DNA of 64,000 nucleotides from Janibacter terrae NBRC 107853 (lineage in GTDB: Bacteria > Actinomycetota > Actinomycetes > Actinomycetales > Dermatophilaceae): contig NZ_BCUV01000007.1 in the NCBI RefSeq assembly GCF_001591405.1, positions 930,001 through 994,000 of the forward strand. Reading direction: 5' to 3'. Shown here piece after piece: positions 1 through 64,000 of the stretch. Every line of letters begins with the position of its first letter. Position 1 is the stretch's first letter. The position numbers and the translations under genes were made by a program. Below the pieces are notes generated by a model that was not told the DNA's origin, searched no databases, and saw only the letters and a program-made list of their open reading frames with translations.

Positions 1-222
1 GCCGTACGCGAGGAAGACGAAGACGCCTGCCGCGGTGAGGAGCACGGAGCTCGCGGTGCCGAGCCCGGCGAGCGGGATCACGCCGAGACGACCGACGACC
101 GCGGCGTCGACCATGAGGAAGAGCGGCTCGGCGACGAGCGCGAGGAAGGCCGGCACGGCCAGGGCGAGGACCTCTCGCGGCCCGGCCCGCACCGTCATCG
201 GGGTGCCGGGCTCGGAGGTCAT
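1..222 (-). CDS. MATE family efflux transporter, N-terminal part
   Basis: The minus-strand frame is open from an ATG at 222 to the window edge and gives 74 residues. After a short polar leader it has a hydrophobic helix, then EPLFLMVDAAVVGRLG and further hydrophobic sequence. This is the typical start of DinF/NorM-like MATE transporters, which export drugs or metabolites against Na+ or H+; the EPLF..VD..VVG segment lies in helix 1 of that family. It is divergent from the moxR operon. The rest of the gene lies outside the window, so subfamily and substrate cannot be judged. Confidence 0.75.
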   Translation of the reverse strand, partial: MTSEPGTPMTVRAGPREVLALAVPAFLALVAEPLFLMVDAAVVGRLGVIPLAGLGTASSVLLTAAGVFVFLAYG

Positions 223-389
223 GCCCCCGACCCTAGGTCGCCCCGCCCGCGAGACTCGGGCCAGGTCGGCTATCGGGGCCACATTGCGGCCATGGGCCGA
301 GTCTCGGGGGAGTGCTCCCCGGTGCCGTGGCCGCCCGCGGTCCGTAGAGTGACCGCGACATCAGGACCACAGGATCGAAGGGGACGTAC
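223..389. promoter_or_regulatory. Divergent promoter region, MATE gene / moxR
   Basis: This 167-bp gap separates two divergent genes. It holds a perfect 9-bp inverted repeat, GAGACTCGG at 251-259 and CCGAGTCTC at 297-305, 37 bp apart, which could be an operator. The moxR ribosome binding site is the AAGGGG around 378-383. No convincing -35/-10 pair was seen. Confidence 0.3.
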
Positions 390-1382
390 GTGCCGCCAGC
401 GAGCAGGATCAGCCAGGACCACCTCGAGCGGGCTCGCAGCCTCGTCGCCCTGGTCGACAAGGGCTTCGAGTCCAAGGTCGTCGGCCAGCGTCGGCTGCGC
501 GAGACCCTGCTCATCGGTCTGCTGACGAGCGGCCACGTCCTGCTCGAGTCGGTCCCCGGTCTGGCGAAGACGACCGCGGCGCACGCGCTCGCGACGGCGA
601 TCGGCGGGTCCTTCAAGCGCATCCAGTGCACCCCGGACCTGCTGCCGAGCGACATCGTCGGCACCCAGGTGTACGACGCGAGCACGGGCAAGTTCGTCAC
701 CCAGCTCGGACCGGTGCACGCCAACTTCGTCCTGCTCGACGAGATCAACCGCAGCTCGGCCAAGACCCAGTCGGCGATGCTCGAGGCGATGCAGGAGCGC
801 CAGACCTCCATCGGCGGCCAGGTCTTCAAGGTGCCGGAGCCCTTCCTCGTCCTCGCGACGCAGAACCCCATCGAGCAGGAGGGCACCTACGTCCTGCCCG
901 AGGCCCAGCTCGACCGGTTCATGCTCAAGGACCTGCTCGACTACCCCAGCCCGGCCGAGGAGGTCGAGGTCGTGCGCCGCATCGACGCCGGCGTCTTCGA
1001 CCAGCCCGAGCGGGCGATGATCGACATCGCCGACGCTCGCGAGCTGCAGCGCCTGGCCGCGTCGGTCTATCTCGACAAGGCGATCCTCGACTACATCACC
1101 TTCATCGTCGCGGCGACCCGCACCCCCGGCAAGGTCATGCCACCCGAGCTGGCCCGCTACGTCGAGATCGGGGCCAGCCCGCGCGCCTCGATCGCCTTCG
1201 CCAAGGCCGCCCGCGCCTCCGCGCTGCTGCAGGGGCGCGACCACGTCATCCCCGAGGACGTGCGCCACCTGGCCCATCGCGTGCTGCGCCACCGCGTCCT
1301 GCTCACCTACGAGGCCACCGCCGACGACGTGCGCGTCGAGACGATCATCGACGCCGTCGTGCGCGCCGTCCGCACCCCCTAG
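390..1382 (+). CDS. MoxR family AAA+ ATPase
   Basis: This 330-residue protein has a Walker A-like VPGLAKTT near residues 53-60, Walker B FVLLDEINR near 113-121, and an ATQNP sensor 1 motif. Length and motifs fit the MoxR subfamily of AAA+ ATPases, chaperones that usually act with VWA-domain partners on membrane or cell-envelope targets. The GTG start at 390 follows AAGGGG by about six bases. It heads a run of five tightly spaced genes (DUF58, a membrane protein, two VWA proteins and a charged protein), the standard MoxR/Bat-type arrangement. The role in this organism is unknown; an envelope-stress or cofactor-insertion role is inference from family context. Confidence 0.9.
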   Translation: MPPASRISQDHLERARSLVALVDKGFESKVVGQRRLRETLLIGLLTSGHVLLESVPGLAKTTAAHALATAIGGSFKRIQCTPDLLPSDIVGTQVYDASTGKFVTQLGPVHANFVLLDEINRSSAKTQSAMLEAMQERQTSIGGQVFKVPEPFLVLATQNPIEQEGTYVLPEAQLDRFMLKDLLDYPSPAEEVEVVRRIDAGVFDQPERAMIDIADARELQRLAASVYLDKAILDYITFIVAATRTPGKVMPPELARYVEIGASPRASIAFAKAARASALLQGRDHVIPEDVRHLAHRVLRHRVLLTYEATADDVRVETIIDAVVRAVRTP

Positions 1383-1388
1383 GACGCC

Positions 1389-2270
1389 ATGACGCGTCTC
1401 GTCCACAAGGTCAAGGGCAAGCTGTCGATCCACGTCCGGCGACGCTCGGTGGCGCTGCTCGACGGCGGCTACGCCTCGGTCCACAAGGGTCGCTCGATGG
1501 ACTTCGACGACCTGCGCGCCTATGCCGTCGGCGACGACATCCGCGACATCGACTGGCGGGCGTCGGCCCGCCACGGCTCGATGCTCATCAAGCGGTACGT
1601 GGCCGAGCGGCACTTCTCGCTCATCATCGTCATGCCCGCCGGCCGCGAGATGGCCGCGACCGCGGCGGGCGGCGAGCCCAAGCGCGACGTCGCGGTCCTC
1701 GCCGCCGGGGTGCTCGGCTGGCTCGCCGTCCGGCACGGCGACGACGTGTCGATGATCAGCGGTGCTCCCGGGCGCATCCACGCCACCCGGGCGCGCAGCT
1801 CGGAGGGCCACCTGGAGCTGCTCCTGCAGGAGGCGATGACGCTCTCCCAGGCCGACTCCCCTTCGTCGGACCTGCCGGGGCTGCTGCGGCACATCACCCG
1901 CAACGTCAAGGGGCGCAAGGTCGTGCTCGTCATCGCCGACGACGGGGTGGAGCCGGCCGCAGTCGAGGACACCCTCCGCACGCTCCGCCTGCGGCACGAG
2001 GTGCTGTGGGTCGACATCGCCGACCTCGACCCGCTGGCCCTCGCCCCCGAGACCCTCGTGCGCGATGTCGCGTCCGACCACCCGCTGCCCGACCTGCTCG
2101 CCGCCGACCGCGCGCTCGCCACCGCCTTCCGGCAGGCGGAGAGCACCCGTCGGCACGACGTCGACGCGATGCTGCGGCGCACCGACGTCTCCTCCGCGCG
2201 CGCCGGCCACACCGACGAGGTCGTGCCGATGATCGTGCGCATGCTCGAGAAGAGACGCCGTGGACGCTGA
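1389..2270 (+). CDS. DUF58 domain-containing protein
   Basis: A 293-residue protein starting at ATG 1389, six bases after moxR. It contains the DUF58 signature: YAVGDDIRDIDWRASARHG near residues 46-64, then a VWA-like Rossmann core with RKVVLVIADDG near 177-187. DUF58 proteins are almost always encoded directly after moxR and are thought to be its partners. No transmembrane helix is obvious, so it is probably cytoplasmic. The 3' end overlaps the next gene by 11 bases. The biochemical function of the family is not established. Confidence 0.85.
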   Translation: MTRLVHKVKGKLSIHVRRRSVALLDGGYASVHKGRSMDFDDLRAYAVGDDIRDIDWRASARHGSMLIKRYVAERHFSLIIVMPAGREMAATAAGGEPKRDVAVLAAGVLGWLAVRHGDDVSMISGAPGRIHATRARSSEGHLELLLQEAMTLSQADSPSSDLPGLLRHITRNVKGRKVVLVIADDGVEPAAVEDTLRTLRLRHEVLWVDIADLDPLALAPETLVRDVASDHPLPDLLAADRALATAFRQAESTRRHDVDAMLRRTDVSSARAGHTDEVVPMIVRMLEKRRRGR

Positions 2271-2733
2271 CCCGATCTACCTCGCGCCCCAGGGCTACGC
2301 GGTCACCTGGCCGGTCCTCGGAGGCTTCATCCTCTTCGGCCTGCTGATCTGGGCCGTCGCCATCTGGCTGCTCACCCGCCGCCCGGAGGACCCCGAGCTG
2401 CACGGCAGCCTGCCGCCGTCCGCGCTCGCCAAGCTGCGCCGCGACGCGCTCACCCGCATCGACGAGGTCGAGGCCAGGGTGCGGGCCGAGGAGATCACGG
2501 CACGAAGGGGGCACCACGAGCTGTCGAAGATCGTGCGCGGATTCGTCAGCAGGGCCAGCGGGCTCAAGGCCGAGATCATGACCGCGGCCGACCTGCGCGA
2601 GCGCGGCCCCGCCCATCTCGCGGCGCTCATCGAGGAGTACTACCCGCGCCAGTTCGGTGCCGACGAGGCCGACCCGCCGAGCTTCACCCGCTCGGCCGGC
2701 GCCGCCCGCGACGTCGTCGGGGGGTGGTCGTGA
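2260..2733 (+). CDS. Membrane protein of the MoxR/VWA operon, unknown function
   Basis: A 157-residue protein with a GTG start at 2260 inside the end of the DUF58 gene. One strong hydrophobic segment (about residues 18-39) is followed by an Arg/Glu-rich soluble domain. In related operons a small single-pass protein occupies this slot between DUF58 and the VWA proteins. It matches no named domain I can recall with confidence. It ends in TGATG, overlapping the next start, which indicates translational coupling. Confidence 0.75.
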   Translation: MDADPIYLAPQGYAVTWPVLGGFILFGLLIWAVAIWLLTRRPEDPELHGSLPPSALAKLRRDALTRIDEVEARVRAEEITARRGHHELSKIVRGFVSRASGLKAEIMTAADLRERGPAHLAALIEEYYPRQFGADEADPPSFTRSAGAARDVVGGWS

Positions 2734-3719
2734 TGGGTCTGACCTGGTGGTGGCTCACCCTGCTCATCGTCCTCGTCCTGCTCGTCGTCGCCGGGCTCGG
2801 CTGGTGGCTGGCCGGGCGCGACACAGCGGCCAAGGACGCCGTCCTCGTCGCCCACTCGGCCCGCCTCACCCGCCTGCCGGCCTACCGCGCCGCGATCTCG
2901 CGCCAACGGGTGCGCCTCCTCGGCATCGCCGCCGTCATCGGGCTGACCGTCCTGCCCCTGGCCGTCGCCGCCGGTCGCCCCGGCACGACCGAGACCATCG
3001 ACCCGGAGAAGAACAACCGCGACATCATGCTCTGCCTCGACGTCTCCGGGTCCATGTTCACGACCGACCAGGCGGTGCTCAACGACTTCGCCGAGATCGT
3101 CGGCCGCTTCCGCGGGGAGCGGATCGGCCTCGTGCTCTTCAACAACCAGGCGGTGACCGCCTTCCCCCTCACCGACGACTACGAGCTCGTCGAGGAGCAG
3201 CTCAAGGGCTACGCCGACGGGTTCAGCCTCTTCGGCGGCGAGGGCGAGTACAACCCGATCGACGGCACCTTCAACCAGAAGATCCTCGCCAGCTCGCTCG
3301 TCGGCGACGGTCTCGCCAGCTGCGTGCTCAACTTCGACCACCTCGACCAGGAGCGACCGCGGGCGATCATCCTCGGCACGGACAACGAGGTGCACGGCGA
3401 CGGCGTGTACTCGCTCGGCGAGGCGACCGACCTGGCCGTCGAGCGCAAGGTGCGCGTCTACGCCCTCAACCCGCAGCCCTACGGCGCCAACCACTCCACG
3501 CTGTCCGCGGCGACGGAGCGGACCGGCGGCCGCACGTGGGGGCTCGACCAGGCCAGTGTGACCGAGGAGGTCACGAGCAACATCGAGGAGCTCGAGGCTG
3601 CCCGCCTGCCCGACGTCGCACCGGTCCACGTGCGCACCGACCTGCCGACGCTCTGGTTGAGCTTCGGCCTCCTCGGCCTCGTCGTGCTCTACCCGCTCCT
3701 GTGGTGGTGGCGCCGATGA
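2733..3719 (+). CDS. VWA domain-containing membrane protein (BatA-like)
   Basis: A 328-residue protein. ATG 2733 is chosen because it overlaps the upstream TGA; in-frame GTG codons at 2724 and 2730 are alternatives. Two N-terminal hydrophobic helices are followed by a von Willebrand A domain with an intact MIDAS motif (DVSGS in MLCLDVSGSM), and a C-terminal helix ends just before a WWWRR tail. This topology matches aerotolerance-type BatA proteins, which place a metal-binding VWA domain outside the membrane as partner of MoxR. It overlaps the next gene as ATGA. Confidence 0.85.
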   Translation: MGLTWWWLTLLIVLVLLVVAGLGWWLAGRDTAAKDAVLVAHSARLTRLPAYRAAISRQRVRLLGIAAVIGLTVLPLAVAAGRPGTTETIDPEKNNRDIMLCLDVSGSMFTTDQAVLNDFAEIVGRFRGERIGLVLFNNQAVTAFPLTDDYELVEEQLKGYADGFSLFGGEGEYNPIDGTFNQKILASSLVGDGLASCVLNFDHLDQERPRAIILGTDNEVHGDGVYSLGEATDLAVERKVRVYALNPQPYGANHSTLSAATERTGGRTWGLDQASVTEEVTSNIEELEAARLPDVAPVHVRTDLPTLWLSFGLLGLVVLYPLLWWWRR

Positions 3720-4687
3720 GCCTGCACCCCGTCATCCCGTGGCCCCTGGTCGTGGTCGCCGGCCTGCTGCTCGTCGGCTTCACCGGCTGGCGCGTCCTCG
3801 CCGACGGGCGTCACCGCCCGCGGTGGGTCCTGCGACTGGTCACCGCCCTCGTCATGGTCCTCGCCCTCCTCGGACCCGCGGTCAGCGGCTCGATCGCGCG
3901 GCAGGCCTCCTCGGACGTCAACGTCTTCTTCGTCGTCGACACGACGACCTCGTCGATGGCCCGCGACCACGACGGCGAGCGCACGCGTCTCGAGGGCTAC
4001 CGCGAGGACATCGCGAAGATCCAGGCGGAGATGCCGGGGGCGCGCTTCTCGATCATCACCTTCGACTACACGGCCCGCGTGGTCATGCCGCTCACGACGG
4101 ACACCCAGGCGCTGAAGACCGCCGCCGAGAACCTGCGCCCGGAGAACAGCCTGTACTCCGGCGGGTCCTCGATCACGATCGCCCAGGAGCGGCTGCGCAC
4201 CACCCTGGAGGGCGCCAAGGAGCGCCAGCCGGAGCGCTCGCGCATCGTCTTCTACCTCGGCGACGGCGAGCAGACCGCGGCGCAGGAGCCCGCCCCCTTC
4301 GACCTGCCCGACCTCGTCGACGGTGGCGCCGTGCTCGGGTACGGGAGCGACAAGGGCGGCCGCATGGCGACGACGTCGGCGGACGGGACCCCCGGCGAGG
4401 ACGTCAAGGACGCCCAGGGCAACCCCGGTGTCAGCACGATCGACGAGCAGCGGCTGAAGGAGGTCGCCTACCAGCTCGGCGTGCCCTACACGCACCGCAC
4501 GGGCGGCGACATCGGGCCGGCCCTGGAGGACGCGGACCCCGGCACGACCGTCGAGGGCGCCGGCGCGGCGATCGAGACGTACACCTCGCTCGTGTGGGTC
4601 CTCGCCACGGTGATGTCCCTGCTGCTCCTCGTCGACCTCTTCATCACGACCCGTGAGATCGGCCGACTGCGGAGGGCCACGGCATGA
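3716..4687 (+). CDS. VWA domain-containing membrane protein (BatB-like)
   Basis: The ATG at 3716 overlaps the previous stop and gives 323 residues. There are two N-terminal helices (about 9-25 and 37-56), a VWA domain, and a C-terminal helix near 290-310. The MIDAS is DTTTS (in FVVDTTTSSM), so a Thr replaces the first Ser of DxSxS; metal binding may be retained since Thr/Ser swaps occur in the family. It pairs with the preceding VWA gene, suggesting a heteromeric complex. The stop overlaps the next start. Confidence 0.85.
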   Translation: MSLHPVIPWPLVVVAGLLLVGFTGWRVLADGRHRPRWVLRLVTALVMVLALLGPAVSGSIARQASSDVNVFFVVDTTTSSMARDHDGERTRLEGYREDIAKIQAEMPGARFSIITFDYTARVVMPLTTDTQALKTAAENLRPENSLYSGGSSITIAQERLRTTLEGAKERQPERSRIVFYLGDGEQTAAQEPAPFDLPDLVDGGAVLGYGSDKGGRMATTSADGTPGEDVKDAQGNPGVSTIDEQRLKEVAYQLGVPYTHRTGGDIGPALEDADPGTTVEGAGAAIETYTSLVWVLATVMSLLLLVDLFITTREIGRLRRATA

Positions 4688-5424
4688 GCACACCCACCGA
4701 ACCCCGACTGCGACGACGGCGGCGCCTCATCTGGGCGACGGTGCTCCCGGCCATCGTCCTGATCGTCCTCGCGATCCGCTTCCTCACCCTGCCGGTCTTC
4801 ATCGGGCAGGCCCAGGACGCCCACGGCCGCGACGACGGGCAGGGCATGCGCGACGCCGCCGACAAGCTCGGCGTGCTCAACATCGTCGAGCGGTGGCGCG
4901 CCCCCTTCGTCGAGGGCACCGGACGGTCCGTCCAGGGCGACCTCGAAGGGGGTCGTGAGGACCTCGAGCTGGCGCTCTCGCGCACCGACGACCCGCAGGA
5001 CGACTGCACCGTCCGGACCAACCTCGTGCTGACCGTCTCCGCGCAGGCCGACAAGGCCAAGGAGGCCGGCGACCCGGCGGGCGAGAAGGCCTTCGCGCAG
5101 GAGGCGCTGAAGCTCATCGAGGAAGGACCGGAAGGGTGCCTCGACGGGTCCGACGACGGCAACGAGGGCGAGGCGGGCCGCAAGCAGCAGGAGGCCAAGG
5201 ACAAGCTCGAGGAGCAGACCGGCCAGAAGAAGCCGGACGACGGCGGTGGCGAGGACCCGAAGAAGGGTGAGGACGAGCAGGACGGCTCGGGCGAGGAGGA
5301 GGACCCGAAGAAGAAGGAGCTGCAGGAGCGCAACCAGAACGGCCAGCAGGAGTCGGAGGAGAACCGCCGCGACAAGGAGGCCCGCGACAAGGGCAACGAC
5401 GGGGGCGTCGACAAGCCCTGGTGA
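4684..5424 (+). CDS. Membrane-anchored protein with charged, low-complexity tail
   Basis: This 246-residue protein begins with an Arg-rich cytoplasmic leader and one transmembrane helix (about residues 17-35). A helical region of about 120 residues follows, with spacing that could be TPR-like. The last roughly 80 residues are almost entirely Glu/Lys/Asp/Gly/Gln (repeated KK, EE and DGG runs). The position at the end of a MoxR/VWA operon is where BatC/BatE-like TPR proteins sit, but the sequence match is too weak to assign that name. The acidic/basic tail looks disordered. Confidence 0.7.
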   Translation: MSTPTEPRLRRRRRLIWATVLPAIVLIVLAIRFLTLPVFIGQAQDAHGRDDGQGMRDAADKLGVLNIVERWRAPFVEGTGRSVQGDLEGGREDLELALSRTDDPQDDCTVRTNLVLTVSAQADKAKEAGDPAGEKAFAQEALKLIEEGPEGCLDGSDDGNEGEAGRKQQEAKDKLEEQTGQKKPDDGGGEDPKKGEDEQDGSGEEEDPKKKELQERNQNGQQESEENRRDKEARDKGNDGGVDKPW

Positions 5425-5431
5425 CCTGAAG

Positions 5432-5448
5432 TCCCCTAGGGCAATGCA
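5432..5448. repeat. Partial copy of the CCCCTAGGG palindromic element
   Basis: The 17 bases TCCCCTAGGGCAATGCA match the right-hand part of the 22-bp palindrome at 5469-5490 exactly; the left arm here has decayed. It begins 8 bases after the stop of the upstream operon and is one of two tandem copies in a convergent gap. Confidence 0.7.
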
Positions 5449-5468
5449 CACTCTGGACGTCAAGAAGT

Positions 5469-5490
5469 TGCATTCCCCTAGGGCAATGCA
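5469..5490. repeat. 22-bp palindromic element, copy A
   Basis: The arms are TGCATTCCCCT and AGGGCAATGCA; reverse-complementing one gives the other with a single mismatch. An identical 22-bp copy is at 28219-28240. Here it lies 11 bases beyond the iolR stop, between convergent genes. It could be a bidirectional terminator (no T tract) or the binding site of a dimeric regulator. Confidence 0.75.
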
Positions 5491-5501
5491 GGGGGCTGCG
5501 G

Positions 5502-6242
5502 TCAGCGCTCGTCGAGCATGAGGTCGATCGTGTAGTCCTCGGCCCGGTAGGCGTGGTCGCCGAACTCGATGGCGGCGCCGGAGGCGTCGAAGGCCATCCG
5601 GGTCATCGTGATCACCGGCTGGCCCGAGCGCATCCCGAGGGAGCGGCGCTCGGCGGCCGTCGGCATCCGGGCCCCGATCGACTGGCGGGCGACGACCGGC
5701 TTGACGCCGCGGCGGCGCAGCAGCGCATACAGGCCCTGCTCCTGCAGGTCCTCCCGCGAGATGTCCGCGTGCGCCGGCGGCAGCCAGTTGTGCATGAGGG
5801 CGAGCGGCTGGTCGCCGGCGGAGCGCACCCGCACGATCGAGAGCATCTCGGTGTCGGCGTCGAGGTCGAGCGCCGCGGCGGCCCGCTCGTCGGTGCGCAG
5901 CTCGATCTCGACGACCTCGGTGCGCGGCTCGCGCCCCTCGGCCTCGAGGTCGTCGTAGAGCGAGGACAGCCGGGCGCGGCGGTGCACCTTGCGGTTGGCG
6001 ACGGTCGTGCCGAGCCCCCGGCGCCGCACGAGCAGCCCTTGGTCGACCATCTCCTGGATCGCGCGGCGCACGGTGGGGCGGGAGAGGCCCAGCCGTCCGG
6101 CGAGGGCGATCTCGTTCTCGAAGGGGTCCCCGGGCTGGAGCCGGCCGTCGTCGATCGCCGCGGTCAGCTGCTCCGCGAGCTGGTGGTACAGCGGGACGGG
6201 CGACCCGCGGTCGATGACCACGTCGAGCTGCAGCGCTGGCAT
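5502..6242 (-). CDS. iolR: GntR family regulator of inositol genes (IolR-like)
   Basis: The ATG at 6242 gives 246 residues starting MPALQLDVVIDRGSPVPLYHQL, the normal beginning of a HutC-type GntR protein; the frame is open further upstream but without a credible start. An N-terminal winged helix (RLGLSRPTVRRAIQEMV near 52-68) is followed by a UTRA-type effector domain. It is divergent from the iol operon. A site TGTCCTGACA in the divergent region and another before iolA match the C. glutamicum IolR consensus as I recall it (KGWCHTRACA), so it is probably the iol repressor. The effector, likely an inositol catabolite, is inferred. Confidence 0.8.
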   Translation of the reverse strand: MPALQLDVVIDRGSPVPLYHQLAEQLTAAIDDGRLQPGDPFENEIALAGRLGLSRPTVRRAIQEMVDQGLLVRRRGLGTTVANRKVHRRARLSSLYDDLEAEGREPRTEVVEIELRTDERAAAALDLDADTEMLSIVRVRSAGDQPLALMHNWLPPAHADISREDLQEQGLYALLRRRGVKPVVARQSIGARMPTAAERRSLGMRSGQPVITMTRMAFDASGAAIEFGDHAYRAEDYTIDLMLDER

Positions 6243-6287
6243 GCGGGGAGCATACGCCCAGGACGTCAGCGAGGCATGACGTGCATA

Positions 6288-6297
6288 TGTCCTGACA
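6288..6297. promoter_or_regulatory. Predicted IolR operator, iolR/iolG divergent region
   Basis: TGTCCTGACA is a near-palindrome that fits the published IolR consensus KGWCHTRACA at every position. It sits 46 bases upstream of the iolR start and 93 upstream of iolG. A TTGACA at 6303-6308 just downstream could be the -35 of the iol operon, which would place the operator at the promoter. Confidence 0.65.
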
Positions 6298-6389
6298 AAG
6301 CATTGACAGCAGGACGAAGGGTGGGGAAGAGTTGCGCGCAACCTCGCGCCACGGTGCGCGGCCACCTACGCAAAGGAGCGTCCCCCGCG

Positions 6390-7412
6390 ATGCGGATCGG
6401 TCTCATCGGCCTCGGCCGGATCGGTGCCTTCCATGCCGACACCCTGCTCGGCCTCCCGGCCCTGACGAGCCTCGTCATCAGCGACGCCCGGCCGGCGACG
6501 GTCGCGCGGGTGGCGGAGGACCTGCGGGTCGGGCACCCGGACGCCACGGTGGAGACCGTGACCCCGGGCGAGCTCCTGGGGGCCGGGCTCGACGGGCTCG
6601 TCATCGCGACGGCGACCCCGGGGCACGCCGAGTGGATCCGGGCCGGGATCGCCGCAGGCGTCCCCACCTTCTGCGAGAAGCCGGTCGCGGCCTCGCTCGG
6701 GGAGACGATCGAGCTGGCCCGCCTGGAGGCCGACAGCGCCACCCCGGTGCACATCGGGCACCAGCGGCGCCTCGACGCGGGGTTCCGCCGGGCGCGCGAG
6801 GCGGTGGCCTCGGGCGAGCTGGGCTTCGTCCACACCATCCGCGCCACGACCCACGACCAGGCCCCGCCGCCGGCGGAGTTCATCCCGACCTCGGGCGGCA
6901 TCTTCCGCGACTGCGGCGTCCACGACTTCGACGCGATCCGCTTCGTCACCGGGCGCGAGATCGCCTCGGTGTACGCCGTGGGCTCGAACAAGGGCGCGGA
7001 CTTCTTCGCCGAGGCCGGTGACGTCGACACCGGCGCCGCGGTGCTCACCCTCGACGACGACACGATCGTGCTCATGTCGACGACCCGCTACAACGGCGGC
7101 GGCCACGACGTGCGCATGGAGGTCATGGGGGAGCTCGGCACGATCGCCGTGGGCCTCGACCACTCGCTGCCGATGTTCAGCGCCGAGGCGGACGTCGACT
7201 TCCCCCGCGGCCCCCAGCACTGGTCCTTCATGGACCGCTTCCGCCCCGCGTACCGGACCGAGCTGGCGACCTTCTGCGAGGTGGCCGCCGGTCGCGTGCC
7301 GAGCCCCTGCACCATCTCCGACGCCCTCGCGGCGTACCGCACCGCCGAGGCCTGCGAGCTCTCGCGTGCGCAGCGCCGCCCCGTCGACCTGACCGAGATC
7401 GAAGGACTGTGA
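6390..7412 (+). CDS. iolG: Inositol 2-dehydrogenase (Gfo/Idh/MocA family)
   Basis: A 340-residue protein from ATG 6390, preceded by AAAGGAG at 6372-6378. The N-terminal Rossmann motif GLIGLGRIGAFHAD binds NAD; FCEKPVA near residues 93-99 carries the family EKP lysine; GGIFRDCGVHDFDAIR near 170-185 holds the catalytic Asp/His region. It oxidises myo-inositol to scyllo-inosose, the first step of the pathway. As first gene after the divergent iolR it is the most likely main IolG; two paralogues (16078 and 25181) may act on other inositol stereoisomers. Confidence 0.85.
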   Translation: MRIGLIGLGRIGAFHADTLLGLPALTSLVISDARPATVARVAEDLRVGHPDATVETVTPGELLGAGLDGLVIATATPGHAEWIRAGIAAGVPTFCEKPVAASLGETIELARLEADSATPVHIGHQRRLDAGFRRAREAVASGELGFVHTIRATTHDQAPPPAEFIPTSGGIFRDCGVHDFDAIRFVTGREIASVYAVGSNKGADFFAEAGDVDTGAAVLTLDDDTIVLMSTTRYNGGGHDVRMEVMGELGTIAVGLDHSLPMFSAEADVDFPRGPQHWSFMDRFRPAYRTELATFCEVAAGRVPSPCTISDALAAYRTAEACELSRAQRRPVDLTEIEGL

Positions 7413-7414
7413 CG

Positions 7415-8332
7415 ATGACCCAGACCCGCACCCCACTCACCGAGCGCATCGCCGCCGCGCCCATCTCCTGGGGCGTCTGCGAGGTGCCCGGCTGGGGCTG
7501 GCAGCACGAGCCGGCGACCGTCCTGGCGCAGATGCGCGAGCTCGGCATCGCCGCGACCGAGTTCGGCCCCGACGGCTTCCTGCCCGACGCGCCGGCCGAC
7601 AAGGCGGGGACGCTCGCCCGGTACGGGTTGGCCGCCGTCGGCCAGTTCGTCCCCGTCGTCCTGCACGACCCGGGGGTCGACCTCCTTCCCACCGTGGAGA
7701 CCGCGATGGCGGGCCTCGTCGCCGCCCGGGCCACCACCGTCGTCATCGCCGCCGCCACGGGCGCGGAGGGGTACGACGCCCGGCCCGAGCTCGACGACGC
7801 CGGCTGGGCGACGCTGCTGCGCAACCTCGACCGGATCGCGGATGCCGCTGCGGCACAAGGGCTCACGGCCACCCTCCACCCGCACGTCGGCACGATGGTC
7901 GAGTCCGGCGGGGAGACCGACCGCGTGCTCGCCGGGTCCCGCATCGGGCTGTGCCTCGACACCGGGCACCTCCTCATCGGCGGCGGCGACCCGGTCCGCG
8001 TCGCGCAGGAGCACCCCGAGCGGATCGCCCACGTCCACCTCAAGGACGTCGACCTCGCCTGGGCGCGCAAGGTGCAGGACGGCGCGGCCGGCTACACCGA
8101 GGCCGTCGCGGCTGGCATGTACGTGGCCCTCGGACGCGGCGACGTCGACATCGCCGCCATCGTCCGCTCGCTCGAGGGGGCCGGGTACGACGGCTGGTAC
8201 GTGCTCGAGCAGGACACGGTCCTCGCGGGCGACCCCGCCGACCCCGCTACGGCGAAGGGGGCCGCCGACCCCGTCGCGGACGTCCGGGAGTCGGTCGCGC
8301 ACCTGACGTCGATCGCGGAGGGGACGCGCTGA
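7415..8332 (+). CDS. iolE: Inosose dehydratase-like TIM-barrel protein
   Basis: A 305-residue protein of the AP-endonuclease-2/xylose-isomerase-like TIM-barrel superfamily. ISWGVCEVPGWGWQ near the N-terminus is the IolE signature, and metal-ligand motifs follow (TLHPHVGTMVES, CLDTGHL, HVHLKDVD, LEQDT). IolE dehydrates scyllo-inosose to 3D-(3,5/4)-trihydroxycyclohexane-1,2-dione. ATG 7415 is chosen over GTG 7409 because GAAGGA ends eight bases before it. It overlaps the next gene as TGATG. Confidence 0.85.
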   Translation: MTQTRTPLTERIAAAPISWGVCEVPGWGWQHEPATVLAQMRELGIAATEFGPDGFLPDAPADKAGTLARYGLAAVGQFVPVVLHDPGVDLLPTVETAMAGLVAARATTVVIAAATGAEGYDARPELDDAGWATLLRNLDRIADAAAAQGLTATLHPHVGTMVESGGETDRVLAGSRIGLCLDTGHLLIGGGDPVRVAQEHPERIAHVHLKDVDLAWARKVQDGAAGYTEAVAAGMYVALGRGDVDIAAIVRSLEGAGYDGWYVLEQDTVLAGDPADPATAKGAADPVADVRESVAHLTSIAEGTR

Positions 8333-9294
8333 TGTACGACCTCGTGACGATGGGCCGGACCGGGGTGGACATCTACCCCCTGGACCACGGGGTGCCGCTG
8401 GAGGAGGTGCGCACCTTCGAGAAGTTCCTCGGCGGGTCCGCGACCAATGTCGCCGTCGCTGCCGCGCGGTACGGGCTGCGGGCCGCGCTCGTCACCAAGA
8501 CGGGGGCCGACGCCTTCGGGCGGTACGTGCGCGCCGAGGCCGAGCGGCTCGGTGTCGCGGGCGAGTTCATCACCCCCATCGAGGGTGACGGCCCGCCGAC
8601 GCCGGTGACCTTCTGCGAGGTGCACCCGCCGGACGACTTCCCGCTGTACTTCTACCGCTGGCCGACCGCGCCGGACCTCATGCTCACCGAGGCCGACCTG
8701 CCGCTCGAGGAGATCCGCGGGGCGCGGGTCTTCTGGGCCACCGTCACGGGTCTGTGCGCCGAGCCCTCCCGCGCGGCCCACCACGCCGCCTGGGCGGCAC
8801 GGGGCCGAGCCCGCCACACCGTGCTCGACCTCGACTACCGGCCGATGTTCTGGTCCACGCCCCAGGAGGCGAGCGCCGAGGTCGGCCGTGCCCTCGAGCA
8901 CGTGATGATCGCCGTCGGCAACCGTGAGGAGTGCGAGGTCGCCGTCGGCGAGACCGACCCGCACCGCGCCGCCGACGCCCTCCTCGAGCGCGGCCTGGAG
9001 CTGGCGGTCGTCAAGCAGGGACCGAAGGGGGTGCTCGCCGCCACCGCCGACGAGCGGGTCGAGGTGCCGCCCTTCCCCGTCGAGGTCGTGAACGGCCTGG
9101 GCGCGGGGGACGCCTTCGGCGGGGCGCTCGTCCACGGGCTGCTCGCGGGGTGGGAGCTGCGACGCATCCTCGAGTTCGCCAATGTCGCGGGGGCCCTCGT
9201 CGCCTCCCGGCTCGAGTGCAGCACCGCGATGCCGACCACCGCCGAGGTCGAGGACGCCCTCGCCCGACGCACCACCGAGGGAGCGCCCGCATGA
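8332..9294 (+). CDS. iolC: 5-dehydro-2-deoxygluconokinase (PfkB family)
   Basis: A 320-residue PfkB/ribokinase-fold kinase. An N-terminal GGSATNVAVAAARYG near residues 35-49 binds sugar, and C-terminal GLGAGDAFGGALVHG near 256-270 carries the catalytic Asp and anion hole. In inositol catabolism IolC phosphorylates 2-deoxy-5-keto-gluconate. It sits between iolE and the aldolase gene in the same order as other actinobacterial iol clusters. The start at 8332 overlaps the iolE stop and the stop overlaps the next ATG. Confidence 0.85.
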   Translation: MYDLVTMGRTGVDIYPLDHGVPLEEVRTFEKFLGGSATNVAVAAARYGLRAALVTKTGADAFGRYVRAEAERLGVAGEFITPIEGDGPPTPVTFCEVHPPDDFPLYFYRWPTAPDLMLTEADLPLEEIRGARVFWATVTGLCAEPSRAAHHAAWAARGRARHTVLDLDYRPMFWSTPQEASAEVGRALEHVMIAVGNREECEVAVGETDPHRAADALLERGLELAVVKQGPKGVLAATADERVEVPPFPVEVVNGLGAGDAFGGALVHGLLAGWELRRILEFANVAGALVASRLECSTAMPTTAEVEDALARRTTEGAPA

Positions 9295-10202
9295 GCACGC
9301 CGACCTCCGCCACCACCCCCTTCGTCGACGTGGCCGCGATCACCGGCGTCCGTGCCGCCGACCCGGGCGCCGTCGAGCGCGGCTGGGCGGCCCGCACCCG
9401 CCGCCCGCTCCTCGCCGACGACGGTCGGATGCTCGTCGTCGCCGCCGACCACCCGGCCCGGGGGGCGCTCGGGGTGCGTGGCGACGCCTTCGCGATGGGC
9501 TCCCGATCCGACCTGCTCGCCCGACTGGCGACCGCCCTCTCGCGGCCCGGGATCGACGGCGTGCTCGGCACGCCGGACGTTCTCGACGACCTGCTCCTCA
9601 TGGGCGCGCTCGAGGGCAAGGTCGTCGTCGGCTCGATGAACCGCGGTGGCCTGCAAGGCTCCTCGTTCGAGCTCGACGACCGCTTCACCGGCTACACGGC
9701 GGCCGAGATCGTCGCCCGCGGGCTCGACGGCGGCAAGATGCTCACCCGCATCGCCCTCGACGACCCCGCCACGGCCGCGACGCTCGAGGCGAGCGCCCGG
9801 GCGGTCACCGAGCTGGCTGCGGGGCGGACGATGGCCATGGTCGAGCCCTTCTGGTCCGCGCGCCGCGACGGCAAGGTGGTCAACCTGCTCGACCCCGACT
9901 CCACGATCCGGTCCATCGCGGTCGCCTCCGGGCTGGGCGCGAGCAGCGCGCACACCTGGCTCAAGCTGCCCGTCGTCGACGAGCTGGAGCGGGTCATGGA
10001 CGCGACGACCCTCCCTTCGCTCCTCCTCGGCGGTGACCCGCTGGGCGACCCGCACGACACGTACGCCGCGTGGGGCCGCTCGCTCGCCCTCCCGCAGGTG
10101 CGCGGCCTCGTCGTCGGGCGCGCGCTGCTCTACCCGCCGGACGGCGATGTCGCCGGCGCCGTCGACATCGCGGCCGGCCTCGTCCACGGGGGTGCCGCGT
10201 GA
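9291..10202 (+). CDS. Cgl0159-family (beta/alpha)8 aldolase-like protein
   Basis: A 303-residue protein related to the C. glutamicum iol-cluster protein Cgl0159 and to class I (DeoC/FbaB-like) aldolases. Visible features are VVAADHPARGALGV near residues 46-59, GGLQGSSFELDDRFTGY near 116-132 and WLKLPVVD near 222-229 with a candidate Schiff-base lysine. In this slot it probably replaces IolJ, cleaving 2-deoxy-5-keto-6-phosphogluconate to dihydroxyacetone phosphate and malonate semialdehyde; that role is inference from context. ATGA overlap with iolC. Confidence 0.75.
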   Translation: MSTPTSATTPFVDVAAITGVRAADPGAVERGWAARTRRPLLADDGRMLVVAADHPARGALGVRGDAFAMGSRSDLLARLATALSRPGIDGVLGTPDVLDDLLLMGALEGKVVVGSMNRGGLQGSSFELDDRFTGYTAAEIVARGLDGGKMLTRIALDDPATAATLEASARAVTELAAGRTMAMVEPFWSARRDGKVVNLLDPDSTIRSIAVASGLGASSAHTWLKLPVVDELERVMDATTLPSLLLGGDPLGDPHDTYAAWGRSLALPQVRGLVVGRALLYPPDGDVAGAVDIAAGLVHGGAA

Positions 10203-11125
10203 ACCACACCCCCCGCACCGGAGCGGACAACGAGCGCTGGTTCCACCCCTTCGCGCCGAAGGGGGGAGCCTGGGTCGTCGAGATCACCGACGCCGTCGAG
10301 GGCTGGCAGCACACCTCGCTGCGCGTCGCCGTGCTCGAGCCGGGCGCCACCCTCGACCACGAGCTCGTCGGCGAGGAGGGCGTCGTCGTGCCCCTCGTGG
10401 GCGGGGTCACCGTGACCGCCGGGGGTGCCGAGCACGTGCTCGCAGGGCGCCCCAGCGTCTTCGCCGGGCCGAGCGACACCCTCTACCTGCCGGCCGGGAC
10501 CGCCCTCACGCTGACCAACCCGGGTGCCGCCCCCGCGCGGATCGCCCTGTGCGGTGCCCGGGTCGACGACCCGACCGGCGGCGGCCGCGAGATCGTGCTC
10601 GTGCCGGCCGCGGACGTGCCCGTCGAGCTGCGCGGGGCCGGGGCGTGCAGCCGCGAGGTCCGCGGCTTCGCGATGCCGGGCACGCTGCCCGGTGCGGAGC
10701 AGGTCCTCGCCTGCGAGGTCGTCACGCCCGCCGGCGGATGGAGCTCCTACCCGCCGCACAAGCACGACACCGACCGGCCCGGGCAGGAGAGCCGGCTGGA
10801 GGAGATCTACTACTTCGAGACGCAGACCGCCGGGGACCAGGCCGCGCCGGTCACCCGGGGCACCGACCGCGCGGACGGCCGCCAGCCCGTCGGGTACCAG
10901 CAGGTCTACGGCGCGCAGGGGCGCGACATCGACGTCCTCGTCGAGGTCGCGACCGGCGACACCGTCCTCGTCCCGCACGGCTGGCACGGCCCGGCGATGG
11001 CCGCGCCCGACGCGGACCTGTACTACCTCAACGTCATGGCCGGTCCCGGACCCGACCGGGTCTGGCTGATCTGCGACGACCCCGCCCACGGGGCGATCCG
11101 GGAGACCTGGGAGGGGCAGCGATGA
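10199..11125 (+). CDS. iolB: 5-deoxy-glucuronate isomerase
   Basis: A 308-residue protein with a GTG start overlapping the previous stop (GTGA). It is a double cupin: EEIYYFETQ near residues 201-209, YPPHKHDT near 183-190 and VPHGWHGPAMA near 259-269 supply the conserved His/Glu metal ligands of IolB. It converts 5-deoxyglucuronate to 2-deoxy-5-keto-gluconate, the IolC substrate. Length and motifs are complete. It overlaps iolD as ATGA. Confidence 0.88.
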   Translation: MNHTPRTGADNERWFHPFAPKGGAWVVEITDAVEGWQHTSLRVAVLEPGATLDHELVGEEGVVVPLVGGVTVTAGGAEHVLAGRPSVFAGPSDTLYLPAGTALTLTNPGAAPARIALCGARVDDPTGGGREIVLVPAADVPVELRGAGACSREVRGFAMPGTLPGAEQVLACEVVTPAGGWSSYPPHKHDTDRPGQESRLEEIYYFETQTAGDQAAPVTRGTDRADGRQPVGYQQVYGAQGRDIDVLVEVATGDTVLVPHGWHGPAMAAPDADLYYLNVMAGPGPDRVWLICDDPAHGAIRETWEGQR

Positions 11126-13101
11126 GCAGCGAGCGTGGGGAGACGGTGCGGCTGACGGTGGCCCAGGCGCTGGTGCGCTTCCTCGGGCACCAGTGGAGCG
11201 AGCGGGACGGGCAGCGGCAGCGGCTCATCGAGGGCTGCCTCGGGATCTTCGGCCACGGCAACGTCGCCGGCGTCGGGCAGGCGCTCCTCCAGGAGGAGCT
11301 CGCGGCGGACGGGGAGCCGCCCCTGCCCTACGTGCTGGCGCGCAACGAGCAGGCGATGGTCCACACCGCCGTCGCCTACGCCCGCCAGCGCGACCGGCTG
11401 CAGACGTGGGCCTGCACCGCCTCCGTGGGACCCGGCAGCACCAACATGCTCACCGGGGCGGCGCTCGCGACGATCAACCGGCTGCCGGTGCTGCTCCTGC
11501 CGAGCTCGACCTTCGCCACCCGCGCGGCCGGCCCGCTGCTGCAGGAGCTCGAGCAGCCGCACGGCGGGGACCTCACGGTCAACGACGCCTTCCGCCCGCT
11601 CTCCCGGTTCTACGACGAGGTGCGCCGCCCCGAGCAGCTGCCGAGCATCCTGCTCGCGGCGATGCGGGTGCTCACCGACCCCGTCGAGACGGGTGCGGTG
11701 ACGATCTCCCTGCCGCAGGACGTGCAGGCCGAGGCGCACGACTGGCCGGTCGAGCTCTTCGCCGACCGCGCTTGGCACATCGCCCGGCCGCCGGCCGAGC
11801 CGGCGCGCATCGCCGCCGCAGCCCAGATCATCCGCGGGTCCCGGCGGCCGATGATCGTCGCCGGGGGCGGGGTCCACCACTCGGGGGCGGAGGACGCGCT
11901 CGCGGCCCTCTGCGCGGCCACCGGCATCCCCGTGGGCGAGACCCAGTCCGGCAAGGGCTCGCTGCTGCACGGCAACCCGCAGCTGCTCGGCGCCGTCGGC
12001 TCCACGGGGACGACCGCGGCCAACGCCGTCGCGGCGCAGGCGGACGTCGTCATCGGCGTCGGCACGCGCTACCAGGACTTCACGACCGCCTCCCGCACGG
12101 CCTTCGCGGCGGAGGGGGTCCGGTTCGTCAACCTCAACATCGGCTCCTTCGACGCGGCCAAGCACTCCGGCCTGGGCGTCGTCGGTGATGCCCGCGAGGC
12201 CCTCACCGCCCTCGCCGCCGCCCTGGACGGCTGGTCCGTCGACGACGCGTACCGGGAGGAGCAGGCCCGCCTGTGGGCGGACTGGGACGCGCAGGTCGAG
12301 GCGAGCCACCACCCTTCGCGCCGGGTCACCGACGCGCTCGCCGACGGCCGGCTCACCCAGGGCACCGTCCTCGGGCTCGTCAACGAGCTGAGCGACCCAC
12401 GTGACGTCCTGCTCTGCGCCGCCGGGTCGATGCCCGGTGACCTGCACAAGGCGTGGCGGGTGCGTGAGCGGCGGGCGTACCACGTGGAGTACGGCTACTC
12501 CTGCATGGGCTACGAGGTGCCGGCGTCCATCGGCGTCCGCTGGGCCGACCCGACGCGCGACGTCTTCGCGATGGTCGGCGACGGGGGTTACCTCATGATG
12601 CCCACCGAGCTCGTCACCGCCGTGCAGGAGCGGACCAAGGTCATCGTCGTGCTCGTGCAGAACCACGGGTTCCACTCCATCGGGTCGCTCTCGGAGTCGC
12701 TGGGGTCCCAGCGCTACGGCACGGCCTACCGGGCGCGGGGTGCGCAGTCGGGTCGGCTCGACGGGGAGGTGCTGCCGGTGGACCTGGCCGCCAACGCCCG
12801 ATCGCTCGGCTGCCACGTCATCGAGGTGCACGACCGCGAGGGCCTCGCCGCGGCCATCCGCGCGGCCAAGGCCGCGCCGGCCGACGGCGGGCCGGTGGTC
12901 ATCCACGTCGAGACCGACCCGATGGTCTTCGGCCCGGACTCCGCCAGCTGGTGGGACGTGCCGGTGGCGGAGGTCAGCCACCTGGCGAGCACGCAGGGGG
13001 CGCGCACCGGGTACGAGCAGGCCAAGACCGCACAACGAACACATCTCGCACCTGCCGATCTCCGACACCACCCGGACGAGAGCGGCCAGACTCACAACTG
13101 A
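11122..13101 (+). CDS. iolD: 3D-(3,5/4)-trihydroxycyclohexane-1,2-dione hydrolase
   Basis: A 659-residue thiamine-diphosphate enzyme of the acetolactate-synthase superfamily. The N-terminal part has GHGNVAGVGQAL and RNEQAMVHTAVAYAR with the activating Glu; the C-terminal part has the ThDP/Mg motif MVGDGGYLMM and NHGFHSIG. IolD opens the ring of the IolE product to give 5-deoxyglucuronate. The start at 11122 overlaps the iolB stop. A GC-rich hairpin follows five bases after the stop, before the transporter genes. Confidence 0.9.
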   Translation: MSSERGETVRLTVAQALVRFLGHQWSERDGQRQRLIEGCLGIFGHGNVAGVGQALLQEELAADGEPPLPYVLARNEQAMVHTAVAYARQRDRLQTWACTASVGPGSTNMLTGAALATINRLPVLLLPSSTFATRAAGPLLQELEQPHGGDLTVNDAFRPLSRFYDEVRRPEQLPSILLAAMRVLTDPVETGAVTISLPQDVQAEAHDWPVELFADRAWHIARPPAEPARIAAAAQIIRGSRRPMIVAGGGVHHSGAEDALAALCAATGIPVGETQSGKGSLLHGNPQLLGAVGSTGTTAANAVAAQADVVIGVGTRYQDFTTASRTAFAAEGVRFVNLNIGSFDAAKHSGLGVVGDAREALTALAAALDGWSVDDAYREEQARLWADWDAQVEASHHPSRRVTDALADGRLTQGTVLGLVNELSDPRDVLLCAAGSMPGDLHKAWRVRERRAYHVEYGYSCMGYEVPASIGVRWADPTRDVFAMVGDGGYLMMPTELVTAVQERTKVIVVLVQNHGFHSIGSLSESLGSQRYGTAYRARGAQSGRLDGEVLPVDLAANARSLGCHVIEVHDREGLAAAIRAAKAAPADGGPVVIHVETDPMVFGPDSASWWDVPVAEVSHLASTQGARTGYEQAKTAQRTHLAPADLRHHPDESGQTHN

Positions 13102-13105
13102 ACGA

Positions 13106-13124
13106 GGTGCCCGTCCCGGGCACC
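13106..13124 (+). terminator. Hairpin between iolD and transporter genes
   Basis: GGTGCCC (13106-13112) pairs perfectly with GGGCACC (13118-13124) across a five-base loop. There is no T tract, and the downstream genes run in the same direction. It may be a weak terminator or an RNA-processing and stability element setting separate levels of the enzymes and the binding protein. Confidence 0.45.
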
Positions 13125-13177
13125 CTCCCTCCACGGTCCACCGCAACGGCGCGGCGGACGAGAGAAAGGCAGATCCC

Positions 13178-14149
13178 ATGTCACGCATCACTCGCGTCGG
13201 CGTCATGACGACCTCGGCGGTGGCTGCGCTCGCGCTCGCCGCCTGCTCCTCCTCGGGGGGCAAGCAGACGGACTCCGGCGAGGACTCCGCCGGCGGCAAG
13301 GCCGACACCCCCGAGATGACCGTCGCCCTCGTCACCCACGCCGCTCCCGGGGACACCTTCTGGGACCAGGTGCGGGCCGGCGCGGAGGACGCGGCCAAGA
13401 AGGACAACATCAAGCTCGAGTACACCGCCGACCCCGACGGGGCCCGTCAGGCGACCCTCGTGCAGCAGGCCGTCGACAAGAAGGTCGACGGCATCGCCGT
13501 CACCCTCGCCAAGCCCGAGGCGATGAAGGGCAATGTCGAGAACGCCGTGGGCGCGGACATCCCCGTGGTCGCCCTCAACGCCGGCATGGAGGACTGGAAG
13601 GACATGGGCGTGCTGTCCTTCTTCGGGCAGGACGACGAGCTCGCCGGCGAGGCCGCGGGCGAGCGGCTCACCGAGGAGAAGGCGGGCAAGACCCTCTGCG
13701 TCATCCAGGAGCAGGGTCACGTCGGCCTCGAGGCCCGCTGCAAGGGCGTCGCCTCCAAGTTCGACAAGTCGGAGAAGATCTACGTCAAGGGCACCGACAC
13801 GGCCGACGTCCAGTCGACGATCACCGCCAAGCTGCAGGACGACACGGCGATCACCCACGTCCTCACGCTGGGTGCCCCCTTCGCCCTCATCGCCCAGAAG
13901 TCGGTGGGCGAGGCCGGCAGCAAGGCCAAGGTCGCGACCTTCGACCTCAACGACGAGGCCCTGCAGCAGATCAAGGACGGCAAGATCGAGTGGGCCGTCG
14001 ACCAGCAGCCCTACGTCCAGGGCTACATGGCCGTCGACGCGCTGTGGCTGCGCGCCAACAAGGGTGCCTCCGTCGGTGGTGGCCAGCCCACGTTCACCGG
14101 GCCCGCCTTCGTCGACGACAAGAACGTCGACCTGCTGCTCAAGAAGTGA
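13178..14149 (+). CDS. Sugar ABC transporter substrate-binding lipoprotein
   Basis: A 323-residue protein whose signal peptide ends in the lipobox LAAC (Cys23), so it is anchored outside the cell membrane. The rest is a type 1 periplasmic-binding fold (ribose/IbpA cluster) with VTLAKPEAMKGNVENAV and DLNDEALQQIKDGKIEWAVDQQPY as recognisable segments. It is followed by a permease and an ATPase in the same operon. Placement inside the iol operon suggests it binds inositol or a related cyclitol; the ligand cannot be read from the sequence. Confidence 0.85.
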   Translation: MSRITRVGVMTTSAVAALALAACSSSGGKQTDSGEDSAGGKADTPEMTVALVTHAAPGDTFWDQVRAGAEDAAKKDNIKLEYTADPDGARQATLVQQAVDKKVDGIAVTLAKPEAMKGNVENAVGADIPVVALNAGMEDWKDMGVLSFFGQDDELAGEAAGERLTEEKAGKTLCVIQEQGHVGLEARCKGVASKFDKSEKIYVKGTDTADVQSTITAKLQDDTAITHVLTLGAPFALIAQKSVGEAGSKAKVATFDLNDEALQQIKDGKIEWAVDQQPYVQGYMAVDALWLRANKGASVGGGQPTFTGPAFVDDKNVDLLLKK

Positions 14150-14153
14150 TCTC

Positions 14154-15194
14154 ATGACCGCGCAGACGTCCACCGCCGAGGTCGACGACCGGGTCGCGGC
14201 GAAGGGGAGGATGGGACTCCTCTTCGCCCGGCCCGAGGTCGGCGCACTCATCGGCGCCCTCGCCGTCATGGTCCTCTTCATGGCCGTGGCGCCGTCCTTC
14301 CGCAGCCTCGGCAACACCGGCACGATCCTCTACGCGGCCTCGGCCATCGGGATCATGGCCGTCGGGGTCTCGCTGCTCATGGTCGGCGGCGAGTTCGACC
14401 TCTCGACCGGTGTCGCCGCGACGAGCTCGGGCATCGTCGCCGCGCTCACCGCGTGGAACTTCGGCGTCAACGTCTGGGTCGGCGTGCTCGTCGCGCTCGT
14501 CGTCTCGCTGGCCATCGGCGCCTTCAACGGGTGGCTGCTCATGCGGACGGGGCTGCCGAGCTTCCTCGTCACCCTCGGGACCTTCTTCGTCCTGCAGGGC
14601 GCCAACCTCGCCGTGACCCGCCTCGTCGGCGGCACCGTCTCGACGCCGGCGATCTCCGACATGTCCGGGTTCACCTCGGCGCAGTCGGTCTTCGCGTGGA
14701 GCGTCCAGGTCGGCCCGGTCAACATCAAGTCGCTCGTCGTCTACTGGGTCGTCCTGGTGGTCATCGGCGCGCTCGTGCTGCAGAAGACCCGCGTCGGCAA
14801 CTGGATCTTCGCCGTCGGTGGTGACGCGGCCGCGGCCCGGGCCGTCGGCGTCCCGGTCAAGGCGGTGAAGATCGGCCTCTTCATGACGGTCGGGTTCTGC
14901 GCGTGGATGCTCGGCATGCACCTGCTCTTCTCCTACAACGTCATGCAGTCCGGAGAGGGCGTCGGCAACGAGTTCATCTACATCATCGCCGCGGTCGTCG
15001 GTGGGTGCCTGCTCACGGGTGGCTACGGCTCCGTCGTCGGTGCGGCCCTGGGCGCCCTGATCTTCGGCATGACCCGTCTGGGCATCAACTACGCGGGCTG
15101 GAACGTCGACTGGTTCTACACCTTCCTCGGCGTGATGCTCCTGCTCGCGACCCTGGTCAACCTCTACGTGAAGAAGAAGGCGGATGCGCGATGA
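14154..15194 (+). CDS. Sugar ABC transporter permease (RbsC-like)
   Basis: A 346-residue, strongly hydrophobic protein with about nine predicted membrane helices. It carries RbsC-family features such as GVSLLMVGGEFDLSTG near residues 63-78, where family members have the G.EIDLS motif, and the GGYGSVVGAALGAL segment near the C-terminus. It forms the membrane channel for the binding protein encoded four bases upstream. The stop overlaps the ATPase start (ATGA). Confidence 0.88.
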   Translation: MTAQTSTAEVDDRVAAKGRMGLLFARPEVGALIGALAVMVLFMAVAPSFRSLGNTGTILYAASAIGIMAVGVSLLMVGGEFDLSTGVAATSSGIVAALTAWNFGVNVWVGVLVALVVSLAIGAFNGWLLMRTGLPSFLVTLGTFFVLQGANLAVTRLVGGTVSTPAISDMSGFTSAQSVFAWSVQVGPVNIKSLVVYWVVLVVIGALVLQKTRVGNWIFAVGGDAAAARAVGVPVKAVKIGLFMTVGFCAWMLGMHLLFSYNVMQSGEGVGNEFIYIIAAVVGGCLLTGGYGSVVGAALGALIFGMTRLGINYAGWNVDWFYTFLGVMLLLATLVNLYVKKKADAR

Positions 15195-16081
15195 GCACCG
15201 TGACCAGCACCAGGACCGGCCACGCCCGGCCGGAGGGGATCGAGCCCCTCGTCGTCATGAGGGACGTCGGCAAGTCCTACGGCAACGTCCACGCCCTGCG
15301 CGGGGTCAACCTCGAGGTCTACCCCGGTGAGGTGACCTGCGTCCTCGGCGACAACGGCGCCGGCAAGTCCACCCTGATCAAGATCATGGCGGGCCTGCAC
15401 GAGCACACCTCGGGCAGCTTCGAGGTCGACGGCATCAAGCGCCATCTCGCCTCACCCCGGGCCGCGCAGGCCCTGGGCATCGCGACCGTCTACCAGGACC
15501 TGGCCCTGACGCCGCTCATGTCCGTGTGGCGCAACTTCTTCATGGGCAACGAGATCCGCAAGGGGCCCTTCCTCGACGCCCAGCGGATGAGGACGATCGC
15601 CGACCAGGAGCTGCAGAAGATGGGCATCCAGATCGGCGACCTCGACCGTCCGGTCGGTGGCCTGTCGGGTGGGCAGAAGCAGTGCATCGCCATCGCCCGG
15701 GCGATCTACTTCGGCGCCAAGGTGATCATCCTCGACGAGCCGACCGCTGCCCTCGGAGTCAAGCAGTCGGGCGTGGTGCTGAAGTACATCGCCAAGGCGC
15801 GCGACGCCGGCCTCGGCGTCGTCTTCATCACGCACAACCCGCACCACGCCTACCTCGTGGGCAACCACTTCATCATCCTCAAGCTCGGTCGGCTCACCCT
15901 CGACGCACCACGCGACGAGCTGACCCTCGACCAGCTGACCGCGGAGATGGCCGGTGGCCAGGAGCTCGCCGAGCTCAAGCACGAGCTCGGCGACGTCGAT
16001 CCCGACAAGACCGTCGACCCGGCCCACCCGGAGGTGCAGCTGGCCGGGCCCGGCAAGCCGCAGGTCCGGGACGAGGGGTGA
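15191..16081 (+). CDS. Sugar ABC transporter ATP-binding protein, single-domain
   Basis: A 296-residue ATPase with Walker A GDNGAGKST, signature LSGGQKQ and Walker B VIILDEP. It has only one nucleotide-binding domain, unlike RbsA/IatA-type proteins (about 500 residues with two), so the transporter probably uses a homodimer as FrcA-type systems do. A roughly 40-residue charged/Pro tail follows the core. It energises the import system encoded just upstream and overlaps both neighbours. Confidence 0.88.
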   Translation: MSTVTSTRTGHARPEGIEPLVVMRDVGKSYGNVHALRGVNLEVYPGEVTCVLGDNGAGKSTLIKIMAGLHEHTSGSFEVDGIKRHLASPRAAQALGIATVYQDLALTPLMSVWRNFFMGNEIRKGPFLDAQRMRTIADQELQKMGIQIGDLDRPVGGLSGGQKQCIAIARAIYFGAKVIILDEPTAALGVKQSGVVLKYIAKARDAGLGVVFITHNPHHAYLVGNHFIILKLGRLTLDAPRDELTLDQLTAEMAGGQELAELKHELGDVDPDKTVDPAHPEVQLAGPGKPQVRDEG

Positions 16082-17100
16082 GCCCCACGCTGCGTGTCGG
16101 GGTGGTCGGCGTCGGGCTCATGGGGGCCGACCACGCCCACCGGCTCGCTGCCCGGATCGCCGGCGCGAGCCTCGCGGCGGTCGCCGACCCGGACGTCGAG
16201 CGGGCGGCGGACCTCGCCGAGGAGCTCGGCGGTGTCACGGTCCACGCCGACCCCCTCGACCTCGTCGCGGCCGACGACGTGGACGCGGTGCTGCTCGCCT
16301 CGCCGGGGGCCGTGCACGAGGAGCAGCTGCTCGCCTGCATCGGGCGCGGGCTGCCGGTGCTCTGCGAGAAGCCGCTGACGATGGACAGCGCGTCCTCGCT
16401 GCGGGTCATCGAGGCCGAGCGGGCCGGCGGCCGACCGCTCGTCCAGGTGGGGTTCATGAGGCGCTTCGACCCGGAGTACGCGCACCTGAAGGCCGTGCTC
16501 GACTCCGGCCGGATGGGTCGCACGCTCCTGCTGCACCAGACGCACCGCAACCTCAGCGTGCCCAACCCCGCCTTCCGCTCCGAGATGATCGTGCGTGACA
16601 GCCTCGTCCACGAGGTCGACTGCGCCCGGTGGCTGCTCGGCGAGGAGATCGTCTCGATCCAAGTGCTCGGCCCGAGGCCGACGCGCCACGCGCTCGCCGG
16701 GGTGCTCGACCCGCAGGTCGCGATCTTCCAGATGGCCTCGGGAGCCGTGGTGACCAACGAGGTCTTCGTCAACAGCCGGACCGGCTACGAGGTGCGGGTC
16801 GAGGCCGTCGGCGAGGACGGCAGCGCCGTCATCGGACGTCCCTCCAGCGGCGTCTACACGACCTCCTCGGACCCGGACGGCGGCGCCGGCGCGTGGGGCG
16901 GCCCGATCGACCCCGACTACCGGGTGCGCTTCGAGCGGGCCTACGACCTCGAGGTCCAGGCCTGGGTCGATGCCTGCCGTCGTGGCGAGCGGGTCGGTCC
17001 GACGAGCTGGGACGGCTACGCCTCGACGGTCGTGTGCACCGCCGGCATGGAGTCCCTGACGAGCGGGCAGGCCGTCGACGTCGATCTGGTCGCGGGTTAG
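16078..17100 (+). CDS. Gfo/Idh/MocA family dehydrogenase (IolG paralogue)
   Basis: A 340-residue protein starting at GTG 16078, overlapping the ATPase stop. The Rossmann motif is GVVGVGLMGADHAHR; LCEKPLTMD near residues 98-106 carries the EKP lysine; MIVRDSLVHEVDCARWLLGE near 170-189 is the substrate region. It is typical of inositol 2-dehydrogenase and related cyclitol dehydrogenases. As last gene of the iol/transport operon it may oxidise another inositol isomer delivered by the transporter. It converges on the LysR gene with a four-base overlap of the two stop codons. Confidence 0.8.
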   Translation: MSPTLRVGVVGVGLMGADHAHRLAARIAGASLAAVADPDVERAADLAEELGGVTVHADPLDLVAADDVDAVLLASPGAVHEEQLLACIGRGLPVLCEKPLTMDSASSLRVIEAERAGGRPLVQVGFMRRFDPEYAHLKAVLDSGRMGRTLLLHQTHRNLSVPNPAFRSEMIVRDSLVHEVDCARWLLGEEIVSIQVLGPRPTRHALAGVLDPQVAIFQMASGAVVTNEVFVNSRTGYEVRVEAVGEDGSAVIGRPSSGVYTTSSDPDGGAGAWGGPIDPDYRVRFERAYDLEVQAWVDACRRGERVGPTSWDGYASTVVCTAGMESLTSGQAVDVDLVAG

Positions 17101-17984
17101 GCGCCCTCGCGGCTCGTGCGCGAGAGGGCCTCGAGCAGCACCTGCGCGCCGCGGGTCGGGTCGTTGCGCCAGGTCACGTGCAGCGGCAGCCGCGCCGGAC
17201 GACGAAGGGGGGCCCACGCCAGGCTGGCAGGGGCCTCCCGGGCGTAGTCGATGGGCACGAGCGCGAAGGCCTGCTCGTCGGTCAGCAGGTACGAGTAGGA
17301 CCCGGAGAACCGGGTCGTCGACTCGACGACCCGGGGGTGGGCGCCGTTGGCGTCGCAGGCCCGCAGGACGAGGTCGTAGTACGCGGGGTTCTGCTCCCGC
17401 GGCCAGATGAGCAGCCGCAGGTCCTCGAGCGCACCGAGGTCGGCGGGCTCGCCCGCGGGGAGGCGGCCCCGGGCGGCGAGCACGCACAGCTCGTCCGCGC
17501 CGAGCGTCGCGCGCTTCGTGCCGGGCACCCGGTCGACGAGGTGCCCGATACCGACCTCGGCCTCGCCGGCGGTCAGGGCGGCCGAGACCCCGCCGGTGAG
17601 CACCTCGACGACCTCCACGAGGGGGCCGTCGTCGAGCGCGCCGACCGCCCGCAGGGCCTGCGGCACGACGCGGTTGACCAGGCTGGGGGACGCGGCGAGG
17701 CGCACGACCTCGCGCGTCGCGGAGACCCGGTCGACGGCCGACTCGAAGCGGTGCGCGGCGTCGAGGACCTCCTGCGCCGCGGGCAGCAGCTCCCGGCCCG
17801 CAGGGGTGAGCGTCGTCCCGGCGCGCGAGCGCTCGAAGAGCCGGAGGCCGAGGGTGCGCTCGAGGCCGCGGATCTCCCCGCTGACCGTCGGCTGGGCCAA
17901 CCCCAGGGCGTCGGCGGCGCGCCCGAAGTGCCCGGTCCGCGCGAGCGTCGCGAAGACCGTCAGCCGACGGAGCGTGAACTGCAT
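17097..17984 (-). CDS. LysR family regulator, divergent from psuG
   Basis: A 295-residue protein with an N-terminal winged helix (GHFGRAADALGLAQPTVSGEIRGLE near residues 18-42, written here in part) and a C-terminal effector domain. It is divergent from the pseudouridine operon with about 100 bases between starts, the usual layout for a LysR protein controlling its neighbour. A perfect inverted repeat overlaps its own start codon. Its stop overlaps that of the convergent dehydrogenase. The inducer, perhaps pseudouridine or its phosphate, is inference. Confidence 0.85.
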   Translation of the reverse strand: MQFTLRRLTVFATLARTGHFGRAADALGLAQPTVSGEIRGLERTLGLRLFERSRAGTTLTPAGRELLPAAQEVLDAAHRFESAVDRVSATREVVRLAASPSLVNRVVPQALRAVGALDDGPLVEVVEVLTGGVSAALTAGEAEVGIGHLVDRVPGTKRATLGADELCVLAARGRLPAGEPADLGALEDLRLLIWPREQNPAYYDLVLRACDANGAHPRVVESTTRFSGSYSYLLTDEQAFALVPIDYAREAPASLAWAPLRRPARLPLHVTWRNDPTRGAQVLLEALSRTSREGA

Positions 17985-17999
17985 AGGCGCCAGCCTATG
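17982..17999. promoter_or_regulatory. Predicted LysR box over the regulator's start codon
   Basis: CATAGGC (17982-17988) and GCCTATG (17993-17999) form a perfect 7-4-7 inverted repeat; the core ATAG-N8-CTAT resembles LysR sites. The CAT at 17982-17984 is the reversed ATG of the LysR gene, so binding here would repress the regulator's own transcription or leaderless translation. Confidence 0.45.
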
Positions 18000-18087
18000 A
18001 CGCGATACCGACGTGGGTCTGGTTCACCGGGGCAGGTCTTCCTACCGTGGGAGGGAGATCCCCTTCGTCCTCATCGTCAGGAGAGCC

Positions 18088-18999
18088 ATGACCCCCTTCG
18101 TCCGCGTCGCCGCCGAGGTGCAGGAGGCCGTCTCCGCCGGCGCACCCGTCGTCGCCCTCGAGTCCACGATCTTCACCCACGGACTGCCCCGCCCGCGCAA
18201 TGTCGAGGTCGCCGAGGAGGCCGAGCAGATCGTCCGTGACGCGGGCGCCGTACCGGCCACCATCGGTGTGGTCCACGGCGAGCCGGTCGTCGGCCTGACC
18301 CGTGACGAGATCGTCGAGCTCAGCCAGGACGACGACGTGCTCAAGTCCGGCATCCGCGAGCTGCCGATCGGCGCGGTCAACGGCAAGAACGCCGGCACGA
18401 CCATCGCCGCGACCTCCCTCGTGGCCCACCGTGCGGGCGTCAAGGTCTTCGCGACCGGCGGCCTCGGTGGCGTGCACCACGGTGCGTCGACCAACTTCGA
18501 CGAGTCCGCCGACCTGCTCGCTCTCGCGCTCAACCCGATCGTGCTCGTCAGCTCCGGCGCCAAGGCGGTCCTCGACGTCCACGCGACCCTCGAGCGTTTC
18601 GAGAGCCTGAGCGTGCCGATCGTCGGCTACCGCACCAACGCCTACCCCGGCTTCTACTCGAGCGAGTCCGGGTTCCCCGTGCCGCACCGCATCGAGACCC
18701 CGCAGGATGCCGCGAAGATCTACGCGACCCAGCGCGCCCTCGACCTGACGACCGCCCTCCTCGTCGCCAACCCCGTCCCGGCCGACGAGCAGCTCGACCC
18801 CGCGCTGCTCGACGGCGTCATCGAGAAGGCCTGGGCCGCGCTCGACGAGCAGGGCATCTCCGGCCAGCAGGTCACCCCCTTCCTCCTCGACTTCATCCGC
18901 CGCGAGACGGGTGACGCGAGCCTCGACGCCAATGTCGCGCTCTACCGCAACAACGTCCGGCTCGCGTCCGAGATCGCCGTCGCGCTGACGCAGGGCTGA
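18088..18999 (+). CDS. psuG: Pseudouridine-5'-phosphate glycosidase
   Basis: A 303-residue protein from ATG 18088 with AGGAGAG upstream. It shows the PsuG signatures VVALESTIFTHGLPRP near residues 23-38, KNAGTTIAAT near 98-107 and ATGGLGGVHHG near 120-130, which hold the catalytic Lys and manganese-binding residues. It splits pseudouridine 5'-phosphate into uracil and ribose 5-phosphate. The kinase that makes its substrate is encoded next, completing a two-enzyme salvage route for modified RNA breakdown. Confidence 0.92.
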   Translation: MTPFVRVAAEVQEAVSAGAPVVALESTIFTHGLPRPRNVEVAEEAEQIVRDAGAVPATIGVVHGEPVVGLTRDEIVELSQDDDVLKSGIRELPIGAVNGKNAGTTIAATSLVAHRAGVKVFATGGLGGVHHGASTNFDESADLLALALNPIVLVSSGAKAVLDVHATLERFESLSVPIVGYRTNAYPGFYSSESGFPVPHRIETPQDAAKIYATQRALDLTTALLVANPVPADEQLDPALLDGVIEKAWAALDEQGISGQQVTPFLLDFIRRETGDASLDANVALYRNNVRLASEIAVALTQG

Positions 19000-19005
19000 C
19001 CGGCC

Positions 19006-19896
19006 GTGCTGGGCGTCATCGGCGACGTCGTGCAGGACGTCGTGGTGTGGATGCAGGAGCCGCTGCGCCCCGCCACGGACACGCTCTCCGAGATCACCAC
19101 GCGGCGCGGCGGGTCGGCGGCGAATGTCGCCGCCTTCGCCGGGCCGCGGCACCCGACGCGGTTCATCGGACGGGTCGGCGACGACCTCGGCGGTGACGCC
19201 GTGCGCCGCGAGCTCCAGGAGCGCGGCGTCGACGTGCGCCTCCAGGTCGGCGAGATCACCGGCATGATCGTGGTGCTCATCGACGACCGCGGCGAGCGGA
19301 TGATGTTTCCCTCCCGCGGCGAGTCGGCCCGCATCGCTCCCGTCGACGACGCCTGGCTCGAGGGCGTGGAGATCCTGCACCTCACCGGCTACTCGCTGGC
19401 GAGCGACCCCTCCGCGTCGAGCGTCCTCGACGCGGCCCGGCGGGTGCGCGCGGCCGGTGGCCGCATCTCGATCGACCTGTCGTCCACGGGGATGATCGAG
19501 CTCCACGGGCGGGACGCCTTCGCCGACCTCGTCCGCGACCTCGCGCCGGACTTCATCTCGGCCAACGAGGACGAGACCGCCCTCCTGCAGCTCGTCGAGG
19601 GGGACGGCGCGGGTCCGCTCGCCCGCGACCTGCCGGACACCGTCGTCCTGGCCCGCGCCGGCCAGGACCCGACCCGCATCATCCGCGGCCCCGAGGTCGT
19701 CGCGACCGTCCCCGTCGAGCCCGTCGACGGCGTCCGTGACATGACCGGCGCCGGCGACGCCTTCAACGCCGGGTTCCTCACCGCCGTGCTCCGCGGGGCA
19801 GGCCTGGAGGAGGCGGTCGAGTCCGGCCACGCCCTGTCCCGGCGCGTGCTCGCCCACCCGGGGGCGAGCGAGGGCCCGGAGTCCCTCCCCGCATGA
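19006..19896 (+). CDS. psuK: Pseudouridine kinase (PfkB family)
   Basis: A 296-residue PfkB-fold kinase with a GTG start six bases after psuG. GGSAANVAAFAG near residues 35-46 binds the nucleoside sugar, and DMTGAGDAFNAGF near 247-259 carries the catalytic Asp. Adjacent to psuG it is best assigned as the kinase converting pseudouridine to its 5'-phosphate. Sequence alone could not exclude another nucleoside or sugar kinase. It overlaps the next gene as ATGA. Confidence 0.85.
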   Translation: MLGVIGDVVQDVVVWMQEPLRPATDTLSEITTRRGGSAANVAAFAGPRHPTRFIGRVGDDLGGDAVRRELQERGVDVRLQVGEITGMIVVLIDDRGERMMFPSRGESARIAPVDDAWLEGVEILHLTGYSLASDPSASSVLDAARRVRAAGGRISIDLSSTGMIELHGRDAFADLVRDLAPDFISANEDETALLQLVEGDGAGPLARDLPDTVVLARAGQDPTRIIRGPEVVATVPVEPVDGVRDMTGAGDAFNAGFLTAVLRGAGLEEAVESGHALSRRVLAHPGASEGPESLPA

Positions 19897-21320
19897 CCAC
19901 CATGCCGCCCGACGTCCGCCCCACGACGACAGTGAGCGGTGTGGTGGGGCTGATGGCCGCGCTGCTGTCGGCGATCTTCGCCTTCCAGCTCAGCGCGTCG
20001 ATGCTCTCGCCCGTCCTCGCGACGATGGAGCGCGAGCTCGGGGCGACGTCGGCCGAGGTCGGCCTGACCCAGACGGCCTTCTTCGCGTCGGCGGCGCTCT
20101 TCTCCCTCTTCCTGCCGCGCTGGGGCGACCTCGTCGGGCGCAAACGGCTGATGCTCGGCATGCTCGCCGTGACCACCGTCGGCGCCGTCGTCTCCGCGCT
20201 CGCCCCGACGGTGGGGGCGCTCGGCGTCGGCCGGGTGGTGCAGGGGATCTCCGGGCCGATCGTGCCCATGGCCCTGATCATGTTGCGCGTGCAGGTGCCG
20301 GACGGACGGCGGTACGCCCGGCTGATGGCGGTGCTCACCGCGGTCAACGGCGGCATCGCCGGCGTCGACGCGCTCGCCGGCGGGTGGCTCGCGGCGACCT
20401 GGGGCTTCCGCTCGGTCTTCTGGGTCATGGCCGTCATGGGCGTCCTGGCCCTCGTGGCGATCGCGCTGGGGACGCGCGAGTCCCGCTCGGAGCGCTCGGT
20501 GCCCATGGACTGGAAGGGGGTCACCGCCCTCGTCATCGTCCTGGCGGCGCTGTACTTCGCCCTCGACGAGGCGGGCAAGGTCGCCGACGCGAGCTGGCTC
20601 CTCGTCATCGGCCTGACCGGGGTCGCGGCGGTCGCCTTCGCCGTCTTCTGGCAGCTCGAGCAGCGGGTCGCGCACCCGCTCGTCACGACACGCTACCTGC
20701 GGCAACGGCGCACCTGGGCGCTGCTCGGGACGACCCTGCTCACGATGTCCGGCGTCTTCGCGGTGATGAACGGCCTGCTGCCCAACATCGCCCAGGACCC
20801 CGACGGCGGGATCGCCCTCGGGGCGGACGAGGTGTCCTGGTGGACGCTCACGCCGTATGCGCTCGCGGGCTTCGTCATGGGGCCGGTCGCCGGGCAGCTC
20901 GCCGCGCGGTGCGGATACGCGCGGGTGCTGCGCGTCGGGCTCGGCGTCAGCATCGGGGCGCTCGTCGGGACGGCGCTCCTCGCGGAGTCGTTGACGCCGG
21001 CGCTGCTCCTGGCGGTCTTCGTCCTCGTCGGCATCAGCTATGCGGGCACGTGCAACATCATGCTCAACGGCCTCGGTGTCGTGCTCAGCCCCAAGGACAA
21101 CCAGGGGTACCTGCCGGGGATGAACTCCGGTGCCTTCAATCTCGGCGCCGGGTTGAGCTTCGCGCTCCTCTTCGGGATCGACACCGCGGTGGGCTCGGCA
21201 GCGGGCGCAGGGGCCGGGTACCGCGCCGGCATCCTCACGGGTGCGGTGCTCCTCGTCCTCGCGCTCGCGCTGTCCTTCCTCATCCCCCGGCCCGACGAGG
21301 AGTCGCACCACGGGGGGTGA
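19893..21320 (+). CDS. MFS transporter, probable nucleoside transport
   Basis: A 475-residue protein with about 14 hydrophobic segments, DHA2-like. RWGDLVGRKRLMLG near residues 73-86 is the MFS motif A between helices 2 and 3. It is translationally coupled to psuK, so it probably imports or exports pseudouridine or a breakdown product; the direction is not determinable. The similar drug exporters of this group are the main alternative. Confidence 0.78.
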   Translation: MTTMPPDVRPTTTVSGVVGLMAALLSAIFAFQLSASMLSPVLATMERELGATSAEVGLTQTAFFASAALFSLFLPRWGDLVGRKRLMLGMLAVTTVGAVVSALAPTVGALGVGRVVQGISGPIVPMALIMLRVQVPDGRRYARLMAVLTAVNGGIAGVDALAGGWLAATWGFRSVFWVMAVMGVLALVAIALGTRESRSERSVPMDWKGVTALVIVLAALYFALDEAGKVADASWLLVIGLTGVAAVAFAVFWQLEQRVAHPLVTTRYLRQRRTWALLGTTLLTMSGVFAVMNGLLPNIAQDPDGGIALGADEVSWWTLTPYALAGFVMGPVAGQLAARCGYARVLRVGLGVSIGALVGTALLAESLTPALLLAVFVLVGISYAGTCNIMLNGLGVVLSPKDNQGYLPGMNSGAFNLGAGLSFALLFGIDTAVGSAAGAGAGYRAGILTGAVLLVLALALSFLIPRPDEESHHGG

Positions 21321-21344
21321 CGTGCCGGGGTTGTCTTGTTAGCA

Positions 21345-21354
21345 TGTCAGGACA
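21345..21354. promoter_or_regulatory. Predicted IolR operator upstream of iolA
   Basis: TGTCAGGACA is the exact reverse complement of the site before iolG and again fits the IolR consensus KGWCHTRACA (on the minus strand). It lies 31 bases upstream of the iolA ATG, so it would cover the promoter region. It ties the detached iolA gene to the main iol operon. Confidence 0.65.
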
Positions 21355-21385
21355 AATACCCCGCTTTGCCCAAAGGAGGGCACAG

Positions 21386-22897
21386 ATGAGCGTCTCCACC
21401 CGCACCGCTCCCGGCCGCATCACCCACCTCGTCGGTCACTCGTCGTGGGAGGGGGAGGCCGCGCGCACGTCGGAGGTCTTCAACCCCGCGACGGGCGAGG
21501 TCACGGGGGCGCTCGACCTCGCGAGCGCCGACGTCGTCGACGAGGTCGTGGCCCGGGCGAAGGGGGCGTGGCAGGAGTGGCGGCACGTCTCGCTGGCCCG
21601 CCGGGTCCGGGTGCTCTTCGCCTTCCGCCAGCTGCTCGAGCAGCACAAGGACGAGATCGCGCGGGCCATCACCGCGGAGCACGGGAAGACCTACGAGGAC
21701 GCCAAGGCGGAGATCTCCCGCGGCCAGGAGGTCGTCGAGTTCGCCTGCGGGATCCCGCACCTGCTCAAGGGCGGGTTCTCGGAGAACGTCTCGACCGACA
21801 TCGACGCCTACTCGATCCTGCAGCCGCTCGGTGTCGTCGGGATCATCTCGCCTTTCAACTTCCCGGCGATGGTGCCGTTGTGGTTCGTGCCCGTCGCCGT
21901 GGCGACGGGCAACGCCGTCGTCATCAAGCCGAGCGAGAAGGACCCGACCGCCGTCAACCTCATCGCCGACCTGTGGCGCGAGGCCGGCCTGCCCGACGGC
22001 GTGATGAATGTCGTCCACGGCGACAAGGAGGCCGTCGACGCGCTGCTCGACCACCCGGACGTCAAGGCGATCTCCTTCGTCGGGTCGACCCCGATCGCGC
22101 GCTACGTCTACGAGCGCGGGGTCGCGACAGGCAAGCGCGTCCAGGCGCTCGGCGGGGCGAAGAACCACATGCTCGTCCTGCCCGACGCCGACCTCGACCT
22201 CGCGGCCGACGCGGCGGTCTCGGCGGGCTACGGCGCGGCCGGCGAGCGGTGCATGGCGATCTCCGTCGTCCTCGCGAGCGACGTGATCGCGGACGAGCTC
22301 GTCGCCAAGATCGCCGAGCGCACCCGCACGTTGCGCACGGGCGACGGCATGAGCGAGGCCGACATGGGCCCGCTCGTCACCCGCGCCCACCTCGACAAGG
22401 TGACGGGCTACGTGGAGGCCGGCGTCACCGCGGGTGCCGAGCTGGTCATCGACGGGCGCGAGGGCGCCGACGAGCTGGGCTCGGGCTTCTTCCTGGCGCC
22501 GACGCTCTTCGACCGGGTCACGCCGGACATGACGATCTACACCGACGAGATCTTCGGGCCGGTCCTCTCGGTCGTGCGCGTCGGCTCGTACGACGAGGGG
22601 CTGCAGCTGATCAACGACAACCCGTACGGCAACGGGACGACGATCTTCACCAACGACGGCGGGGCCGCGCGGCGCTTCCAGCACGAGGTCGAGGTCGGGA
22701 TGGTCGGCATCAACGTGCCGATCCCCACACCCATGGCGTACTACTCCTTCGGCGGGTGGAAGAACAGCCTCTTCGGCGACACCCACGCCCACGGCATCGA
22801 GGGCGTGCACTTCTTCACCCGGACCAAGGCGGTCACGCAGCGGTGGCTCGACCCGAGCCACGGTGGGCTCAACCTGGGGTTCCCGCAGAACGACTGA
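21386..22897 (+). CDS. iolA: Methylmalonate/malonate-semialdehyde dehydrogenase
   Basis: A 503-residue CoA-acylating aldehyde dehydrogenase, preceded by AAAGGAGG. ISPFNFPAMVP around residue 158 supplies the oxyanion Asn, and GAAGERCMAIS carries the catalytic Cys289. The MmsA/IolA subfamily makes acetyl-CoA from malonate semialdehyde at the end of inositol catabolism, and also serves valine catabolism as propionyl-CoA former. An IolR-type site upstream supports the inositol role. It ends at a strong convergent terminator. Confidence 0.88.
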   Translation: MSVSTRTAPGRITHLVGHSSWEGEAARTSEVFNPATGEVTGALDLASADVVDEVVARAKGAWQEWRHVSLARRVRVLFAFRQLLEQHKDEIARAITAEHGKTYEDAKAEISRGQEVVEFACGIPHLLKGGFSENVSTDIDAYSILQPLGVVGIISPFNFPAMVPLWFVPVAVATGNAVVIKPSEKDPTAVNLIADLWREAGLPDGVMNVVHGDKEAVDALLDHPDVKAISFVGSTPIARYVYERGVATGKRVQALGGAKNHMLVLPDADLDLAADAAVSAGYGAAGERCMAISVVLASDVIADELVAKIAERTRTLRTGDGMSEADMGPLVTRAHLDKVTGYVEAGVTAGAELVIDGREGADELGSGFFLAPTLFDRVTPDMTIYTDEIFGPVLSVVRVGSYDEGLQLINDNPYGNGTTIFTNDGGAARRFQHEVEVGMVGINVPIPTPMAYYSFGGWKNSLFGDTHAHGIEGVHFFTRTKAVTQRWLDPSHGGLNLGFPQND

Positions 22898-22933
22898 TGA
22901 CCGGCGGCGGCATGCTCTGTGCTCCCCGCCGGA

Positions 22934-22989
22934 CTTCGCCCCTGACTCGTCCTGTGAATCTTGATCGCGAGTACGAGTCAGGGACGAAG
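22934..22989. terminator. Bidirectional terminator between iolA and lipase gene
   Basis: CCCTGACTCGT (22940-22950) pairs perfectly with ACGAGTCAGGG (22973-22983). After one mismatch the stem extends through CTTCG (22934-22938) and CGAAG (22985-22989). It sits between convergent genes. There is no T tract, as is common in high-GC actinomycetes. Confidence 0.75.
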
Positions 22990-23024
22990 GGGGCGGCGGA
23001 CCGCCCTGAGGTGTTGGGACGCGC

Positions 23025-23834
23025 TCAGCGGATGTGCTGGTGCACGAAGGCCAGGACGTCGTCGAGGACCTCCTCGCGGTTGACCTCGTTGAAGATCTCG
23101 TGCCGGGCGCCGGGGTAGCGCTTGGACGGTGCCTGGTCGGGCGCGATGTGTGCCCAGCCCTCGTCGCTCGGACCGATGGGGACGAGCTGGTCGTCCTCGC
23201 CGTGCAGCCAGATCGTCGGGACCGTCAGGCGCCCACCGAGCGTGATCGCCTCGAGCTCGGCCTTGAGGGCGCGCAGCGTCGGGCGCTTGAAGTCGCCGTG
23301 CCAGACGAGCTCGTCCTCCTCGTAGGCACGGCCCACGTCGGGGTCCCGGCTGAGGGTCGTGGGGTCGATGGGTGTGGACGGGATCTCCTCGAGGTCGGCG
23401 AGGCCCGTGGCCGCCCACGTCCCGAGGACCGGCCCGGAGAGCACGGTGGCCGTGAGCCGGTCGGCGTACCGCTGGGTGTAGCGCGCGGCGATCATGCCGC
23501 CCAGCGAGTGGCCGATGAGCACGAGCGGCAGCCCCGGGTTCTCCGCCCGGGCCCGCTGGACGAGCAGGTCGAGGTCGTCGACCACCGGCTCGAAGTCCTC
23601 GACGAGCACCCGCTCACCCTCGCTGCGCCCGTGGCCGACGTGGTCGTGGGCGTAGACGACGGCCCCGTCCGCGGTCAGGCGGTCGGCCACCCACTGGTAG
23701 CGACCGATGTGCTCGCCGTAGCCGTGGGCGATGACCGCGACCCAGGTCGGGTCGCCGGGTGGGCTCCACAGCGATCCGATGAGCAGGCCGGCGTGGCCCT
23801 GGGTCTCGATGTCCTCGGGCGGGATGGGGCTCAT
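23025..23834 (-). CDS. Alpha/beta hydrolase, monoacylglycerol-lipase-like
   Basis: The ATG at 23834 gives 269 residues. VIAHGYGEHIGRYQ near residues 34-47 is the oxyanion-hole segment of the monoglyceride lipase group; GHSLGG near 109-114 holds the nucleophilic Ser; LHGEDDQLVP and GARHEIFNE carry the Asp and His of the triad. It probably hydrolyses monoacylglycerols or similar esters. There is no signal peptide, so it is cytoplasmic. It is a single gene, divergent from the flavoprotein at 23956. Confidence 0.82.
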   Translation of the reverse strand: MSPIPPEDIETQGHAGLLIGSLWSPPGDPTWVAVIAHGYGEHIGRYQWVADRLTADGAVVYAHDHVGHGRSEGERVLVEDFEPVVDDLDLLVQRARAENPGLPLVLIGHSLGGMIAARYTQRYADRLTATVLSGPVLGTWAATGLADLEEIPSTPIDPTTLSRDPDVGRAYEEDELVWHGDFKRPTLRALKAELEAITLGGRLTVPTIWLHGEDDQLVPIGPSDEGWAHIAPDQAPSKRYPGARHEIFNEVNREEVLDDVLAFVHQHIR

Positions 23835-23955
23835 GGGTCCTCCTGGGTGACGTCCGTGTCCTACCCAGTCTCGCAGTGACCGGCGGGCGAAGGGGAGGCA
23901 CGTCCCGGCGGGTGGGCACGATCGCGGGATACGGTGCGTGTGCGAGGGTCGGCAC

Positions 23956-25179
23956 ATGAGCGAGCGCGCACCCCACGAGCCGGGCATCGTCGTCGTCGGG
24001 GCCGGCGAGTGCGGGACCCGCGCGGCGATGACCTTGCGGGACAAGGGGTTCGACGGCCCCATCACCCTCATCGGCCGGGAGACGGTGCACGCCTACGAGC
24101 GTCCCCCGCTGTCGAAGGCCTCGCTCGCCGCCGAGGCCTCGGACCTCGTCCACCCATGGACCCGCGAGGAGCTCGAGGGGGCGGGGATCTCCCTTCGCCT
24201 CGGGGTGGAGGTCACCTCGATCGACCTCGGGACGCGGACCGTGGTCACCGACGTCGGACCGCTCGCGTACGACCGGTTGCTCCTCGCGCTCGGCTCGCGC
24301 GCCCGCCGGCTCGACCTCGAGCACCTGCACTACCTGCGCACCCGCGAGGACGCGGACGCGCTGCGCGGCGTCGTCCGCGAGGGTGGGCGCCTGCTCGTCA
24401 TCGGGGCGGGTTTCGTCGGGCTCGAGGTCGCTGCCGGGGCGCGCGAGCGGGGCATGGAGGTCACCGTCATCGAGGCCGCCGACCGTGCCCTGGCCCGGGC
24501 CGTCCCCGCGGTCGTCGCGGAGCGTGTCGTCGCCCTCCACGCCCACCACGGCGTCACGATCCGCACCCGGACGACCGTCACCGCCGTGCAGGACGAAGGG
24601 AGCCACCTGCTGGCCACCCTCTCCACCGGGGAGACCATCGTGGCCGACGCCGTCGTCGCGGGCGTCGGCGCCGAGCCGGTCACCGAGATCGCCGCTGCCG
24701 CAGGCCTGCTCGTCGAGGACGGGATCGTCGTCGACGAGCTGCTGCGCACGAGCGACCCGCACGTCTGGGCGGCGGGGGACTGCGCGTCCTACCCCGACCC
24801 GCGCACCGGCCGGCGCGTGCGGATCGAGTCCTGGCGCAGCGCCCACGACCAGGCGGTGAGCGCGGCCGCGGCGATGCTCGGCGAGACCGAGCCGCACGCA
24901 GCCGTCGCGTGGTTCTGGTCCGACCAGTACGACCAGATGCTGCAGACCGCCGGGGTGCCCGGCCCCGGGGAGCGCGAGGTCGTCCGCGCGCGCGAGGACG
25001 GCTCGCTCCTCCACCTCGGCCTGGCCGCCGACGGGCGCGTGCTCGATGCGACCTCGCTGGGGCGAGGACCGGTGGTGGCCAAGGACATCCGCGTCGCGGA
25101 GCAGCTCATCGCGGCGGGCGCGAGGCCCGACGTGAGCGACCTCGAGGACCCGGGGGTCCCCCTTCGCTCGCTGCTGTGA
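23956..25179 (+). CDS. FAD-dependent ferredoxin-reductase-like oxidoreductase
   Basis: A 407-residue protein with an FAD-binding motif (VVVGAGECGTRAA), FERPPLSK-like YERPPLSKASL, an NAD-binding motif (LLVIGAGFVGLEVA) and the terminal FAD motif VWAAGDCASY. This is the architecture of rubredoxin/ferredoxin reductases of aromatic and P450 systems (BenD/CamA-like), including the C-terminal reductase-like domain. No ferredoxin or oxygenase partner is adjacent, although a PhyH-type dioxygenase operon lies convergently downstream. GTG 23938 is an alternative start. Confidence 0.8.
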   Translation: MSERAPHEPGIVVVGAGECGTRAAMTLRDKGFDGPITLIGRETVHAYERPPLSKASLAAEASDLVHPWTREELEGAGISLRLGVEVTSIDLGTRTVVTDVGPLAYDRLLLALGSRARRLDLEHLHYLRTREDADALRGVVREGGRLLVIGAGFVGLEVAAGARERGMEVTVIEAADRALARAVPAVVAERVVALHAHHGVTIRTRTTVTAVQDEGSHLLATLSTGETIVADAVVAGVGAEPVTEIAAAAGLLVEDGIVVDELLRTSDPHVWAAGDCASYPDPRTGRRVRIESWRSAHDQAVSAAAAMLGETEPHAAVAWFWSDQYDQMLQTAGVPGPGEREVVRAREDGSLLHLGLAADGRVLDATSLGRGPVVAKDIRVAEQLIAAGARPDVSDLEDPGVPLRSLL

Positions 25180-25180
25180 C

Positions 25181-26206
25181 TCAGGCGCCCGCGGCGGCGC
25201 GGACCTCCGCGATCGTCACCGGCCGGCGCTGCGCGGCCGACAGCGTCGCCGCCTCGGCCGTCCACGCCGTGCCCATCGCGTCCGCGACGGTGCACGGGTT
25301 GTCGACCTCCCCGGCCGCGACCTGGGTGAAGACGCCGAGCTCCACGCGGAAGGCCTGCGCGAGGCGGTCCATGAAGAACCCGTGCGCCGGGCCGCCCGGC
25401 CAGGAGATGCCCGGCTGGGTCGAGCGCAGGGGCAGACCCTCGTCGAGACCGGCGGCCACCGCGTCGCGGACACCGTGCACCTCGAGGCGGACGTCGTAGC
25501 CGGCGCCGTTGGTGCGGGTGTCGGACACCACGCCGATCGTGCCGTCGGAGAGGGTGAGCAGCGCCGAGACGCTCGAGAAGTCGCCATTGTCGGCGTACAT
25601 CTCCGGGGCGGCGTGGGGGTCGACCGAGCCGACGGCGTGGACCTCGACGACCTCCTGACCGGTCACCCAGCGCACCGCGTCGAAGTCGTGCACGGAGCAG
25701 TCGCGGAAGATCCCGCCGCTCACCGCGAGGTAGGCCGCCGGCGGGGGCGCGGGGTCGAGGGTCGTCGAGCGGACCGTCGTGATCCGCCCCAGCGCGCCCG
25801 ATCGGACGGCGGCACGGGCGGCGACGAAGGCCGGGTCGAAGCGGCGCGGGTAGCCGATCTGCACCGGCACGTCGCTCCCGGCGACCGCCGCCTCGACGGC
25901 CAGGGACTCGGCGATGGTGCCGGCGACCGGCTTCTCGCAGAAGGTCGGGATGCCCGCGTCGACCGCCGCGCGGATGAGCTCGGCGTGCGCGTTGGTCGCC
26001 GCCGCGATGACGACCCCGTCGACGCCGTCGGCGAGGACGGCGGCCGGGTCGGCGACCGCGCGCGCCTTGCCGGTGCGGGCCGTCACGGCCTCGACGGCTG
26101 CCGCGACCGGGTCGGTGACGACGAGCTCGTCGACGTGGTCGAGCCCGGCGAAGGTGTCGGCGTGGAACGCGCCGATGCGCCCGAGGCCGATGAGTCCGAT
26201 GCGCAT
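25181..26206 (-). CDS. Gfo/Idh/MocA family inositol dehydrogenase (IolG paralogue)
   Basis: A 341-residue protein very like the first iolG product: the same GLIGLGRIGAFHADT start, FCEKPVAG, and GGIFRDCSVHDFDAVRW. It lies last in a three-gene minus-strand operon after a PhyH dioxygenase and an SDR. No IolR-type operator was seen before that operon, so it is probably regulated separately. The likely substrate is an inositol isomer or methylated or deoxy-inositol; the operon context is the only clue. Confidence 0.82.
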   Translation of the reverse strand: MRIGLIGLGRIGAFHADTFAGLDHVDELVVTDPVAAAVEAVTARTGKARAVADPAAVLADGVDGVVIAAATNAHAELIRAAVDAGIPTFCEKPVAGTIAESLAVEAAVAGSDVPVQIGYPRRFDPAFVAARAAVRSGALGRITTVRSTTLDPAPPPAAYLAVSGGIFRDCSVHDFDAVRWVTGQEVVEVHAVGSVDPHAAPEMYADNGDFSSVSALLTLSDGTIGVVSDTRTNGAGYDVRLEVHGVRDAVAAGLDEGLPLRSTQPGISWPGGPAHGFFMDRLAQAFRVELGVFTQVAAGEVDNPCTVADAMGTAWTAEAATLSAAQRRPVTIAEVRAAAGA

Positions 26207-26207
26207 G

Positions 26208-26978
26208 TCAGTCCTGTCCTCCGATGACCTGCTGGTCCCAGTCGATGACGGAGCCGGTGACGACGCCGCTGCGGTCGGAGAGCAGGAAGACGACCGCGTC
26301 CGCGATCTCGTCGACCTGCCCGAGCTTGCCCATGGGCAGGCGGGCGTTCGCCTGCTCCACCCAGTCGTCGCCGGCGCCGTGGAAGCGCCGCTGCGTCGCG
26401 TCCTCACCCGCGGTCTGCGTCCACCCGATGTTGAGGGCGTTGACCCGGACCCGGTCGAAGCGGTGCGCGTGGGCGACGTTCTTCGTCAGGCCGAGCAGGC
26501 CCGACTTGGCCGCGACGTAGGGGGCCAGGTACGGCTGGCCGCCGAGCGCGCTGATGCTCGCGATGTTGACGATCGTGCCCGCCGCCCCGCGCCCGGTCAT
26601 GTCGGCGATCGCCGCCTGCATCGTGAAGAAGGGCCCGCGCAGGTTGGTCGCGATGTGCCGGTCGAAAAGCTCCGGGTCGGTGTCGAGGATCGACCCGCGG
26701 TCGGTCAGGCCGGCGCAGTTGACGAGGGCGTCGACGCGTCCGTGGCGCTCGATGGTCTGGGCGACGACCCCCTTCGCGTCCTCGACGACTGAGACATCGC
26801 CGGTGACGGCGGAGGCCGACCCGCCGATCTCCGCGGCCAGGGCCTCGCCCGGCTCGGCCCGGCGACCGCTCACGACGACGGTGGCACCTTCCCGGGCCGC
26901 GGCGCGGGCGATGCCCGCCCCGAGACCCGAGGTGCCACCGACGACGAGCACGACCTTGTCGGTGAGCAGCTCCTGCAT
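26208..26978 (-). CDS. Short-chain dehydrogenase/reductase
   Basis: A 256-residue classical SDR: cofactor motif GGTSGLGAG near residues 14-22, NCAG near 87-90, catalytic Ser in NIASIS and YVAAK near 152-156. The arginines after the second strand (SGRRAEP) favour NADP. It starts inside the stop of the dioxygenase gene (TGATG) and ends one base before the dehydrogenase gene, so the three proteins are co-translated. It probably oxidises a hydroxyl of the compound handled by the neighbours. Confidence 0.85.
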   Translation of the reverse strand: MQELLTDKVVLVVGGTSGLGAGIARAAAREGATVVVSGRRAEPGEALAAEIGGSASAVTGDVSVVEDAKGVVAQTIERHGRVDALVNCAGLTDRGSILDTDPELFDRHIATNLRGPFFTMQAAIADMTGRGAAGTIVNIASISALGGQPYLAPYVAAKSGLLGLTKNVAHAHRFDRVRVNALNIGWTQTAGEDATQRRFHGAGDDWVEQANARLPMGKLGQVDEIADAVVFLLSDRSGVVTGSVIDWDQQVIGGQD

Positions 26979-28150
26979 CAGTCCTCCTGGGTGGTGCGTC
27001 GGGCGGCCGCGTGGTCACGCAGCCGGGTGGCGAGCTCCTCGGGGGAGGCTCCCTCGGTGAGAGCCTGCCGGACGATGTCGGCCTGCGAAGGGGGTGACAT
27101 GCCGTCGACGGGCTGGTCCAGGTCGAGGTTGGTCGGGAAGGCGTACCCCTCCGCAGCCGCCGCCACTGCGTGGTCGACGTCGTGCCCGGCGGCCTTGCGG
27201 GAGAGGAGCGCCGGGTAGATCGCGGTGACGATGCGCTCGCGGTCGACGGACTCCATCGCGCGGCCGAAGGCGGAGGAGATCTGGAGCAGGTTGGCCATCC
27301 GGCGCACGTCGGCGGTGTGGTTGGACCCGGCCGCGTGGAAGAGCGCGGGGTTGAAGAACACGGCATCCCCCTTCGCCAGCGGCAGCTGCACGTGGTGGTC
27401 GCGGAAGTACTCCTGGAACTCGTCGAGCCAGTAGGCGAGGTAGCCGTGGGCGTACTTCTGCGAGTGCGGCAGGTAGAGGGTCGGGCCGGTCTCGACGGGC
27501 ATGTCGCAGTGCGCGACCGCGCCCTGGAGGGTGAGCACGGGGGAGAGCGCGTGGACGTGCCGCGGGTAGCGCTCGGTGACCTCGGGCGAGGCGAAGCCGA
27601 GGTGGTAGTCGCGGTGCACGGTCTGCCCGACGCCGCCGGGGTTGACGACGTTGACCTGGCTCGTCACCTGGTAGCCGGGTCCCAGCCAGGCGCGCGCGGC
27701 GAGGGCGACGAGGTCGTCGCGGTAGTAGTCGACGAAGTCCTCGGGGTGGGCGGTCGCGAGCTTCTCCAGGGCATTCCAGATGCGGTCGTTGACGCCGCCG
27801 GCCGCGAAGTGGTCGCCGACCTCGCCCCCCTTCGCCCGCTCTGCCGTGATGATCTCCTCGAAGGCCGCGGAGACCCGGTCGACCACCGCGTGGTCGAGGG
27901 CGCCGGCCAGGACGAAGATCCCCGGCCCGTCGGCGAGGACCGCGGCCAGCTCGGCCTCGACGGCCTCGACGCCGGCCTCGGTCGCGATCGCCTCGCGCAG
28001 GGCCGCCGCGTCGTAGACGGGCACCTGCTGCTCGACCCGGTCGGTGAAGGCGAGCTCCGGGTCGCGCTGGGCCTCCAGGAGGGCGCGCAGGTCCTCGACC
28101 CGGCAGTCGGCCTGCCGCAGCCGGGCGAAGGGGGTGGACGTCGCTGTCAT
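26978..28150 (-). CDS. Phytanoyl-CoA dioxygenase (PhyH) family protein
   Basis: A 390-residue protein; ATG 28150 is chosen because GGAGG ends eight bases before it (an upstream ATG at 28165 is the alternative). The Fe(II)/2-oxoglutarate facial triad is visible as HRDYH (HxD) and a later His in NPALFHAAGSNHT, with an Arg in DVRRMANLLQ for 2-oxoglutarate. It is the first gene of an operon with an SDR and an inositol-type dehydrogenase, suggesting oxidative demethylation or hydroxylation of a cyclitol; that is inference. Confidence 0.8.
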   Translation of the reverse strand: MTATSTPFARLRQADCRVEDLRALLEAQRDPELAFTDRVEQQVPVYDAAALREAIATEAGVEAVEAELAAVLADGPGIFVLAGALDHAVVDRVSAAFEEIITAERAKGGEVGDHFAAGGVNDRIWNALEKLATAHPEDFVDYYRDDLVALAARAWLGPGYQVTSQVNVVNPGGVGQTVHRDYHLGFASPEVTERYPRHVHALSPVLTLQGAVAHCDMPVETGPTLYLPHSQKYAHGYLAYWLDEFQEYFRDHHVQLPLAKGDAVFFNPALFHAAGSNHTADVRRMANLLQISSAFGRAMESVDRERIVTAIYPALLSRKAAGHDVDHAVAAAAEGYAFPTNLDLDQPVDGMSPPSQADIVRQALTEGASPEELATRLRDHAAARRTTQED

Positions 28151-28218
28151 GCCTCCAGCCTCCACTGCCCGGCCGGGCGGACGGAAGGGCGGAAGGCCTC
28201 AATAACGCCTCAGGACGC

Positions 28219-28240
28219 TGCATTCCCCTAGGGCAATGCA
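28219..28240. repeat. 22-bp palindromic element, copy B
   Basis: Identical over all 22 bases to the copy at 5469-5490. It sits 69 bases upstream of the PhyH start and 46 bases beyond the stop of the upstream minus-strand gene, so it could act either as the operator of the PhyH operon or as the terminator of the preceding gene. Confidence 0.75.
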
Positions 28241-28285
28241 GACGAGCGGTCGCCCCCGGCCGGAGCCTCGAAGCCCTCGGCGGCC

Positions 28286-28900
28286 TCAGACCCGCGCGAC
28301 GGCCGAGGCGAAGCCGAGCCACGTGTGCCGGTTGCCCGCCCAGCACCAGCCGACCTTGGGCGCACCCTTGCGTGCCGCGCCGTCGCGGCCGGTGCCGTTG
28401 CTGATCCACAGGGCGGGGGTGCGCGCGTCGAGGCCCTTCGCCTTGGGCTTGCGCGAGGCGATGGTCATGAAGCACCGGTTGCGCTCGAGCCGCTCCGGCT
28501 CCTGCAGCAGCCAGCTGATGCCCTCGCTCACGGTGAGCGGGTGGCGCCCGCGGGCGCGGATCGCCGGCAGCGCCTCGTCGGGCGACCAGTTGGCCATCTC
28601 GTCGCCGCGCTCGACGTCGGTGACCCAGTAGAGCGGCGCGTCGGGCACGGTCTCGCCCTCGATCGGGGTGAAGTCGGCCAGATCGGTCATGTCCTCGACG
28701 ACGAACCCCGGCCTGCCGTCGAGCGCCAGGAGCGGCGCGAGGTCCGCCGCCGGCACGAGCCAAGGGGAGACCACGAGCACGCCCTCGCCCTCCGGGGCGT
28801 CGGGCACGAGCTCGGCGAAGGCGGTCGGGTCGAGCCCGGCGAGCGTGTGTGCCCCGAGGTCGATGAGGCGGGCGGTCTGGGCGGCGGCGTCAGCAGTCAT
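28286..28900 (-). CDS. DUF5701-like protein of unknown function
   Basis: The ATG at 28900 gives 204 residues. It is soluble with no signal peptide and has short conserved-looking blocks: VVSPWLVPAADL, VTDVERGDEMANWSPDEALP and KVGWCWAGNRHTWLGFASA. I associate this pattern with the actinobacterial DUF5701 family, whose role is unknown; the assignment is from memory and moderate. It is divergent from the YciI gene and appears to be a single gene. Confidence 0.6.
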   Translation of the reverse strand: MTADAAAQTARLIDLGAHTLAGLDPTAFAELVPDAPEGEGVLVVSPWLVPAADLAPLLALDGRPGFVVEDMTDLADFTPIEGETVPDAPLYWVTDVERGDEMANWSPDEALPAIRARGRHPLTVSEGISWLLQEPERLERNRCFMTIASRKPKAKGLDARTPALWISNGTGRDGAARKGAPKVGWCWAGNRHTWLGFASAVARV

Positions 28901-28952
28901 CGCCGGTCCCAACGTCCGGCACGACGGCGTGCTTCCCGGCAGGATGTCCACC

Positions 28953-29345
28953 ATGAAATTCGTCATCCTCGTCCACTCCAGCCCCCAGCCGTGGGGTCAC
29001 CCGACCGGGGACTTCGTCGCCGAGCACCAGGCGCTGCCGCAGGAGCAGCGCGACGAGATGGACGCCCGCTTCGGGCGGCTCCTCACCGACATGCAGGAGA
29101 AGGGAGAGCTCGTCACCGCGGAGGCCCTCGGTGACCCGGCGAGGGCCACACTCCACCGCTGGGCGGACGGTGACCCGGTCGCCTCCGACGGCCCGTACGC
29201 GCAGGGCGAGGAGCACCTCGCCGGGTACTTCCTCGTCGACGTCGTGGACCGGGAGCGGGCGGAGGAGATCGCCCGCCACTTCGCCGGTCCCGGCGAGACG
29301 ATCGAGCTGCGGCCCGTGATGCGGTCCGATGGTGAGGAGCAGTGA
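28953..29345 (+). CDS. YciI family protein
   Basis: A 130-residue protein beginning MKFVILVHSSPQPWG, with SDGPYAQGEEHLAGYFLVDV near residues 69-88 and a conserved His/Asp pattern of the YCII-related (DGPF) family. Members are small dimeric proteins, often near sigma factors or SRPBCC proteins, and mostly of unknown function. ATG 28944 is an alternative. It precedes the ArsR/SRPBCC pair in the same direction but with a separate promoter for arsR. Confidence 0.75.
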   Translation: MKFVILVHSSPQPWGHPTGDFVAEHQALPQEQRDEMDARFGRLLTDMQEKGELVTAEALGDPARATLHRWADGDPVASDGPYAQGEEHLAGYFLVDVVDRERAEEIARHFAGPGETIELRPVMRSDGEEQ

Positions 29346-29358
29346 CCACCAGCGCCCC

Positions 29359-29389
29359 TTGACAATGTACAACCAAACGGTTGTATGTT
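29359..29389 (+). promoter_or_regulatory. Promoter and operator of the ArsR/SRPBCC pair
   Basis: TTGACA at 29359-29364 is a consensus -35; TATGTT at 29384-29389 is a -10 candidate (19-base spacer, slightly long). Between them TACAACC and GGTTGTA (29368-29374, 29379-29385) form a perfect 7-bp inverted repeat, a likely ArsR operator. The ATG follows the -10 by only six bases, so the transcript is probably leaderless. Confidence 0.55.
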
Positions 29390-29395
29390 GGTGTC

Positions 29396-29728
29396 ATGAC
29401 ACCGACGGACGAGGAGCGGGCAGACGCCTTCTTCCACGCGCTCTCCGACAGCACACGGCGGGACATCCTGCGTCGCGTGCTGGCGGGCGAGCACTCGGTG
29501 TCCGCCCTGGCCGAGAAGTACCCGATGAGCTTCGCCGCCGTGCAGAAGCACGTCGCCGTGCTGGAGCGGGCAGGGCTGGTCACCAAGAGGCGCAGCGGAC
29601 GCGAGTCCCTGGCGAGCGGAGACGTGGAGGCCGTGCGAGCGGTCGGCGCGATGCTCACCGAGCTCGAGGACGTGTGGCGCGGCCGGTTCGCGGGGATCGA
29701 CGCCCTGCTGGCCGACACCACCGACTGA
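29396..29728 (+). CDS. ArsR family transcriptional regulator
   Basis: A 110-residue winged-helix protein: FFHALSDSTRRDILRRVLAGEHSVSALAEKYPMSFAAVQKHVAVLERAGLV is the classical ArsR HTH pattern (quoted here only by its ends: FFHALSDSTRR ... AVLERAGLV). No metal-binding cysteines are present. Members of this subgroup are usually paired with an SRPBCC/AHSA1 gene, as here, and repress the pair. ATG 29396 is chosen over an upstream TTG because it sits at the expected +1 of the promoter. Confidence 0.85.
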   Translation: MTPTDEERADAFFHALSDSTRRDILRRVLAGEHSVSALAEKYPMSFAAVQKHVAVLERAGLVTKRRSGRESLASGDVEAVRAVGAMLTELEDVWRGRFAGIDALLADTTD

Positions 29729-29757
29729 CACGCACCACGACACAAGGAGCAGGCACC

Positions 29758-30243
29758 ATGCCCGTCACCGACATCACCAAGGACACCGACAACCACGCCC
29801 TCGTCATCACGGCGGAGTACCCCGTCAGCGTCGAGCGGCTCTGGCAGGTCTGGGCCGACCCGCGCCAGCTCGAGCGCTGGTGGGGCCCCGAGACCCACCC
29901 CGCCACCGTCACCGAGCACGACCTCACGCCCGGCGGCGTCGTGAGGTACCACATGACCGGACCCGACGGGCAGCTCTACCCCGGTGGGTGGGAGATCACG
30001 AGCGTCGACGAGCCGCGCGGGTTCACGGCCCGCGACTTCTTCGCCGACGCCGACGGCAACAAGGTCGAGGACGCCCCCGTCTCGACGATGACCGTCGAGC
30101 TCAGCGAGACGCCCGAGGGCGCCCGCATGGTCACGACCTCGGCCTATGCGACCGCCGAGGAGCTGCAGACCGTCCTCGACATGGGCATGGAGGAGGGCTC
30201 CCGCTCGGCCGCCGGCCAGATCGACGCGCTGCTCGCCGCGTAG
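29758..30243 (+). CDS. SRPBCC (AHSA1-like) domain protein
   Basis: A 161-residue START/Bet v1-fold protein with VERLWQVWADPRQLERWWGPETHP near residues 23-46 (family signature W.....L..WW.P, given in part) and GGVVRYHMTGPDG. An AAGGAGCAGG sequence precedes ATG 29758. These proteins bind hydrophobic ligands; in ArsR-SRPBCC pairs the ligand and purpose are generally unknown. Co-transcribed with the ArsR gene 29 bases upstream. Confidence 0.82.
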   Translation: MPVTDITKDTDNHALVITAEYPVSVERLWQVWADPRQLERWWGPETHPATVTEHDLTPGGVVRYHMTGPDGQLYPGGWEITSVDEPRGFTARDFFADADGNKVEDAPVSTMTVELSETPEGARMVTTSAYATAEELQTVLDMGMEEGSRSAAGQIDALLAA

Positions 30244-30251
30244 CCGCCGAT

Positions 30252-30273
30252 CTTCACCGAGAGTTCGCCCGGA
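30252..30273 (+). promoter_or_regulatory. PHO-box-like direct repeat upstream of PhoX gene
   Basis: Two adjacent 11-base units, CTTCACCGAGA and GTTCGCCCGGA, resemble the PhoP-binding direct repeat of actinomycetes (GTTCACC core every 11 bases). The site lies about 84-105 bases before the PhoX-type phosphatase start, where a PHO box is expected. The second unit overlaps the adjacent hairpin. Confidence 0.45.
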
Positions 30274-30297
30274 GGACCCCCACGGGTCTCCCGGGCG
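30266..30297 (+). terminator. GC-rich hairpin after the SRPBCC gene
   Basis: CGCCCGG and CCGGGCG form the outer stem and GACCC and GGGTC the inner stem, separated by a 2x2 internal mismatch, with loop CCAC. It starts 23 bases after the SRPBCC stop and lacks a T tract; it may terminate that transcript or affect the phoX leader. Confidence 0.5.
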
Positions 30298-30356
30298 GAC
30301 GTCTGCGCGACCAAGGGTGGCAGGACACCCCTCATCCTCTGATCCCCAGGAGAGAC

Positions 30357-31769
30357 ATGTCCGACCACACCCTCGACCGTCGCACCCTGCTCGGCGGTTC
30401 CGCCGGCGCCCTCGGCCTGCTCGTCGCCGGCAGCGCCGCCCCCTTCGCCTCGCACGCCTCCGCCGCCCAGATCACCCGCATGTCGGCCGGGTACGGCCCG
30501 CTGCGCACGGCCGGCGAGCTCATGGCCCTGCCTGAGGGCTTCTCGTACAAGGTCCTCGCCGAGGCCGGCACCACGACCCGCGGTGGGTATGCCGTCCCCG
30601 GCAAGCAGGACGCGATGGGCTGCTTCGCCGGTCCGTCCGGCGGCTCGACCCTCGTGTGCAACCACGAGCTCGGGTCCTCCGCCACCCCCGTCCCCCACGT
30701 CGATGGCCTCGTCTACGACGAGGGCGCGAAGGGCGGTACCTCCACCCTCGTCGTCGACAAGGACGACAACGTCCTGGAGCACTACACCTCCGTCGCCGGC
30801 ACGGCCACCAACTGCGCGGGTGGCATCACCCCGTGGGGCACCTGGCTGACCTGCGAGGAGACCGAGGCCATGGCAGGCAGCGGTGGCTACACCAAGGACC
30901 ACGGCTACGTCTTCGAGGTCGACCCGACCAGCCAGGCCGCCAACCTCGGCAAGGCCAACATCCCGCTGAAGTTCCTCGGCCGCTTCGCCCACGAGGCCGC
31001 CGCGGTCGACCCGACCGTCGGCCAGATCTACCTGACGGAGGACGCCGGCAAGCCGAACGGCCTCTTCTACCGCTGGACCCCGCCGACCGGCTACGTCCAG
31101 GGCAAGGGCTCGCTCCACGCCCTCGCTGCGGACGGCGCGGTCGAGGTCGGTGCCTTCGAGGCGCTCAAGGCCTTCGACTCCGAGGGCCGCCACGTGCCCG
31201 ACCTGTCCTACGCCACCAAGCCGAACACGAAGTACACCGTGACGTGGGTCGAGGTCCCCGACCGCGACGCGCGCACCACCTCCGTGCGCAAGCAGCTCGG
31301 CGACGACCAGGTCACCCGCGCCCGCAAGCTCGAGGGCATGTGGTGGGGTGATGGCGGCGCCTACGTCGTCTCCTCCTTCGCGCGCCTGTCCGACGGCTCG
31401 GTCAACGAGCACGACGGCCAGGTGTGGTTCTACGACCCGAAGAAGCAGACGATCACGCTCACGACGATCTTCGGCGTCAACTCCGACCCGGACACCAGTG
31501 ACGAGTTCGACGGGCCGGACAACATCACCGTCTCCCCCCACGGCGGCCTGATCCTCGCCGAGGACGGCAATGGCACGTCGCACCTGGTCGGCGTCACCGA
31601 CCAGGGCAAGGCCTACCCGCTGGCGCGCAACCTCAGCAGCGACAGCGAGTGGGCCGGCCCGTGCTTCAGCGCGGACGGCTCGACCCTCTTCGTCAACATC
31701 CAGAGCAGCCCGGGTCGCACCTTCGCGATCACCGGGCCGTGGGGTCGTCCGTCCAACGCGAAGGCCTGA
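30357..31769 (+). CDS. phoX: PhoX-type alkaline phosphatase (DUF839), Tat-exported
   Basis: A 470-residue protein with a twin-arginine signal (DRRTLLGG, hydrophobic core, ASHASAA cleavage region near residue 36), so it is exported folded. The mature part shows the PhoX/DUF839 pattern: CNHELGSS, NCAGGITPWGTWLTCEE, GRFAHEAAAVDP, YLTEDAG, and DGPDNITVSPHGGLILAEDG, supplying Ca/Fe ligands. PhoX enzymes release phosphate from organic esters under phosphate limitation, consistent with the PHO-box-like repeat upstream. A strong terminator follows. Confidence 0.8.
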   Translation: MSDHTLDRRTLLGGSAGALGLLVAGSAAPFASHASAAQITRMSAGYGPLRTAGELMALPEGFSYKVLAEAGTTTRGGYAVPGKQDAMGCFAGPSGGSTLVCNHELGSSATPVPHVDGLVYDEGAKGGTSTLVVDKDDNVLEHYTSVAGTATNCAGGITPWGTWLTCEETEAMAGSGGYTKDHGYVFEVDPTSQAANLGKANIPLKFLGRFAHEAAAVDPTVGQIYLTEDAGKPNGLFYRWTPPTGYVQGKGSLHALAADGAVEVGAFEALKAFDSEGRHVPDLSYATKPNTKYTVTWVEVPDRDARTTSVRKQLGDDQVTRARKLEGMWWGDGGAYVVSSFARLSDGSVNEHDGQVWFYDPKKQTITLTTIFGVNSDPDTSDEFDGPDNITVSPHGGLILAEDGNGTSHLVGVTDQGKAYPLARNLSSDSEWAGPCFSADGSTLFVNIQSSPGRTFAITGPWGRPSNAKA

Positions 31770-31795
31770 GCTGCTCCCTTCGTGCTGAGCAAGAG

Positions 31796-31842
31796 AAACC
31801 TCGCCTTCGCAGGAGTTTCAAACTCTTGCGAAGGCGAGGTTT
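31796..31842. terminator. Strong bidirectional terminator after phoX
   Basis: Two 23-base arms (31796-31818 and 31820-31842) pair with a single G/T-type mismatch; the stem begins AAACCTCGCC and ends GGCGAGGTTT, giving A-run and T-run flanks on either strand. It separates phoX from the convergent minus-strand genes. Confidence 0.9.
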
Positions 31843-31878
31843 ATCGGGTGACCCGAGAAACCTGGGGCGGGTGAGGCG

Positions 31879-32163
31879 TCACGCCGGGTGCCACGGCCGA
31901 TCGGGCCGCGTCGCGACCGGCGAGCCGCTCACCCGCACCGCGTAGACCGGCGGCGGTCCCGCGTCGGCGACGCCGAGGTAGGTGTGGCCGGTGATCCGGC
32001 ACCATGCGGGCAGGTCGATCGGTGCGACGGGGTCGGTCGTGCTCAGGTGCACGACCGACTCCGCGTCCAGCTCGGCGACCCGGGCGCGCAGCAGGATGAG
32101 CAGCCGCGCGCACGAGAGGTCGCCCCCGTCGATCCGCTCGACGGCCCGCTCGTGTGCCTCCAC
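31879..32163 (-). CDS. TusA/SirA-like sulfurtransferase fold protein
   Basis: A 94-residue protein from GTG 32163. IDGGDLSCARLLILLRARVAELDAES near residues 11-36 (quoted in part: GGDLSCARLLILLR) matches the TusA fold: a Cys at the end of strand 1 before helix 1, then PIDLPAWCRITGHTYLG in place of the usual second half. The CPxP motif of TusA is replaced by CARL, so a persulfide-relay role is uncertain. It is seven bases beyond the glutathione peroxidase stop, probably co-transcribed. Confidence 0.5.
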   Translation of the reverse strand: MEAHERAVERIDGGDLSCARLLILLRARVAELDAESVVHLSTTDPVAPIDLPAWCRITGHTYLGVADAGPPPVYAVRVSGSPVATRPDRPWHPA

Positions 32164-32169
32164 CCGGCG

Positions 32170-32652
32170 TCAGGCGAGGACGGAGCGAAGGGCGTCGCGC
32201 ACCCGCTCGTCGTCCGGCGTGACCTGCGGGCTGAACCGCGCGACCGGGGTGCCGTCGGCGTCGATGACGAACTTCTCGAAGTTCCACCGGACGTCGCCGC
32301 TCTCGCCCCCTTCGTCGTGCGTCCCGACGAGGCCCTCGTAGACGGCGTGGCGACCGGGGCCGTTGACCTCGACCTTCTCGCTCATGGGAAAGGCGACGCC
32401 GTACGTCGCGGAGCAGAACTGCGCGATCTCCTCGGACGTGCCCGGCTCCTGCCCGCCGAACTGGTTGCACGGCAGCCCGACGACGGCGAGGTCCGGGTGC
32501 TCCTCGTGCAAGGCCTCGAGGGCGGCGTACTGAGGGGTCAAGCCGCACTTGCTGGCGACGTTGACCAGGAGCGCGGGGCGCCCACCGGTGAGATCACGCA
32601 GGGTGCCGGGCGTGCCGTCGAGTCGGGCGAGGGGGGCGTCGAGGATGCTCAT
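32170..32652 (-). CDS. Glutathione peroxidase family protein
   Basis: A 160-residue thiol peroxidase: LLVNVASKCGLTPQY holds the peroxidatic Cys36, LPCNQFGGQEPG carries the conserved Gln and a resolving Cys, and VRWNFEKFVID supplies the Trp and Asn. Bacterial members usually reduce hydroperoxides with thioredoxin instead of glutathione. Complete length. Divergent from the small membrane protein at 32688 with a 35-base gap. Confidence 0.9.
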   Translation of the reverse strand: MSILDAPLARLDGTPGTLRDLTGGRPALLVNVASKCGLTPQYAALEALHEEHPDLAVVGLPCNQFGGQEPGTSEEIAQFCSATYGVAFPMSEKVEVNGPGRHAVYEGLVGTHDEGGESGDVRWNFEKFVIDADGTPVARFSPQVTPDDERVRDALRSVLA

Positions 32653-32687
32653 GGGTCGACGATACGGGCCCTGACTAGGCTGCCGAC

Positions 32688-33188
32688 ATGCCCGCCGCCA
32701 TCGCCTTCGTCGTGGTCACGCTCATTCACCTCGGGGCGCAGGCGACGGCCCCGGGCGGGGTGCTCGCGGACCTCACGCAGGTCCTGCTCGTGCCGGTGCT
32801 CGCGTGGTTCCTGGTCGCGACCACGCCCGCGCCGCCCTCGCGCCCGGTGCGGCTGGCGCTCCTCGCGCTCGGCCTGTCGTGGCTCGGCGACACCCTGCCG
32901 CGCTTCGCGGACGAAGGGAGCACCACGGGTCTCGCGCTCATGCTCGCCTGCTTCCTCCTCGCCCAGGTCGTCTACGCCGTGGTCCTGCGCGGCACCGGTC
33001 TGGACCGTGTTGCGAGCAGTGGTGTCGTCGCCCTCGTCGTCTTCGACGTGCTCGTCGCGCTGCGGGCCCTCGCCGACGTCGAGCTGCCGTTGCACGCCGT
33101 GTGGGTGATGCTCGCCTACGTCCTCGGGCAGGCCCTGCTCGTCGCGGCGATCGCGCACCAGGACCGGGCGCGCCCCGAGGCCGCCTGA
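32688..33188 (+). CDS. Lysoplasmalogenase-like (YhhN/TMEM86) membrane protein
   Basis: A 166-residue, highly hydrophobic protein with about six helices. LTQVLLVPVLAWFL and ALGLSWLGDTLPRF...CFLLAQVVYAVV reproduce the YhhN pattern (the GD pair after helix 3 is the presumed catalytic site). It is shorter than typical members (about 210 residues), lacking part of the C-terminal helices. Enzyme activity on lysoplasmalogens is known only for some homologues. The LacI-type gene starts two bases downstream. Confidence 0.65.
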   Translation: MPAAIAFVVVTLIHLGAQATAPGGVLADLTQVLLVPVLAWFLVATTPAPPSRPVRLALLALGLSWLGDTLPRFADEGSTTGLALMLACFLLAQVVYAVVLRGTGLDRVASSGVVALVVFDVLVALRALADVELPLHAVWVMLAYVLGQALLVAAIAHQDRARPEAA

Positions 33189-33189
33189 G

Positions 33190-34236
33190 GTGCGCAGCCA
33201 CCGCATCTCCGACGTCGCCGAGCAGGCCGGGCTCTCCCGTGCCACCGTGGACCGCGTGCTGCACGGCCGCGCCGGGGCCAGCCCACGCGCGGTCCGGGCC
33301 GTCGAGCAGGCCGTCGCCGAGCTCGACCGGCAGGCCGGCGCGCTGCGGCTCGGGGCGCGCTCGCTCGTCCTCGACGTCGTCATGCAGGCGCCCGAGCGGT
33401 TCTCCGGCGCCGTGCGCGAAGCCCTCGAGTCCCAGCTCACCGGCCTGCGCCCGGCGTCCGTGCGCGCACGGTTCCACCTGCGGGAGTCGGGGACCGTCGA
33501 GGACGTCGTCGCCACCCTGGACGGCATCGGACGAAGGGGGCGCACCAGCCACGGCGCGCTGCTCAAGGTCCCCGACGACCCGCGCGTGGCCGCGGCGATC
33601 GACGACCTCGCCGGCCGCGGCATCCCGTCGGTCACCCTCGTCACCGACGTCCACGGCTCGCGCCGCATCGCCTACGCCGGGCCCGACCACGAGTCGGCCG
33701 GCCGGACCGCCGCGCACCTCGTGCACCGGTGGGGCGCCACCGACCGCGGCACCGTCCTCGTCACCCTCAGCCGGGCCAGCTTCTTCGGGGAGCGCACCCG
33801 GGTCGAGGCCTTCGTGCGACAGCTCGCCGCGGAGGCCCCAGGTCTCGAGGTGCGTCGCGTGCGGGACGCCGATGGGCTCGACGCCTCGACCGGGGCCGTC
33901 GTCGCGGGTGAGCTCGACGACCTCACCGGACCCGTCGGGGTCTACTCCGTCGGGGGAGCCAACCGGGCGATCATCGCGGCGCTGCGGGCGAAGGGGGTCA
34001 CCCCCTTCGCCCACGTCGGGCACGACCTCGACGCGGACAACCTCGCGCTGCTGCGCGCCGGCGAGATCGACCTCGTCCTCCACCACGACCTGCGCGAGGA
34101 CGCGCGCTCGGCGGTGCGGGCGGTGCTGCAGCACCACGGGCTCGTGCCCGGCGCGCCGCTGTCGGTCGCCTCCGGGGTGCAGGTCGTGACGCGGCACAAC
34201 ATCCCTGCGCGGCTGCTGCCGGGGGGAGGCGCGTGA
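33190..34236 (+). CDS. LacI family transcriptional regulator
   Basis: A 348-residue protein with GTG start; RISDVAEQAGLSRATVDRVLHG near residues 5-26 is the LacI HTH (VDRVLH instead of the usual VSRVLN), followed by a periplasmic-binding-like sensor domain (YAGPDHESAGRTAAHLV, VGVYSVGGANRAII, FAHVGHDLDADN). The VDRVLHGR variant is typical of regulators of inositol or sugar transport genes. It overlaps the downstream MFS gene (GTGA), so it may control that exporter. Effector unknown. Confidence 0.85.
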   Translation: MRSHRISDVAEQAGLSRATVDRVLHGRAGASPRAVRAVEQAVAELDRQAGALRLGARSLVLDVVMQAPERFSGAVREALESQLTGLRPASVRARFHLRESGTVEDVVATLDGIGRRGRTSHGALLKVPDDPRVAAAIDDLAGRGIPSVTLVTDVHGSRRIAYAGPDHESAGRTAAHLVHRWGATDRGTVLVTLSRASFFGERTRVEAFVRQLAAEAPGLEVRRVRDADGLDASTGAVVAGELDDLTGPVGVYSVGGANRAIIAALRAKGVTPFAHVGHDLDADNLALLRAGEIDLVLHHDLREDARSAVRAVLQHHGLVPGAPLSVASGVQVVTRHNIPARLLPGGGA

Positions 34237-35444
34237 GCGCGGGCTACCGGCACGGCAGCGCGGAGTACCGGCGGGTCGTGGCGTCGCTCTTCGCGGCGGG
34301 CCTGGCGACCTTCACCCTGCTGTACTCGACGCAGGCGCTGCTGCCGGACCTGCGCGAGCAGTTCGGCGTCTCCGCGGAGGCCTCGACGCTGAGCATCTCG
34401 CTCACGACGCTCGGGATCGGCGCGGGACTGCTCGTCGCCGGTCCGGTCTCCGACGTCGTCGGGCGCACCCAGCTGATCCACCTGTCGCTCGCCGCCTCGG
34501 TCGTCGCGGGCATCGCCTCCGCGCTCGCCCCGACGTGGCCGGCCCTGCTCGTGCTGCGCTTCGTGGCCGGCGTCGTGCTTGCCGGTCTGCCCGCGGTCGC
34601 GACCGCGTACCTGCGCGAGGAGCTGCACCGGGAGAGCCAGGGCCGGGCGGTGGGCCTGTACGTCGGGGGCACGGCCTTCGGGGGGATGTCCGGGCGGCTC
34701 GTCGCCGGCCTCGGGGCCGAGCTCGGCGGCTGGCGCTGGGGGATCGGGGCGACCGTGGTCGTCGCGCTGGTGTGCGCGCTGGTCGTGCGGATCGCGCTGC
34801 CGGCCTCGCGGGGGTTCAGGGCCTCGCCCGGCAACCCGCGGGCGCTGCTCGCGACGACCCGCAGGGCGCTGTCGGACCGGGGGCTGCTCGCGCTGTACGC
34901 GATCGGTGGCTGCAGCCTCGGCGCGCTCGTCGCGATCTTCAACGCCGTGGGCTTCCGGCTCACCGACGAGCCCTTCTCGCTCGGGCTCGGCGCCGCGAGC
35001 ATGGTCTTCCTCGTCTACCCGCTCGGCACGCTCAGCTCCGCGTGGTTCGGCCGCGCGGTCGACCTGCGGGGACGACGACCGGTCATCCCCGCAGCCGTCG
35101 TCATCGCCATCGCGGGCGTCCTCATCACCATCCCGGACCACCTGCCGCTCGTCGTGCTCGGCCTCGCGGTGCTCATCGTCGGGTTCTTCGGCCTGCACGG
35201 CATCGCGAGCGGCTGGGTGCCGATCCGGGCGGTCGCCGGTGGGACGAGCGCCGGTCAGGCCGCCTCGCTCTACCTCTTCACGTACTACCTCGGGTCCTCG
35301 GTCTTCGGCTCGGCCTCGGGCCTCGCCTGGACGCACGGCGGGTGGAGCGGGGTCGTCGCGCTCGCGATCACGCTGCTGGTCGTCACCGCCGTGCTGATCC
35401 GGGTGCTCCACCGGACGCCGTCGCTGGTGCCGGGTCGGTGGTGA
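34233..35444 (+). CDS. MFS transporter (YnfM-like)
   Basis: A 403-residue protein with about 12 helices; LYSTQALLPDLREQFGVS near residues 29-46 and GPVSDVVGRTQLI near 71-83 (motif A) place it with YnfM/CynX-like exporters of the DHA1 type. GTG start overlapping the LacI gene stop. Substrate unknown. It converges on another MFS gene, with a 49-base gap that shows no clear hairpin. Confidence 0.82.
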   Translation: MSAGYRHGSAEYRRVVASLFAAGLATFTLLYSTQALLPDLREQFGVSAEASTLSISLTTLGIGAGLLVAGPVSDVVGRTQLIHLSLAASVVAGIASALAPTWPALLVLRFVAGVVLAGLPAVATAYLREELHRESQGRAVGLYVGGTAFGGMSGRLVAGLGAELGGWRWGIGATVVVALVCALVVRIALPASRGFRASPGNPRALLATTRRALSDRGLLALYAIGGCSLGALVAIFNAVGFRLTDEPFSLGLGAASMVFLVYPLGTLSSAWFGRAVDLRGRRPVIPAAVVIAIAGVLITIPDHLPLVVLGLAVLIVGFFGLHGIASGWVPIRAVAGGTSAGQAASLYLFTYYLGSSVFGSASGLAWTHGGWSGVVALAITLLVVTAVLIRVLHRTPSLVPGRW

Positions 35445-35493
35445 GCCCGCTCGCGGCCAGACGCCCCGAGGACGGCGAAGGGGTCCGCGCGGG

Positions 35494-36951
35494 TCACTCG
35501 TGGCTCGTGGGCTCCTCGGCCTGCCCGGGCGTCTGCACCATCAAGCAGGTCGCGATGCTCAGCGCGGCAGCGACGGCGAGCATGACGAAGGCCGCCTGCA
35601 CCCCGCCCGTGCGCTCGGCCGTCGTCGGGTCGGCGCCGGCGACGAGCGACATGACGGCGATGCTCGTCGCCGTGGCGGCCGCGCCGAAGACCTGCTGCGA
35701 GGAGCCGAGCAGCGCCGACCCGTGGGCGTACAGGGAGGTGGGCAAGGACCCGAGGCCCGCGGTGAAGAGCGGTGTGAAGAGCAGCGCCAGCGACAGGCTG
35801 AGCAGGACGTGCAGCACGAGGACCGTCCACTGCCCCACGTGCGGCAGCAGGACCGCGAAGAGCCCGAGCGACACCGTCATGCCGACAGCGCCGGGCACGA
35901 CGAGCGGGCGCGCCCCGATGCGGTCGTAGAGCCGGCCGATCACCGGCCCGAGCAGACCCATGGCGAGCCCGCCCGGGATGAGGAGCAGGCCGGTCTCGAG
36001 GGTGGTGAGCCCGAGGCCCTTCTGCAGGTGGATCGGGAGCAGGATGACGGAGCTGATGAGCGCGGCGAAGCCGAGGCACATGGTGACGAAGGCCCCGGTG
36101 AAGCTGCGGTGGCGGAACGCGCGCAGGTCCATCAGCGGGTCGCCGCTGCGGGCGAGGGCACGCTGGCGGAGGGCGAAGACGACGAGTGCGACGACTGCCA
36201 GGCCGGCCGCCGGAGCAGGCGGGACGAGCGGTGCGGCCGGGGTACCCCCTTCGCCCCCGTGGCCGCCGCCGAGCCCCGAGAGGCCGTAGACGAGACCGCC
36301 GAAGCCGACCGTGGCCAGCGCGACGCTCGGCAGGTCGAGGCGGCTCGGCCCGCGCTCGCCGACGTCGGGCAGCTGCCGCAGGCCGAGCCACAGCGCGACC
36401 GCGGCGATGGGGAGCACCGCGAGGAAGATCAGGCGCCACGAGCCGAGCTCGAGCAGCACGCCGGAGACCGCCGGGCCCATGGCCGGGGCGACGGCGATGA
36501 CGAGCGAGACGTTGCCCATCGTGCGGCCGCGGTCGCCGACCGGCACGAGGTCCATCAGCGTCGTCATCAGCAGCGGGATCATCACCGCGGTGCCGCTCGC
36601 CTGGACGACCCGGGCGGCCACGAGGACCTCGAATGTCGGCGCCGCCGCGGCGAGGGCCGTCCCGATCGTGAACAGGCCCATGGCCAGCGCGAAGGTGCGA
36701 CGGGTGGCGAGGCGTCGCAGGATCCACCCGGTCATGGGGATGACGACGGCCATCGTCAGCATGAAGGCCGTGGTCAACCACTGCGCCGACGTCTCCGGGA
36801 TGGCGAAGGCGTCCATGAGGCGCGGGATCGCGTTGTTCATGATCGTCTCGTTGAGGATCACGACGAAGGTGGCGACGGTGAGCACGCGCAGGACCAGGGT
36901 CGTCCGGGCAGGCGTGGTCACGGGGTGCGGCGGGGCCGCGGTGAGGGGCAT
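35494..36951 (-). CDS. MFS drug exporter, DHA2 (14-helix) type
   Basis: The ATG at 36951 gives 485 residues. LNETIMNNAIPRLMDAF near residues 34-50 and TAFMLTMAVVIPMTGWILRRL near 61-81 (given in part) are the EmrB/QacA-family helix 1-2 motifs, and GPAVSGVLLELGSWR the antiporter motif C region. A Gly/Pro-rich cytoplasmic loop splits the two halves. It likely exports a toxic compound by proton antiport. The divergent partner is the DUF2277 gene 54 bases away. Confidence 0.85.
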   Translation of the reverse strand: MPLTAAPPHPVTTPARTTLVLRVLTVATFVVILNETIMNNAIPRLMDAFAIPETSAQWLTTAFMLTMAVVIPMTGWILRRLATRRTFALAMGLFTIGTALAAAAPTFEVLVAARVVQASGTAVMIPLLMTTLMDLVPVGDRGRTMGNVSLVIAVAPAMGPAVSGVLLELGSWRLIFLAVLPIAAVALWLGLRQLPDVGERGPSRLDLPSVALATVGFGGLVYGLSGLGGGHGGEGGTPAAPLVPPAPAAGLAVVALVVFALRQRALARSGDPLMDLRAFRHRSFTGAFVTMCLGFAALISSVILLPIHLQKGLGLTTLETGLLLIPGGLAMGLLGPVIGRLYDRIGARPLVVPGAVGMTVSLGLFAVLLPHVGQWTVLVLHVLLSLSLALLFTPLFTAGLGSLPTSLYAHGSALLGSSQQVFGAAATATSIAVMSLVAGADPTTAERTGGVQAAFVMLAVAAALSIATCLMVQTPGQAEEPTSHE

Positions 36952-37005
36952 GCGTCCATGGTCCGGTACCGCAACGAGTGGACCAAACGGGAGGACACTG
37001 GAGGC

Positions 37006-37281
37006 ATGTGCCGAAACATCCGACAGCTGCACAACTTCGAGCCCCCGGCCACGAGCGACGAGGTGCGGGCCGCCGCGCTGCAGTACGTGCGCAAGGTGAG
37101 CGGGTCGACGAAGCCGAGCCAGGCCAACCAGGCGGCCTTCGACGAGGCCGTCGAGGAGATCGCCCAGGTCACTCAACACCTGCTGGACCACCTCGTGACG
37201 AGCGCCCCGCCCAAGGACCGTGACGTGGAGGCGGACAAGGCCCGCGAGCGGGCCCGGGTCAGGTACGGCCGCACCGGCTGA
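37006..37281 (+). CDS. DUF2277 family protein
   Basis: A 91-residue protein starting MCRNIRQLHNFEPPAT, with AALQYVRKVSGSTKPSQANQAAFD near residues 22-45 (quoted only as a landmark, key residues YVRKVSG) and a charged C-terminal helix. This MCRNI start is characteristic of the DUF2277 family, small conserved proteins of unknown function in many actinobacteria and proteobacteria. GGAGG precedes the start by about five bases. Confidence 0.85.
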   Translation: MCRNIRQLHNFEPPATSDEVRAAALQYVRKVSGSTKPSQANQAAFDEAVEEIAQVTQHLLDHLVTSAPPKDRDVEADKARERARVRYGRTG

Positions 37282-37328
37282 TCCGACTTGCGCGAAGGGG
37301 GGTGAGTGTGGCCTCGGGCGTGTCGCCG

Positions 37329-37500
37329 CCTGTGGATGGCGGATGGTGAATCTTTTCTGGGTCCACACGTGTGAGCGGACGTTTCCGCAGGTCAGACCCG
37401 GTGTTGTGACCTGGGGGACAGCGAGATCCACAGGGTTCTCCACGGGCTGTGCACAGTCACATGGCGCGTCGTCCACACACTGTCCACAGGTCTGTCCACA
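37329..37500. promoter_or_regulatory. Cluster of DnaA-box-like 9-mers upstream of dnaB
   Basis: Within about 170 bases lie several copies of the TCCACA core: ATCCACAGG at 37329-37337 (minus strand) and 37426-37434, GTCCACACG at 37361-37369, CGTCCACAC near 37470, and CTGTCCACA at 37480-37488 and 37492-37500. These are close to the high-GC DnaA box TTGTCCACA. The cluster ends about 43 bases before dnaB, suggesting DnaA control of dnaB or an origin-related site. Confidence 0.5.
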
Positions 37501-37542
37501 GAGTCGTTTGGTGTTGTCGGTGCTGGGTGCGACTGTTACGCG

Positions 37543-38934
37543 GTGACGACGAGCGAGATGGACACGAGGGTCTTCGGGGACACGGGCCCGTACTCCTCCG
37601 CTCCGCCGCCGGACCGTCTGCCGCCCCAGGATCTGGGCGCGGAGCAGTCCGTGCTCGGCGGCATGCTCCTGTCCAAGGACGCGATCGCCGACGTCGGTGA
37701 GGCGGTGCGGGGGCACGACTTCTACAAGCCCGCGCACGAGTTGATCTTCGACGCGATCATCGACCTGTACAGCCGCGGCGAGCCGGCCGACGCGATCACG
37801 ATCGCCGACGAGCTGAGCAAGCGCGGCGACCTGCAGCGCGCCGGCGGCCAGGCGTACCTGCACGACCTCATCCAGTCCGTCCCCACGGCCGCCAACGCCG
37901 GCTACTACGCCCAGATCGTCGCCGAGCGCGCCGTGCTGCGCCGCCTCGTCGAGGCCGGCACCAAGATCGTCCAGATGGGCTACGCCCAGGGCGGTGGCGA
38001 CGTCGAGGAGATCGTCAACGCCGCGCAGGCCGAGGTCTACACGGTCGCGGAGAAGCGCGGCGGCGAGGACTACGCGCCGCTGTGGGACACGCTCAACGAG
38101 ACGATGACCGAGATCGAGGTCGCCGCGGGGCGCACCGACGAGATGACCGGTGTGCCGACGGGGTTCCAGGACCTCGACGAGCTGACGCACGGTCTGCACC
38201 CGGGGCAGATGATCGTCATCGCGGCGAGGCCGGCAATCGGCAAATCCACGCTGGGTGTGGACATCGCCCGGGCGGCAGCGATCCACCACGGCATGGCGAC
38301 CGCGATCTTCTCCCTCGAGATGAGCCGCAGCGAGATCACCATGCGTGTCCTCGCGGCGGAGGCCAGCATCCAGCTGCAGCACCTGCGGCGCGGAAAGATG
38401 AGCGACCCCGACTGGCGCAAGCTCTCGCGGGTCGTCGGGCGGATCAGCGACAGCCCGCTCTACATCGACGACTCGCCCAACCTCGCGCTCATGGAGATCC
38501 GCGCCAAGGCGCGGCGGCTGAAGCAGCAGCACAACCTCAAGCTCATCGTCATCGACTACCTGCAGCTGATGAGCTCGGGCAAGAAGGTCGAGTCCCGCCA
38601 GCAGGAGGTCTCGGAGTTCTCCCGTGCGCTCAAGCTCCTGGCCAAGGAGCTGCAGGTCCCGGTCATCGCGATCAGCCAGCTGAACCGTGGCCCCGAGCAG
38701 CGCACCGACAAGCGCCCCGCGATGAGCGACCTGCGTGAGTCCGGCTCCATCGAGCAGGACGCCGACCTCGTGATCCTGCTCCACCGTGACCGTGACCCCG
38801 GGTCGGAGCGCGAAGGGGAGGCCGACGTCATCGTCGCGAAGCACCGCAACGGCCCGACGGCCGACATCGTGCTGGGCTTCCAGGGGCACTACGCGCGGTT
38901 CTCGAACCTGGCGAAGGACTCCGGCGGGTTCTGA
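37543..38934 (+). CDS. dnaB: Replicative DNA helicase DnaB
   Basis: A 463-residue protein with the N-terminal helical domain (DLGAEQSVLGGMLL), RecA-like C-terminal domain with Walker A ARPAIGKST at residues 228-236, Walker B LIVIDYLQLM, and the DnaB motif ISQLNRGPEQR. It is the hexameric helicase that unwinds DNA at the fork. No intein interrupts it, unlike in many mycobacteria. GTG 37543 is used; ATG 37558 is an alternative. Essential core gene that marks the left edge of the accessory region. Confidence 0.93.
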   Translation: MTTSEMDTRVFGDTGPYSSAPPPDRLPPQDLGAEQSVLGGMLLSKDAIADVGEAVRGHDFYKPAHELIFDAIIDLYSRGEPADAITIADELSKRGDLQRAGGQAYLHDLIQSVPTAANAGYYAQIVAERAVLRRLVEAGTKIVQMGYAQGGGDVEEIVNAAQAEVYTVAEKRGGEDYAPLWDTLNETMTEIEVAAGRTDEMTGVPTGFQDLDELTHGLHPGQMIVIAARPAIGKSTLGVDIARAAAIHHGMATAIFSLEMSRSEITMRVLAAEASIQLQHLRRGKMSDPDWRKLSRVVGRISDSPLYIDDSPNLALMEIRAKARRLKQQHNLKLIVIDYLQLMSSGKKVESRQQEVSEFSRALKLLAKELQVPVIAISQLNRGPEQRTDKRPAMSDLRESGSIEQDADLVILLHRDRDPGSEREGEADVIVAKHRNGPTADIVLGFQGHYARFSNLAKDSGGF

Positions 38935-39237
38935 TGGGCAATGGGGCTGCTTCCGTGGTGGAACGTGGCCTTCAGCCGCCCATCCTCGGGTGCAGCATCC
39001 CTGTTCGACGCGTTCCGGTATCGGTTCCTGACCGGGTCTGGCCAGCGAGTAGCTTCCGACGGCTGTTAGTGGTCGTCGGCAGGATGGGCCCGCATCCGCG
39101 GGTCCATGCCCAAAAGAAGCGGGACGAGCGCTGGAACGCTCGCCCCGCCGGAGGTCGCCTGAGACAACCTCGATGTAGCAGTCGCGAGTCTAGGTGCCTC
39201 CCCATTTCGGTCCAACTGGACCGGGAAGGAGGACGCG
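38935..39237. other. 303-base gap after dnaB
   Basis: No gene was recognised. It contains a small GCATCCGC hairpin near 39090-39105, the strong hairpin at 39119-39148, and the sequence GTCGCCTGAGACA at 39154-39166 that also occurs before the resolvase. The last 15 bases carry the GAAGGAGG ribosome site of the next gene. Confidence 0.6.
39119..39148 (+). terminator. Probable dnaB terminator
   Basis: GCGGG plus CGAGCG pair with CGCTCG plus CCCGC around a six-base loop (CTGGAA), with one mismatch between the two stem parts. It lies about 185 bases after the dnaB stop. Confidence 0.6.
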
Positions 39238-39492
39238 ATGTCTCCACATCGCTGTCGCGTCAAGCTGGTCGGCCGATCCTGTGATGGTCACGACCTTTGT
39301 GTCCCCCTCACCCGCGGAGTTCCGCCGGAACTGCGCTGTGAGGACTCCGCGCCGGTGGGCTATGGCCGGGGCGGTGGCTCTGTGTGCGGGTGCCAGACGC
39401 CCGCAGATCTCAGCGGGATCGTTGAGCGCGAGCTGAGGGACAACCTGCTGGAGAGCCGTCGGCGAGGCTACGTCTTGGTCCGCGCCGTCTGA
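39238..39492 (+). CDS. Small cysteine-rich hypothetical protein
   Basis: An 84-residue protein from ATG 39238 with an excellent ribosome site (GAAGGAGG six bases upstream). It has seven cysteines at positions that could bind zinc (MSPHRCRVKL, RSCDGHDLC, LRCED, VCGCQT), then a helical C-terminus ending RRRGYVLVRAV. I do not recognise the family. It is a single gene with its own terminator, sitting between dnaB and the type I RM operon. Function unknown; the cysteine pattern is the only hint. Confidence 0.6.
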   Translation: MSPHRCRVKLVGRSCDGHDLCVPLTRGVPPELRCEDSAPVGYGRGGGSVCGCQTPADLSGIVERELRDNLLESRRRGYVLVRAV

Positions 39493-39495
39493 AAA

Positions 39496-39529
39496 GGTCT
39501 GCCCGCACCAGAGACTGTGCGGGCAGACC
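39496..39529 (+). terminator. Terminator after the small Cys-rich gene
   Basis: GGTCTGCCCGCAC (39496-39508) pairs perfectly with GTGCGGGCAGACC (39517-39529), loop of eight bases. It starts three bases after the stop codon, preceded by an A run. Confidence 0.88.
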
Positions 39530-39623
39530 GTCGTTCAAGGCTGAATCGAAGGCGGCGCGAGAACCTCCGGGTCGGGCGACGTGCATGTTGAACGCGGCCC
39601 TCGCGGCAGAAGCAATCCGAGCT

Positions 39624-39658
39624 GCGGCAAGATGACGAAAACAATCGTCGTCTTGCCG
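39624..39658 (+). promoter_or_regulatory. Inverted repeat just upstream of hsdM
   Basis: CGGCAAGATGACGA (39624-39637) and TCGTCGTCTTGCCG (39645-39658) pair with one G/T-type mismatch around an A-rich loop. It ends 12 bases before the hsdM TTG start and touches its ribosome site, so it could be an operator or an RNA hairpin limiting hsd expression. Confidence 0.5.
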
Positions 39659-39670
39659 TGAGGGGTCCTG

Positions 39671-41143
39671 TTGAGCACGCTCGGAAGCTTCATCTGGTCG
39701 ATCGCTGACCAGCTGCGGGGGCCGTACCGGCCGAACCAGTACGGCAACGTCATCCTCCCGCTGACGATCCTCCGACGCCTCGACTGCATCCTCGCCCCCG
39801 ACCGCGAGATGGTCCGTGACCTCGCGGCCAAGTTCGACAACCCCAACCGGCTCAAGGTCGAGGTGAAGAAGGCGACCGGGCGGACCTTCTACAACACCTC
39901 GAACTACTCCTTCGCCAACCTGCTCAAGGACGCCGACGGCCTGGCAGACAACCTCAACGACTACATCGACCGCTTCTCCCCGGACGTCGACGTCTTCGAG
40001 TACTTCGACTTCAAGAAGGAGATCGTCGCGCTCGAGAAGGCCGAACTCCTGCGCGAGGTCGTCAGCTCCTTCGCGGCGATCGATCTGCACCCCGATCGGG
40101 TCTCCAACTCGGACATGGGTGACGCCTTCGAGTACATCATCCGCAAGTTCAACGAGGCCGCGAACGAGACCTCGGGAGATCACTACACGCCCCGCGACGC
40201 GATCAAGTTGCTCGTCGACCTGCTCTTCGCCGAGGAGGACGCCGGCCTGGGCGAGGCCGGCATCGTGCGCACGCTCTACGACCCCACGGCTGGCACGGGC
40301 GGCATGCTCTCGCTCGCCCAGGAGCACCTGCTGGCGCAGAACCCGGACGCGCGGCTGAGCCTCTTCGGGCAGGAGTACAACCCGCAGTCCTACGCCATCT
40401 GCAAGTCGGACATGCTCGCCAAGGGCAACGACCCCACCAACATCGCCTTCGGCAATACCCTGACCGAACCTGCCTTCACCAATCGCCAGTTCGACTTTTG
40501 CATGTCCAACCCGCCCTACGGCGTGGACTGGAAGCAGTACGCGAAGGCGGTCAAGGAGGAGCGCGACCAGGCCGGCCCCTACGGCCGCTTCGCGCCCGGT
40601 CTGCCCGCGACCTCTGACGGACAGATGCTCTTCCTCCTGCACCTCGCGCACAAGATGCGCGACCCGCAGGACGGTGGCGGCCGCGTCGGCATCGTCATGA
40701 ACGGTTCCCCGCTCTTCAACGGCGCCGCAGGCTCGGGCCCCTCGGAGATCCGACGGCACCTGCTGGAAGGCGACCTCGTCGAGGCCATCGTCGCGCTCCC
40801 GACGAACATGTTCTTCAACACCGGTATCGCCACCTACATCTGGATCCTCGACAACTCCAAGATCGACGAGCGCAAGGGCAAGGTCCAGCTCATCGACGGC
40901 ACGTCGTACTGGACGAAGATGCGCAAGAGCCTCGGCTCGAAGAACCGCGAGATCAGCGACGCGGACCGCGCCAAGGTCCTCAAGCTCTACGACGACTTCG
41001 AGGACGCGGACCCGGAGCACTCCAAGGTGCTCCGCAACGAGGACTTCGGCTACTGGACCATCACCGTCGAGCGGCCTCTGCTGGATGACGAAGGGGAGGT
41101 CGTCACCGACCGCAAGGGCAAGCCCAAGCCGGACAGCAAAAAG
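39671..41143 (+). pseudogene. hsdM: hsdM (type I RM methyltransferase), 5' part, IS-disrupted
   Basis: TTG 39671 is the likely start (AGGGG six bases upstream). It encodes 491 residues of an N6-adenine methyltransferase: helical HsdM N-domain, SAM motif DPTAGTGGM at 204-212 and catalytic NPPYG at 280-284. The gene is cut at 41143 by an IS3-family element; reading on into the IS adds nine residues to a stop at 41173. Removing the IS and one AAG target copy joins codon 491 to 42441 in frame, giving a 589-residue HsdM. The missing part is the C-terminal segment that contacts HsdS, so the methyltransferase is probably inactive in this strain. Confidence 0.9.
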
Positions 41144-41212
41144 GGGACTGCTGCACGAATAGGTGACAACTGAACTGGCTTGCCCGACGGGCAGGCTTGA
41201 GAGGATGTCGCT

Positions 41213-41506
41213 GTGCCCAAGCCCTACCCCCGCGAGTTCCGTGACGACGTTGTTCGTGTCGCCAGGAGCCGGGATCCGAAGACCCCGCTGGAGCAGATCG
41301 CGAAGGACTTCGGGATCCACCAGACCACGTTGAACTCCTGGATGCGCGCCGCCGACGTCGAAGACGGCACCAAGCCCGGGATGACCGAGGACCAGAACGC
41401 CCAGCTACGCGAGTTGAAGCGGCGCAACCGGCTCCTCGAGCAAGAAGTCGAGGTGCTGCGCCGGGCGGCTGCCTACTTGTCGCAGGCCAATCTGCCGGGA
41501 AAATGA
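41213..41506 (+). CDS. IS3-family transposase OrfA
   Basis: A 97-residue protein with GTG start. It has a helix-turn-helix (PKTPLEQIAKDFGIHQTTLNSWM near residues 22-44, key part IAKDFGIHQTTLNSW) and a C-terminal leucine-zipper-like helix (LKRRNRLLEQEVEVLRR). OrfA binds the IS ends. It ends in an ATGA overlap with orfB at GGGAAAATGA, a place where IS3 elements often make the OrfAB fusion by -1 frameshift. Confidence 0.92.
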   Translation: MPKPYPREFRDDVVRVARSRDPKTPLEQIAKDFGIHQTTLNSWMRAADVEDGTKPGMTEDQNAQLRELKRRNRLLEQEVEVLRRAAAYLSQANLPGK

Positions 41507-42405
41507 TGTACCCGCTCGTCCGCGAGCTGGCCGTCGACGGGATCCCCGTCACGGTGACGTGCCGGGTACTCAAGATCGCTCGCCAGCCCTACTACCGCTG
41601 GCTCCAGGCGCCGGTCACCGACGCAGAACTGGTCGAGGCCTACCGCGCCAACGCGCTGTTCGACGCCCACAAGGACGACCCGGAGTTCGGGTATCGGTTC
41701 CTGGTCGACGAGGCCGCTATCGCAGGTGAGGCGATGGCGGAGCGGACCGCGTGGCGGATCTGTTCCCAGCTGGGGTGGTGGTCGGTGTTCGGCAAGCCCA
41801 AGCACGGCAAGGCGAAGAAGCCCGGTCCACCGGTCCACGACGACCTGTGCGCCGTGGTCGACAAGCACGGCGTCGTCCGGCACGAGTTCAAGGCTGATGC
41901 CGCGAACGAGTTGTGGCTGTCGGACATCACGGAGCATTGGACCGCGGAAGGCAAGCTCTACGTCTGCGCGATGAAGGACGTCTACTCCAACCGGATCGTG
42001 GGCTACTCGATCGACTCGAGGATGAAGTCGCGACTGGCGGTCGCGGCGCTGAACAACGCGGTCGCCAGGCGCGGCGACGTGGCCGGCTGTGTGGTTCACA
42101 CGGACAGAGGATCGCAATTTCGAAGCAGGAAATTCGTCCACGCACTCAACCGGCACGGCATGGTCGGATCCATGGGCCGCGTCGGTGCGGCCGGGGACAA
42201 CGCGGCCATGGAGAGCTTCTTCTCACTGCTCCAAAAGAACGTCCTCGACCGCCGCGCCTGGGCCACCCGCGAGGAGCTCCGGATCGCGATCGTGACCTGG
42301 ATCGAGAGGACCTACCACCGACGCCGACGCCAGGCCGGCCTCGGACGATTGACCCCTGTTGAATACGAAGCCATCATGACCACGCCCGCCACTCAGGCTG
42401 CGTGA
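41503..42405 (+). CDS. IS3-family transposase OrfB (DDE integrase)
   Basis: A 300-residue rve-type integrase. The catalytic triad is visible: Asp in LWLSDITEHW, Asp in VVHTDRGSQF and Glu in DNAAMESFFSLLQKN (35 residues after the second Asp). An HTH_21-like segment precedes it. Intact, so the element is probably still mobile. Confidence 0.93.
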   Translation: MMYPLVRELAVDGIPVTVTCRVLKIARQPYYRWLQAPVTDAELVEAYRANALFDAHKDDPEFGYRFLVDEAAIAGEAMAERTAWRICSQLGWWSVFGKPKHGKAKKPGPPVHDDLCAVVDKHGVVRHEFKADAANELWLSDITEHWTAEGKLYVCAMKDVYSNRIVGYSIDSRMKSRLAVAALNNAVARRGDVAGCVVHTDRGSQFRSRKFVHALNRHGMVGSMGRVGAAGDNAAMESFFSLLQKNVLDRRAWATREELRIAIVTWIERTYHRRRRQAGLGRLTPVEYEAIMTTPATQAA

Positions 42406-42440
42406 CCCAACCTGTCACCCGTTCGTGCAGCAGTCCCAAG

Positions 42441-42737
42441 CGCGACACCGAGAACGTCCCCTTCACCTACGGACTCGCCCCCAATGACGACCGCTCGCTG
42501 AGGAGCGACGAAGGAGCGTCTCGAAGCGAAGTCATCCAGACCTACTTCGACGCCGAGGTCGCCCCCCACGTCCCCGACGCGTGGATCGACCACGCGAAGA
42601 CGAAGGTCGGCTACGAGATCCCGTTCACCCGTCACTTCTATAAGTACGTGCCACCCCGGCCTCTCGCCGAGATCGACGCCGACCTCGAGAAGCAGGTCGC
42701 CAAGATCCTCGAGCTCTTGCACGAGGTTGAGCAGTGA
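42441..42737 (+). pseudogene. hsdM: hsdM, 3' part, downstream of the IS
   Basis: The frame RDTENVPFTYG...YFDAEVAPHVPDAWIDH...GYEIPFTRHFYKYVPPRPLAEID is the normal HsdM C-terminus, 98 residues plus stop. It continues the reading frame of the 5' part after removal of the IS and one AAG. Without the IS there is no good start codon here, so this fragment is probably not translated efficiently. The stop overlaps the hsdS start (TGATG). Confidence 0.9.
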
Positions 42738-44020
42738 TGGTTGCTTATCCCGACCGCATGGTCCTGGATTCAAAGTGGCTTAACGAAATCCCAGCTCACT
42801 GGCGCCTGGGCCGGCTCGATCAGGTCGCACGTGCATGGCCTAGCAATGTGGACAAGCATTCAGTGGAAGGCGAGCAGGCCGTTCGCTTGTGCAACTACAC
42901 GGATGTCTACAAGAACGCGAGCATCGCCGAAGGTATGGACTTCATGCAAGCGACTGCCTCACGGGAGCAGATCGACAAGTTCCGGCTCGCAGTCGGTGAC
43001 ACGTTGCTAACGAAGGACTCGGAGACGGCCGACGACATCGGGGTTCCCGCGTTCGTCGAGTACGAAGCTGCGGATCTCGTGTGCGGCTACCACTTGTCTA
43101 TCGTGCGACCCGATGCCTTCGTAGCCGACCCCAAGTTCCTGTACTGGGCTCTTGCGGCGCAGCCGACGCTTGGCCAGTGGGCGGTGCTTGCTTCCGGTGT
43201 AACCCGCGTGGGGATCAAGTCTGGGGATCTCGCGAGGGTGGCCCTCGCGCTGCCGCCGTTGGGCGAACAGCGGGCTATCGCTCAATACCTGGACCGAGAG
43301 ACCGCCCGCATCGACACGCTCATCGAGGAGCAGCAGCGCCTGATCGAGATGCTCCGCGAGCGTCGCGTTGCCGCAGTTGAGCGCTCGATCGCGATGCTCG
43401 ACTGGACTGTGCCCTTCAAGTCAGTGGCCACGCTCATCCAGACAGGTCCCTTTGGGAGTCAACTCAAGTCGGACGAGTACGAAGACGGGGGAACGCCGAT
43501 CATCAACCCTTCCCACATGGTTGCAGGCGAGATCGTCCCAGACCCTCGGGTTGCTGTATCCGCACCGAAGGCTCAGGAACTGGGTCGCCACGCTCTGATG
43601 GGAGGCGACCTCATCTGTGCCCGCCGAGGCGACCTCGGAAGGTGCGCGGTCGTCGACGAGTCCTCTGCGGGATATCTGTGCGGGACAGGTTCTGCCTTGG
43701 TGCGCGTCGATCCCGATCGGATAGACGCACCGTTCGCGGCACTGGTCTTCAGTAGCCGCCGAAACCGAGATGCCCTTGCCCTCGCGTCGGTTGGCTCCAC
43801 GATGGACAACCTGAACTCCGACATCATCGGGGCGCTCCGCATTCCGTTGCCCACATTGGCAGAGCAGCGGGAGCTCGTCGCGACGGTGAATGAGCAGACA
43901 ACCAAGATCGACGAACTGATCGCTGAGACGGAGCGGTTCATCGAGTTGTCACGTGAGCGGCGGGCGGCGCTGATCACGGCTGCGGTGACGGGGCAGATCG
44001 ACGTACGAGAGGTGGCGTAA
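42737..44020 (+). CDS. hsdS: Type I restriction-modification specificity subunit
   Basis: A 427-residue HsdS with two target-recognition domains (about residues 12-185 and 225-385), each followed by a conserved helix: PPLGEQRAIAQYLDRETARID and PTLAEQRELVATVNEQTTKID. It sets the DNA sequence recognised by the HsdM2S and HsdR2M2S complexes. It appears intact. ATG 42737 overlaps the hsdM stop; GTG 42734 is possible. Without HsdM it has no partner. Confidence 0.9.
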   Translation: MVAYPDRMVLDSKWLNEIPAHWRLGRLDQVARAWPSNVDKHSVEGEQAVRLCNYTDVYKNASIAEGMDFMQATASREQIDKFRLAVGDTLLTKDSETADDIGVPAFVEYEAADLVCGYHLSIVRPDAFVADPKFLYWALAAQPTLGQWAVLASGVTRVGIKSGDLARVALALPPLGEQRAIAQYLDRETARIDTLIEEQQRLIEMLRERRVAAVERSIAMLDWTVPFKSVATLIQTGPFGSQLKSDEYEDGGTPIINPSHMVAGEIVPDPRVAVSAPKAQELGRHALMGGDLICARRGDLGRCAVVDESSAGYLCGTGSALVRVDPDRIDAPFAALVFSSRRNRDALALASVGSTMDNLNSDIIGALRIPLPTLAEQRELVATVNEQTTKIDELIAETERFIELSRERRAALITAAVTGQIDVREVA

Positions 44021-47000
44021 TGGCTGACCACAACGAGGTGGTCTTCGAGGACGAGATCTGCGCGCACCTCGAGGCGCACGGCTGGCTGTACGCCAAGAAT
44101 GATCAGGGCTACGACCGGGAGCGGGCGCTCTTCCCGGCCGACCTCTTCGCCTGGCTGGAGGAGACGCAACCGACCCCCTTCGCCAAAGCACTGAAGGCCG
44201 CGGGGACCGAGGCGAAGTTCCTCGACGTCCTGGCCACAGCACTCGACAAGCCGCTTGAGCACGGCGGCGGGATGCTCAACATCCTGCGCAACGGCGTCCA
44301 GTTCGTCGGTGGGGGCCGGCTGAAGATGGCGCAGTTCCGCCCCGACACCTCGCTCAACCCGACGACCGTCGAGCAGTACGCGGCGATGCGGGTGCGGGTG
44401 ATGCGTCAGGTGCACTTCTCGACGGCGGACCAGCGCAGCATCGACCTGGTCTTCTTCGTCAACGGGCTGCCGGTGGCGACGGTGGAGCTGAAGACCGACT
44501 TCACGCAGTCGCTGGACGAGGCGGTCAACCAGTACAAGAAGGATCGCCACCCGATCACCAACGGCCGGGTCGAGCCGCTGCTGTCCTTCGGCCACCGGGC
44601 TCTGGTGCACTTCGCGGTCTCCAACGACCTCGCCGCGATGACCACGCGGCTCGAGGGCGACAAGACGCACTTCCTCCCCTTCAACACCGGCAACGAGGGC
44701 GGTGCCGGTAACCCGCCGGCCGCGGACGGCAAGTCCTCGACGGCATATCTGTGGGAACGCGTGTGGGAGAAGCACGCCTGGCTCAACATCATCGGCCGAC
44801 TGATGATCGTCGAGACCAAGGAGGAGTGGGACGTGGCGACCGGGACCTCCCTTCGCCGCACGTCCATGCTCTTCCCCCGCTTCCACCAGTGGGAGGCCGT
44901 GACCAACATCGCCGCGGCTATTGAGGAGGAAGGTGTCGGGCAGCGGTATCTCATCGAGCACTCGGCGGGGTCGGGCAAGACGAACACGATCGCGTGGACC
45001 GCGCACCGGCTGGCACGGCTGCACGTGAACGACGAGAAGGTCTTCGACTCGGTGATCGTGGTCGTCGACCGCACGGTCCTCGACGGGCAGCTGCAGGAGG
45101 CGATCCGGCAGATCGACGGTGGGAAGAAGATCGTGGCGACGATCAGCCCGGAGGACGTGCACAAGGCGGGCGCGACGTCGAAGTCGAACCTGCTGGCGAA
45201 GGCGTTGAAGAACGGTGAGCTGATCATCGCGGTGACGGTGCAGACCTTCCCGTACGCGCTGGACGAGATCCGCAAGGACTCGGCGCTGAAGGGCAAGAAG
45301 TTCGCCGTCATCGCCGACGAGGCGCACTCCTCCCAGTCCGGCCAGGTCTCGGCGAAGCTCAAGGCGGTGCTGACCTCAGAGGAGGTCAAGGACATCGAGG
45401 AGGGCGGGCAGGTCGACGTCGAGTCGGTCCTGGCCGCGGAGATGGGGGAGCGGGCGGAGTCGCCGAACATCTCCTACCTGGCCTTCACCGCGACGCCGAA
45501 GAACAAGACGCTGGAGCTCTTCGGGCGGAAGGGTCCCGACGGTACGCCCGTCGAGTTCCACCTGTACTCGATGAAGCAGGCCATCGAGGAGGGGTACATC
45601 CTCGACGTGCTCAAGGGGTACCAGTCCTACGACACCGCGCTGAAGATCGCCGGCAAGGCCAGTGCCACCGGCGAAGGGGAGGTCGAGGAGGGGACTGCGC
45701 GCAAGGGGTTGATGCGGTGGGTGCAGCTGCACCCGACGAACATCAGCCAGAAGGTGCAGATCATCGTCGAGCACTTCCACGCCAACGTCGCGCACCTGCT
45801 CGACGGCAAGGCCAAGGCGATGGTCGTGACGGACTCGCGCAAGTCCGCGGTGAAGTACAAGAAGGCGATCGATGCCTTCATCGCCAAGCGTGCCGCGGAG
45901 GACGCCTCGTACAACTACCGCACGCTCGTTGCCTTCTCCGGTGGGGTGACGATGGATGAGAACGAGGTGTGGACCGTCGAGTGGGGGCCGGCGCCGAGCA
46001 AGGACGACGAGTTCACCGAGGCCAACATGAACCCTGGCGCCGGCAGTGACCTGGCGGCGGCGTTCAAGGGCGACACGTACAAGATCATGATGGTCGCCAA
46101 CAAGTTCCAGACTGGCTTCGACCAGCCGCTGCTGTCGGCGATGTATGTCGACAAGCGCCTGTCCGGGGTGACCGCGGTGCAGACGCTGTCGCGGTTGAAC
46201 CGCACGCACCGCACCGCTGGTGGGGAGCAGAAGCGCAAGACATTCGTCATCGACTTCGTGAACAAGCCCGAGGACATCCGGCAGTCCTTCGAGCCGTACT
46301 TCACGGCCGCCCGTCTCGAGACCGAGACCGACCCCTATGTGGTGGTGCACCTTGCGACGAAGCTGGCGCACGCAGGGATCTACACCGAGGATGAGGTCCG
46401 CAAGACGGCTGAGCTGTGGGTGCGGCGCAAGGGCAACAACGCGCTGTCGGCGGCGGTGGCGCCGGCGAAGACGGCCTTTGCGAAGCGATACGAGAAGGCA
46501 CTCGAGACCGACGACAAGGTGCTGCTCAACGAGCTCGAACTTTTCCGCAAGGACGTGTCAACGTACGTGCGGCTCTACGACTTCATGAGTCAGATCGTCG
46601 ACTACGGCGACCCGTACATGGAGATGCTCTCGATCTACCTGCGGCTACTCGAGCGGGTGATCAAGGACGAGTCCTGGTCGGCCGACGTCGACCTGTCCGA
46701 CGTCGTGCTCGTCGGGGTCAAGCACACCAAGGCTGCGCAAGCGGACATCGCGCTGACCGGTGACGGAGAGCTGAAGGGAATCAGCGCTGCCGGGTCAGGC
46801 GCGAAGAAGGAGCCGAAGTACGTCGCGCTGCAGGTCGTCATCGACCGGATGAACGACCTGTTTGGCGCGGAGTCCTTCGCGGAGTCGCAGATCAGGGAGT
46901 TCGTCAACGGGCTCGTCGAGCGGCTGCTGGACTACCCCGACCTGGTGGCGCAGACGCGGGTGAACTCGAAGAAGCAGTTCATGGAGTCGCAGGACTTCCA

Positions 47001-47178
47001 AGCCGCTGTCACCGAGGCGGTCGTGGAGAACCAGGACGCGCACAACACCATGGCGGACTACTTCTTCAGTGACGGGCCCGGGGTGGCCGGCGTTGTGGTG
47101 GCCCTTGCTGATGCGTTTTATGAGACGGCGGCGGACCGAGCACCTGCTGTGTCGACGCCCAGAGGGGCTGGCCAGTGA
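44020..47178 (+). CDS. hsdR: Type I restriction endonuclease subunit R
   Basis: A 1052-residue protein. The N-terminal nuclease has the PD-(D/E)xK core (IDLVFF...VATVELK, residues 141-158); the SF2 translocase follows with Walker A SAGSGKT (315-321), DEAH (433-436) and the later motif TGFDQPLLSAMYVDK; the C-terminus binds HsdM. It translocates DNA by ATP hydrolysis and cuts unmethylated foreign DNA when in complex with M and S. Intact here. Start overlaps hsdS (TAATG) and stop overlaps the kinase gene (TGATG). Confidence 0.93.
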   Translation: MADHNEVVFEDEICAHLEAHGWLYAKNDQGYDRERALFPADLFAWLEETQPTPFAKALKAAGTEAKFLDVLATALDKPLEHGGGMLNILRNGVQFVGGGRLKMAQFRPDTSLNPTTVEQYAAMRVRVMRQVHFSTADQRSIDLVFFVNGLPVATVELKTDFTQSLDEAVNQYKKDRHPITNGRVEPLLSFGHRALVHFAVSNDLAAMTTRLEGDKTHFLPFNTGNEGGAGNPPAADGKSSTAYLWERVWEKHAWLNIIGRLMIVETKEEWDVATGTSLRRTSMLFPRFHQWEAVTNIAAAIEEEGVGQRYLIEHSAGSGKTNTIAWTAHRLARLHVNDEKVFDSVIVVVDRTVLDGQLQEAIRQIDGGKKIVATISPEDVHKAGATSKSNLLAKALKNGELIIAVTVQTFPYALDEIRKDSALKGKKFAVIADEAHSSQSGQVSAKLKAVLTSEEVKDIEEGGQVDVESVLAAEMGERAESPNISYLAFTATPKNKTLELFGRKGPDGTPVEFHLYSMKQAIEEGYILDVLKGYQSYDTALKIAGKASATGEGEVEEGTARKGLMRWVQLHPTNISQKVQIIVEHFHANVAHLLDGKAKAMVVTDSRKSAVKYKKAIDAFIAKRAAEDASYNYRTLVAFSGGVTMDENEVWTVEWGPAPSKDDEFTEANMNPGAGSDLAAAFKGDTYKIMMVANKFQTGFDQPLLSAMYVDKRLSGVTAVQTLSRLNRTHRTAGGEQKRKTFVIDFVNKPEDIRQSFEPYFTAARLETETDPYVVVHLATKLAHAGIYTEDEVRKTAELWVRRKGNNALSAAVAPAKTAFAKRYEKALETDDKVLLNELELFRKDVSTYVRLYDFMSQIVDYGDPYMEMLSIYLRLLERVIKDESWSADVDLSDVVLVGVKHTKAAQADIALTGDGELKGISAAGSGAKKEPKYVALQVVIDRMNDLFGAESFAESQIREFVNGLVERLLDYPDLVAQTRVNSKKQFMESQDFQAAVTEAVVENQDAHNTMADYFFSDGPGVAGVVVALADAFYETAADRAPAVSTPRGAGQ

Positions 47179-49064
47179 TGGGCGGCCAAGAGTCTAGGAA
47201 GGGTGACTGGTTCGGTCCCTATCGAACAATCCGTGAGATCGGTCGGGGTGGGTTCGGCAGGGTCTACGAAGCGGAGGACCGACATGGAGCCAAGATCGCT
47301 CTGAAAGTCTTGGACTCTGTGGCGGGCAACTCGAGGTCCGGCCGGGGCCGGTTTTCACGAGAGCTTGCCGCCGCACAACGCGTCGCAAGCCCGCACGTGG
47401 CGCGTGTTGTCGACTCAGGCCTCCACTCGGACCCTCCGTGGATCGCGTACCAGCTCATCAGTGGCGCGACCCTCAAGAAGAAGCTGCTTGAGGGCCCCCT
47501 GCCAGCGGAGCAGGCTGTCGATGCGCTCCTTGCACTGGCTCAGGGGCTGGCTGCCGTCCATGCCGAGGGCCTGGTCCACAGGGATGTCACGCCTGACAAT
47601 GTCATCGTCGACGGTCAGGGGAAGGGGTGTCTGATCGATCTGGGGATCGCTGCGCTCGGGGAGGCCGGGGAATTCACGAGAGAGCAGGTCGGGAAGGTTG
47701 CCTTTCAAGCACCCGAGCAGTGGACTGGTTCGGCTGTCACCCCGGCCGTAGATATCTGGCAGTTCGGAGTCTGCCTGGTCAAGGCAGTCAGTGGCCATCT
47801 GCCGTTTTCGCAAGGGGCCCCCGGTGTAATGCATCAAGCGATCACCCAGAACGAGCCGGACCTGTCCGGTATGCCGACGCCCTTGCGCATTCTGGCGACG
47901 CGGTGCCTGAGGAAGCGGGTGAGTGAGCGACCTTCAGCCGACCGCGTTGTTGAGTTCCTCAGGGGAGTTCGGATCGAGGCTCCCGCGGTAGAACGCGATC
48001 ACCTCCTGACGGCCACTCGTATTGCAGCGGGGGATTTCTACTCGGGGTATCCAAGCATGGCCGACGATGAGTACGACCTGAGGGTCGCGCGACTCAAAGA
48101 GCTTGAAATCGCTAGCCCCGACCTCCGAGATCGGCGGCCTCGGTCCAGGAGGCCCCCCATCTTGCCCCGCGAGTTCGCCGTGATGCGACTCGTGGACGTC
48201 GAACCGCAGGTCACGTTCGGTCCCGTGGAGCTGAGGCCGAAACTGGAGGCAGTGCCTCCGTTCCAGCCGTTTGATGCTGAAAGGGTGACGGGGGTTAACC
48301 AGCGCGACTTACGTGATGGCCGCATCCTGGTGGGAGATGTGGTCGCCGTTCGTCCATTTCGACGGGGCCCGATGGCGGCCGTCGTCGACGGGTGGTTCGT
48401 CGGGTGGCGAGATGGTACCGAGACCCGTGCACGCCTCCCCTTGATGTGTCCGTCCTGCGGGACTCGCCTCGAGTACCGCGAGTCCAAGATTTGGGTCGAT
48501 CGGGTCCTTGTGAAGCCACAAGACTGGTGCCCGAACTCAGCAGCCTGCCCCGAACAAGTGATATGGCGGCTTGCACGTCTGGCAAGCAAGCAGGCTCTGC
48601 AAATCGCATCCCTGCGCGGCTCCGCTGCACGTGCACTGGTGGAATCAGGCGTCCTATCGAACGAGGCCGACCTCTTCGGCCTGACTTCGAAAGCCTTGCA
48701 GGGAATACCAGGGTTCTTCGAGGAGGCCAGCGAGTGCGATCTCGATCCCCCGGCTCGGAGCGGGCGAGCCCCGTCGCAAAGGGCGCGTCGCTTGCTCGAG
48801 GAGTTGGAAAGCGCTCGCACCGCTCCTCTCGAACGGCACCTGGTCGCACTCGGCATCGTTGATCAGATCTGGTCGCACCGGGCGGTTGACCTCAGTCGCG
48901 ACTTCGGCACTTTGAGGGCGATCTACGACGCCAGCGAGGCTAACGCCATCGCTGGCCGAGCCGTTGCCCGAGAAGTTGAGCGATGGTTCCGAGGTCCAGA
49001 CAGTGCTTGGCATCTGCAAATTCTGGATCGATGGAGCGAGGATGGCGTGCAGCTCGGCTGGTGA
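47178..49064 (+). CDS. Ser/Thr kinase fused to ligase-like OB/Zn/HhH module
   Basis: A 628-residue two-part protein. Residues about 12-265 are a complete Hanks-type kinase: G-loop GRGGFGRV, Lys43, Glu62, HRD 134-136 with Asn141, DLG 154-156 and APE 178-180. The rest resembles NAD-dependent DNA ligase LigA without its nucleotidyltransferase core: an Ia-like piece with DDEYD (296-300), an OB-fold (RVTGVNQRDLRDGRILVGDVV), a zinc finger with Cys424/427/451/457, and HhH-like repeats to the end (PLERHLVALGI, RDFGTLRAIYDA). The KxDG lysine of ligases and the BRCT domain are absent, so it should not ligate DNA. The start overlaps the hsdR stop, so it is made with the RM proteins. The role may be DNA-damage or invasion sensing by the HhH part with kinase output; this is inference. 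Confidence 0.8.
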   Translation: MGGQESRKGDWFGPYRTIREIGRGGFGRVYEAEDRHGAKIALKVLDSVAGNSRSGRGRFSRELAAAQRVASPHVARVVDSGLHSDPPWIAYQLISGATLKKKLLEGPLPAEQAVDALLALAQGLAAVHAEGLVHRDVTPDNVIVDGQGKGCLIDLGIAALGEAGEFTREQVGKVAFQAPEQWTGSAVTPAVDIWQFGVCLVKAVSGHLPFSQGAPGVMHQAITQNEPDLSGMPTPLRILATRCLRKRVSERPSADRVVEFLRGVRIEAPAVERDHLLTATRIAAGDFYSGYPSMADDEYDLRVARLKELEIASPDLRDRRPRSRRPPILPREFAVMRLVDVEPQVTFGPVELRPKLEAVPPFQPFDAERVTGVNQRDLRDGRILVGDVVAVRPFRRGPMAAVVDGWFVGWRDGTETRARLPLMCPSCGTRLEYRESKIWVDRVLVKPQDWCPNSAACPEQVIWRLARLASKQALQIASLRGSAARALVESGVLSNEADLFGLTSKALQGIPGFFEEASECDLDPPARSGRAPSQRARRLLEELESARTAPLERHLVALGIVDQIWSHRAVDLSRDFGTLRAIYDASEANAIAGRAVAREVERWFRGPDSAWHLQILDRWSEDGVQLGW

Positions 49065-49401
49065 ACTCGCTGTGGCGACTATGGAGCGCTCATCGTTTGG
49101 GCGCCAGCCGTTGGCCGCGACCGTTTGACACAGAGGCGAGTCGCACGAGTTGACGCGGGTGCTTGGCGCGCAGTTCTCTAAACACGGGTTCTGTGCAAAG
49201 TAGGCCGCGTGTCCCCTCGAATCTGCGTTGCATCTCGACAGCGGCGCTGTCGAGATGCAGCGAAGACTGCAGTGACGGCCGTTCTTTGCAGCAAAAATTG
49301 ATTGCTATGGATCTACTTGGCCTCAGGAGTGGAGCTGCTGCGTCGGGGCCTCCGGCGCACCGTGGACTGAGGGAAAGCAGGCAGGAGCCACTCGACCCGA
49401 G
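49065..49401. other. 337-base gap between kinase gene and IS256 copy 1
   Basis: No coding sequence recognised. A perfect palindrome lies at 49230-49258, and the last eight bases (GACCCGAG) are the target duplication of the IS. GC content is visibly lower than in the chromosomal part. Confidence 0.6.
49230..49258. repeat. Perfect 13-base palindrome after the kinase gene
   Basis: GCATCTCGACAGC pairs perfectly with GCTGTCGAGATGC across a three-base loop (GGC). It lies 165 bases after the kinase stop, could be its terminator, and shares the TCTCGACA / TGTCGAGA arms with the palindrome at 58226-58252 near the recombinase gene. Confidence 0.7.
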
Positions 49402-50821
49402 GGTCAAGCCCCGGGTAGTGGTGTAGCGCCTGCGTGTTCCTTCTGGTGGTTCAGGCGGTCAATGCGGGCAGGTTGTCGCCTCCGGTCTCGGGGTCGAGGG
49501 CGGGCACGATGTTGACGCGGCAGCGGGCGAGGACCTCGAGGCCGAGGTAGCGCCGACCTTCGGCCCATTCATCGGTTTGCTCGGCCAGGACCGCCCCGAC
49601 CAGGCGCACGATCGCGGCCCGGTTGGGGAAGATGCCCACGGAGTCGGTACGGCGTCGGATCTCGCGGTTGAGGCGTTCGGCGGGGTTGTTCGACCAGATC
49701 TGGGTCCACACGTCTTTGGGGAAGGCGGTGAACGCCAAGATGTCCGCGCGGGCCGCGTCGAGGTGCTCGTGGACCTCGGGCAGTTTGCCGTCGACGTACT
49801 CCAGCAGCCGCTCGAACTGCGCCTGGACGGCGTCCTTGTCGGGTTGGTCGTACACCGAGTGCAACATCGCCTTCACGGCCGGCCACATGCTCTTGGGCGT
49901 CACGGACATCAGGTTCGCGGCGTAGTGCGTGCGGCAGCGTTGCCACGACGCGCCGGGCAGGTTCGCCGCGATGGCCTCGACCAGGCCCTTGTGGGCGTCG
50001 GAGGTGACCAGCCGGACGCCGGTCAGGCCTCGGGCGGTCAGGTCGGCGAAGAACTCGTTCCACGCCGGACCTGTCTCGGAGGTGGCCACGCGTAGCCCGA
50101 GGACTTCGCGGTGCCCGTCGGCGTTGACCCCGACCGCGATCAACGCGACGGCGTTGATCACCCGCCCGCCCTCGCGGACCTTCATCGTCAGCGCGTCGGC
50201 GGACACGAACGTGAATGGCCCAGCATCGGCCAGGGGCCGGTGGCGAAACTCCTCGACGATCTGGTCCAGATCAGCGGCCATCCGCGACACCTGGGACTTG
50301 CTCAGCGAGTCGATCCCTAGGGTCTTGACGAGCTTGTCCATGCGGCGGGTCGACACGCCAGCGAGGTAGCAGTCCGCGACGACCGTGATCAACGCGGACT
50401 CCGCGCGCTTGCGGCGCTCGAGGAGCCACTCGGGGAAGTAGGTCCCCGAGCGCAGTTTCGGGATTGCGACATCGACGGTGCCGACGCGGGTATCGAGGTC
50501 GCGGTGGCGGTACCCGTTTCGCTGTGCCGCCCGCCCAGGAGTGGCCCGGCCATACTCCGCGCCAACCACGGCATCGGCATCCGCGGACAGCAACGCGTTG
50601 ATCATGGTCTGCAACAGGGAACGCATCATGTCGGGCGATGCTTCGGACAGGGCTTCGCTCAACAGGCCATGAGGGTCGACAATGTGAGGTGCGGTCATCG
50701 TGATGACTCCATTCGAGAGTGCTGTGAGAGGTTCGCTCGAAGGATCACGCGGTGGCCGCACCCATGTCCACTACCGGGACGATGACGGTCACTGCGCTAC
50801 ACCACTATCGGGGACTCAACT
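49402..50821 (-). mobile_element. IS256-family element, copy 1
   Basis: A 1420-base element with imperfect terminal inverted repeats ending in TAGTGGTGTAGCGC. It is flanked by the 8-base target duplication GACCCGAG (49394-49401 and 50822-50829), typical for IS256. The second copy (61823-63242) has the same length in opposite orientation. Confidence 0.92.
49451..50698 (-). CDS. IS256/mutator-family transposase, copy 1
   Basis: 415 residues from ATG 50698 (an in-frame extension upstream lacks support). It is a mutator-type DDE transposase: Asp in FVSADALTMKV, Asp in LVTSDAHKGLVEA, Glu in NNPAERLNREIRRR, and the C..H-type segment WQRCRTHYAANLM. Intact. The protein is identical to copy 2; at 50402 one base differs silently from the matching position 62242. 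Confidence 0.94.
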   Translation of the reverse strand: MTAPHIVDPHGLLSEALSEASPDMMRSLLQTMINALLSADADAVVGAEYGRATPGRAAQRNGYRHRDLDTRVGTVDVAIPKLRSGTYFPEWLLERRKRAESALITVVADCYLAGVSTRRMDKLVKTLGIDSLSKSQVSRMAADLDQIVEEFRHRPLADAGPFTFVSADALTMKVREGGRVINAVALIAVGVNADGHREVLGLRVATSETGPAWNEFFADLTARGLTGVRLVTSDAHKGLVEAIAANLPGASWQRCRTHYAANLMSVTPKSMWPAVKAMLHSVYDQPDKDAVQAQFERLLEYVDGKLPEVHEHLDAARADILAFTAFPKDVWTQIWSNNPAERLNREIRRRTDSVGIFPNRAAIVRLVGAVLAEQTDEWAEGRRYLGLEVLARCRVNIVPALDPETGGDNLPALTA

Positions 50822-50829
50822 GACCCGAG

Positions 50830-51213
50830 TGCGGTGAGAATTCAATTCGCGGCGGTGGCGGTAACTGAGCTCCTGGGACACGAGTGCGTCGAGCTCCCGA
50901 AACTGCGCCTCGAGTCACGCCAAGTCCACCTGCGGCTGACCGCGCTTCTGCTCGGTCCCCCGCAGGTGTTCGGCCAAGTCTCGCTTCGTCGCCTCGGAGA
51001 CTTGCCCCCTCCATCTCACTACTGTTCCGAAACTCCCGCAAGCCCCATGCGCGCCACCCCACCCCCCTCCTGGCTGGTCACCGAAACCGCCGGCCAAGCC
51101 CCAGCGTCGATCGCAGGACTCCTGGTCAAGCGCTTTATGGCCACCGCGAGGCCGGCGTCGACAACGAGGCTCTGGAGACCTTGGCGGACATCAGTGGGCA
51201 ACGCTCCTTCACA
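50830..51213. other. 384-base gap between IS256 copy 1 and ccdA-like gene
   Basis: Several short open frames exist but none has recognisable homology or a good start site. It is downstream of the ccdA-like stop on the minus strand. It may be decayed DNA from earlier insertions. Nothing firm can be assigned. Confidence 0.5.
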
Positions 51214-51972
51214 TCAGAGGGGCACTTCCCAGTCGCTGATGAGTCTGGTTTGCAGCCGCTGGACGATCGCATCCCATCCGCCGGTGAGCAGGAGTGTCCC
51301 GACGATGATCAGCAGGGTTGCGCCGACGACCTGGATCGCGCGCTGGTGTCGTTGCAGCCACGACGAGACCGGGGCCCATCGCTCGTAGGCCGCGGCGATG
51401 AGGATGAAGGGAAGGCCGAGCCCGAGGCAGTAGGCCACGGCGAGAACGACAGCTCGGGTGATCGAGGCGTCGCTGGCGAGGTTGAGCGCGAGGACCGCCG
51501 CGAGGGTAGGGCCCATGCAGGGCGCCCAGCCCAGACCGAAGACGGCTCCGAGGACAGGGGCCCCGGCCAGGCCGGTGGCGGGCTTGATCGGCAGTCGGAA
51601 GGTCCGCTGCGAACCGGCGCCGAGGAAGACAAGGGCCATGAGAATCACCACTACGCCACCGATGCGCATCAGTAGCTCTCGGTGCTCAACGAGCGCGCGG
51701 CCGGCGGTGGCGACGAACATCGAGGCAAGAACGAAAACGAGGGTGAAGCCGAGGATGAACAGCAGTGCGCCCAAGACCATCCGGCCGCGGCTGCGCTTCT
51801 CCAGTGCTACGTCGGACAGGCCGGTGACGTAGCCGAGATAGCCCGGTACGAGGGGTAACACGCAGGGCGTGGCGAAGGAGACGAGCCCGGCGAGGGCCGC
51901 GACGAGCGCCGCGAGAGGCAGAGCCCCGCTGGCGACCTGGTCACTGAGCCCGGTCGTGAAAGCGACGATCAT
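51214..51972 (-). CDS. ccdA: CcdA/DsbD-type thiol-electron transporter
   Basis: A 252-residue membrane protein with about six helices. VSFATPCVLPLVPGYLGYVTG near residues 31-51 and GLGWAPCMGPTLAAVLAL near 147-164 (quoted in part) hold the two conserved Cys-Pro motifs that pass electrons across the membrane. It starts inside the stop of the TlpA-like gene (ATGA), so the two act together: CcdA reduces the extracytoplasmic thioredoxin-like partner. Used in cytochrome c maturation or disulfide repair. Confidence 0.88.
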   Translation of the reverse strand: MIVAFTTGLSDQVASGALPLAALVAALAGLVSFATPCVLPLVPGYLGYVTGLSDVALEKRSRGRMVLGALLFILGFTLVFVLASMFVATAGRALVEHRELLMRIGGVVVILMALVFLGAGSQRTFRLPIKPATGLAGAPVLGAVFGLGWAPCMGPTLAAVLALNLASDASITRAVVLAVAYCLGLGLPFILIAAAYERWAPVSSWLQRHQRAIQVVGATLLIIVGTLLLTGGWDAIVQRLQTRLISDWEVPL

Positions 51973-52562
51973 CGGCCCTCCTCGGCGAGGGTGTCCTCGA
52001 TCAGGCCTTGGAGGGTCGACTGCGTGGTCGCTCCGAGGACCACCGCAGCGATACGACCCTGGCGGTCGAGGACAGCGGTGGAGGGCTGGGTCGTCATTTT
52101 GCCTTGCATGGCGATCGAGGTGGTGCCGGACTTGTCGTAGATCGAGGGCCACGTGAAGCCCCACGTCTTGGCTTGTGCTCTGCCGGTCGCTACGGAGGAC
52201 TCTCGGAAGTTGATCCCGACGATCTGCACCTCCTCCCCCTTCAACTCCTTGTTCAGCGCGACGAGGTGTGGGGCTTCTTTGGCGCAGGGTCCGCACCAGC
52301 TGGCCCAGACGTTGACGACGACGACCTGGCCGCGGTGATCGGCGCTGTCCCACGTCTGGCCGTCTAGCGTTTCACCGGCGAGCTCGACGGGTTCGCCGCG
52401 CTGGGTCTCGTCGAAGGCGGTCACGCTGCCGTCCCCGGATCGATAGCCGAGGTCTTGCTCGTCCTTGGCGCCGGATGAGGAGCACGCGGCGAGACCACCG
52501 GTGGCAGCGATGGCACTGGCCGCGGCGAGGAGACTTCGGCGGGAGGGACAGCGTGCGGTCAT
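51969..52562 (-). CDS. TlpA/ResA-like thioredoxin lipoprotein
   Basis: A 197-residue protein with signal peptide and lipobox LAAC (Cys27), so it is membrane-anchored outside the cell. NVWASWCGPCAKEAPH carries the redox-active WCGPC, and TQPSTAVLDRQGRI the cis-Pro region of the thioredoxin fold. It is a reductant for extracytoplasmic disulfides fed by the coupled CcdA. It is the fifth gene of a Cd-efflux/thiol-redox set on the minus strand. Confidence 0.88.
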   Translation of the reverse strand: MTARCPSRRSLLAAASAIAATGGLAACSSSGAKDEQDLGYRSGDGSVTAFDETQRGEPVELAGETLDGQTWDSADHRGQVVVVNVWASWCGPCAKEAPHLVALNKELKGEEVQIVGINFRESSVATGRAQAKTWGFTWPSIYDKSGTTSIAMQGKMTTQPSTAVLDRQGRIAAVVLGATTQSTLQGLIEDTLAEEGR

Positions 52563-52705
52563 TCGGTCTCATGCTCCTGAGGTTGTCGCCGCGCGTGCGT
52601 GGATGCGCGGCAAGGTATCGGGGTCGTCGTTCGTCAGCGCCGAGGTGGCTGGAGGATGGCGCTCGGCCTCTCGGCGTGATGGCGATTCGGTCCACGGGGC
52701 AGTGA

Positions 52706-53337
52706 TCACAGGAGCGTGACCCAGTAGTCCCAGAACCTGATAGCGATGAGCACGATGATCACGAGGTACCAGGCGGTCAAGACCGCTGCGCGGTACTCGA
52801 TGAGCATCGCCACACCGCGGTGTGCGGGTGAAGCGAGGGAACCCTGATGACGCCGAAGGTTGTGAATGGTGGTGTGCCAGAAGACGGCGATGGTCACGAC
52901 CCACACGACCATGCAATAGGGACACAGTGCGCCGATGACGTACAGGCTCTGGAAGATCAGCCAGTGGATGAACACCACCGCGAGGGTCACCGCGGCTTGG
53001 GTCGCCACCCACAACCATGCACGAAGGCTTGTGGCACTGACCAGGACTGCTCCCAGCATGGCAAGGGCTGCGAACCCGGCGACTCCGATGAGCGGGTTGG
53101 GATGCCGAAGGCGTCTGCCTGCGGGGTGACCATGACCGAGCCGCAGGACAGGATCGGGTTGATGCTGCACGAGGGGACGTAGTCCGGGTTCTTGAGCAGC
53201 TCGATCTTCTCCACGAGCAGCACGACGGCGCAGAGCAGCCCGACCAGGCCCCCGACGAGGTACAGCCAGCCCAGTCCACGTGCCTTGACCGCAGCCGCCG
53301 GGGTGACGACGGCCGGCTCAGTCTTCGATTGCGGCAT
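52706..53337 (-). pseudogene. Vitamin K epoxide reductase family gene, frameshifted
   Basis: The first frame (from ATG 53337, inside the DsbA gene end) gives GWLYLVGGLVGLLCAVVLLVEK, then PSCSINPILSCGS and ADAFGIP. A second frame continues NPLIGVAGFAALAMLGAVLV and ALCPYCMVVWVVT with the CxxC pair. Together they form a normal bacterial VKOR of about 210 residues, but one base is missing near 53098-53102 (minus-strand ATCCCAACCCG). VKOR reoxidises DsbA-type proteins. It is either a real pseudogene or a sequencing error. Confidence 0.8.
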
Positions 53338-53962
53338 CAAGCTTGGTCTCGAAGTCGGCGATGGTGGTCGGCTCGATCTTTTTGCCGTCGAGGAAGAACG
53401 TGGGGGTGCCGGTGACGCCCAGTGTCTGGGCGTCCTTCTTGCTCTGCTCGATGCGCTGCGCGGCGGCGGGGTCCTTCAGGCTGGCGCGGTACTGCTTCAT
53501 GTCCAGCCCCAGCTCCTGGGCATATCCCTCGAAGGTCTTCTCCTTGGACGACTCAGAGTGGCTCCACTCGGTCTGCGTCTCGAAGAGCTTGTCGTGCATT
53601 TCCTCGAACTTGTCCTGTTCACGGGCGGCCTCGGCGGCTAGTGCCGCGTTCATCGAGTTTCCGTGGAGGGGGAGGTATCGCACCACGAAGGTCACGTCGT
53701 TGCCGTATTTCTCTCGCAGGTCTGTCATGACGGGGTGGGCTGCGCCGCAGGCCTCGCACTCGAAGTCGAGGTACTCCACGAACACTGCCTTCTTGCCGGA
53801 GGTCAGGCGGGGGCTGTCATCGCGCACCAAGGGCGCGGACGCCCCGTTTCCGGACCCCGTGGGTGCCGCTTCTTCGCTGGCCCGGCTGAACGTCACCGCA
53901 GCGACCAATGCCACCAGGACCGCCACGATCATGGCCATGGACAGTTTCAGGCTCTTGCTCAT
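53318..53962 (-). CDS. DsbA-like membrane-anchored disulfide oxidoreductase
   Basis: A 214-residue protein with an N-terminal membrane anchor (about residues 7-25) and a DsbA/thioredoxin_4 domain: DFECEACGAAHP holds the CEAC active site, and TGTPTFFLDGKKI the cis-Pro loop. It forms disulfides in exported proteins and would be reoxidised by the VKOR encoded next. It overlaps the cadA stop by four bases. If VKOR is really broken, DsbA here would lack its usual partner. Confidence 0.87.
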   Translation of the reverse strand: MSKSLKLSMAMIVAVLVALVAAVTFSRASEEAAPTGSGNGASAPLVRDDSPRLTSGKKAVFVEYLDFECEACGAAHPVMTDLREKYGNDVTFVVRYLPLHGNSMNAALAAEAAREQDKFEEMHDKLFETQTEWSHSESSKEKTFEGYAQELGLDMKQYRASLKDPAAAQRIEQSKKDAQTLGVTGTPTFFLDGKKIEPTTIADFETKLDAAIED

Positions 53963-55923
53963 CGGGTTCCAATCATCGAAGGGCGCTGCTGGCGCGCAGA
54001 GTAGTCATCGTTTCTGGCCTCAGGCTGGGAATGGCGCTGGGTGCGGATAGCTCGCAAACCGTTGGCGATGACGATGACCTCGGCGACCTCGTGGACCAGC
54101 ACGACCGCGGCCAAACCCAGCACGCCGAACAGAGCGAGCGGGAAGAGGACCGCGATCAGGGCCACGGACAGGACGACGTTTTGGGTCATGATCGCTCGTC
54201 CGCGGCGGGCATGTGCGAGGGCTTGTGGCAGCAGCCGCAGATCGTGGCCGGTGAAGGCAACGTCTGCGGACTCGACTGCAGCGGCGGAACCGCTGGCGCC
54301 CATCGCGATACCGACGGTGGCCGTGGCCAGCGCGGGCGCGTCGTTGATGCCGTCGCCGATCATCGCCGTCGGGGCCGTGTCCATCAAGGCGCGGATGTGG
54401 TCGGCCTTGTCCTGGGGCAGGGTCTCCGCGTGAACCTCTCGGATGCCGGCTTCACCGGCGATGGCCTGCGCAGTGCGAGTGTTGTCACCGGTGAGCATCA
54501 CGGTGGACACCCCCTGCTGGTGCAGGGCGGAGATGGCCTGGGCCGCTTCAGGGCGCAGCTCGTCGCGGATGCCGATCACGCCGCATGCTTGATCGTTGAC
54601 CTCGACCACAATGAGGCTCATGCCTTGGGTGGCCATGGCGTCGGCCTGCCCGCTCAGGTCGTTCGGGGCGACCCAGCGGGGGCTGCCAACGCGTACCCGG
54701 AGTCCGTCCACCAACCCGGTGACGCCGTGTCCGGCGTGCTCGTGGACGTCGCTCGCCGCAGGATGATCTGGTGAGGCAGCGACCACTGCCGCCGCCAGGG
54801 GGTGGGTGCTGGTGGCCTCCAGTGCCGCTGCCAAGGAGAGCACCTCCGCGTCGGTGTGACCGTTGGCCGCGTGCGTGGCCACCACCCGGGGCTCGTTGCG
54901 AGTCAGGGTGCCTGTTTTGTCGAAGGCGACCGTGCGGATCGTCCCGAGTTGCTCGAAGGCTGCTCCGGACTTGATGATCACCCCGAACTTGCTGGCCGAG
55001 CCAATCGCTGAGATCACCGTGACCGGGACCGCGATCGCCAAGGCGCAGGGTGAGGCCGCGACCAGCACCACCAGCGCACGCTCGATCCACGTCTCTGGGT
55101 CGTCCACGACGAACCCGTACGCCGCGATCAAAGCCGCGGCCAGCAGCACCAATGGGACGAGTGGTTGGGCGATGCGGTCAGCCAGGCGCGCACGCTCGCC
55201 CTTGTCCGCGTGAGCCTGCTCGACGAGCTCGACCATCTGGGTCAGGGAGTTGTCGCGCCCGTCGGCGACTGCTGTGATGCGCAACGTGCCCGAGGTGTTG
55301 ACCGATCCGGCCGCGATCTCGTCGCCAGGCGCGACTTCGACGGGGATCGACTCGCCGGTGATTGCCGAGGTGTCCATCCACGAGTGACCCGCCTCGACGA
55401 CGCCGTCCGTGCTGACCCGGTCGCCAGCGCCGACGAGAAGGACATCGCCCCGCCGGACCTGCTCGGCGGGGATCCGCTCGTCCGTTCCCGCTCGTGAAAC
55501 GACAGCGGTTTCCGGGATCAGGGACAACAACGCCCGCAGCCCGTGACGGGCCCGGTCCATGGCGCGGTCCTCAAGCGCCTCGGCGATCGAGAACAGAAAG
55601 GCCAGAGCTGCTGCCTCGCCCAGGTGCCCCAGCAGGACGGCACCCGTACCGGCGATCGTCATCAGCAGGCCCACACCCAGCCGGCCCTGCCCACGCCCCG
55701 TGACTAGGCGGCGGATGGCAGCCGGAGCAAAGGTCCAGGCACCCGCAGCCAAGCCGATCGCGTAGGACAGCACGCTCAGGCCCTCGGCGCCGCCGAATTC
55801 CAGCAGCAGTCCGGTCAGCCACAGCACTCCAGCGGAGGCTGGCAGTGCCAAGCCCTGATCACGCCACCACGGCGCGAGATCCTCAGTCACGGGCCCGTCC
55901 GTTCCGCAGCACACATCACTCAT
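53959..55923 (-). CDS. cadA: Heavy-metal P1B-type ATPase (Cd/Zn/Pb exporter)
   Basis: A 654-residue P-type ATPase: TGES actuator loop (TSAITGESIPVEV), CPx-type motif SPCAL (291-295), phosphorylation motif DKTGT (335-339), HP in THPLAAAVV, and hinge GDGINDAPAL. SPC motif and the adjacent CmtR regulator indicate export of Cd2+, Zn2+ or Pb2+. There is no N-terminal metal-binding domain, only a CC pair at residues 5-6. It starts two bases after the cmtR stop. Confidence 0.9.
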   Translation of the reverse strand: MSDVCCGTDGPVTEDLAPWWRDQGLALPASAGVLWLTGLLLEFGGAEGLSVLSYAIGLAAGAWTFAPAAIRRLVTGRGQGRLGVGLLMTIAGTGAVLLGHLGEAAALAFLFSIAEALEDRAMDRARHGLRALLSLIPETAVVSRAGTDERIPAEQVRRGDVLLVGAGDRVSTDGVVEAGHSWMDTSAITGESIPVEVAPGDEIAAGSVNTSGTLRITAVADGRDNSLTQMVELVEQAHADKGERARLADRIAQPLVPLVLLAAALIAAYGFVVDDPETWIERALVVLVAASPCALAIAVPVTVISAIGSASKFGVIIKSGAAFEQLGTIRTVAFDKTGTLTRNEPRVVATHAANGHTDAEVLSLAAALEATSTHPLAAAVVAASPDHPAASDVHEHAGHGVTGLVDGLRVRVGSPRWVAPNDLSGQADAMATQGMSLIVVEVNDQACGVIGIRDELRPEAAQAISALHQQGVSTVMLTGDNTRTAQAIAGEAGIREVHAETLPQDKADHIRALMDTAPTAMIGDGINDAPALATATVGIAMGASGSAAAVESADVAFTGHDLRLLPQALAHARRGRAIMTQNVVLSVALIAVLFPLALFGVLGLAAVVLVHEVAEVIVIANGLRAIRTQRHSQPEARNDDYSARQQRPSMIGTR

Positions 55924-55925
55924 CG

Positions 55926-56306
55926 TCAGACCCTCTGCTCATCGGCAACCAGCGCAGGTGCAGTCCCGCAACACAACGGCACGTCACAGTTCGCGTCCAT
56001 GCAGGGGACCCCGTCGTCGACCGCCAAAACCACGTCCATCAACGACTCCAACGCCCGAGTCAGATGCGCATCGGCGATCTCGTAACGGGTCCGACGGCCT
56101 TCCGGCGCGGTGATCACGATCCCGCAGCCACGCAGGCACGCGAGATGATTCGAGACATTCGTGCGGCTCAGATCGAGATCGCGGGCCAACTGCGCCGGAT
56201 AGCTCGCGTCCTGCAACAACGACACCAAGATCCGCGCTCGAGTCGGGTCCGCCATCGCCCTACCCAATCGATTGAGCACGTCCAGTCGAGCAGCACTATT
56301 CAGCAT
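55926..56306 (-). CDS. cmtR: CmtR-like Cd/Pb-sensing ArsR/SmtB repressor
   Basis: A 126-residue winged-helix protein closely resembling mycobacterial CmtR: LGRAMADPTRARILVSLL, HLACLRGCGIV and VVLAVDDGVPCMD. The three cysteines (two in LRGCG's region, CLRGC, and one in VPCMD) correspond to the known Cd/Pb ligands of CmtR (Cys57, Cys61, Cys102). It should repress cadA and itself and release DNA on metal binding. A C-terminal Cys-rich extension (CDVPLCCG) is extra. Confidence 0.9.
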   Translation of the reverse strand: MLNSAARLDVLNRLGRAMADPTRARILVSLLQDASYPAQLARDLDLSRTNVSNHLACLRGCGIVITAPEGRRTRYEIADAHLTRALESLMDVVLAVDDGVPCMDANCDVPLCCGTAPALVADEQRV

Positions 56307-56391
56307 TCAGTGACCATACATTGAAGACTGACTTGTGGGCCAGTCGAGCAACGGATGCCAACTGATCGCTCCATGGCGGTAGCATCGCTTC
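56306..56391. promoter_or_regulatory. Divergent promoter-operator, cmtR / arsR-CDF
   Basis: TTCA...TGAA ends enclose a partial dyad at 56306-56325 (TTCAGTGACC ATACATTGAA). On the minus strand TATGGT (56318-56313) is a -10 six bases before the cmtR ATG; on the plus strand TAGCAT (56380-56385) is a -10 six bases before the arsR ATG. Both transcripts look leaderless and the dyad covers the cmtR -10. Confidence 0.5.
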
Positions 56392-56769
56392 ATGACGATC
56401 AATAGCCAGCCTGAAGGTCCGGCTGCGATGGAAGTGTCTGACGCCTGCGCTGCCTTGTTCCATGCCTTGGCCGAGCCCACGCGCTTGGCGCTCCTGAAGC
56501 ACCTCTCCAGTGGGGAGCATCGGGTCCGTGACCTGGTCGACCACATGCACCTTGCTCAGTCGACGGTGAGCAAGCACTTGGCGTGCCTGCGGGACTGTGG
56601 GCTGGTGAGGGTGCGGACCGAGGGCCGGGCGTCGTGGATCTCGTTGGCCGATCCGTCCCGACTGTCTGACCTGTTCGAAAGCGCGGATGCGCTACTGGCA
56701 GCGTCGGGCGCGTCGTTGTCCCTGCGCGAGCACCGTGACCACGACCAACTTGCGACCGAGGAGGTCTGA
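56392..56769 (+). CDS. ArsR/SmtB family metal-responsive regulator
   Basis: A 125-residue winged-helix protein: ALFHALAEPTRLALLKHLSSGEHRV and STVSKHLACLRDCGLVRV. It has CLRDC in the DNA-recognition helix region, the same spacing as CmtR, and His-rich C-terminus (REHRDHDQ). It probably senses a divalent metal and controls the CDF exporter with which it overlaps (TGATG). It is divergent from cmtR, so the two sensors may share the intergenic region. Confidence 0.87.
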   Translation: MTINSQPEGPAAMEVSDACAALFHALAEPTRLALLKHLSSGEHRVRDLVDHMHLAQSTVSKHLACLRDCGLVRVRTEGRASWISLADPSRLSDLFESADALLAASGASLSLREHRDHDQLATEEV

Positions 56770-57704
56770 TGGGATCCGACCACCACCACGGCCCGGCAAA
56801 TGGGCAAGCGGGCAGTGGCTTGCGCAACCGTCTTCTGATTGCTTTTGGCATCACCTCGTTCATCGTCATCGCGCAGGCGATCGGTAGCGTCGTCACCGGC
56901 AGCCTGGCGCTGCTGACGGACACCGCCCACGCTCTATCGGACTCCACCGGCCTGCTGGTCGCGGTCATCGCGGCCACCATGATGCTGCGGCCCCCCAGCA
57001 GCCAGCGCACGTGGGGTTTCGCGCGAATCGAGATCGTCGCTGCCCTAGGCCAAGCGGTGTTGCTGCTGCTGGTGGGTTCTTACGCGGCCATCGAAGGGGT
57101 CCGCCGACTGGTTGAGCCCACGCAGGTCCAAGCCAGGGAACTGCTGCTCTTCGGCATCATCGGACTCGCGGCGAACATCGCCGCGATGGTGGTCCTGTCC
57201 TCCAGTCGCGACGCGAACTTCAACATGCGCGCGGCATTCCTCGAAGTGCTCAACGACGCCTTGGGTTCCCTCGGGGTGATCGTGGCCGCCATCGTGATCG
57301 CCACCACGGGGTTCCAACGGGCGGACACCATCGCCGGGCTGTTCATCGCGGCCTTGATCCTCCCCCGCGCTTACAAACTCTTGCGCGAGACCGTGCGGGT
57401 GCTGATGGAGTTCACCCCGAAGGACGTCGACCTGGACGCCGTGCGGACACATGTCCTTGAGCTGGAGCATGTTCGTGAGGTCCACGACCTGCACGCCTCC
57501 ACGATCGGCACTGGCCTACCCGTCATCTCCGCGCACGTCGTGATCGACGACGAGTGCTTCGAGTCGGGCCACGCACCGCAGATTCTGGAGCAGATCATTT
57601 CGTGTGTGAAGGAGCACTTTCCCGTTTCCTTCGAACATGCCACCATCCAGCTGGAGACAACCGCAATACGAGAGCGAGCATGCACCTCGGTTCAACACAC
57701 GTAG
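56769..57704 (+). CDS. Cation diffusion facilitator (CzcD-like) exporter
   Basis: A 311-residue protein with about six helices. HxxxD motifs are visible in SLALLTDTAHALSDSTG (helix 2) and in NMRAAFLEVLNDALGSLG (here N/L replaces the usual His, leaving D); a His-rich N-terminus (SDHHHG) and a cytoplasmic ferredoxin-like C-domain (DVDLDAVRTHVLELEHVREVHDLH) are present. It exports Zn2+, Cd2+ or Co2+ by proton antiport. Coupled to the ArsR gene upstream. Confidence 0.88.
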   Translation: MGSDHHHGPANGQAGSGLRNRLLIAFGITSFIVIAQAIGSVVTGSLALLTDTAHALSDSTGLLVAVIAATMMLRPPSSQRTWGFARIEIVAALGQAVLLLLVGSYAAIEGVRRLVEPTQVQARELLLFGIIGLAANIAAMVVLSSSRDANFNMRAAFLEVLNDALGSLGVIVAAIVIATTGFQRADTIAGLFIAALILPRAYKLLRETVRVLMEFTPKDVDLDAVRTHVLELEHVREVHDLHASTIGTGLPVISAHVVIDDECFESGHAPQILEQIISCVKEHFPVSFEHATIQLETTAIRERACTSVQHT

Positions 57705-57780
57705 GGCGACTTACCACCCTCCGGGGGTGTGAGATCCCCGGGTCGACGGCAGGGAATCGCCCAGCAATCTCGCCCCATGA

Positions 57781-58146
57781 GCAAGGCTGCCCGGGCGCTC
57801 ACTGGGCGTCACCGCGCTCAACCCCGACGGCGACGTCTTCGTCGGCCACGTTCCAGCGCGTTTCGTCCTGGAGTACCTGGCCGACCCACCGAAGGGCGCC
57901 CGTGGCTTGAGCGTGCCAGCCATGCCCGTAGGCACGCCCGGCATGGAGCAGGGTGACCAGTTCGACCCCTACGACGTGCTGCTGCTCACCGACGGCAAAC
58001 CGAGAGTCCTTGCCAAGGTGACCAAGGCTTTCGCACCAACGGGCTTAACCCCGATCTCGCCCCTCAGAGGCTCGTTCATGTCGAGCCCGGTCCGGCCCGG
58101 GAAGGCGCGCGAACATTCGCAGTCATCCGTCACGGCGTCATTGTGA
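57781..58146 (+). pseudogene. Remnant of a DUF411 metal-binding protein
   Basis: An open frame without a credible start encodes VGHVPARFVLEYLADPP, then LSVPAMPVGTPGMEQGD and QFDPYDVLLL. This is the C-terminal half of DUF411 proteins, which normally begin with a Cys-rich metal site (absent here) and occur with copper or other metal resistance genes. After about 58035 the frame becomes unrelated sequence. It is a truncated remnant, matching the metal-resistance theme of its surroundings. Confidence 0.7.
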
Positions 58147-58225
58147 GCTCGGCTCTACTTTCTACTCCGGATGGCGAAGTCCTGATTCGTGCCATCTAGG
58201 TCGCGTGTCGTACGCAGTCTTCGGT

Positions 58226-58252
58226 GCTTCTCGACATCTGATGTCGAGAAGC
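58226..58252. repeat. Perfect 12-base palindrome near the recombinase
   Basis: GCTTCTCGACAT and ATGTCGAGAAGC pair perfectly across CTG. The arms share TCTCGACA / TGTCGAGA with the palindrome at 49230-49258. It lies 182 bases beyond the 3' end of the serine recombinase gene; the surrounding 58147-58433 holds no gene that I can recognise. Confidence 0.7.
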
Positions 58253-58433
58253 GCTCTAAATTGGAGCAACGCGATTTCTATTTAAGATACGAAGATTTTG
58301 GGCGGGCGCACTCCGCCGATGAGCGCGCGGCAGGATGGCCGCCCCGCCAAGGCGATCGGGGCCGCTGGCTGTCAAGGGCCGGCGGCTCGTCGATGTTCAG
58401 CCGTGGCGGGTGCCTGCCGGGTATCTGGCGCGG

Positions 58434-59021
58434 TCAGGAGTCTTGTGCCTGGGCGGTGGCGTTGTGGCGGTAGAACGTGGCGCGGGACCACCCCACGAGC
58501 CGGGCAGCGTCGGTAGCGGTACGTCCTTTGGCGCGGGCATCGTTGACGATCGCGAGCTTCTCGGCGATCACGGCTGGCTCCACGCGGGGCCGCCCGAACT
58601 GGGTGCCGGACGCTTTGGCTGCGGCGATGCCGGCATTGACCCGTTCTGTGATCAGCTCCCGCTCGTATTCAGCCAGAGTGGCGAGCATGTTCAGCATCAG
58701 TCGTCCACTGGTGGTGGCGGGGTCAATGCCGTCTTGAATAGAGCGGATCCCGATGCCGGACTCGCGCAACAGGGTGACCGTGTTCAGCACATCGATCAAC
58801 GAGCGTCCCAACCGGTCCACTCGCCAGACCACGACCGTGTCTCCAGCGGTCGCGTACTCCAAGAGTCGGCGCATCCCTGGCCGTTGCGACGCGTTCTTGC
58901 TGCCCGAGGTCACATCCGAGAACACGTCCCGAGCTTCGACCCCGGCCGTCGCCAGCGCGTCCAGCTGCAACTGCGCGTCCTGACTGGCCGTGCTGATTCT
59001 CGTGTACCCCAGAAGTCTCAC
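58434..59021 (-). CDS. Small serine recombinase (resolvase/invertase family)
   Basis: A 195-residue protein. LLGYTRISTASQDAQLQ has the catalytic Ser10 region; VVVWRVDRLGRSL, GRLMLNMLATLAEYERELITER (given partly: LATLAEYERELI) and the C-terminal HTH (TATDAARLVGWSRATFYRH) complete the family pattern of Tn3-type resolvases and Hin invertases. Intact. It probably resolves cointegrates or inverts DNA at nearby repeats; no Tn3 transposase is present in the window. Confidence 0.9.
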   Translation of the reverse strand: MRLLGYTRISTASQDAQLQLDALATAGVEARDVFSDVTSGSKNASQRPGMRRLLEYATAGDTVVVWRVDRLGRSLIDVLNTVTLLRESGIGIRSIQDGIDPATTSGRLMLNMLATLAEYERELITERVNAGIAAAKASGTQFGRPRVEPAVIAEKLAIVNDARAKGRTATDAARLVGWSRATFYRHNATAQAQDS

Positions 59022-59475
59022 CTACCCATACTGCCTCAGAAACCCTTCCGGCGATGTCGCCTGAGACATTTCTCGTCGAGACACTTTTCCGAGACACTCC
59101 ATGAGCCGCAGAGCCGCGAGAACTCGATCCTCGGCAGCGACGTCAGATCGCGTCTCATCAACCTGTAGTTTCCTGAGACGCCACCACCGTGTCGCAAGAC
59201 GTCCCCGTCCCGGTGAAAGGTCCGGACGGGGTAAACGGCGACGAAATGCCTCCGGGAACTTCGGCAGGCGCTGCGACCTGCTCCCGACCCTCGGACTTAG
59301 CCTGCGGCAACCTTCGTTTGACCGACGCGAGACCGCTGCATACCGCCCAGAATGATGTACCTCTGCAGAGCCACCTGCTTCGTCGTCCGCGAGGCAGAGA
59401 GCGGGTCAGCTTCACCGGCGCGCGAAGCACCGAGCCTTCGCGGGCTGTCGGTAGCGAGTGGCATACCTTGTTGTC
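59022..59475. other. 454-base gap with res-like repeats before DUF5131 gene
   Basis: It lies upstream of the recombinase and of the DUF5131 gene. The first 160 bases hold the repeated octamers listed separately; the rest shows no gene or clear promoter. Confidence 0.55.
59061..59180. repeat. Possible res site of the recombinase
   Basis: A YGAGACR motif recurs: CTGAGACA 59061-59068, TCGAGACA 59076-59083, CCGAGACA 59089-59096, CGTCTCAT 59151-59158 (inverted) and CTGAGACG 59173-59180. Clustered and partly inverted subsites directly upstream of a resolvase gene are the usual form of a res site. Confidence 0.45.
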
Positions 59476-60222
59476 ATGGCGGACGGTAGCGGCATCGAGT
59501 GGACGGAAGCCACGTGGAACCCGACGACCGGCTGCGATCGCATCAGCCCGGGATGCGACAACTGCTACGCCCTCACCTTGGCCAAGCGACTCAAAGCGAT
59601 GGGTAACCCGAAGTACCAGGAGGACGGCGACCCGCGCACAAGCGGCCCCGGCTTCGCAATCACCGAGCACCCATCCGCGTTGGACATCCCACGCCGGTGG
59701 GCGTCGCCTCGCGTCATCTTCGTCAACAGCATGTCCGACCTCTTCCACGCGCGAATTTCGTCGTCGTTCATCCGCGAGGTCTTTCAAGTCATGGAGGAGA
59801 CGCCGCGACACACCTACCAACTGCTCACCAAACGGCCTCGTCGTGCGGCGCGTATGGCTGCCGAACTGCCGTGGCCAAGCAACGTGTGGCTCGGCGTCAG
59901 CGTGGAGACAACCGACCAGCTCTGGCGCATCGATGACCTGCGCCGAGTGCCCGCCGCGACCCGCTTTGTGTCCGCCGAGCCGCTCCTCGGCTCGCTTGCC
60001 TGCCTCGACCTCACTGGGATGCACTGGCTGATCGCCGGAGGGGAGAGCGGAGCCAACCACCGTCCCCTTGACCCGACCTGGGTGCGCGAGCTTCGCGACT
60101 CCTGCCGCGAGCAGGGCGTAGCGTTCTTCTTCAAGCAATGGGGTGGACGCACACCCAAGAGCAACGGGCGGGAACTCGACGGTCAGCTCTGGGACGAGAT
60201 GCCGGTGCCTACGCAGGCTTAA
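59476..60222 (+). CDS. DUF5131 (phage Gp37/Gp68-like) three-Cys-motif protein
   Basis: A 248-residue protein beginning MADGSGIEWTEATWNPTTGC; Cys20, Cys27 and Cys30 (CX6CX2C, then YA) form the three-Cys motif, a likely iron-sulfur or metal site resembling radical-SAM proteins. Further landmarks are VNSMSDLFH, YQLLTKRP, WLGVSVE, ISAEPLL-like VSAEPLLG, and GGESG. Family members occur on phages and islands beside TcmP genes. Function is unknown. GTG 59458 is an alternative start. Its 3' end overlaps the convergent tcmP gene by 14 bases. Confidence 0.85.
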   Translation: MADGSGIEWTEATWNPTTGCDRISPGCDNCYALTLAKRLKAMGNPKYQEDGDPRTSGPGFAITEHPSALDIPRRWASPRVIFVNSMSDLFHARISSSFIREVFQVMEETPRHTYQLLTKRPRRAARMAAELPWPSNVWLGVSVETTDQLWRIDDLRRVPAATRFVSAEPLLGSLACLDLTGMHWLIAGGESGANHRPLDPTWVRELRDSCREQGVAFFFKQWGGRTPKSNGRELDGQLWDEMPVPTQA

Positions 60223-61396
60223 TCCTCAGGGTGAGCAGGTCGCTCTTGCCCTTCGGGTCGGTCGATGTGTTGCCATCGTCCAGCACTTTCTTCAAGGCTG
60301 CGCGCACATGCAGCGTGCGGACGACGCCCACGAGGTCTTGGCCGAGGATCTCTTCCGGCTTGTCGATGATGCGGAAGGCCTCGCCCTTCGCGAGCTCGTC
60401 GGTGATCCGCTCCGCGAGCGTCTCGACCCACTGCTTCTTGAGGAGTTCCTCCTGGACCTTCCAGTGCTTCTCCCACGCGTCGTTCTCCGCGAACAACGTG
60501 TTCTCGGCAGCCAGCTTGGCGTGGTACTTCCGCCACTCTTGGAGCCCCAGGGACGCCGACTCACCGAAGGTGAGCATCCCGTCGATGTGCCGTGTCGCGA
60601 AGACGAGGTAGTAGAGCGGCTTGAGGTCCGCGCGGGGGCGGACATCGATGACCCAGGTTCCCACTCCACCGCCTAGGCACTCCCGGAGTTTGGCGGCGTA
60701 GCCTTCCACGACCGCCTCTTCGGCGGCGACCTTGTCGTCCTCCGAGGCGTCCTTGTTCGCGCACTTCTCCAGCCAGGTGTCCCGCCACCAGTCACCGCCG
60801 CAGACGGCGTCAACGCGCTTCAGCGATGCCTCGATGGGGTTGTCACTTGTCAGCATGCCCGCGAACCGGCGCAGGTGCGCGGTCAGGTTGATCAGGACCT
60901 CGGTCGGCGCCGTGCCGCCAGGGCGGTTGAAGATGCTCACGACCTCGTCCATGGGGATGATCAGGCCGCATGGGTCTAGGTAGGCGAACAGGGGGATGCC
61001 ATCCGCGGCCCTGAGGAGCTTCGGCAGGTGAACGGAGATGTCCCCGTCATCCACCGTGACCGTGAGGCCGTTGCCGTCGGCTGCGACAACCTTGCGCAAC
61101 TTGGCGACTGTGACAGGGTCCTGCTCGACAAAGTGGAGCTCGACCTGACGGGGGGAGCTCATCGCCGCCAGCTCGTGAGCCTTCCGGAGCAACATGGCGC
61201 CCGAGCCCTCAGCGCCGTCGTCGTACCGTCCAGCTCCGGCATACCCGTCGATGAAGGTGACCCGGTGGTCCAGCGACCTGCTGCCAGTCTTACTGGCGAA
61301 GGGCGTCGCGTACTGGTTGATGATGGCGTGCTTCAGCACGGCCGCCGATTTCCGGCTTTTGTGAAACTTGCTGGTGCTGGTGCTGCTGCTGGACAC
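60209..61396 (-). CDS. tcmP: Three-Cys-motif partner protein TcmP
   Basis: A 395-residue protein from GTG 61396. KHAIINQYATPF and FIDGYAGAGRY (a methyltransferase-like motif I near residues 48-58) are followed by FVEQD and AYLDPCGL (motif IV-like, DPCG for the family's DPFG), then a C-terminal helical region. TcmP proteins are defined by partnership with the three-Cys-motif DUF5131 protein, encoded here convergently with overlapping 3' ends. The pair probably modifies a nucleic acid or nucleotide; that is inference. Confidence 0.85.
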   Translation of the reverse strand: MSSSSTSTSKFHKSRKSAAVLKHAIINQYATPFASKTGSRSLDHRVTFIDGYAGAGRYDDGAEGSGAMLLRKAHELAAMSSPRQVELHFVEQDPVTVAKLRKVVAADGNGLTVTVDDGDISVHLPKLLRAADGIPLFAYLDPCGLIIPMDEVVSIFNRPGGTAPTEVLINLTAHLRRFAGMLTSDNPIEASLKRVDAVCGGDWWRDTWLEKCANKDASEDDKVAAEEAVVEGYAAKLRECLGGGVGTWVIDVRPRADLKPLYYLVFATRHIDGMLTFGESASLGLQEWRKYHAKLAAENTLFAENDAWEKHWKVQEELLKKQWVETLAERITDELAKGEAFRIIDKPEEILGQDLVGVVRTLHVRAALKKVLDDGNTSTDPKGKSDLLTLRIKPA

Positions 61397-61426
61397 GCCT
61401 GTTGCCCCCGAAGTGATCTGCGCTGG

Positions 61427-61828
61427 GTGATCAGGCTATGCGAATGTTCGGACGGAGCGGGGCTACCGGCGACGGGGAGGCTCCTCGCCATTCAGCGCGC
61501 CGCCTACCGGGTGGAGGCGTCTCTGATTGGAGATGACCGCATCCCGGCGCTGCATGAAGAGGTCGAGGAGCTTCGTGCGGCGCGCCTGAGTTGGCTCGGT
61601 GCCTTCGACGATGGCCGTCGTTTGATCGGAGCGGTGGCGCGGGCCGAGGACGCCGACGGCGTCGACATCGACCGGCTGGTTGTCGATCCGGCGGTTCACC
61701 GCCGCGGTGCTGGACGGAAGCTCGTCCAGGCGGTGCTATTTCGGGCAGGGCATCGCCGCGCGACCGTGTCGACCGGACGGGCCAATCTGCCCGCACGCAC
61801 GCTGTATCGGGGGCTGGGATTCAGTTGA
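61427..61828 (+). pseudogene. GNAT acetyltransferase, C-terminus cut by IS256 copy 2
   Basis: From GTG 61427 the frame gives 133 residues: LLAIQRAAYRVEASLIGDD, RLIGAVARAEDADGVDIDRLVVDPAVHRRGAGRKLV (acetyl-CoA site RRGAGRKL) and ARTLYRGLGFS. The last residue and stop come from the IS, which begins at 61823; only the final strand and helix of the GNAT fold are missing. It is divergent from tcmP. Some truncated GNATs keep activity, but loss is likely. Confidence 0.8.
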
Positions 61829-63242
61829 GTCCCCGATAGTGGTGTAGCGCAGTGACCGTCATCGTCCCGGTAGTGGACATGGGTGCGGCCACCGCGTGAT
61901 CCTTCGAGCGAACCTCTCACAGCACTCTCGAATGGAGTCATCACGATGACCGCACCTCACATTGTCGACCCTCATGGCCTGTTGAGCGAAGCCCTGTCCG
62001 AAGCATCGCCCGACATGATGCGTTCCCTGTTGCAGACCATGATCAACGCGTTGCTGTCCGCGGATGCCGATGCCGTGGTTGGCGCGGAGTATGGCCGGGC
62101 CACTCCTGGGCGGGCGGCACAGCGAAACGGGTACCGCCACCGCGACCTCGATACCCGCGTCGGCACCGTCGATGTCGCAATCCCGAAACTGCGCTCGGGG
62201 ACCTACTTCCCCGAGTGGCTCCTCGAGCGCCGCAAGCGCGCCGAGTCCGCGTTGATCACGGTCGTCGCGGACTGCTACCTCGCTGGCGTGTCGACCCGCC
62301 GCATGGACAAGCTCGTCAAGACCCTGGGGATCGACTCGCTGAGCAAGTCCCAGGTGTCGCGGATGGCCGCTGATCTGGACCAGATCGTCGAGGAGTTTCG
62401 CCACCGGCCCCTGGCCGATGCTGGGCCATTCACGTTCGTGTCCGCCGACGCGCTGACGATGAAGGTCCGCGAGGGCGGGCGGGTGATCAACGCCGTCGCG
62501 TTGATCGCGGTCGGGGTCAACGCCGACGGGCACCGCGAAGTCCTCGGGCTACGCGTGGCCACCTCCGAGACAGGTCCGGCGTGGAACGAGTTCTTCGCCG
62601 ACCTGACCGCCCGAGGCCTGACCGGCGTCCGGCTGGTCACCTCCGACGCCCACAAGGGCCTGGTCGAGGCCATCGCGGCGAACCTGCCCGGCGCGTCGTG
62701 GCAACGCTGCCGCACGCACTACGCCGCGAACCTGATGTCCGTGACGCCCAAGAGCATGTGGCCGGCCGTGAAGGCGATGTTGCACTCGGTGTACGACCAA
62801 CCCGACAAGGACGCCGTCCAGGCGCAGTTCGAGCGGCTGCTGGAGTACGTCGACGGCAAACTGCCCGAGGTCCACGAGCACCTCGACGCGGCCCGCGCGG
62901 ACATCTTGGCGTTCACCGCCTTCCCCAAAGACGTGTGGACCCAGATCTGGTCGAACAACCCCGCCGAACGCCTCAACCGCGAGATCCGACGCCGTACCGA
63001 CTCCGTGGGCATCTTCCCCAACCGGGCCGCGATCGTGCGCCTGGTCGGGGCGGTCCTGGCCGAGCAAACCGATGAATGGGCCGAAGGTCGGCGCTACCTC
63101 GGCCTCGAGGTCCTCGCCCGCTGCCGCGTCAACATCGTGCCCGCCCTCGACCCCGAGACCGGAGGCGACAACCTGCCCGCATTGACCGCCTGAACCACCA
63201 GAAGGAACACGCAGGCGCTACACCACTACCCGGGGCTTGACC
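61823..63242 (+). mobile_element. IS256-family element, copy 2
   Basis: 1420 bases, same length and ends as copy 1 (AGTTGAGTCCCC at one end, GGGGCTTGACC at the other), opposite orientation. The flanks TGGGATTC and GGTGACGA do not match, so no target duplication remains. It has cut the acetyltransferase gene. Loss of the duplication suggests a later deletion or recombination at this copy. Confidence 0.92.
61946..63193 (+). CDS. IS256/mutator-family transposase, copy 2
   Basis: 415 residues, protein-identical to copy 1, with the same catalytic Asp, Asp and Glu motifs (SADALTMKV, TSDAHKGL, NPAERLNRE). One silent base difference from copy 1 is visible at 62242. Such near-identity means recent duplication within this genome or arrival of both with the same donor. 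Confidence 0.94.
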   Translation: MTAPHIVDPHGLLSEALSEASPDMMRSLLQTMINALLSADADAVVGAEYGRATPGRAAQRNGYRHRDLDTRVGTVDVAIPKLRSGTYFPEWLLERRKRAESALITVVADCYLAGVSTRRMDKLVKTLGIDSLSKSQVSRMAADLDQIVEEFRHRPLADAGPFTFVSADALTMKVREGGRVINAVALIAVGVNADGHREVLGLRVATSETGPAWNEFFADLTARGLTGVRLVTSDAHKGLVEAIAANLPGASWQRCRTHYAANLMSVTPKSMWPAVKAMLHSVYDQPDKDAVQAQFERLLEYVDGKLPEVHEHLDAARADILAFTAFPKDVWTQIWSNNPAERLNREIRRRTDSVGIFPNRAAIVRLVGAVLAEQTDEWAEGRRYLGLEVLARCRVNIVPALDPETGGDNLPALTA

Positions 63243-63351
63243 GGTGACGATTCGCTGGCAGTCTACTTACTGAACATTTACCAAGTGTCGACCTCTGTTC
63301 TGCCATCCTTACCGCAGGTGCCGATCGGCGCCCACATCGGAGGGGAAGTCC

Positions 63352-63720
63352 ATGAGAAACAGCATCAAAAGAATGTGTGTAGCCGCTGCCATTTTGGGGA
63401 CCATGACACTTGCTTCGCAAGGGGCCGCGCAGGCCTCTTTCGCACAATGCGATTCTACTCGCGTCTGCGGGTGGGGCAACAACGACTACAATTGGCTCAT
63501 CATTGAACGTAACTCGGGTCTGCCGTTGGCGAACCACCAAGGGGATGCGAACAATGAGCTTGATTCTTGGGCCAACCGAAGCACCCAGAACGCCCGGGGT
63601 TATGCAGAGTGGAACTACGGAGGGGACTGCATGACCTTTACCCGTGGAGATAGCGACGGCCACGTCGCGCCGTGGAACAGCGATGAGGTCTCGTCCACAT
63701 CTACAGCCGCTGGGTGTTGA
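63352..63720 (+). CDS. Secreted peptidase-inhibitor I36-like protein
   Basis: A 122-residue protein from ATG 63352 (AGGGGAAG upstream). A signal peptide (RNSIKRMCVAAAILGTMTLA, cleaved after AQA near residue 27) precedes a small Cys-containing domain: QCDSTRVCGWGNNDYN, NNELDSWANRS, YAEWNYGGDCMTF and NSDEVSSTS. The C..VC.W and NYGG.C spacing fits the I36 (SMPI-like) beta-gamma-crystallin fold. It may inhibit a metalloprotease or act as a toxin or antimicrobial. The ABC gene overlaps its stop. Confidence 0.65.
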   Translation: MRNSIKRMCVAAAILGTMTLASQGAAQASFAQCDSTRVCGWGNNDYNWLIIERNSGLPLANHQGDANNELDSWANRSTQNARGYAEWNYGGDCMTFTRGDSDGHVAPWNSDEVSSTSTAAGC

Positions 63721-64000
63721 TCATCGCTGACGCTTTGGTGGAGATGTCGGACGTGTCTCGGCACTTCTCGACGCAAGTAGAGACCGTGCGGGCGGTGGAC
63801 GAAGTTTCGTTCAGCGCCCGCACGGGCGAGTTTGTCTGCTTGTTCGGGGCGAGTGGGTCGGGGAAGTCGACGCTGCTAAACCTCATCGCAGGTCTGGACC
63901 GCCCTACGTCTGGGCAGATTCGTGTCGCGGGTGCTGATGTGAGCGACGCGTCGAACAACGAGCTGGCGTCCCTTCGCTTGCGGCATGTCGGAGTGGTGTT
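63714..64000 (+). CDS. ABC transporter ATP-binding protein, N-terminal part
   Basis: A frame overlapping the I36-like stop and running off the window: MSDVSRHF, VRAVDEVSFSARTGEFVCLFGASGSGKSTLLNLIAGLDRPTSGQI (Walker A GASGSGKST) then RLRHVGVVF at the edge. MacB/LolD-type ATPases start this way and work with an FtsX-like permease, presumably next. Start is uncertain: GTG 63714, TTG 63735 or ATG 63744. Coupling suggests it exports or protects against the preceding secreted protein. Confidence 0.8.
   Translation, partial: MLIIADALVEMSDVSRHFSTQVETVRAVDEVSFSARTGEFVCLFGASGSGKSTLLNLIAGLDRPTSGQIRVAGADVSDASNNELASLRLRHVGVV

Follow-up and report, generated by a model that had tools for sequence, protein, structure and literature searches.

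A Hanks-type Ser/Thr kinase fused to a LigA-derived, adenylation-domain-free body behind hsdR in Janibacter terrae

In the analysed stretch of Janibacter terrae NBRC 107853 DNA (64,000 nucleotides, hereafter the window), an intact open reading frame joins a Ser/Thr kinase to Ia, OB, zinc, and HhH segments derived from the DNA ligase LigA, and it is confirmed as a genuine fusion. Such a fusion of a kinase with a LigA scaffold had been proposed in an initial annotation of the sequence, and the intact frame, Pfam, phmmer, NCBIfam, and Foldseek all agree with it. The domain combination is real, recurrent, and rare: a second member is present in a different genus of the family (genome G313), the gene in the window occupies a variable slot behind the type I restriction gene hsdR, and residues characteristic of LigA have been lost from the C-terminal half, which presumably serves as a regulatory sensor. 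The best explanation, to which a probability of roughly 40% is assigned, is that of a rare, probably acquired kinase in a cargo slot behind hsdR, regulated by a LigA remnant whose partner would not be a nick gripped through LigA's own contacts. If true, this would represent a new type of sensor for bacterial Ser/Thr kinases, in which a replication enzyme with a housekeeping role has been reused, stripped of catalysis, for sensing within a defence locus, and would lead to a directly testable question, namely what the LigA body binds in order to control the kinase.

Architecture of the fusion protein

The reading frame of the fusion runs on the forward strand from an ATG at position 47178 to a stop at 49064 and encodes 628 amino acids, with a GTG at 47175 being the listed start (629-residue translation, whose residue numbers are used here). 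The ATG overlaps the TGA stop codon of hsdR (47176-47178) in the sequence TGATG, so that the fusion could be translated together with hsdR. Positions 47130-47178, behind the point at which DNA homology to most related hsdR genes stops, form the junction between the two genes.

The N-terminal half (47178-47978) is a Hanks-type Ser/Thr kinase domain, matched by Pfam Pkinase over residues 16-259 (3.4e-36; 125.4 bits versus a cut-off of 31.7), and PknE is the solved structure nearest to it by sequence (1.1e-33). The Gly loop, Lys, Glu, HRD, Asn, DxG, and APE motifs form invariant columns between the two fusions, with DxG taking the form DLG in the window fusion and DCG in that of G313. The catalytic residues described in the initial annotation are kept in both kinases. 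A complete kinase domain is likewise present in the Hanks-type kinases PknE, PknB, and StkP, whereas the C-terminal half of the fusion is derived from LigA instead.

The combination of a kinase domain and a restriction neighbourhood is shared with PD-T4-6, MADS MAD6, PglW, and KKP. However, the window fusion remains below the NCBIfam cut-offs for both MAD6 (107.6 versus 460) and PglW (15.3 versus 990). It matches the PADLOC model of PD-T4-6 with an E value of 9.8e-52, but three other kinases, examined as controls, match the same models at up to 1.8e-100; PADLOC kinase labels are therefore uninformative, and the PD-T4-6 label was dropped as evidence of defence. KKP consists of a kinase pair with a phosphatase, whereas no KKP-like set of two kinases and a phosphatase was found among the window neighbours scanned (hsdM, hsdS, hsdR, and the transposase), and neither a kinase nor a phosphatase was found among the neighbours scanned in G313.

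The derivation of the C-terminal half from LigA is supported by searches at several levels. In a phmmer search against the PDB, all seven matches at E ≤ 10 were DNA ligases, the best being Mycobacterium tuberculosis LigA (3sgi, 1.6e-21), and the NCBIfam LigA model matches at 9.5e-31 between its positions 349 and 577 (model length 664), with a score of 103.9 bits that lies far under the whole-protein cut-off of 369. The half begins with a segment resembling LigA subdomain Ia (47988-48143), scoring 20.3 bits versus 10.8 for the best of 2000 shuffles, followed by a LigA-type OB fold (48159-48401) assigned from alignment and predicted fold, a four-Cys zinc ribbon (48447-48548; Cys 425, 428, 452, and 458 in the translation from 47175), and an HhH-type helical region (48549-49061), in which the hairpin glycines are mostly lost. 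The Pfam models for OB (PF03120) and Ia (PF22745) give no match at E ≤ 1 in the window fusion, those for zinc (13.0 bits) and HHH_2 (12.4) score below their cut-offs of 25.8 and 27, respectively, and no other C-terminal domain exceeds its Pfam cut-off. The LigA signatures RTG and [KR]AGDVIP are gone from the window OB fold.

The initial annotation had also stated that the nucleotidyltransferase core is missing, and this is borne out for the adenylation domain with KxDG, for which there is no PF01653 match at E ≤ 1 and the alignment columns are empty in both fusions. To this account the loss of BRCT can be added, since no BRCT match was obtained and the window fusion ends after the HhH region.

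An AlphaFold2 model of residues 263-629 (pLDDT 82.0, pTM 0.72) yielded seven PDB matches at E ≤ 0.001 in Foldseek, all of them LigA (E 7.5e-17 to 1.4e-13, TMq 0.44-0.59). The predicted OB/zinc/HhH fold agrees with the sequence comparisons, but is not independent of them, since the alignment behind the model included LigA rows; in the full-length model (pLDDT 77.8, pTM 0.53) the linker is poorly predicted. With these results, the parts named in the initial annotation can largely be retained: the OB fold as a predicted structure despite the lack of a Pfam OB match, the zinc finger with four of four cysteines in both fusions, and the Ia-type segment well above shuffled sequences, though below Pfam detection. 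As for the HhH DNA-binding repeats, the fold survives and most of the DNA-contact residues do not. In comparison with LigA (NF005932, TIGR00575), the window fusion therefore has the Ia-like segment, the OB fold, the four-Cys ribbon, and the HhH region in common, and differs in having no adenylation domain or BRCT, in the loss of most DNA-contact residues, and in the kinase in front.

Recurrence, origin, and genomic setting

The fusion in G313 likewise contains the kinase and then OB/zinc/HhH in one open reading frame, of 590 codons from a GTG or 563 from an ATG. It is 34% identical to the window fusion overall, with 40% identity between the kinases and 27% between the C-terminal halves over 261 columns. 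Its C-terminal half matches LigA (4.2e-18), and an Ia segment is absent from it (-2.0 bits). Because the same join recurs in another genus of the family, and with both halves being similar in GC3, an assembly artefact is ruled out.

Searches of genome samples, which overlap one another, were performed with a C-terminal profile of two rows, both fusions themselves included. Among the matches listed, the fusions stand out in two of the 186 family genomes, the same two are seen in the 396 genomes of the order sample, and only G000 is seen in the 246 genomes of the class sample, which stops before G313; a third fusion was not found among the matches listed in family, order, or class genomes. Divergent fusions may be missed, since only some candidates are scored per genome (3 to 11 in large genomes) and the counts refer to the matches listed; a class search at E ≤ 1e-30 was too strict to recover even the G313 fusion, and pattern scans require near-exact peptides. 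Two scans of genome contigs gave no fusion and five kinase loci, none fused. Among the matches listed for viral contigs there was no fusion and one weak match (L080), and no listed plasmid record had one place covering 80% of either whole fusion. The C-terminal part alone was matched in 119 plasmid and 70 phage records, mostly named LigA or unannotated; the two of these that were inspected, L078 and L079, are full LigAs. Other candidates for further fusions were rejected as well, since in L156, L157, and L158 a contig end truncates an ordinary LigA; the start is missing from L157 and L158, which nevertheless reach at least model position 739 of 770 and contain part of the adenylation domain. 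Second C-terminal matches were present in G571, G590, G678, G734, G619, G654, G666, and G714 (genus shared with G678), and the four checked, in G571, G590, G678, and G734, proved to be LigA or split LigA. The initial statement that no described protein is known to have this make-up is upheld within a search of open PMC texts, in which no description of a kinase-LigA fusion appeared among the papers listed, and no NCBIfam or Pfam architecture matches it.

The origin of the fusion was considered in terms of GC3 and phylogeny. The kinase and LigA halves have GC3 values of 0.71 and 0.69 in the window, compared with 0.92 for hsdR and 0.96 for the genome's own ligA, and of 0.78 and 0.72 in G313, where the own ligA has 0.93. 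Similar composition of both halves would be consistent with acquisition as one gene, although low GC3 alone is no mark of a foreign fusion, since hsdS in the window is also low (0.74). In a tree of 73 rows, the two fusions pair with each other (97/88) and group with LigAs of the window's class, including Arthrobacter LigA, at 100/98; with each fusion alone, the grouping with class LigAs persists at 100/91 and 99/92 (22 of 44 such rows sampled). A single origin of the two fusions is likely but not proved, owing to the long branches of both. The fusion was probably acquired horizontally.

The window fusion follows the genes of a type I restriction system on the same strand, hsdM (39671-42737, interrupted by an IS3-type insertion from about 41143 to 42438), hsdS (42734-44020), and hsdR (44020-47178), and a Mutator/IS256-type transposase gene (PF00872) lies downstream of it on the reverse strand (49451-50761). 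As hsdM is split by the IS3-type element, the restriction enzyme of the window may be inactive. Related hsdMSR loci are found on Rhodococcus and Gordonia plasmids and in genomes of the family, and twelve of them, six plasmid and six chromosomal, were compared. In their matched parts, five plasmid loci show 81-84% DNA identity to the window and one shows 74%; among the chromosomal relatives, HsdR is 90-93% identical in five and 56% in G396. DNA homology ends at 47129-47130 in seven of the twelve loci and at 47072-47081 in the other five.

What lies behind this boundary differs between the relatives. A defence- or RM-type gene is located within 3 kb behind hsdR in five of the six chromosomal loci (L150-L155), as the next large open reading frame in three, according to a scan of nine hand-picked reading frames; these genes are McrBC-like, OLD/Gabija-like, PD-T7-3, GmrSD-like, and an N6 methylase, with DUF3039 in the sixth locus. 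On the plasmids, the genes annotated behind hsdR in the six loci are for the most part hypothetical, transposase, or other genes; an Abi-family gene and an AAA ATPase occur once each. Given these differing downstream genes, the slot behind hsdR is variable and often, not always, related to defence. A search for the same fusion next to hsdR in other genomes had been suggested in the initial annotation. By tblastn it was detected in none of the twelve related loci, one of which (L127) is too short to tell, breaking off some 330 bases behind hsdR, and the G313 fusion adjoins a type ISP restriction-methylation enzyme, on the opposite strand and with an HNH gene close by. The link between the fusion and hsdR is thus positional only.

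Possible functions of the LigA-derived half

The view that nicks or DNA ends, such as restriction would produce, are still sensed by the LigA body, and that the kinase is activated in this way, corresponds to the sensor role put forward in the initial annotation, and is considered unlikely. Residues R333, T334, V383, I384, G455, G521, and G553 are taken here to be DNA-contacting in the E. coli LigA complex. At these positions, the window fusion has K, L, M, A, R, W, and G, retaining one of seven, and the G313 fusion has H, N, G, A, gap, gap, and A, retaining none, whereas 3 to 7 are kept across 71 LigA rows (44 drawn from the sampled genomes together with two plasmid/phage records, 26 from viral contigs, and E. 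coli), with none below three. Divergence was taken into account through the seven LigAs most distant from that of E. coli (26-28% identity), which keep 3 to 5 by letter; the window fusion is 27% identical to E. coli LigA and the G313 fusion 21%, the latter below the control range of 26% and up. Because the alignment is gapped at 333-334, the individual letters there are less certain than the disappearance of the RTG signature. At 50 columns where at least 85% of the LigA rows agree, the conserved residue is kept 24 times in the window fusion and 15 times in that of G313. Judged by the zinc cysteines and fold on the one hand and the lost contact residues on the other, the LigA body has been kept and its known grip on DNA has not.

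Nick recognition would be favoured by the predicted retention of the LigA fold, the zinc cysteines of both fusions, the restriction genes adjoining both, and an OB-zinc-HhH part that, with 41 basic and 41 acidic residues, is less acidic than its counterpart in the genome's own LigA (33 and 48), although net charge is not decisive as a test of DNA binding. Against it stand, besides the contact residues, the absence of the fusion from the related hsdMSR loci and the missing adenylation domain, whose contacts with the HhH domain close the LigA clamp according to PMC10504179. DNA may be bound through surfaces other than LigA's own contacts.

A further alternative, regarded as improbable, is that the Ia segment binds NAD+ or NMN, and that the kinase reads an NAD+ status altered by phages or NADase defences. 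At positions 22, 23, 32, 35, and 36 (E. coli numbering), which are presumed to form the NMN-binding set of LigA Ia, the window has F, Y, D, Y, and D, all within the range seen in the 70 LigA rows that are ungapped there, F at 22 being found in 4 of the 70; this agreement argues for the proposal. So does the occurrence of solo Ia domains in 81 phages, for which a role as NAD+ sensors is proposed in PMC9503650; like the window fusion, these proteins have Ia without the ligase core, while the window Ia is part of a kinase fusion. However, the loss of the adenylation domain removes one half of the NAD+ site, and Pfam does not pick up the weakly matching Ia segment. Moreover, with no Ia in the G313 fusion, NAD+ sensing is not the common function, although it may be a trait of the window copy.

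The genomic setting bears on two other proposals. Regulation of the adjoining type I enzyme through phosphorylation of HsdR, HsdM, or HsdS would fit the overlap between the start codon of the fusion and the stop codon of hsdR, but is very unlikely in view of the twelve related loci in which the fusion was not detected, the unrelated single-chain enzyme on the other strand in G313, and the interrupted hsdM of the window. A decaying passenger with no selected function would account for the rarity of the fusion, the eroded LigA residues, and the insertion sequences in hsdM and downstream; yet the kinase catalytic residues and the four zinc cysteines are kept in both fusions at 34% identity, and the frame is open throughout, leaving this proposal with a slim chance of being correct.

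The preferred reading, a kinase in the cargo slot regulated by a LigA remnant, would operate as follows. The LigA body would bind a partner other than a nick held through the DNA contacts typical of LigA; a protein of replication, of repair, or of a phage is the most likely candidate. Binding would release or direct the kinase, and the targets that it then phosphorylates would bring the phage or the cell to a halt. A precedent for the trigger logic of such a system, not for its parts, is provided by KKP, in which the T4 protein Gp59, a phage replication protein, triggers defence-kinase toxicity (PMC11341870). The occurrence of the fusion twice, in different genera and both times near restriction genes, supports this explanation, which is limited by there being two members only, 34% identical. 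A more specific version, in which a defence kinase uses a hollowed-out host replication enzyme, devoid of its chemistry and its hold on nicks, as a bait or a ligand-binding sensor, so that protein phosphorylation is triggered by phage takeover of replication or ligation or by a change in NAD+/NMN, is possible but doubtful.

Some further observations concern the surroundings of these loci. Directly before the G313 fusion, on the same strand, are a DUF6119 gene and an open reading frame of 396 aa (L014:16191-18949), which may be partners of the fusion; the 396-aa frame has no Pfam or PADLOC match, and a single, unrelated mention of DUF6119 was found in the literature. In the window, hsdM is split while the reading frames of hsdS, hsdR, and the kinase gene remain open, and the hsdM parts are contiguous in the Rhodococcus and Gordonia plasmid relatives. 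On one such plasmid, pRHL3 of Rhodococcus jostii, an annotated DNA ligase gene is located a few kb upstream of the related hsdMSR genes (L128:2012-2983). Beyond the transposase gene of the window, positions 51214-57704 contain reading frames that resemble, by eye, genes for CcdA/thioredoxin-type redox proteins, a DsbA-like protein, a heavy-metal P-type ATPase, regulators of the ArsR type, and a cation diffusion transporter, which suggests a putative metal-resistance segment.
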